Assembly (NCBI GenBank): GCA_005799025.1
Contig: SYHX01000003.1
Span: 1 to 35,421, forward strand
Length of the DNA stretch: 35,421 nt
Reading direction: 5' to 3'
DNA from: Bacteroidota bacterium
GTDB taxonomy: Bacteria; Bacteroidota; Bacteroidia; UBA7662
Below, in pieces: positions 1 through 35,421 of the stretch; position 1 is the stretch's first letter, and the number at the start of each line of letters is the position of its first letter. Both the position numbers and the translations under genes were made by a program. The notes below the pieces were generated by a model. It was not told the origin of the DNA. It did not search any database and saw only the letters and a program-made list of their open reading frames with translations.

Positions 1-204
1 CCATAGAAGCAGAAATACAACAACAAATTTTCCGGGGAGATCAAATATTTGGTTATCAACTGCTTGAATAAATACATAAAGTGGGAGTAGTAAATTTACA
101 ATTGCAAGTAGCATGTAAAGCCAAATAAATGGTCTACGAAAGAAGTGACCATTATCAATGAATGACAAATACGGCCTGATAAATGTTAAAAAAATATTTT
201 CCAT
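1..204 (-). CDS. Small integral membrane protein, N-terminal part, truncated by the window edge
   Basis: An open frame on the minus strand starts at the ATG at 204-202 and stays open for 68 codons to base 1, so the 3' part is missing. The protein begins MENIFLTFIRPYLSFIDNG. It then has a basic 'FFRRPF' patch and two strongly hydrophobic stretches, at about residues 27-45 and 58-68. The basic patch before the first helix suggests a cytoplasmic N-terminus. It resembles uncharacterised small Bacteroidetes membrane proteins, but I cannot name a family or a function. No Shine-Dalgarno precedes the ATG, and the leader is A/T-rich, as is usual in this phylum. Confidence 0.7.
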   Translation of the reverse strand, partial: MENIFLTFIRPYLSFIDNGHFFRRPFIWLYMLLAIVNLLLPLYVFIQAVDNQIFDLPGKFVVVFLLLW

Positions 205-675
205 TTTATTTTTAAATTAATTTTCCTACTCGTATGGCTTTTCGGTTTGGCCCCGTTTTTTTAGTGGTTGCTGGTCTCCACTTTTACAGTTCAATTATAC
301 TATTTTTTTGTCATATTGGGGGGGTCAGTTCTTTGGCTTTCGCAGACCGGCTTGGTTTTTAAACTTCACTAAAATGTCCTGAAAAAGTCCTGGGCTGGCT
401 AAACCACCATCCAAGGACCATGATCGGTATACAAAAATAATCATTTTACAAGACATTCTTGCCGGCTAAGGATTGTTAGGCTATTATCGGCAGGGTTTCC
501 TGTCAAAAGAGCTAAAAAAGGCAAAATTTCTAATTCCAAGGGGAATCGCTTTAAAGAGGGGGCTCCTTAGCAATAAAAGGGGCGCATCGATTTCCTGCAA
601 TCCTCAGGCTGAAGTGTAAGTGCCCTTAAAAAGCAGAGTTTTGAAAGTAGAGAAATTCCTTTAATTTTAAAAACC
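205..675. other. Gene-poor stretch between the left-edge membrane gene and the IS3 remnant
   Basis: About 470 bases with no credible coding frame; stops are frequent in all frames. The last 60 or so bases (from about 611) may be the left end of the adjacent IS3-family remnant: a TG-starting segment with A-rich and T-rich runs sits about 65 bp before the orfA start, the usual distance in IS3 elements. A G7 run followed by TCAGTTC near 319-332 resembles an IS3 terminus, but no partner end was found. Nothing else is recognisable. Confidence 0.4.
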
Positions 676-1315
676 ATGAAAAAATCAAGATTTACCGAAG
701 TTCATTCGTTCAAGCCCTTCAAAAGCATGAATCCGGTGTAGCCACCGGGGTCAAGCCGTGAAATGGGCATAGTACCCGCCACCTTTTACAATGGATGGCC
801 AAATACGGGGGATTGGATTTGTCCGATGTACAGAAACTAAAAAACTGGAAGAGGAGCATTCCCGCCTCAAAAGGATGTACGCCGATCCGGCGATGGATAA
901 TCAGCTTTTGAGGGACCTGCTCAGTATTACTACCAAAGTGAGAAGAACGACAGCGACATCATCGAATCGTTGCAGAAATTGTCCGGGAAACACCCAACCT
1001 ACGGTTTTCGCAAGCTCTTTGCCTACCTGCGACGCCGTGGTCAATTATGGAGCCATAAGCGCGTTTACCGAGTTTACAAGCTCCTCAAAATGAATCAGAA
1101 ACGCAGAGGTAAGCGACGTTTGCCAGCCCGTTTCGACAGCCCCTCCGAAAAGAAATGATCCGAGCCCTCGGCGTCCACGCTTCTAAAGGTCATTTGCTTG
1201 GTACCGGCAGCCACCCATAAAAGAGGCAAAAAGTAGCCCTTATGACTCCTTTTCATGGTCTGTTTGATACCTTACGAATTGACAAAATAAGAACGGGAAA
1301 AATCGCCGAAAAAAG
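676..1315 (+). pseudogene. Degenerate, truncated IS3-family transposase (orfA plus start of orfB)
   Basis: The ATG at 676 begins MKKSRFTE, the usual start of IS3-family OrfA. The match continues in a second frame as QKHESGVAT, meets a TGA near 759, resumes as MAKYGGLDLSDVQKLK, and shifts again to LEEEHSRLKRMYADPAMDNQ, the OrfA coiled-coil end. OrfB starts near 930 as YYYQSEKNDSDIIESLQKL. It continues KHPTYGFRKL and HKRVYRVYKLLKMNQKRRGK, the HTH_21 region of IS3 OrfB, to a stop at about 1158. Beyond that only scraps are visible (FDTLRIDKIRTGKI near 1262-1305, like the start of the DDE core). At least three frameshifts, an internal stop and loss of the DDE catalytic domain make it non-functional. 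Direction and order match an intact IS3; the 3' end stops about 14 bp from the recF stop codon. Confidence 0.85.
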
Positions 1316-1328
1316 AAGTACTATAATT

Positions 1329-2432
1329 TTAAAATTTAATTATTTGACAAGGCTGATTGCAAGATTGCATCAGTGACTGGACTCGTTCAGCGTCAGTATC
1401 GGTCAAGACAACGCGAATGCCATACCGGGTCAAAGCCTGCATGGTTTTGGTGAGGCCTCGAAGTCTGCTTTGGTCCAGCTTTTCGAAAACATCATCCACC
1501 AACAAATAAACAAAGGGCTTGCCGCTTTTCACAAAATACTGGCATTGAGCAAGCTTAAGGGCCAGGACCAGGGATTTGCGTTGGCCCTGCGAGGCGTAGC
1601 GTTTCACGGATTGCGCTTTGAGCAAGAATTCCACATCGTCCCTTTGGGTACCCCACAGGGTTAAGCCGGCCTCCAATTCTTTGCGCAAGGCAGGCCTTTG
1701 ATCAGGAACGCAATGTGCTTCCCAATCGTTGAGGTAACGAAGTTCAGCGGGCTCGCCAGGACCCGCCATTTCAGCGTAAAAAGTTTGAAGATGGGGCTCG
1801 AAATCCGCAAGCCAGAGGCGACGGTAGTGATGAATTCCTTCATGGCATTGGGTGAGTTCCTGGTCGTACAGCGCCAACAGTTCCTGATCAGGCTGCCCAT
1901 AAGGGCCAACAGCTTTGAGCAGGGCATTGCGCTGCCCAAGGAAATGATCCCTGCGCAGCAGCCTGCCAACATAGTCGGGATAGACCTGGGCCAACATCAT
2001 ATCCAGCCATTTGCGGCGCTCCGTACTTCCCCCCTCGATCAGTACCAAATCCCCTGGTGTCACCATGACGGCAGGGAATTTCCCAAGATGCTCGCTCAAC
2101 CGCTTGTAGGGAACATCATCCAAGGCCATTTCCTTGGAGTGGGTACCTGGCTTGTAAACCACCGTCACTTTGGCTTCTTGGCTGGGGTGACCCTCCGAAT
2201 TCTGGGCTTGGAAATGGCCTGCGATGCGAAAGCCCCTCTGCCCGAAACGCACCAATTGCGCATCCTGACGGGTGAAATAACTGCGCCCCAAGCACAAAAA
2301 GTGAATAGCATCCAACAAATTGGTTTTGCCGCAACCGTTAGGGCCGGTAAAGGCGACCCAATCGGTATCCAAGACCAATTCACGGTTGGATTCAAGGCGA
2401 AAATCAAGGACTTGTAGGAGGTGCAAGTTCAA
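1329..2432 (-). CDS. recF: DNA replication/repair protein RecF
   Basis: RecF is an SMC-like ATPase that helps load RecA at single-strand gaps through the RecFOR pathway. The 367-aa protein has the family length. It carries the Walker A GPNGCGKT (residues 30-37) followed by NLLDAIHFLCLGRSYF, the ABC-type signature region SQGQRKSLVLALKLA, and the Walker B/D-loop LLVDDVFEKLD. It ends with the usual VLTDTDAER segment, so the C-terminus looks intact despite the IS remnant just downstream. The start is TTG at 2432: an in-frame TAA lies upstream, no ATG is available, and the TTG places the N-terminal LHLLQVLDFRL where RecF proteins normally begin. The gene is head-to-head with pdhA, with 59 bp between the chosen start codons. 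Confidence 0.93.
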   Translation of the reverse strand: MNLHLLQVLDFRLESNRELVLDTDWVAFTGPNGCGKTNLLDAIHFLCLGRSYFTRQDAQLVRFGQRGFRIAGHFQAQNSEGHPSQEAKVTVVYKPGTHSKEMALDDVPYKRLSEHLGKFPAVMVTPGDLVLIEGGSTERRKWLDMMLAQVYPDYVGRLLRRDHFLGQRNALLKAVGPYGQPDQELLALYDQELTQCHEGIHHYRRLWLADFEPHLQTFYAEMAGPGEPAELRYLNDWEAHCVPDQRPALRKELEAGLTLWGTQRDDVEFLLKAQSVKRYASQGQRKSLVLALKLAQCQYFVKSGKPFVYLLVDDVFEKLDQSRLRGLTKTMQALTRYGIRVVLTDTDAERVQSLMQSCNQPCQIIKF

Positions 2433-2491
2433 AGGAATGACGTTTATTAGACTTGGTAGGGTTGTATATTAGCGCCTCTTTCGACAAAACC

Positions 2492-3487
2492 ATGTCCACT
2501 ACGCAAATATCCCCCGAACAATCCCACAAATGGCTTGAATCGATGCTTTTGATGCGGCGCTTTGAAGAAAAATGCGCCCAGCTTTACGGTCAACAGAAAA
2601 TCAAGGGCTTTTGTCACCTGTATATAGGTCAAGAGGCCGTGGTCGCCGGAACCTATTCGGCCATTACCCCGGAGGACTCCGTAATTACGGCTTATCGCGA
2701 TCACGGGCATGCTCTGGCATGCGGTCTCAGCCCCGAATCCATCATGGCAGAACTTTATGGCAAGGCCACGGGTTGCTCCAAGGGCAAAGGGGGTTCCATG
2801 CACTTGTTCAGCAAAGAACACCGATTCTTCGGGGGTCACGGTATTGTAGGTGGTCAGGTCCCATTGGGTGCCGGCATTGCTTTCGCCGAAAAATACCAGG
2901 AGAGTGGCAAGGTCAATATTTGTTTTATGGGGGATGGCGCAGTTCGCCAAGGTGCATTGCACGAGACCTTCAACATGGCAATGTTATGGAATTTGCCTGT
3001 GGTCTTCGTTATTGAAAACAACGGTTACGCCATGGGCACCTCGGTACAACGAACTACCAACGTCTTGGACTTGTACCAAATTGGGCTTTCGTACCAAATG
3101 CCGTCGGAGGCTGTCGATGGAATGAACGTGGCGACTGTACACGATGCGATGACTAAGGCAGTAGACAGGGCCCGCAACGGCGAGGGACCAACATTGCTCG
3201 AAATCCGCACCTACCGTTACAGAGGGCATTCAATGAGCGATCCTGCCAAATACCGTACCAAAGAAGAACTTGAATCATATCGTAACCAAGACCCCATCGA
3301 ACAGATTAAATCCTGGATGATGGAAAATAAACACCTCACGGACAAGGCCTACGAATCCTTGGAGGAGAAAATAGACGCCATCGTTTCGGCATCCGTTCAA
3401 TTTGCCGAAGAGTCTCCTTGGCCGGATGAAATCGAAATGTACCGCGACGTGTATATACAGGCAGACTACCCTTACATAATGGACTAA
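2492..3487 (+). CDS. pdhA: Pyruvate dehydrogenase E1 component, alpha subunit
   Basis: This is the thiamine-diphosphate-dependent alpha subunit of the pyruvate dehydrogenase E1, which decarboxylates pyruvate for transfer to the lipoyl E2. The 331 aa include MRRFEEKCAQLYGQQKIKGF near the N-terminus, the GGSMH motif (101-105), and the TPP-binding motif GDGAVRQG through VIENNGYAMGTS (147-184). The conserved phosphorylation-loop sequence RYRGHSMSDPAKYR also appears. I chose ATG 2492 because the frame can be extended only to a TTG at 2453, which adds residues not typical of the family. The E1 beta and E2 genes are not beside it; separate pdhA genes are common in Bacteroidetes. Alternative identity: another branched-chain or acetoin E1 alpha, which is less likely. 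Confidence 0.9.
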   Translation: MSTTQISPEQSHKWLESMLLMRRFEEKCAQLYGQQKIKGFCHLYIGQEAVVAGTYSAITPEDSVITAYRDHGHALACGLSPESIMAELYGKATGCSKGKGGSMHLFSKEHRFFGGHGIVGGQVPLGAGIAFAEKYQESGKVNICFMGDGAVRQGALHETFNMAMLWNLPVVFVIENNGYAMGTSVQRTTNVLDLYQIGLSYQMPSEAVDGMNVATVHDAMTKAVDRARNGEGPTLLEIRTYRYRGHSMSDPAKYRTKEELESYRNQDPIEQIKSWMMENKHLTDKAYESLEEKIDAIVSASVQFAEESPWPDEIEMYRDVYIQADYPYIMD

Positions 3488-3568
3488 GGGCAACTCAATA
3501 ACCCCGAATTTAAAATTCCCTCACAATTATCCGATACTTCAACCCGTCGAACCATCAAACCAGCGACC

Positions 3569-4270
3569 ATGGCCCAGAAAACCAATTCCAAAAGCGGAGA
3601 CGCCTTCGAAAAATTAGAGCAACTTGACCTGCAGGATAGCCTCGGCAAAGCCGAAGCCTTTTTCGAAGCCAACAAGAAAGTGATATCGTACGTAGGAGGC
3701 GGATTGCTGACCCTGATTTTGGGTACCTATTATGTGTGGGGAATTTACCTCCCAGATCGTCAGCGGGAAGCTGTGGACCTCATGCATGTGGCGGAGCGCT
3801 ATTTCGAAAATGATTCTTTGCGCCTCGCTGTGGAAGGTGACGGAAACTTTCCTGGATTTGAGGAAATTGTGGATGAATACAGATGGACCCCCGCCGGCAA
3901 TCTAGCCAAATATTACTTGGGTGTCTCTTATCTTCGAATGGGCAAATACAACGAGGCCATCGATGCTTTAAATTCCTTCAGCACCAAGGATCCCGTACTC
4001 GGTAGCATTGCCCTGGGCTGTGTGGGGGATGCCCATCTCCAACTCAAAAAAGATCAGGAAGCCCTGGATTGCTACCTCAAGGCCGCCGACTTCAAAGCCA
4101 ATGAATTCACAACGCCATTCTACCTCCAAAGAGCTGGTGAAATCGCCGAAAAACTTGGCAACAAAGACAAAGCAAAAGAATGTTACGAAAAGATCCAGCG
4201 GGAATATCCCCAATCCACCGAAGGCCAGGGCGTTGATCGTTACCTCTCCAGGATCAAACTGAAGTCTTAG
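3569..4270 (+). CDS. Membrane-anchored tetratricopeptide-repeat protein
   Basis: The 233-aa protein has a charged cytoplasmic N-terminus (residues 1-34), one transmembrane helix (about 35-57, VISYVGGGLLTLILGTYYVW) and a periplasmic-side domain of TPR-like helices. The repeats are visible in AKYYLGVSYLRMGKYNEAID, DAHLQLKKDQEALDCYLKAA and AGEIAEKLGNKDKAKECYEK. The layout resembles YfgM-type ancillary TPR proteins, and an equivalent TPR gene commonly sits between recF and ribH in Bacteroidetes. Its exact role is unknown; a scaffold or chaperone-like role in the envelope is an inference. It is followed by ribH after 12 bp, so the two are probably co-transcribed. It lies 81 bp downstream of pdhA. 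Confidence 0.82.
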   Translation: MAQKTNSKSGDAFEKLEQLDLQDSLGKAEAFFEANKKVISYVGGGLLTLILGTYYVWGIYLPDRQREAVDLMHVAERYFENDSLRLAVEGDGNFPGFEEIVDEYRWTPAGNLAKYYLGVSYLRMGKYNEAIDALNSFSTKDPVLGSIALGCVGDAHLQLKKDQEALDCYLKAADFKANEFTTPFYLQRAGEIAEKLGNKDKAKECYEKIQREYPQSTEGQGVDRYLSRIKLKS

Positions 4271-4282
4271 CATCCACCTGCC

Positions 4283-4801
4283 ATGTCCACCGGATCGGAC
4301 TTTTTCAGGCTTGATGATGATAAGGCCTATCCCAACCCCGCAGAAGCTGCCTCCCTCAGAATCGGAATCGTAACAGCTCGCTGGAACCATGCGGTAACCG
4401 AACAATTGACCTCAGCATGCATCAAAGCATTGCAAGAGCGAGGCGTTTCCATGATCAACATTTTGGTACATCGTGTTCCCGGTTGCTATGAAATACCCAC
4501 AGGTTGCCAATGGTTGAACGAATACGAGAAGGTTGACGCATTGGTCGCGATGGGTTGCCTCATCAAAGGAGAAACTCCTCACTTTGAGTATATATCGGAG
4601 GCGGTTAACCGTGGCATTATGGATCTCATGTTGCGCATCAACAAACCTATTGTCAACAGTGTCTTAACTGTTTACAATCTGGAACAAGCCTTGGACCGCC
4701 TTGGAGGCGCTCATGGTCACAAAGGCATAGAAGCTGCCCAAACCGCGCTGCAAATGCTTCGCCTAAAATTCAATTTATTAAATACTACCGATCTGAGATA
4801 G
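4283..4801 (+). CDS. ribH: 6,7-dimethyl-8-ribityllumazine synthase
   Basis: RibH condenses 5-amino-6-ribitylamino-uracil with dihydroxybutanone phosphate to make lumazine, the penultimate step of riboflavin synthesis. The 172-aa length fits the family. Visible motifs are GIVTARWNH (substrate-stacking aromatic), VPGCYEIP, KGETPHFEYIS with the conserved catalytic-region His, and SVLTVYNLEQALDR. Two positions differ from the family pattern: the residue before the S/C-V-L-T motif is Asn in IVNSVLT where Phe is usual (IFGVLT or IFCVLT), and the GGKxGNKG loop reads GGAHGHKG, with His for Asn. The EAA that follows is retained. It is probably translated from the same transcript as the TPR gene and converges on the LuxR-type regulator, with only 8 bp between stops. 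Confidence 0.92.
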   Translation: MSTGSDFFRLDDDKAYPNPAEAASLRIGIVTARWNHAVTEQLTSACIKALQERGVSMINILVHRVPGCYEIPTGCQWLNEYEKVDALVAMGCLIKGETPHFEYISEAVNRGIMDLMLRINKPIVNSVLTVYNLEQALDRLGGAHGHKGIEAAQTALQMLRLKFNLLNTTDLR

Positions 4802-4809
4802 GTCCTATT

Positions 4810-6156
4810 TTATGATCCAATCTCGTTCAATTTATCAGCAATAGAATCCTCCGGCCCAAACCCCATGCGCTTGCGCAGTCGGTATCTAGCCATCGATACG
4901 CCTTGAGTGCTAATATTTTGAACCCTGGAAATTTCATTGCTCGTCATACCTATCCGAATGAGGCAAGCCAAACGAATATCCGATTGTGTCATCCTTGGAT
5001 ATTCCAAGCGAAGGTTCGGCACAAAGCCTGGAACACAGCAATTAAATTTTGTTTTGAAATCTTCCCATTGCTGATTGGTATGAAGCTTGCAATTCCACAA
5101 AGAAGCTAAATCCCCGTAAGCCGGTACAGTTGAATCTGTAGCCTTAGACTCATGAACAGCAACAAGATTTTGAAATTCAGAATTTTGCCGGGTAAATACA
5201 CCCTCTTCCGAGGACAATGGAATAGCCTTGGATTTTATCCTCCACTGCTGGTATTTTCCCCATAGGGCAACACTCGCCAATCCTAGAAATGCAACGAAAA
5301 ACCAAAAATTCCACATCTTTCCGCCCGCCTTCATTGCACTTTTGGGATAATCCACAGTATGTTTATTGAGGAATGCAAGAAGGGAAGAATGATGGAAATT
5401 CGACTCCCTGTAATAGGCCAAGGCATCCATAGGCCTATGCTCCGTCAAAGCCCATTCATAACGCTTATGGGCATTGAGTAAGCGCCAAAATAAATAGGAG
5501 TCCATACCGGCTAAGGGTCTATTTTCTTTTAGAAATGGAAGCATATCGTTGTTAGTGATTTCAGAAGTATTCATTTCTTCTTGTTGTCTGCTTTGACATG
5601 CGAATTCTAATACAATCCATTCCAAAACCGGCCATTGATTATCTAAAGATTCGGGCCATTGATGAGCTACTTGTTTCAGATACCTCACATACGGCGTAGC
5701 GGGGTGAACATCTTGATGCCTTGCCTCAAAATTCAATGGATATGATGCCAAGACAAGGGCCAAGGCAGCAGCCTCTGACTGTTCTGAACGGGATAAATTT
5801 TCCGATTTGTTCATTCGGTTTTCAAGGTAGGACCACCGCTCCTGTAACCTTTGAAACGGAAAAGGCCTGCCATGATACCCTTGGGGCTCTAATGCAAGTG
5901 ATTCATGGTGTTCAGGACAAAAACCATGCCATTCCACTTCGGTTTGCAAAGGAATTGGACCCTCAAAAATCTGCTTGGGTAGATGACAATCATCTTTCCC
6001 CTCAATGTCATTTTTTGATAAATTCCAGTTAATCTTATTTTCTAATTCAACCGCATAACCCTCATTTTCCTCCGGAAGAACAAGGAAAGAAGGCCTGTCT
6101 CTGTGCGCCAAAAGGAGGATGCTCAAAAGAAATGTGACTTTCAATGAAATAGCCAT
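4810..6156 (-). CDS. Membrane-anchored LuxR-type transcriptional regulator with unknown extracytoplasmic domain
   Basis: The 448-aa protein has an N-terminal signal or anchor segment (residues 2-17), a roughly 260-residue extracytoplasmic region without recognisable repeats, one transmembrane helix (about 281-301, MWNFWFFVAFLGLASVALWG) and a cytoplasmic tail ending in a LuxR-type helix-turn-helix (about 389-431). The HTH carries MTQSDIRLACLIRIGMTSNE and SMARYRLRKRMGF, the hallmark of Bacteroidetes regulators that join an outside sensor to a LuxR-like DNA-binding domain. Unlike the well-known members, I see no beta-propeller or YYY domain and only weak helical, TPR-like character (LFWRLLNAHKRYEWALTEH). 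The inducing signal is unknown. It is divergent from a lipoprotein gene, a plausible target by position. A TAGATTTG box lies 15 bp before its ATG. Confidence 0.75.
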   Translation of the reverse strand: MAISLKVTFLLSILLLAHRDRPSFLVLPEENEGYAVELENKINWNLSKNDIEGKDDCHLPKQIFEGPIPLQTEVEWHGFCPEHHESLALEPQGYHGRPFPFQRLQERWSYLENRMNKSENLSRSEQSEAAALALVLASYPLNFEARHQDVHPATPYVRYLKQVAHQWPESLDNQWPVLEWIVLEFACQSRQQEEMNTSEITNNDMLPFLKENRPLAGMDSYLFWRLLNAHKRYEWALTEHRPMDALAYYRESNFHHSSLLAFLNKHTVDYPKSAMKAGGKMWNFWFFVAFLGLASVALWGKYQQWRIKSKAIPLSSEEGVFTRQNSEFQNLVAVHESKATDSTVPAYGDLASLWNCKLHTNQQWEDFKTKFNCCVPGFVPNLRLEYPRMTQSDIRLACLIRIGMTSNEISRVQNISTQGVSMARYRLRKRMGFGPEDSIADKLNEIGS

Positions 6157-6170
6157 AATCTTACAATAAC

Positions 6171-6178
6171 CAAATCTA
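6171..6178 (-). promoter_or_regulatory. Bacteroidetes-type -7 promoter box for the LuxR-type regulator
   Basis: The minus strand reads TAGATTTG, an exact match to TAnnTTTG, ending 14 bases before the ATG at 6156. A TTC lies 19 bases upstream of the box, a one-mismatch fit to the -33 TTG at the right spacing. This implies a leader of only about 8 nucleotides. Confidence 0.5.
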
Positions 6179-6355
6179 AATAGTGAAAGATGTTTTCGAA
6201 TATTGTTGAAAAATATGAAATAAAATTTGAAAAAATGAACGGATTTGTATTTGTTTAACCCTTATTTCAATCCAATTCAAAAGATTAATGGCATTACTCC
6301 TTGATGAATAAGGTCATTAAATCATGAATGCTGCTCAATCAAGGGTTCTCCTCGT

Positions 6356-6363
6356 TACTTTTG
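6356..6363 (+). promoter_or_regulatory. Bacteroidetes-type -7 promoter box for the lipoprotein gene
   Basis: TACTTTTG matches TAnnTTTG exactly and ends 50 bases before the ATG at 6414. No good -33 TTG is seen. Its position downstream of the in-frame ATG at 6324 supports starting the lipoprotein at 6414. Confidence 0.45.
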
Positions 6364-6413
6364 GTCATGGAACTGATAAAAATTTACTTTTCATCAATTT
6401 AAAAACCACCACC

Positions 6414-6917
6414 ATGAAAAATACCATTCTCCTCTTGGGCTTGATGATGGCAGTCCTTGTTGGTTGCCGCAAAGATGATAATCCTACCCCACCCCTCTCA
6501 CCGGCAGAAACTTACGCCAATCGCCTTGTCGGAACCTGGGATGTCGATAGCTTAACGTATTCAGCTTCGGTATCCGTCCTTGGGCAAACCATTCCCATAA
6601 TCGGAGGCTCTTCCCAGGCAGGTTATATCGCTTTCGAAAAAACACCGGCTAGGACCGTGAATTATGACATCAAATTCAGGCCATCCCTGCCCCCCACCAT
6701 TCCCTTCCCCCTGGATACTGTTCGTTTATTGGGTCGCGGAACCTGGGTGAACACCGTAGATACCATCACCTTAACGGATACCAGCAATCAAGTCTATAAA
6801 TTCAAAGTTTTGTTTAATGGCACAAACACGCAACAACTCAAAACCGTGGTGAGTTACGATGGAGGAACTTTGGGTGTGGTCCCAGTTACCCTTGAAATGA
6901 CTTTAGGACGCCGATAA
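6414..6917 (+). CDS. Small lipoprotein, lipocalin-like
   Basis: The 167-aa protein starts with a lipoprotein signal peptide and a lipobox LVGC (Cys18), followed by RKDDNPTPP, a hydrophilic linker typical of surface or periplasmic Bacteroidetes lipoproteins. The mature part begins YANRLVGTWDVDSLTYSA, the opening pattern of lipocalin-like domains ('L.GtW.vds'), and continues with alternating polar and hydrophobic strands. I chose ATG 6414 over an in-frame ATG at 6324: the later start gives a clean signal peptide, and a -7 box lies between the two. Function is unknown. It lies 257 bp from the divergent LuxR-type regulator. The following gene starts 8 bp after its stop, suggesting co-transcription. 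Confidence 0.72.
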   Translation: MKNTILLLGLMMAVLVGCRKDDNPTPPLSPAETYANRLVGTWDVDSLTYSASVSVLGQTIPIIGGSSQAGYIAFEKTPARTVNYDIKFRPSLPPTIPFPLDTVRLLGRGTWVNTVDTITLTDTSNQVYKFKVLFNGTNTQQLKTVVSYDGGTLGVVPVTLEMTLGRR

Positions 6918-6925
6918 GCTGACCC

Positions 6926-8158
6926 TTGAGCGACTCAGCAAGTAACCTCGACTTCTTTGTTCAACCTGACCCGGGCTCGGTTCCTGGAGCAGATGACTAT
7001 CCTTCTTATACTTTAGGGTCATCGGTTCTGAGAATTTCGGCTCGTAACGATTTGCCTAGCTCTACCGCAGTAGTCTTGATTGGCCTGGATGAGATTCGGC
7101 AAAGCTCGGCTAGCCCTGCTAGCCCTCTGAAGTCAAGGGACACAGCCGCTGTTTGGATACGCGCTGCACTCTATGCGATGCCCACTGGGGAGCAATTTCC
7201 GATAGTAGCAGATTTGGGTAATATGATTCCAGGGAGGTCTTTTGAGGATACATTGTCAGCCATTTCCCAGGTAAGCTCTGAATTACGGGAGCTGGGTCAT
7301 ATTCCGGTTTGGATAGGCGGTAGCCTACCCCTGCTCCGGGGAATCTTCCAAGGATTCAAGGGGAATGGCCCCACGGATATATCGGTTGTCTCTTCCCGTA
7401 CCCATTTCAAAACAGACCCTGAGCTGGCACCTTATGAATTTGCCCTTAGGAGTCTGGTCGAAAACGATTCCTTGCATTTATTCAATTTGAGTTGCTTGGC
7501 CGGTCAAGCACACTACCAAGAAGTCGGCGAATCTGCACTCTTGGAGCAAATGCGCTTTGAACAGCTCCGATTAGGACCACTACGACAGCATCCCGATTGG
7601 GCAGAGCCTCTCCTTCGATCTTCCGATTTCACTGTCTTTAGTTTGAGCAGTGTTCGCTGGTCGGATACGGAGGGTAATCCTTTCGGTGGGCCCAATGGGC
7701 TTTTTGCCCATGAGTTTTGCCAACTTTCGCATTATGCGGGGGCAAACGATTTATTGAAAGCGGCCTATTTCTGTGATTATTTTCCAACGGATCATTCATC
7801 GATGCCAAACCGTGGAAATAACATTGGATCATCACAGGCTCATGCTGGTGCCCACGTTCTTGCTCAAGGAATTTGGTATTTGCTGGAAGGAATTTCACAA
7901 CGTTGCGATGACGCCCCTAAGATCAATTCCAGAAATTATACAAGGTATACCATGGCCCTCCCGGGAGATCATGAACTGATTTTTGTAAAAAGCCAAAAAA
8001 CCGGCCGTTGGTGGATTGAAGTAAGCCTCCCCGTTCCTGCAGGTTCACGCAAAGAGCGAACACTCCTTGTTCCCTGCGCTTACGATGACTACCTCAAAGC
8101 AACGGCCGGAGAATTACCGGATCGTTGGTGGCGAATTCACCAAAAATACCTACAATAA
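6926..8158 (+). CDS. Arginase/formimidoylglutamase-family protein, probably catalytically dead
   Basis: The 410-aa protein has the arginase (ureohydrolase) fold pattern: SSTAVVLIGLDEIR, then ELGHIPVWIGGSLPLLRG, then GGPNGLFAHEFCQLSHYAGA (compare 'PNGLxxEEacqiaryaG' in Bacteroidetes formimidoylglutamase-like proteins), then FCDYFP. The metal-binding motifs are missing: GG[DS]H is GGSLP, DAHxD is absent from the expected SVVSSRTHFKTD strand, and SxDxDxxDP reads SLSSVRWSD. In known arginases these residues hold two Mn ions, so hydrolysis seems unlikely and a binding role is more likely. The start is TTG at 6926: a TGA lies two codons upstream and no ATG follows for about 90 codons. It overlaps convergent purD by 9 bp. 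Confidence 0.72.
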   Translation: MSDSASNLDFFVQPDPGSVPGADDYPSYTLGSSVLRISARNDLPSSTAVVLIGLDEIRQSSASPASPLKSRDTAAVWIRAALYAMPTGEQFPIVADLGNMIPGRSFEDTLSAISQVSSELRELGHIPVWIGGSLPLLRGIFQGFKGNGPTDISVVSSRTHFKTDPELAPYEFALRSLVENDSLHLFNLSCLAGQAHYQEVGESALLEQMRFEQLRLGPLRQHPDWAEPLLRSSDFTVFSLSSVRWSDTEGNPFGGPNGLFAHEFCQLSHYAGANDLLKAAYFCDYFPTDHSSMPNRGNNIGSSQAHAGAHVLAQGIWYLLEGISQRCDDAPKINSRNYTRYTMALPGDHELIFVKSQKTGRWWIEVSLPVPAGSRKERTLLVPCAYDDYLKATAGELPDRWWRIHQKYLQ

Positions 8159-9433
8159 CAAATCATCACCAATATCGGATCGGTAGAAGGCCCCATCAAA
8201 ATCCACAGCCGAGGCAAGGTTTCTGCTATTAAGAACGGCCTGTTCAAGTTCTTGGTGCAAGGCGGTTGCAGCCATAACCCTGCCCCCGCTGTTGAACACC
8301 TGGTTCTCTTTCCATGCCGTTCCAGCATGATAACAATAACGATCATCCCCAGGCTCGTTGGGCCACTGCATCATGGCCCCGGTCTTCGGCTCCAAAGGAT
8401 ACCCTTCCGAACATACCACGGTGGTGACCGCATAGCGTGGATCTACCCAAGGTACGCCATAAGGCAATTGGCCTTGGGCGGCCCCGTACATCCATTCCAA
8501 CATATCCTGCCCTAACCTCGGAAAAACTACCTGGGTTTCAGGATCTCCCATCCGAACATTGTATTCAATAACAAAGGGGTCATCCCCAACTTTCATCAAA
8601 CCCACAAAAAGAAATCCCCTATACTCCACGCCTTCTTGATTCAAACCTGCGATCGTAGGACGGACAATACATTCCTCGACCCTGTTAAGAAAAAACTCAT
8701 TCACAAAGGGTGGAGGTGATACAGCACCCATACCCCCTGTATTGGGGCCGCTATCCCCATGACCCACTCTTTTGTAATCTTTGGCCACAGGTAGCGTTAC
8801 CGAACGGTTGCCATCGCAGAGGACAAACACCGAACATTCTATGCCATTCAGAAATTGTTCAAACAATACCTTAGATCCAGAATTACCGAAGCGATGCTGA
8901 ACCCAAAACATATCCAAGGCCTCTAAGGCCTCTTCTCGTGATGCACAAATCACCACCCCTTTGCCTGCAGCCAAACCATCAGCTTTGAGAACCAAAGGGT
9001 AGGTTACAGCATGCAAATACATCTCTGCCGATACACGCTCCGAAGCCTCAAAGGTTCTGGCCTTGGCGGTAGGAATTCCGTGACGGTTCATGAATGCTTT
9101 GGAATAGTCTTTGCTGCCCTCCAAGCGAGCCCCCGCCTGATCAGGGCCCAATACTGCCAGATTCGCCAACCTTGGGTCAGCTTTGCATTGGTCCACGAGG
9201 CCATGCACCAAAGGGTCCTCCGGTCCGATCACCACCAGGTCTACATAATGTTCCCTAACCCAATCAGACCAAGCCCCAAAATCCCGCCAATCCGGACAAT
9301 CCTTGGTAGCCCAATGGCGAGTGCCTGCATTACCTGGATGAACCCAAAGCTCTTCGCAGAGGGGGCTTGAGGACAAATTCACGGCCATGGCATGTTCACG
9401 CCCTCCGGATCCAAGAATTAATACTCGCAACAT
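8150..9433 (-). CDS. purD: Phosphoribosylamine--glycine ligase
   Basis: PurD joins 5-phosphoribosylamine to glycine with ATP, giving GAR in de novo purine synthesis. The 427 aa match the family length. The N-domain opens MLRVLILGSGGREHAMA. The ATP-grasp region includes PLVLKADGLAAGKGVVIC and GDSGPNTGGMGAVSPPPF, and the metal-binding end EYNVRMGDPETQVV is present. A C-terminal domain follows (VCSEGYPLEPKTGAM). The gene is last in a tight minus-strand operon, 8 bp after the DUF4837 gene. Its stop codon lies inside the last codons of the convergent arginase-like gene, so there is no intergenic terminator. Confidence 0.96.
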   Translation of the reverse strand: MLRVLILGSGGREHAMAVNLSSSPLCEELWVHPGNAGTRHWATKDCPDWRDFGAWSDWVREHYVDLVVIGPEDPLVHGLVDQCKADPRLANLAVLGPDQAGARLEGSKDYSKAFMNRHGIPTAKARTFEASERVSAEMYLHAVTYPLVLKADGLAAGKGVVICASREEALEALDMFWVQHRFGNSGSKVLFEQFLNGIECSVFVLCDGNRSVTLPVAKDYKRVGHGDSGPNTGGMGAVSPPPFVNEFFLNRVEECIVRPTIAGLNQEGVEYRGFLFVGLMKVGDDPFVIEYNVRMGDPETQVVFPRLGQDMLEWMYGAAQGQLPYGVPWVDPRYAVTTVVCSEGYPLEPKTGAMMQWPNEPGDDRYCYHAGTAWKENQVFNSGGRVMAATALHQELEQAVLNSRNLASAVDFDGAFYRSDIGDDLLL

Positions 9434-9441
9434 AAGATAAA

Positions 9442-10482
9442 TTATTTCGAAGAATCAACTGTGGCTACTGCAGTCATTAAGGCCTCCAATTCCCGCAACC
9501 ATACCTTCTTGGGCTCGTTAGGACAATATACAAAAGCCTCAGCGTGGTACACTACGCCGCTTCTTAACCAAGCGCGATGGACGAAAGGCCCACCCATGAA
9601 ATCTCCCTCCATTTTCCAAAGACCTCGAATGTGCCATCCAATCTTCTCTTTGTAAACACTTAATGGCGGAATTAGGTATTCTGTGTGATAAAAAGACCCC
9701 TCGGTGGGTCCAGGAATACAACGGGCAAGGACGCTGTCTCGCTCCCTGTGCACGTTCTCTACTCCTTGAATGGATTTAAAACTCAATATATTATTCCATA
9801 ACACAAAATTCATAGTGCCGCCTGGTATTTCTTTGCTCATCCAAGCGAATGAATGACGCAACACTTTCAAACGATAGTCTCCGGGTAAAGTCTTCAATTG
9901 CAGTCCAAGACTATCTTGTATCATGGATGCGAGACTATCCGCTTGAGTCATACGATCAAGCCTTCCCAAGATCAATTGCTGGTCCTGATGCAGAAAATAT
10001 TGAAGTAAAACGGAGCCATTGGAAAGTAAATATTCTTTCAAAGCCTCGACATTCTTTGCTACCAACCAAACCTCGCGCTGCGGATAAGCTTGAGAATTAA
10101 GAATGCAACGCTTATAAATACTTTGCTTACTCAAAGCAAGTTCAGCCCCTTTTTGAATCTCAGGGGGTAATTCTGAAAAATCATCAGCAAGAACACAGTG
10201 AAGAATTAGCCGATGTCTTTTTTGAAATTTATTGGAGCCCAAATCCTGAACTGGAATAAGTTTGAACCAAGGCTCCGGTTGAGGTAGTCCTATTTGTTCT
10301 GAAGATAATGTTTTCCGTAAAAGAACACCCAAATCCCCCTGCCAAAGGGCTGGATCACCTACAACTAAAATCTCCCCAACACCCCCAAGGGAATCCGGTT
10401 GTGAGCCCTGATTCATGCATCCCCCCAAAATTGAACATAAACCTAACGCGAGTAAAACCAATAATCGAAGCAATACTCCCAT
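9442..10482 (-). CDS. DUF4837 family lipoprotein
   Basis: The 346-aa protein begins with a hydrophobic signal and a lipobox LGGC (Cys22), then MNQGSQPDSLGGVGEILVVG. The motif GEILVV...W.G.LG..LRKTL...IGLPQPEPWFKL is characteristic of the DUF4837 family of Bacteroidetes lipoproteins, whose function is unknown. It also has the HRLILHCVL strand and the late LRGLWKMEGDFMGGPFVHRA segment. The frame opens at a TTG two codons earlier (10488); I prefer ATG 10482. It sits 10 bp after mltD, a pairing I recall as common in this phylum, which hints at a role near the cell wall or outer membrane (inference). Confidence 0.8.
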   Translation of the reverse strand: MGVLLRLLVLLALGLCSILGGCMNQGSQPDSLGGVGEILVVGDPALWQGDLGVLLRKTLSSEQIGLPQPEPWFKLIPVQDLGSNKFQKRHRLILHCVLADDFSELPPEIQKGAELALSKQSIYKRCILNSQAYPQREVWLVAKNVEALKEYLLSNGSVLLQYFLHQDQQLILGRLDRMTQADSLASMIQDSLGLQLKTLPGDYRLKVLRHSFAWMSKEIPGGTMNFVLWNNILSFKSIQGVENVHRERDSVLARCIPGPTEGSFYHTEYLIPPLSVYKEKIGWHIRGLWKMEGDFMGGPFVHRAWLRSGVVYHAEAFVYCPNEPKKVWLRELEALMTAVATVDSSK

Positions 10483-10492
10483 TCCCAAAATT

Positions 10493-12127
10493 TTATTTGG
10501 CTTTAATGCGAAGTGTCATACCAGGACTTAATCGGCTTTTGAGGGTAAGATTATTAAGCCTCATTAAATCCTCAACCGTCAAATTTTGAAATTTCTTTGA
10601 AATTCCATACAATGAATCACCGCGCCTTACCTTGTAATAGGTAACAGTACCCTTACGCGACGAAGATTTGGTATCGACCCCTTTCCCTGTTTCGGTGGTT
10701 TTGCCGGCAGGTACAGCTAATCCCTGCTTTGATGCAGTATCCAAAACAACTCCTGACTTGGATGCATTCGCATTGGTGGAATTAGCCACTGCTGAATCTT
10801 TGGAAGCAACAGGTGAAGGGGTGCTTGTAGGATTTTTCCTTATCTTGATTCTTGTTCCAACTCGTACATTATTTTTCCGAAGACCATTAATTCGTTTAAG
10901 CTCTTGGACGGTTGTTCCGTATTTCACTGCAATACTGTATAATTTTTCGCCCCTTCGAACCTTGTGATAGACCCATTCCTTTCGAGGTAATTTGGAAGAA
11001 CTGGGGTCCCCTAAAGCAGCATTCGCTGCCAAAGCCTGCTCTGCGATAACCCGAGACTGACTGAGCTCAAAAACATGATTCAAATACGCTACCCTTTTTC
11101 GTTCAAATTCGGGCACCAATTTGGCGGGTATTCTCAAGGCATATTCCGGGTATCCTGAAGGGACGAACTTTTGCTTGAGTTGAGGGTTCAACAGGGCCAG
11201 AACATCCGCTTCCAATCCGAGCATCTGAGCAAAATAGGTTAAAGGCAAAGGGCCTTGAACCCCGACGGTGTCAGTTTCGGCGGGTAAAGCTATCAATGGA
11301 AACTGCTGTAAATTGTGTTCTGAAGGATATGACATCAGGTAAGTTACCGCAATAAACGCTGGAACATAGCCTCTGGTTTCCGAAGGCAAATAGGGCATAA
11401 TTTCCCAAAACGTTGTTTTACCACCCGATCGACGAATTGCACGGTTAACATTCCCTGGGCCACAGTTATATGCTGCCAAGGCGAGGAGCCAATCGTTGTA
11501 GGTGTGGTGCAAATCCCTCAGAAATCGGCAAGCCGCATCTGAGGAAAGGACAGGATCCATTCGTTCATCCAAATAATAATTGACTTTGAGGCCATATTGG
11601 GCTCCAGTACCGTACATGAATTGCCATAAACCAGAAGCACCCACCCGGCTTACCGCGGTGGGATTAAGGGCCGATTCCACCACCGCCAAATGTTTGAGCT
11701 GATGGGGTAGCCGATGGCGTTCAAGTGCAGCCTCAAAAATAGGATTATAGTATTTACTAAGGGACATCACCCTCTCGGTGTACGTTTTGCGACGAATTCC
11801 ATACAAGTCAATGAAACCCCGAACATGAGCGTTATACTTCAATGGAATAGGCGACTGAATCTGCATCATTCTGCGCGATATAACAGAATCCACCAAAGGA
11901 GGAGCAAATCCGACAGGATATCCATATTTGTTTGGTGCGGGTGAGGTCAACCCTTCCTTTTTGAAAAATCTGATCGAAACCAAGCTGTCCAAATTCCTTA
12001 TAATCGCTTCGTTGGCGAGATCAAAACTGCTAAAAGTACTGGCGGTAGGTGCTCCGTTTGTTTGAGCCAATACATTGAACGAACACGAGCAACTAATAAC
12101 CAAGAAGGCAAACCAAAAAAACTTCAT
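10493..12127 (-). CDS. mltD: Membrane-bound lytic murein transglycosylase D with two LysM domains
   Basis: MltD cleaves the glycan strand of peptidoglycan, forming 1,6-anhydro-muramyl ends. The 544-aa protein has a signal peptide (residues 1-21). Its SLT domain (about 125-265) has the catalytic Glu151 in LAVVESALNP, GASGLWQFMYGTGAQYGL and LALAAYNCGPGNV. Two C-terminal LysM peptidoglycan-binding domains follow: YHKVRRGEKLYSIAVKYG (about 387-430) and YYKVRRGDSLYGISKKFQ (about 497-542), joined by a Ser/Thr/Lys-rich linker. There is no lipobox cysteine, unlike E. coli MltD, so it is probably soluble in the periplasm or held by LysM. It is third in the tatA-gatA-mltD-DUF4837-purD operon, 5 bp after gatA. 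Confidence 0.92.
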   Translation of the reverse strand: MKFFWFAFLVISCSCSFNVLAQTNGAPTASTFSSFDLANEAIIRNLDSLVSIRFFKKEGLTSPAPNKYGYPVGFAPPLVDSVISRRMMQIQSPIPLKYNAHVRGFIDLYGIRRKTYTERVMSLSKYYNPIFEAALERHRLPHQLKHLAVVESALNPTAVSRVGASGLWQFMYGTGAQYGLKVNYYLDERMDPVLSSDAACRFLRDLHHTYNDWLLALAAYNCGPGNVNRAIRRSGGKTTFWEIMPYLPSETRGYVPAFIAVTYLMSYPSEHNLQQFPLIALPAETDTVGVQGPLPLTYFAQMLGLEADVLALLNPQLKQKFVPSGYPEYALRIPAKLVPEFERKRVAYLNHVFELSQSRVIAEQALAANAALGDPSSSKLPRKEWVYHKVRRGEKLYSIAVKYGTTVQELKRINGLRKNNVRVGTRIKIRKNPTSTPSPVASKDSAVANSTNANASKSGVVLDTASKQGLAVPAGKTTETGKGVDTKSSSRKGTVTYYKVRRGDSLYGISKKFQNLTVEDLMRLNNLTLKSRLSPGMTLRIKAK

Positions 12128-12132
12128 TAAAT

Positions 12133-13560
12133 TTATTTTAAACTCTCCTTATAACAAAACTGATTTGCGGCTTCGAATAGACCTTGTTCCTGAAATGCAG
12201 ATCCCATTAATTGAAGGGCCAAGGGCATTCCTTCCTTATCGAACCCTAATGGAATCGATATCGCCGGTAAACCTGTCAAATTAGCCAATACAGTAAATTG
12301 ATCTTCAAGGTACATCGCCAAAGGATCATTGCATTTGGAACCGACTTCAAAGGCCGGTCCCACCGTAGTGGGCAGAGCAAAAACATCGCATTCAGACATG
12401 ATTTGCTGAAATTGATCCCGAAGAAGCCTACGGACTTTCTGTGCTTTAACATAGTATGCATCATAATAACCTTCACTCAAGACATATGTTCCTAACATTA
12501 TCCTTCGCTGAACTTCAGGGCCAAAACCCTGGGAGCGGGAGAGTTTGAAGGTGCTCTCCAAAGAATCTGCATCTGCATTACGAACACCGTAATGCATGCC
12601 AGAATAACGATTTAAATTCGAAGAGGCCTCCGCAGTCGCTAAAATATAATAAACGGGAATAGCATAATCCATTCCTTCTATTTCAAAGGGAATCAAGGTG
12701 TGTCCTTCTTTCGTGCTTCGCTCCAGAAAATTCTGCAACATCGATTGGAGTTCGGGATTCAAAGCTGAGCTGTTCATCCAACTCGGTGAATAACCAATTC
12801 GGTAGAACTTCTTCTCGCTCTTAAGAGTCAAGACATCATTGGCATCGGCCGTACATGTTGAGTCAAATTCATCCTTACCGGAAATGAAAGTGACTAAGTG
12901 TGCTACATCCTCTACCGATTGACCAAATACCCCAACCTGATCAAAGGAAGAGGCAAAGGCAATAATTCCATGTCGGGAGATTCGACCATAGGTGGGTTTG
13001 AAGCCGACCACGCCGCAATACGCTGCAGGTTGCCGAACCGAACCGCCCGTGTCCGTTCCCAAACTCAAATGACATGCCCCCATCGCAACTGCTGCAGCAG
13101 ACCCGCCAGAGGATCCACCGGGGACTCGTGAAGTATCCAAGGGATTTAGGACAGGGCCAAAGGCGGAATTTTCGTTCGAAGAACCCATTGCAAATTCATC
13201 GCAATTCAATCGACCAATCACCACTGCCCCTTGCTCCAGAAGTCTTTCGACGACCGTGGCCGAATAAAGAGACTGAAAACCCTCCAGTATCTTTGAAGAG
13301 GCGCTCACTAGATGACCCGCATAACATATATTATCTTTTAGCCCTACAACCACTCCTGTAAGGGGCTTGATATTACCTGAGCTAATTTCTTGATCCAATG
13401 CCTCAGCCCTCGCCAAGGCTTCTTCAGTATATAATTCCAAAAAGGCGTTCAAATGCGCCTGAGAGAGAGCGCGTTCTAAACAAAGCAGAACCTCGTCCTT
13501 AACGGTGGTTTGTCCCAGTCGAAGACGGGCTTGATATTCTGAAATTCTTTCAAAAGTCAA
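12133..13560 (-). CDS. gatA: Asp-tRNA(Asn)/Glu-tRNA(Gln) amidotransferase subunit A
   Basis: GatA releases ammonia from glutamine for transamidation of mischarged Glu-tRNA(Gln) or Asp-tRNA(Asn) by the GatCAB complex. The 475-aa amidase-signature protein has the full Ser-cisSer-Lys triad: Lys75 in VVGLKDNICYAG, Ser150 in VPGGSSGGSAAAVAMG and nucleophile Ser174 in LGTDTGGSVRQPAAYCG. FKPTYGRISRHGII and ASSFDQVGVFG follow, as is typical of GatA rather than other amidases. The start is TTG at 13560; an in-frame TAA four codons upstream excludes a longer start. gatB and gatC are not in the window, so the complex is encoded at separate sites. It starts 19 bp after the tatA stop. Confidence 0.95.
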   Translation of the reverse strand: MTFERISEYQARLRLGQTTVKDEVLLCLERALSQAHLNAFLELYTEEALARAEALDQEISSGNIKPLTGVVVGLKDNICYAGHLVSASSKILEGFQSLYSATVVERLLEQGAVVIGRLNCDEFAMGSSNENSAFGPVLNPLDTSRVPGGSSGGSAAAVAMGACHLSLGTDTGGSVRQPAAYCGVVGFKPTYGRISRHGIIAFASSFDQVGVFGQSVEDVAHLVTFISGKDEFDSTCTADANDVLTLKSEKKFYRIGYSPSWMNSSALNPELQSMLQNFLERSTKEGHTLIPFEIEGMDYAIPVYYILATAEASSNLNRYSGMHYGVRNADADSLESTFKLSRSQGFGPEVQRRIMLGTYVLSEGYYDAYYVKAQKVRRLLRDQFQQIMSECDVFALPTTVGPAFEVGSKCNDPLAMYLEDQFTVLANLTGLPAISIPLGFDKEGMPLALQLMGSAFQEQGLFEAANQFCYKESLK

Positions 13561-13579
13561 ATCCGAAGTTTAAACGATT

Positions 13580-13798
13580 TCAAGAACGTTTTTCATATTC
13601 GGATTCGGCATCTTTTTCAATCTCTTTCTTAATCCCTGAAGAAGCATCTTTGAATTCACGAATGCCTTTTCCTAGACCTTTGGCCAGTTCAGGAATGCGC
13701 TTAGCACCGAAAAGCAAGAGAATGACCGCAAAAATCAGGACTAATTCCCCTGAACTTAAATTAAAGAACAACAAAAGGATAGAAGCAAGTTCAAGCAT
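13580..13798 (-). CDS. tatA: Sec-independent protein translocase subunit TatA/TatE family
   Basis: TatA forms the variable-size pore of the twin-arginine pathway for folded proteins. The 72-aa protein has one transmembrane helix (about residues 17-31, [20 protein letters not shown]), then the hallmark [20 protein letters not shown] amphipathic helix, and a charged tail ([16 protein letters not shown]). The Phe-Gly at the hinge is conserved. I chose ATG 13798 because the frame can be extended upstream only through sequence that overlaps the neighbouring gene. It is the first gene of the operon, 12 bp or so after the predicted transcription start from a TATATTTGC box. tatC is not in the window. 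Confidence 0.93.
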
Positions 13799-13815
13799 GG
13801 GTGATGGGTTTGAAG

Positions 13816-13824
13816 GCAAATATA
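13816..13824 (-). promoter_or_regulatory. Bacteroidetes-type promoter (-7 box) for the tatA-gatA-mltD-DUF4837-purD operon
   Basis: The minus strand reads TATATTTGC, an exact match to TAnnTTTGC, ending 17 bases before the tatA ATG. A TTT (one mismatch from TTG) lies 20 bases upstream at the expected -33 spacing. The five downstream genes are separated by 19, 5, 10 and 8 bp, so this is the likely main promoter of the operon. Confidence 0.6.
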
Positions 13825-13901
13825 ACCCGATTCCCCAGGTTTTTAAACATTCATGGCATTCAGTTAATGACGCACCAGGCCGAAACAGCCTAAAAAATGA
13901 C

Positions 13902-16900
13902 CTAAAAATCCAAGCCCAAAGAAATAACCCAGGTAGGCTGCAAGGCTTTGCGATTCTCATGGGCCCAAGCCCTGTCCAAGCGCAAGGAATACCCCAAAAC
14001 ATTAGCGCGCAGACCCATTCCATACGACCACAAGAGAGGCGACAAAGTCTGAAGAAGATTAACCCTCACCGGGCCTTGTATTATTTGTGTTGGGAAAAGT
14101 AAGCTATCGGCTTGCAGAAACTGCCCGCGGTTCCAAACCGTTGCTCCATCAGCAAAGCCGTAAATTCGAAAACTCCTCCAAAAATCAGAGCCCACCGGAA
14201 TCGCTGAACGCAATGCGGAGAATGCTAGCCGCAGCTCGGTACCCGAAGAAATAAAAGCGGATCCATTCCGGGTATTGATGGGCAGGCCTTTAACAGGGGC
14301 AGCCAGTGCAAACATCAAAACCCTGTTGGAGGCGGGGCGCGGCATATCCCCGTTAAACCGAGGTAATAGCCATTGCTCTGCACCACCAGCCATGTAATTA
14401 GCTTTCAGCGTGCCTCCTGAATGCTGAAAACTCAAACGATTAGCCCATACAAGTCCTGGCATCAAACTTGTATATGAGCGCCCTTCTAATGCCACAAGAT
14501 TCCCGGAACCTAAAAGTCCTCCAGTCGCAAAATATTTTTCACCGTATACTTTAATTCGAAAACCTCCCGTCCTCCAGCCAAAGGATTCCTTACTTTTTTC
14601 CCACATGGCCTCAAGGCGTATGCCGCTTAACTGTTCAACTATATCCAAATTTCCTTTGGGATTATCAGGGTTCAAAGGGCCCCGATCTACCGATGCCATG
14701 TGACCAACTGTGGCACTCAGACCGAAAGAACGACTTATGGGATAAGTCGCGGAGGTATAAAACTCAAGGGAACTGCGGATAGGTCCTGACGGCGCAGTTC
14801 CAATTCCGGGATTATCATAGGATTGAATAGCGGGTATAATCGAATAAACCCCCATCATTCGCCAATCAGTTAGCCCTTTGAGATTTTCATAAAGCAAATA
14901 CGATTGAAAATTGGAAAGAGACTGCAAAATCAATGCCCCCGCAGAAAGCGTTTGATCTTCAGGGATATCGGATAGGCTTATGCGTGTAACAGCGCCAGGT
15001 TGGGCATGCAACATGTGCAATGGACTCGCACTCAACAAAGGCATTCGGCCTGTAAGAATATTATTGCCTGCTTGAATTCCAATATTATCCATGGCTGAGG
15101 CCCTGACATAACGGCCCTTTCTCAAAATCGTATGCACTTTGGCCGGCTTGGATGCAAACAAGGCCCGAATGGCCATACCCAAGGGCGTATTTCTATCCGT
15201 CCCGCCCGTTCGCTCGTGATCAGCGGTGAGAACTTTTTCAACAGAAATAATAGAGGAATCTTTAAGAAATTCGGGGAAAGTAAATAATCCCACATTGGGC
15301 CTCACAATTAAATTTTCAGACCCAGGGACAAAACCGCTGGCAAGCAATGCAGCAACACGAGCGCGCTGTTCTCTGCGCCAAGAATTAACAGGCGGAGCGG
15401 AAGCGTAAGTTTCTGGCTTTTGAAATGTATCCAATCGACTTCGAAATCCAATCGTTGCATCCATTATCAAGTTCTTGTTGCCCAAAATCAGTTGGGTACT
15501 TTGAGAACCGGCTTCGTGCCATGCTAAATTTAGGGCAAATGGAGGGACCGCCTGAGGGGTTTCGGTGATCATATCCCATTGCCCTATATACTGAATTCGG
15601 TATCCGCTTCGATCGGAGAGCCATATTAATCGACCACCTGCAAGGGGCAACGGGTTGGAAACCTCTTCAGAATCAGAACTGAATAATATAATTGGTAAGG
15701 AATTCGGCAAAAAATCAAGGCGGCAAATTCCGGTGGTCTGTCTAGGTAATTGACCTATTGGATACAAGATTTGCATAGAGTCCAAAGGCTTAGAAAACCC
15801 AAAAACCACTCCTTTGGAACTTGGCACAAATCGAACATCTGATTTTTCAAGACTATCCATCAGCAAAATTCTCCATTGTTTGGTGTTTAGACTGCACAGC
15901 ATTAACCGAGATTGATGATGCTTTGAGCCAGCAATCACAAGACTTTTACCATCCGGTGACCAGTCAATGGATTGAACCCAATCCGCTTCCTTTACAGGTT
16001 GTTGATCTTGTACCCAAAGACCATCTGCCTGCTTTTGAAAATCCATAAGGAACAGCCCATTACCGAAGTCGCCAACAACGACCATGCGCTGTCCTCCGGG
16101 GTGCCATGCAATTACGGGAAATGAATTCGCGTCCACTCTACGTACCCGCTGGCTTCGGAATACTTCCTGGAGAATTTTGTTTGCGCGATCATAGGCCAAA
16201 ACTCTGTAGCGACCCCCACGGTACGCAACCAAGGCGATTTGCTTGCCCTTGGAATCCATACGGACTCTACTTTTTGGAATACCTCGTAAGGCAAGTATTT
16301 CTAACGCATCACGTGTTAGGGCATTTTCAACAGAATCTCTCGCAATCTCTGTTTGATATTCTTCTAAAATTCCTGTTACAAATTCGTTATAGGACTGTTT
16401 GTTCAAAGATCGAAATGCGGCCTGCACCTGGCGTTGAGACCTTGCTGCCATCAACAAACGAGTAGCGCCTCCTTCTCCACTCACCCGGATATACCGGTGC
16501 CAAAAAAGCGTACCGGCAAGATCCGGCCTTTGGCGAACTAATTCACCGTATCTGGGTTTGGTTCGACCCCTGACCCATTCTTGTAATTCGCGATCCATTG
16601 AGCCGTTCCATCCCAAGCCCCAATACCTAGCTAAACCCTCTGTGAACCATGATGGAAGAACCAATAGAGCTTGATTTTGTATTCTCTGAAAAGAATTACC
16701 CCCATAGACCAAATCAGCTATGAGAATGCGCGTAATACCTTCGCGGATTTGGGCAATCATTGTGGAGGAATACTGATCTGCAAAGACTGGAATTTTGTTA
16801 CCAGGTGCAGGAAAATTCCACCCGATATTGTAATAATACTTTTCTCTATTCAAATTACTTTCCTCCCATTCCAAGCGGTTCCTGTAAAGCAGCAATTGAT

Positions 16901-17225
16901 AAGGATGTTCCGGGCGAACGTTAAATTGCTGCTCTAACGCAGATGTTAACAAAGGCAAACAACGATGAATCCACTTGGCTGTACTGTCCATGCCCAACGG
17001 ATAATAAATTTTATGTTCCCCAGACTCCATAAACTGCCATTGGGTTTCATGCATTTGACGCTGATTCGACCCAAACGGGGTCATTTGGATTTGCAATTGG
17101 GCATGGGATGGAATCCACACGCCTCCCAACCCAAGGCAAAAACCTAGCAGAATCCTCACCCCCCAAAAGGACAAAGAACTTAAATAAGTCTTCTGATCTA
17201 AATTCAATTCTTTGACCGTGTTCAT
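13902..17225 (-). CDS. Large envelope protein: degenerate metallopeptidase-like domain, TolB-like propeller and C-terminal barrel
   Basis: The 1107-aa protein has a signal peptide ending near WIPSHAQ. The next 250 residues resemble the gluzincin/peptidase-MA region of Bacteroidetes 'Tol biopolymer transporter'-like proteins: [17 protein letters not shown] then [14 protein letters not shown]. The HExxH zinc motif is replaced by REGIT, so peptidase activity is unlikely. Propeller blades of TolB/PD40 type follow ([56 protein letters not shown]). The last 400 residues look like an outer-membrane beta-barrel ending WVISLGLDF with a terminal Phe. I chose ATG 17225; an in-frame ATG 15 codons upstream would make the signal peptide very long. 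A TATTTTTG box lies 5 bp before the chosen ATG. Role unknown; surface or outer-membrane location is inferred. Confidence 0.7.
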
Positions 17226-17230
17226 TATTC

Positions 17231-17238
17231 CAAAAATA
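17231..17238 (-). promoter_or_regulatory. Possible -7 box of the TolB/barrel gene
   Basis: The minus strand reads TATTTTTG, an exact TAnnTTTG match, only 5 bases before the ATG at 17225. No good -33 TTG was found. If used, the mRNA would be almost leaderless; if not, the gene may start at the upstream ATG (17270). Confidence 0.35.
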
Positions 17239-17284
17239 CTTATCTTAAGGGCACACTCGTATCCATACACTCCTTGTCAATCTT

Positions 17285-17923
17285 ATGATTAAAAGCTTTA
17301 CTTTCAACCCTTTTCAAGAAAACACCTACCTCCTTACCGCTCCCAATAGAAATGCCATCTTAATAGATCCGGGTTGTTATACCCCCGCTGAAGAAAAAAT
17401 CCTCTCCGATTATATCCAAAGCCATGGACTTAAGCCTGTCATGCTGCTTTTGACCCATGCGCATTTGGATCATATCCTCGGCAATCAATGGGCGTTCCAA
17501 ACTTATGGCCTAAGGCCTCAAATGCACTCCTTGGATTTGCCTGATTTACAACGCCTTGAAGCCTATGCTCCCTTGTTCGGGGTCCAAGCCAAAGCTTCTC
17601 CGGAGCCTGAACATTTCTTGATCAATGGTGACCAAATTCACTGGGATGGCCCTCAAATTCAGGTAATGCAAGCCCCCGGCCACTCCCCAGGCAGTCTATG
17701 CTTTTATATTCAAGAGTTGGGCAGCGTACTTTCAGGGGATGTACTATTCCAAGGCAGCATTGGTCGAACCGACTTGCCTGGGGGGGATCACCCAACCCTT
17801 ATTAATTCTATTCACCGTGTATTGATGCCACTACCAGGCAATACCGCCGTGTATTCAGGTCACGGTTCCTCCACAACCATAGACCAAGAGCGGGTAAACA
17901 ACCCCTTCCTCCGAGGTAATTAA
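17285..17923 (+). CDS. Metallo-beta-lactamase-fold hydrolase, glyoxalase II-like
   Basis: The 212-aa protein is a short member of the glyoxalase II-like branch. It opens MIKSFTFNPFQENTYLL, typical of that group, and has the di-zinc motif THAHLDH (residues 57-63), the third-ligand segment APGHSPGSLCFY, and SGDVLFQGSIGRTDLPGGD with the bridging Asp. The terminal ligand is in VYSGHGSSTTI. Such proteins hydrolyse thioesters or related substrates; the substrate here is unknown. It is divergent from the TolB/barrel gene (59 bp between starts) and convergent with porV. A small hairpin between them (17936-17952) has no clear U-tract. Confidence 0.9.
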   Translation: MIKSFTFNPFQENTYLLTAPNRNAILIDPGCYTPAEEKILSDYIQSHGLKPVMLLLTHAHLDHILGNQWAFQTYGLRPQMHSLDLPDLQRLEAYAPLFGVQAKASPEPEHFLINGDQIHWDGPQIQVMQAPGHSPGSLCFYIQELGSVLSGDVLFQGSIGRTDLPGGDHPTLINSIHRVLMPLPGNTAVYSGHGSSTTIDQERVNNPFLRGN

Positions 17924-17968
17924 AACATCCTATTGCGGTCGCTTTGAGACCGGCGTTCTTGAATGAAT

Positions 17969-19228
17969 TTACTCTGCTACAGGCATCTCGCCGTCGGATG
18001 CCGTGGATTTCCCTAATGATCCTAGATCGAATATCAACGAAAACCTCAAGGTATTTGCCAGAGGATTGGTCTGCAATTGACCCACAGGAAGCAAATAGGA
18101 GAAGTTCAAATTGAAGACATTGTATTGCAAACCCATTCCCGCGGTGAAATATTGCCTTCCTCCCTTGGTGGGATGCTCGTACATGTAGCCACCCCGCAGG
18201 GCAAAAACCTGGTTGTAAAGATATTCAACCCCAATGGAGGGATTAATTTCCCTCAGCTCTTCCTTGAAACCATCAGGGGCATCATTGAATGAACCTAACA
18301 TCCCTTCAATTACCGATTTCTGGTTAGGGTCCGAACCACGTTCAATGATAGGAGAACCGTTATCGTCAAATCGAATGCGATTCAAACTATCCCGCTTGTA
18401 AACAGGATTGGTAGGAACCAGCAATTTATTAATATCCAAAGAAAACGAAACTTTGTTATACCGGTCAATGACCGTGGTGATGGTCGTCCCTAAACGCATA
18501 TTAGCGGGGATAAAACTAGTCTGCCCTGATTCAGAATAGGCCATTTTATTGCCCATATTGCTAATGACTAAGCCTGCCGCTATATTGCTTTCTTGGCCAA
18601 AGATTCTACTTGGTCGGTTGTAATAGAAAGAAAGATCCCCAGCTACTGCCTTACCGGCTTTGAATTGATTGTTAGGATCAAATCCCGCCGCCAGATTCGA
18701 ATACACATAACGCAACCCAACACCCACACTGAATTCATCGCTCAATTTGCGGGAGTATGATCCATCTATAGCGAATTCATTGGGATTAAATGTCCCTAGC
18801 GAAGCGCCGTTGTTATCCGTGAAATTGATATCACCCAAAGAAAAATAGCGCATCGAAACACCGACTGCCTGCAAATCATCAAGACGTTTGTAACCGCTTA
18901 CATAGGCCAAGGAAACATCGGGGACCAGGTTGCGAAGCCATGGAGTGTAATTCATGGCAATTCCACTGTTGTTACCCACAAAGCAAAGCTTAGCCGCATT
19001 CCAAAACATTGAATTTGCATCAGGGCTGATGGCAACCCCAACATCCCCCATAGCTCCTGACCGTGCATCGGGCGAGATCATTAGAAAGGGCACAGCAGAC
19101 GTAATCGTATTCAAGGTACCGCCTCCCAATTGTTGCGGAGTGATTTGACCATTGGCTGCGAAGGCCACCAAGAATGCCAAACCCAAACAAGGCGCGAGTA
19201 GGAAGGAACGAAATCTGAAACGCATCAT
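17969..19228 (-). CDS. porV: Type IX secretion system outer-membrane protein PorV (LptO)
   Basis: PorV is a 14-strand outer-membrane barrel that shuttles T9SS cargo from the translocon to the sortase PorU. The 419-aa protein has a signal peptide ending near VAFAANGQ. The conserved PorV start AVPFLMISPDARSGAMGDVG is followed by SPDANSMFWNAAKLCF and NYTPWLRNLVPDVSLAYVSG, the strongest family signatures. Later it has FSVGVGLRYVYSNL and GVEYLYNQVFALRGGYMYEH. It lies 127 bp downstream of porU on the same strand and has its own -7 box in the gap, so it may be read both from the porU transcript and independently. The porU-porV neighbourhood with gldJ is a known T9SS arrangement. Confidence 0.95.
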   Translation of the reverse strand: MMRFRFRSFLLAPCLGLAFLVAFAANGQITPQQLGGGTLNTITSAVPFLMISPDARSGAMGDVGVAISPDANSMFWNAAKLCFVGNNSGIAMNYTPWLRNLVPDVSLAYVSGYKRLDDLQAVGVSMRYFSLGDINFTDNNGASLGTFNPNEFAIDGSYSRKLSDEFSVGVGLRYVYSNLAAGFDPNNQFKAGKAVAGDLSFYYNRPSRIFGQESNIAAGLVISNMGNKMAYSESGQTSFIPANMRLGTTITTVIDRYNKVSFSLDINKLLVPTNPVYKRDSLNRIRFDDNGSPIIERGSDPNQKSVIEGMLGSFNDAPDGFKEELREINPSIGVEYLYNQVFALRGGYMYEHPTKGGRQYFTAGMGLQYNVFNLNFSYLLPVGQLQTNPLANTLRFSLIFDLGSLGKSTASDGEMPVAE

Positions 19229-19332
19229 CTATAAAATTAAAAAATTAGATCAACATGTGTAAATAACGAAAAATAAGCAAATAGTTGTCTTTTGAATAGA
19301 GAGAAAAATTAAATATAGGGTTTTTGAGAGAT

Positions 19333-19341
19333 GCAAAGGTA
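19333..19341 (-). promoter_or_regulatory. Bacteroidetes-type -7 promoter box for porV
   Basis: The minus strand reads TACCTTTGC, an exact TAnnTTTGC match, in the porU-porV gap, ending 104 bases before the porV ATG. A convincing -33 TTG is not visible at the expected spacing. It implies a leader of about 100 nucleotides. Confidence 0.5.
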
Positions 19342-19355
19342 GTGTAAAGTGCAAT

Positions 19356-22300
19356 TTATCGAGTTACCCACATTCGGGTTTGGGCCGAAGCTCTTTGATC
19401 CTCACATTCGACCTCGATCTGAACCAAATAAAGACCGTTGGTTAAGATATGGGTCCAGTCCCGATTTGTGTTGGAATCCATTCGGAAATAATTACCCTGG
19501 GAGGCACCCGTTTCCTCCATACGGTGAACAATCTTCCCTTGCATATCTATAAAGTTAAGGTTTATCCGCATAGATGATCCAGGTCGGTTGTGATTGAATT
19601 CTAGAATCGGGTTCATGCCAGCGCCAACAGGGTTTGGAAAAACAGCGAGGGATTGAATATGGAACTGATTATTAGGGACTACTTGGAAACGAAGTTGGCC
19701 CGTGGATGAATTATTGCATACATCCCAGGCCTTCAACTCCAAAGTATACGAGCCAGGGGCAAGTTGGCCCAAAGGGTAACGAATTCGACCACTACGGTAT
19801 TGGTCCGGATCTGAAACATAATAGGCATTCAAAGTCTGTGCGCCTGCTTTGTCACCGTTAAGCACAATCTGCATTTCCCTGCCAATTCCCGAGGCGCTGG
19901 AGTTGATGCCATCTTCATCGTATAAGGTTGCCCACAATACATTGTTCAAACCGACAATTCCTTCACTTCGAAACAAAGAATCATTGAGTGACATCACGAT
20001 GCGAGGCCCATCAGGTTGACATAATGAATTCGTCGAACTTCCCCCTACGATAATCATCCGCGAATCACCCGCGGCATCACCCCTTGTATTCCCTGGATAT
20101 AGCGAATCGTCTAGATTACGGAAGGCATAGGTACTAATTCGGCCATTACCAAACACATAATTAATGTCCTTGGGAACTCGGAATTGGGATTTCCATTGCC
20201 CTGCCTTAACAGTTGATTTTCCCCTGAATATTATATTGTTATACTCCGAATATGCAAAGAAATAGGAATCCGGATCGTTGGCCCTTGTGCGAAGAGAGGA
20301 AGCTTTATCCAACACATTCAAATCAAGGAAACCGTTGAATGAACTATCCAATATTCCTCCAGCATTGAACACCTTTCCCTTGATTTCTATCAGACCCAAG
20401 GCTTTCAAGGTATCACTCACTGTGTCCACGGTAATGCTTTGCTGAGGAAAAGCTAATCGAAGCGCAGGATCACCCAGCAAAGTAAAATTTCGGGTATTGA
20501 TTATTCCTAATTCAGGGTTTGCCGCCTCTTTGTATAAGTCTCCTAACCTTAAGGGCTTTCCTTGGTCCTTCCGGAAAAGATGGTCTCTAAAGAGGCGAGA
20601 GGAAATGCTCAAATTAAAGTTGGTAAAGGTTACCCGGGATGTAGTCAGCAAGGCAATAGCACCGCCTCGGGGATTCAGCAAGGCCCGCTCGCCAGCGCTC
20701 CATATTGAAGGATTATCGAAACGAGCAAATTCACACGTTGCCGTTACCATCAGGGGGTAACGCCCGGGATGATCCCAGCCCTCAATTTCCGGAATTGTCA
20801 TGATGCGCTCTTCGGCGAGACCATTCACCCCGCCGTGCCCCATGTAAGCCATCACCAAACAGCCATCCTGCATCGCCCTATTGATTCGATCATTGACGGC
20901 CGGATATCGGGCACCACCTGGCCTGCTTTCCTGCTCGTACGCATCAGCGTAGATTTTCCGAACCAAACCCTGCGGGTACTGAGTCTCTGTATGCCGAACA
21001 AGCTCCGCGCAATCATTCAGATGAATATTGTAATCTTGGTCATCGGCCACAAAAACAAACTCATTTCGCCAAGGGCCTCGATTCGAAGGATCTAAATAAT
21101 CTTGAATTTTACGAACCATTGCCGTGGCTTGGGCCATATCCCTCACCGGAATTCGGCCTATTCCCAAATCCATACGATCTCCACCGCCATCGCCAAAGGC
21201 ACCTTCGGTAGAATCCATCAAACCAAAGAAAGCATCCGAGCAATACGAACCCAATGGATCACGAGAGTTGTAACTCTGAAAGGTGGGTACATGATTCAAA
21301 TTTCCTGGTACAATATCAAATACATCGTAGGATGTCGATCCTAATAACAACAAATACTTTAAAGATGGCCCTGCGGAACTTTGAGGCGTTCTGCGATGAT
21401 ATAGCATCCGTAAATAATCCCGAATTGCCACCAAATCGCGACGACCCGAAGAAAATTCCCGATACAAATCATCGGGATGTACGATATTGATTTTCAGGCC
21501 ATCATATTGATTATGGATTGCCGCAATTTGGGTTGCCTGCGTCATAAAATACTTCGGTGTTACGATCACCATATCCGCTGATGAATCCGCCATGACATTC
21601 TGATTGGGAATAAGAATCATGGACAATGGTGGCCCAAAAGCACTGCCTTTGATTAAGCACAATTGCCTAAGCCTATCTCCTGGGACCAAAATTTGCTGAA
21701 AGTTCGATCCGCTAATTTGAAGATCTTCAAAGGGATACGCCGACACCTCCCATGGCTTGGTCACATCCCATACCTGCAGAGGCTGAGAAACAGACAACCA
21801 ACGATAATGGGTTGGCTGAGGGCCCAAGGTGGAGGCGTTGTAGAAAACCTGGGAAACCGGCCAAAGCTCCGGCTGAATTCTAGGTCTTCCCTGGACCAGA
21901 ATGCGATCCAACCATGCCTGTGCAGAATTGTTCTGACGACTGAAAACCGTGTTCAGATTCAACTGAGACGAACCCGGATCGGTGGACCAAATTTCTTCCT
22001 TCAAATTGTAGAACGGATCCAAATAATAGGTGCCTACCTGTGGCGTAACAACCGTTCGGGGGTCTTGCCCGTTCAATCGAAGGGTAATGGGCGAGGTGGC
22101 GCCCTGACTTCTGATGGCCACACGAACAGCGATCCTGCAAGTATCCCCAGGGGAATAGGAAGGCAAACCCAAGGCGAAATTGCGGTTATTCACCAAGTCA
22201 AGAGGCTCACCCAACCATTCCCTACCGCTTTTGATTGGATTATTCAGTTCTTTCTCGTAGGCCAACAAGCAATCTCCCCGATCTGTTACGGGCCATGGCC

Positions 22301-22820
22301 CAGGCCCTGGGGAGGGCCCTCCTGGCTGAACTGTATCGATGCGAAGAACGAGCGAGCTGACGGGTTGTTTCGCATCTTCCCAATCCGGATTCAGAAAGGC
22401 ATACGATTTCTGCTCATAGGGATTGGGAGATTTGTTCAAAATTGCAGTCCCTGAAGATTGCTGTATACTCTCGGAGCCAGGGATATAGAACAGAAAATAC
22501 TCGTTGTCCTCAAACACCCCATCTAGATCCCCATGAAATTGAAGGGGGTATTGCACCAATCCCCAAGGCCGTACCGCATTATTGGCCTCTGGAAGAGGCC
22601 CCCTATCACCGCCAAAAACGACCAAACGGTCCGTATGCACCCTTGTCGGATGAAGCCCTACACTTTGAAGCCATTGAGGAGTTATTTTGTATATGCCCTC
22701 TCCTGCAAACCCCATTTGAAACCAATCGCCTGACTTCAATGGACTGGCTTTCAGGCTCATAATCATAGTTTGAGCTAGAAGAATCAAGCCACAGCAAAAC
22801 TTTATCAAAAAAATTTTCAC
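19356..22820 (-). CDS. porU: Type IX secretion system sortase PorU (C25 peptidase family)
   Basis: PorU is the gingipain-like (C25) sortase on the cell surface that removes the C-terminal signal of T9SS cargo and attaches it to lipid. The 1154-aa protein has a signal peptide (about 1-26) and an N-terminal region with SGDWFQMGFAGEGIYKIT. The C25 core includes RDYLRMLYHRR, GIGRIPVRD, catalytic-region His662 in YMGHGGVNG and nucleophile Cys696 in VTATCEFARFD. An Ig-like segment follows, and a C-terminal sorting-type domain ends at NGLYLVQIEVECED and RMWVTR. The start codon is GTG at 22820. The length fits PorU (about 1100-1300 aa). It is first in the porU-porV unit and divergent from porP-gldJ across 228 bp. 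Confidence 0.94.
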   Translation of the reverse strand: MKIFLIKFCCGLILLAQTMIMSLKASPLKSGDWFQMGFAGEGIYKITPQWLQSVGLHPTRVHTDRLVVFGGDRGPLPEANNAVRPWGLVQYPLQFHGDLDGVFEDNEYFLFYIPGSESIQQSSGTAILNKSPNPYEQKSYAFLNPDWEDAKQPVSSLVLRIDTVQPGGPSPGPGPWPVTDRGDCLLAYEKELNNPIKSGREWLGEPLDLVNNRNFALGLPSYSPGDTCRIAVRVAIRSQGATSPITLRLNGQDPRTVVTPQVGTYYLDPFYNLKEEIWSTDPGSSQLNLNTVFSRQNNSAQAWLDRILVQGRPRIQPELWPVSQVFYNASTLGPQPTHYRWLSVSQPLQVWDVTKPWEVSAYPFEDLQISGSNFQQILVPGDRLRQLCLIKGSAFGPPLSMILIPNQNVMADSSADMVIVTPKYFMTQATQIAAIHNQYDGLKINIVHPDDLYREFSSGRRDLVAIRDYLRMLYHRRTPQSSAGPSLKYLLLLGSTSYDVFDIVPGNLNHVPTFQSYNSRDPLGSYCSDAFFGLMDSTEGAFGDGGGDRMDLGIGRIPVRDMAQATAMVRKIQDYLDPSNRGPWRNEFVFVADDQDYNIHLNDCAELVRHTETQYPQGLVRKIYADAYEQESRPGGARYPAVNDRINRAMQDGCLVMAYMGHGGVNGLAEERIMTIPEIEGWDHPGRYPLMVTATCEFARFDNPSIWSAGERALLNPRGGAIALLTTSRVTFTNFNLSISSRLFRDHLFRKDQGKPLRLGDLYKEAANPELGIINTRNFTLLGDPALRLAFPQQSITVDTVSDTLKALGLIEIKGKVFNAGGILDSSFNGFLDLNVLDKASSLRTRANDPDSYFFAYSEYNNIIFRGKSTVKAGQWKSQFRVPKDINYVFGNGRISTYAFRNLDDSLYPGNTRGDAAGDSRMIIVGGSSTNSLCQPDGPRIVMSLNDSLFRSEGIVGLNNVLWATLYDEDGINSSASGIGREMQIVLNGDKAGAQTLNAYYVSDPDQYRSGRIRYPLGQLAPGSYTLELKAWDVCNNSSTGQLRFQVVPNNQFHIQSLAVFPNPVGAGMNPILEFNHNRPGSSMRINLNFIDMQGKIVHRMEETGASQGNYFRMDSNTNRDWTHILTNGLYLVQIEVECEDQRASAQTRMWVTR

Positions 22821-23008
22821 GATCGTAAAGTTCTCATTAAGTTTATCAATTAAGCCTTAAAATGGAATTAAGTCGCCCAAAATAAAAAAATGAATTAAGT
22901 TTGAAGAAGGGGGTGAAATCATGAAGACCGTGAATACTTAAGTCCCTTAACGCCCAAAACCCGTATAATCTTTCAATCATTTTCATGTTTCCCTTAAATT
23001 CCTTGGAT

Positions 23009-23039
23009 TTGGCCGCTTTTGGTGTGAAATTTACGCTTC
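23009..23039 (+). promoter_or_regulatory. Possible promoter of the porP-gldJ operon
   Basis: TTG at 23009-23011 is followed after 20 bases by TACGCTTC (23032-23039), a partial TAnnTTTG match with correct spacing. The ATG of porP is 9 bases further on. The -7 box has two mismatches, so this is tentative. Confidence 0.35.
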
Positions 23040-23048
23040 ATCCTTCCC

Positions 23049-24086
23049 ATGAGAATTTTTCCTAAAGTTAGAAAAGCGTTAATGAGCAACCCAAAAAGCA
23101 AGGCATTAGCCTCATTTTTCCTGATTTTTGGCGTGATGCAATGCCTAGCTCCAAGGATGTGGGCACAGGATGTGGTATTTTCCCAATTTTACGCAAACCC
23201 CCTTTATCTAAACCCTGCCTTGGCGGGTAATGCTTCCGATCCCCGTTTGACGTTCAATTTTCGCAACCAGTGGCCTGCCCTCAATGCCTCGTTCGTAACC
23301 TACAGTGCTGGCTTTGATCAACATTTTGACGCTTTGAGTGGCGGAGTCGGCCTGCATGTCCTTACCGATCAAATTGGCTCTGAGGCATTCCGCCATACGC
23401 AAGTTGCCTTACAATATGCCTATAACTTGAACATCAACAGGAATTTGGCGCTTCGAGCGGGGTTTCAATATGCCTATGCTAACCGTTCCTTGAACTTCAA
23501 TAAACTTACTTTTCCGGAACAAATTGATCGTGTCAACGGAATCGGTGGAAGGCCAACCGGTTCTGAAATTCCCTTTGGAACCAAAACGGTCACTATAAGC
23601 GATTTCTCGGCGGGGCTTATGCTTTTTTCCGAAAAGTTCTATTTCGGTGCCGCAGCACACCACCTAACTGAGCCAAGCCAAGCCTTTTTCGGAGATGCCG
23701 ATGCGCCTTGGCCCATGAGAATTTCTATCCACACAGGGGCGAATATTCCCCTAAGCCAATCCTATTCCAACGCTGAACCACTAACCCTATCGCCCAATGT
23801 GATCTACATTCAACAAGGGACATCAAGCCAAATCAATGTGGGAACTTATCTGAGCAAAGGCGCTCTTTCGGCAGGCCTATGGTATCGCGTAAATGATGCA
23901 ATCATTGCAACCGCCGGATTTCAGAGAGGACAAATGCGTTTGGGCTACGGCTATGATATTACAACCTCCAAACTAAGCGAAGCAAGACCCGGGGGTTCTC
24001 ACGAGGTCTCTCTAAGCTTTGTTTTCGAAAAATATGAACCCATCGAGAAAAGGCGTTATTCCAAAGTAAATTGTCCGCGATTCTAA
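23049..24086 (+). CDS. Type IX secretion system membrane protein PorP/SprF family
   Basis: PorP/SprF proteins are outer-membrane barrels tied to the T9SS; many help particular cargo such as gliding adhesins. The 345-aa protein has a signal peptide ending near RMWAQ. It then has the family signature DVVFSQFYANPLYLNPALAG, NFRNQWPALNASFVTYSAGF, LSGGVGLHVLTDQIG and ALRAGFQYAYANRSLNF. It ends with GSHEVSLSFVFEKYEP, typical of the last barrel strand. I keep ATG 23049; ATG 23082 would also leave a signal peptide. The gene is 39 bp upstream of gldJ and co-directional. PorP usually precedes porKLMN, but here it precedes gldJ. Confidence 0.92.
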   Translation: MRIFPKVRKALMSNPKSKALASFFLIFGVMQCLAPRMWAQDVVFSQFYANPLYLNPALAGNASDPRLTFNFRNQWPALNASFVTYSAGFDQHFDALSGGVGLHVLTDQIGSEAFRHTQVALQYAYNLNINRNLALRAGFQYAYANRSLNFNKLTFPEQIDRVNGIGGRPTGSEIPFGTKTVTISDFSAGLMLFSEKFYFGAAAHHLTEPSQAFFGDADAPWPMRISIHTGANIPLSQSYSNAEPLTLSPNVIYIQQGTSSQINVGTYLSKGALSAGLWYRVNDAIIATAGFQRGQMRLGYGYDITTSKLSEARPGGSHEVSLSFVFEKYEPIEKRRYSKVNCPRF

Positions 24087-24125
24087 ACTATCTTTTAATT
24101 GTTTTACCCAAGCACAAACTCAGCC

Positions 24126-25520
24126 ATGAACAAAAAAATATTATCCGTGTGGAAATGTGAGTCCATAATCGGCCTCCTGGCACTTGTTTTGGCCCTTTCG
24201 GGATGTGGTAATGGAAATCGCTCCACGACTACAACTTGGTTTTACGGCAATCCCAAAGGTCTTACTTTCAAGAGTATAGACCATAATGGAGCCCCTCCTC
24301 CGGGAATGATTTTTGTGCCAGGTGGATCCTTTGTGATGGGCGCCACCCAAGAGTCTGTTGCTCTTGATCCAGACAATGTTCCCAAATATGCATCTGTATC
24401 CTCCTTCTACATGGATGAGATTGAAGTCCCTAATGTCAGCTACTGTGAATACCTCAACTGGATGGCCAAAGTTTTTGCCCAATCTAACCCAGCGGCCTAT
24501 CGAAGTGCCTTACCTGATACGACCGTTTGGAGAAATGGCTTATCATTCAATGAGCCCCATGTAAATGACTATTTGCGTCACCCTGCTTTCAAATATTACC
24601 CTGTAGTTGGCGTTAGCTGGGTTCAAGCCAATCAATATTGCGAATGGCGAACAGACCGTGTTAATGAACAAAGGCTGATTGATGCGGGCTATATCAAATA
24701 TTCCGCCCAATCCGGCGAGCAGCATTTCACCACCAAAGGGTATTTGGCAGGTTTCTACCGCCCTGAACTTACTAAATCCAAAACCAAAACGAGTATTAAT
24801 GGCGAATTGGTATATCCCGTGACGGAAGATGGGTTTTTCACCGCTTCATACCGTTTGCCTTCTGAAGCCGAGTGGGAATATGCTGCCCAAGGCCTGGTTG
24901 GTAGAACAGAGAGCGGGCTGATTGCCGAAAGGAGAGTTTACCCATGGAACGAAAGGGGTATACGTTCAGGCCCTGGGCGCAGGCAGGGCAACTATTATGG
25001 AAACTTTAAGCACAGTGTCTCCACCCCCTCTGAGGTCGGGTCCTACGATGTCACTCGTGGTGGTCCAACGGCTCCAGGTAAATACTATCGTGCCAATGAT
25101 TTTGGACTTTATAACATGGCCGGAAATGTTAACGAATGGGTTGCCGACCTTTACCGGCCCACTTCCAATATCGAATCCGATGCGATTTCTCCTTTCTTAG
25201 GGGGTGGCTATACCCGTCCTCAATACGATGAAGAAGGGAATCTTGCCAAAGACAGTGCAGGAAGGGTGATCATGATCGCAGATGACCGAAGGTACAGCGA
25301 TGATTTGTTGTCCTCCTACCTTGATAGCGTTACTATTATCGCTAATCCCAACGGTCAGGTGAACAACCGCAACCGAGTTTATAAAGGGGGTAGCTACCGC
25401 GACATGCCTTATTGGGTAACACCGGGAGCTCGCCGTTTCTTCAATGAGTCCAAAGGGAAAGATGATTTAGGTTTCCGTTGTGCGATGATCGGCCTAGGCC
25501 GACCCAGAGGACAGAGGTAA
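24126..25520 (+). CDS. gldJ: Gliding motility/T9SS lipoprotein GldJ
   Basis: GldJ is an outer-membrane lipoprotein with a formylglycine-generating-enzyme (SUMF1)-like fold, needed for gliding and T9SS function. The 464-aa protein has a lipobox LSGC (Cys27), then TTTTWFYGNPKG and PPPGMIFVPGGSFVMGATQE. The strongest GldJ-specific matches are SSFYMDEIEVPNVSYCEYLN, TTVWRNGLSFNE, NDYLRHPAFKYYPVVGVSWV and WRTDRVNEQRL. YRLPSEAEWEYAAQG, NDFGLYNMAGNVNEWVADLY, VYKGGSYRDMPYW and DLGFRCAM follow. It is shorter than F. johnsoniae GldJ (about 560 aa), mainly in the loop before the final VYKGGS region. GldK/PorK was considered: the WRN...NDYLRHP block fits GldJ. ATG 24126 is preferred over a frame opening at 24099 because it gives a clean lipoprotein signal. 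Confidence 0.94.
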   Translation: MNKKILSVWKCESIIGLLALVLALSGCGNGNRSTTTTWFYGNPKGLTFKSIDHNGAPPPGMIFVPGGSFVMGATQESVALDPDNVPKYASVSSFYMDEIEVPNVSYCEYLNWMAKVFAQSNPAAYRSALPDTTVWRNGLSFNEPHVNDYLRHPAFKYYPVVGVSWVQANQYCEWRTDRVNEQRLIDAGYIKYSAQSGEQHFTTKGYLAGFYRPELTKSKTKTSINGELVYPVTEDGFFTASYRLPSEAEWEYAAQGLVGRTESGLIAERRVYPWNERGIRSGPGRRQGNYYGNFKHSVSTPSEVGSYDVTRGGPTAPGKYYRANDFGLYNMAGNVNEWVADLYRPTSNIESDAISPFLGGGYTRPQYDEEGNLAKDSAGRVIMIADDRRYSDDLLSSYLDSVTIIANPNGQVNNRNRVYKGGSYRDMPYWVTPGARRFFNESKGKDDLGFRCAMIGLGRPRGQR

Positions 25521-25545
25521 GAATCATCCGTTTCAAACCAAAAAC

Positions 25546-25592
25546 CGATTGATATAGTGATTAGCGATTGGTGTAGTGATCAGCGATTGATC
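25546..25592. repeat. Imperfect 19-bp tandem repeat, about 2.5 copies
   Basis: CGATTGATATAGTGATTAG (25546-25564) is followed by CGATTGGTGTAGTGATCAG (25565-25583) and a partial CGATTGATC (25584-25592). Units 1 and 2 differ at three of 19 positions. The array lies just after the gldJ stop and covers the TGA stop codon of the convergent FG-GAP gene. Confidence 0.85.
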
Positions 25593-27943
25593 CAAAACCT
25601 CGCCGAAGCACTTTTGCCAGCGACATTCCTCCCTACGAGTTGATAAATTCCCGAGGCGATCACCTCGGGAATTTTTATTTCATATCCTTGAGAACTCTGG
25701 GACGCTCGCTCCTGTTCCAAATTCCAAACGGCTACCACCCTGCCTTCACCATTATAGCAAGCCAATTCTTTGAGGTTATTTGCAAGACCAGGCAAGGTGA
25801 TCATGAGTGTGGAACCAGGGAACACTGGATTGGGATACAATAACATACTTTGAGCCGTGGAATTTGGTGCAGAGGACTCCGTAATGGAAACCATCGATGA
25901 TGTGTTACGCCAATGGGTGAGGCCACCTTTGAAAAAACCCAGGAGGAGGTCAGGAAAAGAGTCCGCGTTGAGGTCGGCGAGTGCGGGACTCACCCAATTT
26001 CCATGAGGCAAAGAATCAGAAATCCCTCCAGCAAAATGGTAAACAAACACATCATTGCGTGACTGGGCAACCGAAAGCCCTGACCAAACGGAAGGGTAAC
26101 AATAAACTTTACCCGACTCAGAGCCCACAATTAGATCAGCAAGACCATCACGGTTCAAGTCTCCTATGCGTGGTGCGGCCCATCCCGAAATTGATTCTGC
26201 AACATTGATTCTACCGAGGCTGTCAGTGAATTTAATCCATTGCGGATTCGTTAGGGTGCCTTGGTTTTGGAAGCAGGCAATTTGTCCATTGCGCATCCCG
26301 ACCAGAAGCTCCGGTTTTCTGTCCCCATCCAGGTCTCCAAGCTCCGGGGATAATTCAATACCGCTCCGTAAGCCTTGATAATCGTAACTAAGTCGTTGAA
26401 ATTGAATGGGTCCTGTAGTTGATGCGGTAATATTTCGATAATGCAGCATGGTGGAGTCGCTGTGCCCAATCAACAAATCCGGGCGACCATCACCGTCAAG
26501 ATCGCCCGCCGCTAAACGTGGGTTCCGAATCGGTACAGAATCCAAACGTAAGAACAAAGAATCAACCAGCTCGAATATGGGTGTCGAAAAAGTTCCTTTG
26601 TTACGATACAGGGCTAGACAGGGTTTGAGGGCAGAATTTTCGTAGGCCACCAAAAGGTCAGGCAAGCTATCTCCATTCCAATCAGCAACCACGGGCGATG
26701 CTTTGAGGTAATGATGCACCATGTCCTCTAAGACAAAGGATTTGGTGGTCAGGGCAAAGGAATCACGCAAAACCCCAGGCATGCCACGAAGATTTTGATA
26801 ATGCCAAACATGGCGACTAAGGTTCGACCCATAGAACTCGTTGGGACAGATCACCAAATCCTGCACCGCAGATGACCCCCAACCTACCGGTCCCGTTCCG
26901 TTGAAGGGGAGCGAATAGGCCGCAGGGAATTTAGTCATAGCCAAGGGGCTGTCAAGGAATGTGGGCGCTCCGGTTTGCCAAGCCATGCGAGCCAGCGAGC
27001 GGTTTCCCCCGTTGTGGAGGTAGGTCAGAAAATGCCCCTCTACATCCCCAAGGAGCAAATCGGGTAGGCTGTCGCGGTTGGGGTTGATGAGGTTTATCGA
27101 GGAGCCTACATGAGATGGCCTGAGCACCGATGGCAACGGCAACGGAGTCTGGCAATTGGTGTCCAGACCAAGGATTACCTGGGAGCTAAGCTGATTTTCG
27201 ACGAGGCGTCCCCAACAGCGAGAAACTTGGACATAATCCAGAGAGTCGGAATGCCCGTAGCGCTCCCTAGAGAAGTTTCGGAAATAATTTATTTTACCGA
27301 TTTCAAAATTGTCGAAAGCAAGAATATCCAAATCTCCATCCCCATCTAGGTCAGCGATGCCCGGCCTGTCTATACTCAGCACATAGATGGCCGTTCGAAA
27401 TCCGAAATCCCAAAGGGCCGTTATGGAAGGAGATCGCAGCGAGAAACGTGGTACTTGACCCACTCCGTTGTTGCGATACAAAGCAATGCCCCCATTGGTG
27501 GAACAAAAAATATCCTCATCTCCATCCCCGTCAAAGTCCGCCAACTCCACCCACGAATTGAAGCGGGGAAACAGTGGTATATAGCGCGGTGCAGGTACCC
27601 AAGCCACTGGTAAAATGCCAACGCGTTCATAGATCATTATACTTTGGTCAACTCTATCAAATACAATGCGCTCTTGAAGCCCATCTCCGTTCAAATCCAT
27701 GGAATGCCATTGAGGACATGCCATACCTCCTGCCCATGGATGAGCCAGGGTGCGCCCACCCACTTCTACCACTGGTACGAGTAAGACCGGTCGGAATTGA
27801 ATCGGTGGCATTTGACCTTTCACCCATCCTATGTGCAGGAACAGGCCGCAACAAACCAATGGCAAGATCCTCCATAACTTGTGGAAGACCTTAAATGGGA
27901 AAAAGCAAGAGGGCCGTGAGGAGAAATGCATAGACTTGGTCAT
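25580..27943 (-). CDS. FG-GAP/VCBS-repeat secreted protein with T9SS C-terminal sorting domain
   Basis: The 787-aa protein has a signal peptide (hydrophobic core LPLVCCGLFLHIGWV). About nine FG-GAP/VCBS calcium-binding loops follow: DLNGDGLQER, DFDGDGDEDIF, DLDGDGDLDIL, NPNRDSLPDLL, DWNGDSLPDLL, DLDGDGRPDLL, DLDGDRKPELL, DLNRDGLADLI and DLNADSFPDLL. These form a propeller like integrin-alpha heads. The last 80 residues are a type A T9SS sorting domain: SMLLYPNPVFPGSTLMITLP ... ASGIYQLVGRN ... FWINR. It is therefore a probable exported surface or secreted protein; the ligand is unknown. It is convergent with gldJ, 59 bp between stops. Position next to porP-gldJ suggests it is a substrate of this system (inference). 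Confidence 0.85.
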   Translation of the reverse strand: MTKSMHFSSRPSCFFPFKVFHKLWRILPLVCCGLFLHIGWVKGQMPPIQFRPVLLVPVVEVGGRTLAHPWAGGMACPQWHSMDLNGDGLQERIVFDRVDQSIMIYERVGILPVAWVPAPRYIPLFPRFNSWVELADFDGDGDEDIFCSTNGGIALYRNNGVGQVPRFSLRSPSITALWDFGFRTAIYVLSIDRPGIADLDGDGDLDILAFDNFEIGKINYFRNFSRERYGHSDSLDYVQVSRCWGRLVENQLSSQVILGLDTNCQTPLPLPSVLRPSHVGSSINLINPNRDSLPDLLLGDVEGHFLTYLHNGGNRSLARMAWQTGAPTFLDSPLAMTKFPAAYSLPFNGTGPVGWGSSAVQDLVICPNEFYGSNLSRHVWHYQNLRGMPGVLRDSFALTTKSFVLEDMVHHYLKASPVVADWNGDSLPDLLVAYENSALKPCLALYRNKGTFSTPIFELVDSLFLRLDSVPIRNPRLAAGDLDGDGRPDLLIGHSDSTMLHYRNITASTTGPIQFQRLSYDYQGLRSGIELSPELGDLDGDRKPELLVGMRNGQIACFQNQGTLTNPQWIKFTDSLGRINVAESISGWAAPRIGDLNRDGLADLIVGSESGKVYCYPSVWSGLSVAQSRNDVFVYHFAGGISDSLPHGNWVSPALADLNADSFPDLLLGFFKGGLTHWRNTSSMVSITESSAPNSTAQSMLLYPNPVFPGSTLMITLPGLANNLKELACYNGEGRVVAVWNLEQERASQSSQGYEIKIPEVIASGIYQLVGRNVAGKSASARFWINR
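25645..25680 (+). terminator. Rho-independent terminator for porP-gldJ, inside the convergent FG-GAP gene
   Basis: A perfect 12-bp stem, AAATTCCCGAGG (25645-25656) with CCTCGGGAATTT (25663-25674), encloses a 6-base loop and is followed by a T-rich tail ending TTTTTATTT (25672-25680). The U-tract lies on the plus-strand side, so it acts on the gldJ transcript about 125-160 bases after its stop. On the minus strand the same bases encode KIPEVIASGI of the FG-GAP protein. Confidence 0.82.
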
Positions 27944-28081
27944 ATGGTCTTGGGGAAAAATGAATGGGCCTCCTCAAGACCGCGGTTTTGTAGCGAAATT
28001 CGAGCGAAACGTTTGGACATCGCACGAACAATAGTGGCGGGTAAGGCGTTGATTTTGTAAAATTATGCATTCCTGAAGCGG

Positions 28082-29455
28082 ATGAACCAATTACCTACCC
28101 TTGAAGAAGCCGGTTTGCAGAACGGGCGCTTGGAGCAATTGCACGAAGCCTTTATGGCCGCTGGCGGGAGGCTATGTACCGATAGCCGGCTATTAAAAGC
28201 CGGTGACTGTTACGCGGCCTTGAAGGGGGAGCGGTTTGATGGACATGATTTTGTGGAAAAGGCCTTGGCCGCAGGCGCCTCCATAGTCATTACCGAACGG
28301 CCTGAGGAAATTGAAGACGAGCGTGAGAGGGTCTTCGCAACACGAAACACTCTCGCCGCATTACAACGGCTGGCCCTGTACCATCGGCGGCAATTGCAAG
28401 GCCTTAAGGTCCTTGCTGTAGCCGGATCCAATGGCAAAACCACCTGCAAAGAATTAATCTATGCAGTGTTATCCAAACATTATCCATGCCACTTGACTCC
28501 GGGTAATTTCAACAACCATCTAGGCGTTGCGATTAGCCTGCTCGGTACTCCGCCCGGTACCGAATGGGCGATTATCGAAATCGGCTCCAACCATCCAGGT
28601 GAATTAGATTTGTTATGTGAAATGATTGAACCGAATATGGGCGTTGTCACCAGCATTGGCAAAGAGCATCTCGAAGGCTTCGGTACCATGGAAAACATCA
28701 TTCGTGAGGAAACCGCGCTTTATCGTTATATCATTGATAACCATGGTGTTGCAATTGCTCATCAAGACTCGCCCCTCATTATGCAGACCTTTGTTGGACA
28801 GAAGATTCCCCTTACTTACGGAGTAAATCCTGAATCCGACTGCCTCGGTAAATTAACAGGGACCTTCCCTTACCTCTCCCTGCAATGGGAGTTCAATGCC
28901 AAGGCACTGTGGGACGCCCCCGTTCTGCATACCAAGATTTACGGAGACTACAACTTCCCCCATATTCTGGCAGCGGCGGCCATTGGTCGCTATTTGTCGG
29001 TTCCCTACGACCGTATATGCGAAGCTCTTACCAGCTGGCAGCCTCGTAACAACCGCTCTGAAATTCGGGAATTCCGCGGACACTGGCTGATTATGGATGC
29101 CTACAACGCCAACCCGGACAGCATGCGAGCTGCCCTGGAGCATTTCCATCGCATAGAGCATCCTCACAAGGTTATCCTTCTTGGGGAAATGCTCGAAATG
29201 GGAGAGTATTCGGAGTACGAGCATCGCTTCCTTTTGGAAACTGCCCTGCATTATGATTTTCAGGCAGTTTGTTTGGTGGGGCAAGCCTTTTGGGGATTGC
29301 GGAACGAGTTCCCCTTGTACCGCTTCTTTGAAGATTCGGCTTCGCTTCACCAATTTCTACAAGCCGCTCGATGGTCACCCTCGGCCATCTTGTTCAAGGG
29401 CTCCCGAGGCAATGCCATGGAGCAGTACGCCGACAGCCTCCCCAAGTCCTGTTAG
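28082..29455 (+). CDS. murF: UDP-N-acetylmuramoyl-tripeptide--D-alanyl-D-alanine ligase
   Basis: MurF adds D-Ala-D-Ala to UDP-MurNAc-tripeptide in the cytoplasm, the last nucleotide-linked step of peptidoglycan precursor synthesis. The 457-aa protein has the N-terminal Mur domain (LCTDSRLLKAGDCYAALKGE with FDGHDFVEKALAAGA), the P-loop AVAGSNGKTT (112-121), GNFNNHLGVAISLL, IIEIGSNHPGELDLL, SIGKEHLEGFGTMENI and the C-terminal MDAYNANPDSMRAALEHF with LLGEMLEMGEYSEYEH. All are typical of MurF rather than MurC/D/E. It stands alone, convergent with comF, with 11 bp between stops. It is divergent from the FG-GAP gene across 138 bp. Confidence 0.96.
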   Translation: MNQLPTLEEAGLQNGRLEQLHEAFMAAGGRLCTDSRLLKAGDCYAALKGERFDGHDFVEKALAAGASIVITERPEEIEDERERVFATRNTLAALQRLALYHRRQLQGLKVLAVAGSNGKTTCKELIYAVLSKHYPCHLTPGNFNNHLGVAISLLGTPPGTEWAIIEIGSNHPGELDLLCEMIEPNMGVVTSIGKEHLEGFGTMENIIREETALYRYIIDNHGVAIAHQDSPLIMQTFVGQKIPLTYGVNPESDCLGKLTGTFPYLSLQWEFNAKALWDAPVLHTKIYGDYNFPHILAAAAIGRYLSVPYDRICEALTSWQPRNNRSEIREFRGHWLIMDAYNANPDSMRAALEHFHRIEHPHKVILLGEMLEMGEYSEYEHRFLLETALHYDFQAVCLVGQAFWGLRNEFPLYRFFEDSASLHQFLQAARWSPSAILFKGSRGNAMEQYADSLPKSC

Positions 29456-29466
29456 TTCTTACAAGG

Positions 29467-30207
29467 TTATTTGCCCAATTTGCGGGCAAGGACCATCACC
29501 GATAACAGGGCACCACGCTCAACCAGCAACTTGCCGCATTGTTCCAAGGTCGCCCCGGTGGTCATGACATCGTCAACCAACAGGCAACGAAGCCCGGCGA
29601 GATCTTGACTATAAACTAAGGATGCGGGACTAGTACCATGTTCAAAATCTGTGGCCGCTTTGACAAATCGCTCCCTTCGTCCTAGCCTGGCAAGATTCAA
29701 TCCACCTTCTTTCCGCCTCAAAGCATACTCCAGGAGCGGAATTCCCCAACGACTAGCCATACCATTAGCCAATTCAGCGGCTTGATTATAACCTCGGCTC
29801 CACATGCGTTTGGGGGTCAGTGGGACCGGAATCACCCGGTGTGGAGGTGGGTGCCAACCATCCCTATGATCGGCCATCATTGCCCCTATCGGTGAACCGA
29901 GGTGGCGTTTGCCTCCGAATTTGAGGGCTTTGTATAATGCTTCCGCAACTGAACCCGAAGGAGCCATCCAAAGGGCAGACGCATCCTGTACCGGAATTCG
30001 CCAAGACAATTCCTCCCGCATATTCCCACAATCCAATTCAGAAGCGCAACGAAGATCCAAAGCGCAATAAAGGCAGGTCAGGGCAGGAATTACCCCCATT
30101 CCGTGGCCGCATGCAGGGCATATCCCGCTCCAAACCATCGACATCCACCCAAACCATTTGGATTCTGGGACTGATATAGGGCTTTTTGGCCTGTAGGTGT
30201 GATTCAT
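29467..30207 (-). CDS. comF: ComF family phosphoribosyltransferase-like protein
   Basis: ComF/GntX proteins take part in DNA uptake in some bacteria; their exact reaction is unknown. The 246-aa protein has an N-terminal zinc-finger-like pair CPAC (residues 30-33) and CLYC (45-48). It then has the family segments ALYKALKFGGKRHLG, VIPVPLTPKRMWSRGYNQAA and RRKEGGLNLARLGRRERFV, and the PRPP-binding loop LLVDDVMTTGATLEQC. The frame extends 14 codons upstream; I prefer ATG 30207, and a later ATG just before the CPAC pair is possible. It is divergent from the parvulin operon, with about 93 bp between starts. Confidence 0.9.
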   Translation of the reverse strand: MNHTYRPKSPISVPESKWFGWMSMVWSGICPACGHGMGVIPALTCLYCALDLRCASELDCGNMREELSWRIPVQDASALWMAPSGSVAEALYKALKFGGKRHLGSPIGAMMADHRDGWHPPPHRVIPVPLTPKRMWSRGYNQAAELANGMASRWGIPLLEYALRRKEGGLNLARLGRRERFVKAATDFEHGTSPASLVYSQDLAGLRCLLVDDVMTTGATLEQCGKLLVERGALLSVMVLARKLGK

Positions 30208-30253
30208 CCTCTGCATTTGGACGCAAAACTGCCGTTCAAACAAGCCCAAGCCT

Positions 30254-30261
30254 TATTTTTG
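30254..30261 (+). promoter_or_regulatory. Bacteroidetes-type -7 box for the two-gene parvulin operon
   Basis: TATTTTTG matches TAnnTTTG exactly and ends 39 bases before the ATG at 30301. No clear -33 TTG is present at 19-21 bases. Confidence 0.45.
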
Positions 30262-30300
30262 GCATCCTTTTGGAAACAAACCTCACAAAATCAATAATCC

Positions 30301-32439
30301 ATGAAAATCCACGCATTCAAGCCCTTTACGGTATTCGGAATTACCATAGGAGCTGTTCTGTTCGTCTATGGTCTCAAGGCCTCCGCTCAAGAGAATGGTT
30401 CCAACCCCGCCCCTGTCCTTTTTGAGGTAATCGGCGGTAATATGCCTGCTGAACAAGTCCGGACCGATGAATTCAGCACGCTTTTTAACAAGAACAATTT
30501 CAAGAAAACCGTGCCAAACCGCGCCGAGTGGGAAGAGTATCTCGACCTCTACGTCAAGTTCAAGCTCAAAGTCCGCGAAGCTGTCCGTTTGGGTATGGAT
30601 ACCACAACGCGTTTCAAGGAAGAATTACAGGGATACCGCAATCAGCTGGCGCAACCTTATTTGCGTGACAAGGAAACCGGAAAATTTCTTTTGGACCAGG
30701 CCTTCGAACGCTCGCAATTGGAAGTAAGAGCCGCCCATATCATGGTGCGCGTTGATGAGAATGGATCCCCTGCAGATAGTCTAACAGCCTACCAGAAGGC
30801 AGTGGCTTTGCGTCAAGACATTGTGGACGGCAAAGATTTTAGCGAATGGGCCAAGGTAAAATCAGACGATCCGTCGGCAGGGGATAATGGCGGAGACCTT
30901 GGTTATTTCTCGGTATTCCGAATGATCTACCCCTTCGAAGAAATGGCTTTCAATACCCCAGTAGGCGCGATTTCTCCTGTGTTCAGAACACAATACGGAT
31001 ACCATTTTCTGAAGGTGATTGACCGCCGCAATGCAAGGGGCGAAATTCGTGTAGCCCATCTCCTGATCAAAAGTCCTTCCACTGACAACGATACCCTCAA
31101 AGCCCAAGCCAAAGCCAAAGTTGATGCCTTGATGATCAAACTCAAGGCAGGTGAATCCTTCGAGGCTTTGGTCAAGCAACATAGCGAAGACCCCAGCAGC
31201 TCCGACAAAGGCGGTGTTTTGCCATTTTTTGGAACAGGCCGTATGATTCCTGATTTTGAAGAAGCCGCTTTTGGCCTAGCTCAAGACGGCGACCTCTCCT
31301 CACCTGTGCAAACTCCCTACGGGTGGCATATCCTCAAGCGCATTGAACATCGCCCGGTCCCGGGATTTGAACAAGCCAAAGGTGATTTAGAGCTCAAAAT
31401 TGCTCGCGATACCCGAGCGAATCAAAACACCGAAAATTTGATTGTTAAACTCAAAACCGAATACCAGTTCACCCAAAACAAAGAAGCTATTGAAGCCGTC
31501 TTCAACTCTGTTGTGGACAGTTTGTACCGCAAACTGGAATGGAGAGCCCCAAGTGCATGGGCTATGAACGTTTCCCCAGGAAATTGGGATAACCAACGCA
31601 TTTCCAAAGAAAAAGCCAGCTCCAAAAGCCCCAAAAGCAAAGGGACTTCCGGCAAAGTCCCAGCACCTGCTGCTCCCCTCACCATGATGGGCGATACGGT
31701 GGTACATCGCTACGGGGATATGGTCCTCAAACAATCCGATTTGGCTATGTGGCTTGAAGAAGAACAGAAAAATGCCGCAGGAGCGGATCCGGTCATCCAC
31801 CTGCGCAATGTGTACAAAGCGCGCACCGACAAAGCAATCCTGGCCTACGAAGACAGCCGATTGGAAAGCAAATACCCTGCCTTTGCGGCCCTGATGAAAG
31901 AATACCGCGAAGGAATTTTACTCTTTGATTTGATGGACAAGAAGGTTTGGTCTATGGCCATGAGCGATACCGACGGCCTACAAAAATTCTTTGACGGGCG
32001 TGCCGCGATGTACCAATGGAAGGACCGCACCGATGCAGAAATCTACACTTGCCTCAGCAAAGAAGTGGCCAAAGCAGTACGCAAGGCCGTGAAGAAAGGC
32101 AAGATGAGTCCCGAAGAAATTTCCAAAACCTGGAATGCCAAAGACCCTTTGAACGTCAAAGCCATCAGCGGTAAATACGAAATCGGTAACCAGGCCGTTT
32201 TGGATTCATTACCCCGCAAAAAAGCCTTGTTGGGACCCTTCGAACGCAACAAACAATGGGTAGTGGTACGCGTCAAAGATCTTCTTCCTGCAGGACCCAA
32301 AAAGATGAACGAAGCCCGTGGGCAACTTACCTCCGATTACCAAACCGAATTGGAAAGCCGCTGGATCGCCGAACTCAAGCAATCCTACCCTGTTCAAATC
32401 AACAACGATGTCTTCAAGGCTTTGCTGCCGAAAGAATGA
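30301..32439 (+). CDS. Periplasmic peptidyl-prolyl isomerase with two parvulin domains
   Basis: The 712-aa protein has a signal peptide ending near LKASAQ. A helical region follows, then two adjacent parvulin (rotamase) domains at about 141-242 and 249-350. Each shows the family marks: AAHIMVR...DDPSAGDNGGDLGYFS...YPFEEMAF...TQYGYHFLKV, and VAHLLIK...SEDPSSSDKGGVLPFF...IPDFEEAAF...TPYGWHILK. Residues 351-712 form a long helical C-terminal part with a Lys/Ser-rich linker (near 437-460). The architecture suggests a SurA/PpiD-like chaperone for outer-membrane or secreted proteins, in this case in the periplasm. The next gene starts at an ATG overlapping its stop, so both are translated together. 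Confidence 0.88.
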   Translation: MKIHAFKPFTVFGITIGAVLFVYGLKASAQENGSNPAPVLFEVIGGNMPAEQVRTDEFSTLFNKNNFKKTVPNRAEWEEYLDLYVKFKLKVREAVRLGMDTTTRFKEELQGYRNQLAQPYLRDKETGKFLLDQAFERSQLEVRAAHIMVRVDENGSPADSLTAYQKAVALRQDIVDGKDFSEWAKVKSDDPSAGDNGGDLGYFSVFRMIYPFEEMAFNTPVGAISPVFRTQYGYHFLKVIDRRNARGEIRVAHLLIKSPSTDNDTLKAQAKAKVDALMIKLKAGESFEALVKQHSEDPSSSDKGGVLPFFGTGRMIPDFEEAAFGLAQDGDLSSPVQTPYGWHILKRIEHRPVPGFEQAKGDLELKIARDTRANQNTENLIVKLKTEYQFTQNKEAIEAVFNSVVDSLYRKLEWRAPSAWAMNVSPGNWDNQRISKEKASSKSPKSKGTSGKVPAPAAPLTMMGDTVVHRYGDMVLKQSDLAMWLEEEQKNAAGADPVIHLRNVYKARTDKAILAYEDSRLESKYPAFAALMKEYREGILLFDLMDKKVWSMAMSDTDGLQKFFDGRAAMYQWKDRTDAEIYTCLSKEVAKAVRKAVKKGKMSPEEISKTWNAKDPLNVKAISGKYEIGNQAVLDSLPRKKALLGPFERNKQWVVVRVKDLLPAGPKKMNEARGQLTSDYQTELESRWIAELKQSYPVQINNDVFKALLPKE

Positions 32440-33944
32440 TGCTTCGTTCCGTTCCGAATCAAGGGTATCCCTTTCGGGCTATGCTCCTCTTGGGGTTTTG
32501 CTTCATCCTGAATAGCATCGTCTTTCATGGTGAGGCTTTGGCTTCGGAGAGCCTCTCGGGCCAAGGAGCTTTGTCACCGAAGTCGAGACTATGGAACGGC
32601 AATAATTTTGACCCGCTCGATACTCTTACCCCATCCAAACCGAACAATACTCAGGTTTCGGAGGGAATTCTAGCACAGATTGCCGATAAAATCATTTTGC
32701 AATCGGAGCTGGAGACTGAATTTCGAAAGTCCACCGACCAAGAAAGGCAAGAAGGCCGTTACAATCCGGATTCTGGCGAAGCCTTGCGTTGCATGTTGTT
32801 TGAACAAATGATTTTAGGCAAAATGTTGCAACGGCAAGCCGAAATTGATTCATTAGTTATTGCACCAGAAGAAGTGGATAACCAATTGGATCGACGCATT
32901 CGCCACTTCGCAGGTATGATGGGCGGTCAGGAACGTCTTGAGGAATTCTACGGCAAAACCATGCCCGAAATCCGCGAAGAATTCCGGCCCCAAATCAAAG
33001 ACATGCTGCTGTCCCAAAAGATGCGGGACAAAATCACCGCAGATGTTCAAATATCCCCTGCCGAAGTGAGGGCCTACTTTACCAAAATACCCTTCGACAG
33101 CCTGCCCTTGGTACCCGCCGAAGTCGAGATTGGGCAATTGGTGGTCAAGCCCAAGGCAGGGCTCGAAAACCGAACCCTCGCCATGGACAAAATCCAAGGC
33201 CTGCGCAATCGTATCCTTCAGGGTGAATCCTTCGCGACCCTGGCCATCCTGTATTCCCAAGATCCCGGCTCTGCAAGGGAGGGTGGACAGCTTGGCTTTT
33301 TTGGAAGAGGGGATATGGTCCCGGAATTTGAAGCTGTTGCTTTCCGCCTCAAACCCGGAGAAGTTTCCTCCGTGGTCAAAACTTCCTTTGGATACCATAT
33401 TATCCAGCTCATCGCCCGACGTGGCGAACGCATTCAATGCCGTCATATCCTCATCAAGCCGCCCATCGGCAGCCGTGAACAAAGCGAGGCCCGCAGCCTC
33501 TTGGACTCGGTACGCGGCTTGCTTGTTGCAGGTAAAATTTCCTTCACCGATGCCGTCCGCAAGTATTCGGATGATCCGGAAACCAAGGCTTTCGGTGGGA
33601 TGCTTCCACCACCCCAAGGCGGCAGCATGGCCTGGCCTATAGATCAGCTGACCCCGGAACTTTACTACGCGATCGAGAAGATCAACGAAGGCGAATATTC
33701 GGAAGTCCAGCCCTACGCTACTCCTGGTGGGGAACAGGGATTTCGCCTTGTTTTGTTACGCAAACGGAGCACTCCTCACCGAACCTCTCTGGAAATCGAT
33801 TACGAAAAAATTACGAACACCGCACTGCAAATCAAACGAATCGACAAGCTTAATCGCTGGATTGAAAACAAAGCCAAAGAAACATACGTTCGGCTCACCC
33901 CTCTTGCTCCGGACTGCCTCTCCATCCGACGCTGGAATTTCTGA
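32436..33944 (+). CDS. surA: SurA-like periplasmic chaperone/peptidyl-prolyl isomerase
   Basis: SurA escorts unfolded outer-membrane proteins to the BAM complex. The 502-aa protein has a signal sequence with core MLLLGFCFILNSIVF and a SurA N-terminal chaperone domain (about 73-215: ILAQIADKIILQSELETEF, LFEQMILGKMLQRQA, MGGQERLEEFYGKTMPEIRE). Two rotamase domains follow, at about 228-328 (SQDPGSAREGGQLGFFGRGD, EFEAVAFRLKPGEVSSVVKT) and about 333-430 (RHILIKP, YSDDPETKAFGGML). Order and length match SurA. Start codons ATG 32436 and ATG 32439 are adjacent; the first overlaps the upstream TGA (ATGA), indicating translational coupling. It converges on the ALDH gene after 37 bp. Confidence 0.9.
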   Translation: MMLRSVPNQGYPFRAMLLLGFCFILNSIVFHGEALASESLSGQGALSPKSRLWNGNNFDPLDTLTPSKPNNTQVSEGILAQIADKIILQSELETEFRKSTDQERQEGRYNPDSGEALRCMLFEQMILGKMLQRQAEIDSLVIAPEEVDNQLDRRIRHFAGMMGGQERLEEFYGKTMPEIREEFRPQIKDMLLSQKMRDKITADVQISPAEVRAYFTKIPFDSLPLVPAEVEIGQLVVKPKAGLENRTLAMDKIQGLRNRILQGESFATLAILYSQDPGSAREGGQLGFFGRGDMVPEFEAVAFRLKPGEVSSVVKTSFGYHIIQLIARRGERIQCRHILIKPPIGSREQSEARSLLDSVRGLLVAGKISFTDAVRKYSDDPETKAFGGMLPPPQGGSMAWPIDQLTPELYYAIEKINEGEYSEVQPYATPGGEQGFRLVLLRKRSTPHRTSLEIDYEKITNTALQIKRIDKLNRWIENKAKETYVRLTPLAPDCLSIRRWNF

Positions 33945-33981
33945 TTGTCGAATCGATTGAAAATTCGAATCGCCAAAAGAG

Positions 33982-35421
33982 TTAAATTTCGAAGCGTATC
34001 CCCTGGGCCAAAGGCAATCGGTCGGTATAGTTGATGGTGTTGGTCTGCCGACGCATATAGGCTTTCCAACTATCTGAACCCGATTCACGACCTCCTCCGG
34101 TTTCTTTTTCGCCGCCAAAAGCTCCGCCAATTTCTGCGCCCGATGTGCCAATGTTCACGTTGGCTATCCCGCAATCGGAGCCGGAAGCCGACAAAAACTG
34201 TTCAGCTTCCAACAAATTGCGGGTGAACAGAGCCGATGACAATCCCTGGGGAACGGAGTTTTGAATTTGAATTGCCTCGGTCAATTCCTTGTAGGAATGA
34301 ACATAGAGAATAGGAGCAAAGGTTTCGTGCATCACGATGGGTGCATTCGTCGAAATTTCTATAACACAAGGCTTAACATAACAACCGGATTGGAAACCGT
34401 TTCCGCTCAACACTCCCCCTTCCACCAAAACCCGACCCCCCTGTTCCTGGGCTTTCTCGATGGCTTGGGTATAGGCTTGAACCGCCTGCTGGTCAATGAG
34501 CGGCCCCACATGGTTGTTGGAGTCCAAAGGATCTCCAATGCGCAATTGTGCGTAGGCCAAAACTAAAATCCGGGTCAAGTCGGCATATACTGATTCATGA
34601 ACGATGAGTCGGCGGGTGGTGGTGCAACGTTGTCCTGCTGTTCCCACCGCGCCAAAGACTGCACCCACTATTACCAATTTTAGATCCGCTTCGGATGAAA
34701 TAATGATGGCGTTGTTCCCACCCAATTCCAGCAAGGATCGACCGAGTCGGCCGGCAACCGCCGCGGCAACCGCCTTGCCCATCCGGGTTGAACCCGTGGC
34801 CGATACCAAAGGAACCCGGGGATCGTGGCTGAGCCATTCCCCCACGGCTACACCGCCAATCACCAGGCCGCTTAGACCTTCCGGTGCGCCAAAAGATTCC
34901 ATAACACGAGCGGTGATTTTCTGGCAAGCCAAGGCCGTTAACGGTGTTTTTTCGGAAGGCTTCCAAACGCATGCATTACCGCAGACCCAGGCAAGCATGG
35001 TATTCCAACTCCATACCGCCACCGGGAAATTAAAAGCAGAAATGACGCCCACCACACCCAAAGGATGCCATTGTTCGTACATCCGATGACCAGGGCGTTC
35101 GCTGTGCATGGTGAGCCCATACAATTGACGAGAGAGGCCGACTGCAAAATCGCAGATATCAATGATTTCCTGAACCTCTCCTAAACCCTCCTGGAGGCTT
35201 TTGCCCATTTCGTATGACACCAACTGGCCCAGAGGTTCTTTGAGCCGGCGAAATTCTTCGCCCAAAAGGCGGACGAATTCCCCACGACGTGGCGCAGGCA
35301 CATTTCTCCATTCCTGGAAGGCCGTTACCGCTGCCGCCATGACCTGCTCATAATCCGCCTGTGCTGCTTGGGTTACTGAACCCATCAAAGCACCGTCCAC
35401 CGGCGAATACGATTCCAACAA
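33982..35421 (-). CDS. ALDH7-type aldehyde dehydrogenase (probable alpha-aminoadipate-semialdehyde dehydrogenase), N-terminus missing
   Basis: The visible 479 codons run to the last base of the window, where the terminal codon is TTG inside the frame, so about 25 or more N-terminal residues lie outside. The sequence SYSPVDGALMGSVTQA, the GVISAFNFPVAVWSWN core, LLELGGNNAIII with the catalytic-region Glu, and GTAGQRCTTTRRL with nucleophile Cys fit the ALDH superfamily. TSGAEIGGAFGGEKETGGGR followed by ESGSDSWKAYMRRQTNTINY is the signature of the ALDH7 (antiquitin) family. Those enzymes oxidise alpha-aminoadipate semialdehyde to alpha-aminoadipate with NAD+ in lysine breakdown, so that is the likely reaction. 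No other lysine-catabolism gene is visible. Orientation is convergent with surA. Confidence 0.93.
   Translation of the reverse strand: MLESYSPVDGALMGSVTQAAQADYEQVMAAAVTAFQEWRNVPAPRRGEFVRLLGEEFRRLKEPLGQLVSYEMGKSLQEGLGEVQEIIDICDFAVGLSRQLYGLTMHSERPGHRMYEQWHPLGVVGVISAFNFPVAVWSWNTMLAWVCGNACVWKPSEKTPLTALACQKITARVMESFGAPEGLSGLVIGGVAVGEWLSHDPRVPLVSATGSTRMGKAVAAAVAGRLGRSLLELGGNNAIIISSEADLKLVIVGAVFGAVGTAGQRCTTTRRLIVHESVYADLTRILVLAYAQLRIGDPLDSNNHVGPLIDQQAVQAYTQAIEKAQEQGGRVLVEGGVLSGNGFQSGCYVKPCVIEISTNAPIVMHETFAPILYVHSYKELTEAIQIQNSVPQGLSSALFTRNLLEAEQFLSASGSDCGIANVNIGTSGAEIGGAFGGEKETGGGRESGSDSWKAYMRRQTNTINYTDRLPLAQGIRFEI

Follow-up and report, generated by a model that had tools for sequence, protein, structure and literature searches.

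Immediately downstream of a gldJ-like gene in the window, i.e., the whole analysed stretch of 35,421 nucleotides, a strong hairpin is located within the final ~100 bases of the convergent FG-GAP gene; it most likely serves gldJ as its intrinsic (Rho-independent) terminator. We give this reading, in which termination itself is predicted from the DNA and its relatives, a probability of about 0.85. RNA polymerase leaving gldJ would form the stem, pause on the U-tract and release the transcript near 25675-25681, which presumably prevents antisense transcription across the FG-GAP gene toward murF. A single short sequence therefore probably folds as RNA on one strand and codes for a protein end on the other, and the relatives seem to have solved this at two places. 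The features of the locus are the following:

24126..25520, plus strand: gldJ-like lipoprotein gene, FGE-sulfatase fold (PF03781, 1e-38; TIGR03524 GldJ, 4.7e-98)
25521..25680, plus strand: presumed gldJ 3' UTR, its extent deduced from the stop codon and the hairpin positions
25580..27943, minus strand: gene for an FG-GAP repeat protein of 787 aa (PF13517, PF01839) with a weak C-terminal match to a T9SS type A sorting domain
25643..25675, minus strand: codons 757-767 of this gene (K I P E V I A S G I Y in the ORF translation), sharing the terminator bases
25645..25674, plus strand: candidate intrinsic-terminator stem-loop (scan, folding, conservation in relatives)
25672..25680, plus strand: T-tract TTTTTATTT, of which the first three T double as stem-pairing bases
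28082..29455, plus strand: murF (TIGR01143, 329.7 bits, cut-off 288.6)

GldJ is the top NCBIfam match of the upstream gene (TIGR03524), but with 329.3 against 458.2 it stays under the cut-off. The gene stands at the end of a T9SS locus, as PorV, PorU, a PorP/SprF-family gene and the gldJ-like gene are grouped at 17969-25520. In the window murF is separated from gldJ by the FG-GAP gene.

The hairpin and the coding sequence it shares

The stem is formed by positions 25645-25656 and 25663-25674 of the plus strand and the loop by 25657-25662, and the sequence of 25645-25674 is AAATTCCCGAGG-CGATCA-CCTCGGGAATTT, followed by TTATTT. Coordinates and folding agree with the sequence-only reading, which had described a stem of 12 perfect pairs, a loop of six bases and a T-tract on the plus side. 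Six of the 12 pairs are G-C, and the tract 3' of the stem has five T among its six bases with one interrupting A. The energy of the plus-strand hairpin is -18.2 to -18.7 kcal/mol, a value equalled in none of 200 shuffles. When both strands of the window were scanned, the hairpin was the best terminator-like site, with the runner-up at -11.0 under the same scoring, and dinucleotide shuffles of 25511-25720 reached -12 in 24 and -18.2 in two of 20,000 cases. A bare match in a simple consensus scan is uninformative, since 21 terminator-like sites were found this way in 20000-35421 against 19.9 expected; within that list the hairpin has the longest and most G+C-rich stem with a T-tract immediately after it. 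Across the 686,903 bases of the genome that were sampled (39%), it ranks 11th among 23 sites at or below -14. The site thus has sequence features expected of an intrinsic terminator, namely a stable G+C-rich stem, a U-tract after the stem, a gene on the same strand upstream, and conservation in relatives. The hairpin is not a dispersed (REP-like) repeat, because a genome search allowing up to three mismatches found it in a single copy only. A search for RNA families over 501 bases at the site gave none at gathering score, with mir-1005, His_leader and NsiR1 rejected as sub-threshold matches far under their cut-offs. The sole RNA match of the whole window is the Rfam DUF805 cis-regulatory RNA at 219-286 on the minus strand (85 bits, gathering score 51.1). 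Between gldJ and the hairpin, and spanning the FG-GAP stop codon, there is a 19-bp tandem repeat (25546-25591, 2.4 copies, 85% matches).

The stem begins 124 nt behind the gldJ stop codon and sits wholly in the opposite frame, in codons 757-767 of the minus-strand ORF, so that the same bases do code for the KIPEVIASGI of the opposite gene as previously read. Since the hairpin is inside the FG-GAP ORF, the gldJ message would at its end run antisense to the final 65-101 nt of the ORF (25580 to 25645-25680), which for this presumed 3' end matches the 65-100 antisense bases proposed before. That these codons specify conserved sorting-domain residues is true in part: the G-x-Y part is kept across the genus, but K-I-P-E is invariant only in a clade of five genomes. 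The likeness of the FG-GAP protein to a T9SS type A cargo is weak, as its last 93 residues score under the curated cut-offs for the sorting domain (TIGR04183, 19.2 vs. 23 bits; PF18962, 20.8 vs. 27).

To analyse the codon choice, the final 60 codons were recoded at random with synonymous codons, drawn according to the codon counts of the crude ORFs of this genome. The real hairpin energy was matched by 57 of 20,000 recodings of the window, and by 35, 68, 14, 63, 24, and 16 per 20,000 in six other genomes. Any terminator at or below -12 arose in 1,490 of the 20,000 window recodings, so the protein itself favours some hairpin at this place. Synonymous differences were counted over codons 547-787 (mostly the last 240 codons) wherever five genomes have the same amino acid. 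The seven stem codons differ in eight of 70 comparisons, compared to 482 of 1,320 for the other 132 codons; 1,003 of 100,000 random codon sets were as low as the stem, and so were eight of 134 consecutive runs. With four rows the same test gave 1,181 of 100,000 and eight of 135, respectively. Using three full-length genomes, the contrast is reduced (4/21 in the stem vs. 549/1,749 elsewhere), and the least-changing ten-codon window starts at codon 552, away from the stem. Taken together, these counts are moderate evidence for a constraint on codon choice beyond the protein. The idea that one sequence is selected both for RNA structure and for protein is therefore partly supported by the rarity of equally strong recodings and of equally low random codon sets (~1%), but weakened by the eight runs that are as low and by the minimum lying elsewhere; likewise, the expected low synonymous change is found in the stem codons relative to the rest, but the codons around 552 are lower still.

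Conservation in the genus and in other Bacteroidota

A gldJ gene is present in eight of the nine genus genomes searched; a full gldJ was not found in G004 or G008, the latter being the genus genome without a match. In each of the eight genomes with gldJ, a terminator at or below -16.0 kcal/mol stands no more than 200 nt past the gldJ stop, and in all seven that show both genes the FG-GAP ORF overlies it, whereas in the eighth, G014 (L009), the contig stops 92 nt past the gldJ stop. The stem of the window is common to five genomes (the window, G010, G011, G012, and G013). G009, G014, and G015 have another stem, AAACGGGCCGCC-TTG-GGTGGCCCGTTT followed by about T8, at 26-74 nt past the gldJ stop; in G009 and G015 it is located in codons HKKNGPPKAARL near the FG-GAP C-terminus, off the position of the window stem. 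The two clades hence carry non-homologous stems at different codons, and the alternative one is closer to the FG-GAP stop codon. The hairpin points the gldJ way, as proposed earlier, and is retained in relatives, with 12 of 12 plus-strand pairs in the five-genome clade and the other strong terminator in the remaining three genomes. In L010, which belongs to another genus of the same family, a terminator lies 19-49 nt past gldJ and appears to be intergenic, since the FG-GAP match starts only 432 nt past the gldJ stop. The gap between gldJ and the FG-GAP gene in the 3'-flank alignment is 63 nt in the window and 7-29 nt in near relatives. Regarding the loci compared, L032, L033, L034, and L035 apparently duplicate L003 (G011), L005 (G010), L006 (G012), and L008 (G015), respectively, as judged from their matching flanks, and therefore the FG class with its 12 loci amounts to eight genomes, of which L010 falls outside the genus; further pairs of like rows are L014/L018, L015/L019, and L016/L020. 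The alignment of the FG-GAP C-termini comprises seven genomes, with L009 too short and L010 left out.

The five genomes (four distinct rows) also bear on the strand whose pairing is kept. Ten of the 12 pairs are invariant and two vary on one side, and the counts gave only these two, with a third variable pair suspected at 25663 dismissed. Counting G-U, all 48 plus-strand cells are paired, in contrast to 43 of 48 (89.6%) on the minus strand, because the G-U changes on the plus strand read C-A on the minus strand: both variable pairs are A-U or G-U on the plus strand and unpaired on the minus strand where changed. L033 and L034 have a plus stem of -18.4 and a minus stem, with two mismatches, of -12.3, while in the window (-20.7 kcal/mol, perfect) and in L004 (-18.5) the minus-strand stem is strong, as is the plus-strand stem in both. 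In the stem of the alternative clade (L035) the lone non-Watson-Crick pair is again G-U on the plus strand and a mismatch on the minus strand. Compensatory changes on both sides of a pair were not seen across the five genomes (four rows). The pairing pattern favours the gldJ direction, resting on few events in sequence, namely two variable pairs in five close genomes.

For the wider Bacteroidota, 99 loci with gldJ relatives were examined, 19 from one search and 80 of the 587 listed from another. Among the matches listed, 68 of the 99 loci have murF next to gldJ on the same strand at a distance of up to 400 nt, with no FG-GAP relative. Of these 68, again among the matches listed, 59 carry a terminator at or below -9 in the 200 nt past gldJ, and 50 carry one at or below -12, compared to 26 and 4 of 3,400 shuffled flanks, respectively. 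As judged from the 59 of 68 close gldJ-murF loci against the 26 of 3,400 shuffles, a terminator after gldJ is old and common in Bacteroidota. In the genus the FG-GAP gene is located between gldJ and murF on the opposite strand, and murF is found beyond it in the window, L033, L034, and L035. The idea that the FG-GAP gene split a gldJ-murF operon and thereby forced a new terminator was rejected, since 59 of the 68 intact neighbours already carry one (among the matches listed). A literature search for gldJ together with murF found no paper, from which we make no claim of absence from print. The suggested long-kept terminator behind gldJ in the T9SS/gliding loci of Bacteroidota bears on a possible co-expression of gldJ and murF.

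In the genus, the convergent frame extends over what most likely is this old terminator, and the terminator has shifted its place within the FG-GAP frame between the two clades. How this came about can be sketched as overprinting: the C-terminal FG-GAP frame might have grown over the pre-existing gldJ terminator and recruited it as code for the secretion-signal domain, with the T-tract read backwards as lysine codons and the stem as turn and strand residues, and later, in the clade of the window, the terminator might have moved tens of bases deeper, with a joint RNA and protein constraint each time. We offer this history tentatively, as a possible but rather doubtful extension of the terminator reading.

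Alternative explanations

The stem could be a chance palindrome, i.e., the K-I-P-E..SGI codons could be self-complementary by accident and the stem kept by protein conservation alone. In line with this, the protein is conserved over the stretch in five genomes, 7% of the recodings produce a hairpin at or below -12, and several codon runs (8/134) are equally unchanging. However, just 57 of 20,000 recodings reach the real energy, the site lies directly after gldJ and its T-tract is on the side that fits gldJ, a different strong terminator occupies this short interval in the other clade, and terminators are widespread after gldJ, which together leave an accident quite improbable. The perfect minus stem of the window, with -20.7 kcal/mol, might further be taken for a two-way terminator serving both convergent genes, the more so as no second minus-strand terminator turned up in the scan from 25580 down to 21818. 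Against this stands the minus side without a T-tract (AATTTATCAACTCG), the minus strand continuing past the stem as ATCAACTCG; moreover, the cargo message would end about 60-65 nt short of the stop codon, and the minus stem is impaired in L033 and L034, with L004 as the exception, so that we regard a two-way function as very unlikely. With gldJ as the only gene served, the one-sided U-tract would make sense, because a T-tract on the opposite side would truncate the cargo message ahead of the codons for the C-terminus.

A role of the stem mainly in the FG-GAP message, in stability, pausing or RNase cleavage close to the 3' end, would require folding on the minus strand, which is given in the window and L004. 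Yet the variants break minus-strand pairs and keep plus-strand pairs, and translation, from general knowledge, would unfold the stem; such a role is hardly credible. A further possibility is that the terminator is leaky and regulatory, with gldJ read-through producing an RNA antisense to the cargo gene and perhaps reaching murF, similar to an excludon or a non-contiguous operon. This would suit the arrangement of gldJ and murF, same-strand neighbours within 400 nt in 68 of the 99 loci among the matches listed and here separated by the FG-GAP gene on the other strand, and a flavobacterium is reported to produce antisense RNA where termination is imperfect (PMC9723704). The strength of the terminator speaks against read-through and a non-contiguous operon, however, and 59 of the 68 gldJ-murF pairs among the matches listed are already separated by a terminator, so that regulated leakage is improbable as well. 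Hence, the intrinsic terminator of gldJ remains the preferred explanation of the hairpin.

Known convergent overlaps and other pairs of this genome

Convergent overlaps of a 3' UTR with a coding sequence are already known, and the gldJ/FG-GAP site is a further case. The arfA gene of E. coli presumably has a terminator within its own coding sequence, and pervasive two-way terminators were reportedly found by Ju et al. in 2019. In the tail-to-tail pair mscL/arfA of E. coli, the 3' UTR of one gene is complementary to the 3' end of the other gene's coding sequence (PMC10070815), a convergent 3' UTR/CDS overlap like that of gldJ and FG-GAP; in contrast, antisense regulation was examined there, whereas the gldJ/FG-GAP pair is known from sequence alone. 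Of the mapped intrinsic-terminator ends in Zymomonas mobilis, 34% are of the convergent class (PMC7566282). The convergent terminators of E. coli and Z. mobilis resemble the gldJ site in having a strong hairpin and a U-tract at a convergent pair, but they are typically intergenic and often two-way, whereas the gldJ one appears one-way and is inside a coding sequence. In Rickettsia prowazekii the transcripts of convergent genes run into each other's coding regions (PMC3027695). Its crowded, reduced genome and convergent overlap are shared with the genome of the gldJ site, where the overlap is predicted; however, many convergent pairs of R. prowazekii are described there without a defined stop, whereas a strong stop is predicted behind gldJ. 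For genome annotation this means that terminator finders restricted to intergenic regions would overlook embedded sites in compact genomes.

The sample of this genome (686,903 of 1,773,240 bases), analysed with a crude ORF caller, contains 90 convergent pairs, 31 of them overlapping and 61 with gaps below 40 nt; the pair in L112 was missed by the caller and added by hand. A terminator match of -10 or lower was found in four of the 90 pairs, three embedded and one intergenic, and two weaker embedded sites of the sample have -10.1. Since the other 86 pairs lack such a match, most convergent pairs here do without a terminator, and embedded terminators as a rule for them are unsupported. The second strong terminator is located in L112 at 7718-7741 on the minus strand (-19.9), in the last codons of a plus-strand ORF with an OMP decarboxylase domain (6429-7745), and follows the minus-strand ORF 7792-8127, an Omp28 match that runs off the contig. 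This pyrF-like/Omp28-like pair resembles the gldJ site in having a strong terminator in the final codons of a convergent gene, but its analysis covers this one genome. The T-tract in L112 read backwards gives lysine codons. Moreover, clustered strong hairpins with T-tracts are present at a contig start (L146, 51-195), with -14.2 and -21.9 on the plus strand and -23.7 on the minus strand over the same stem, which looks like a two-way terminator.
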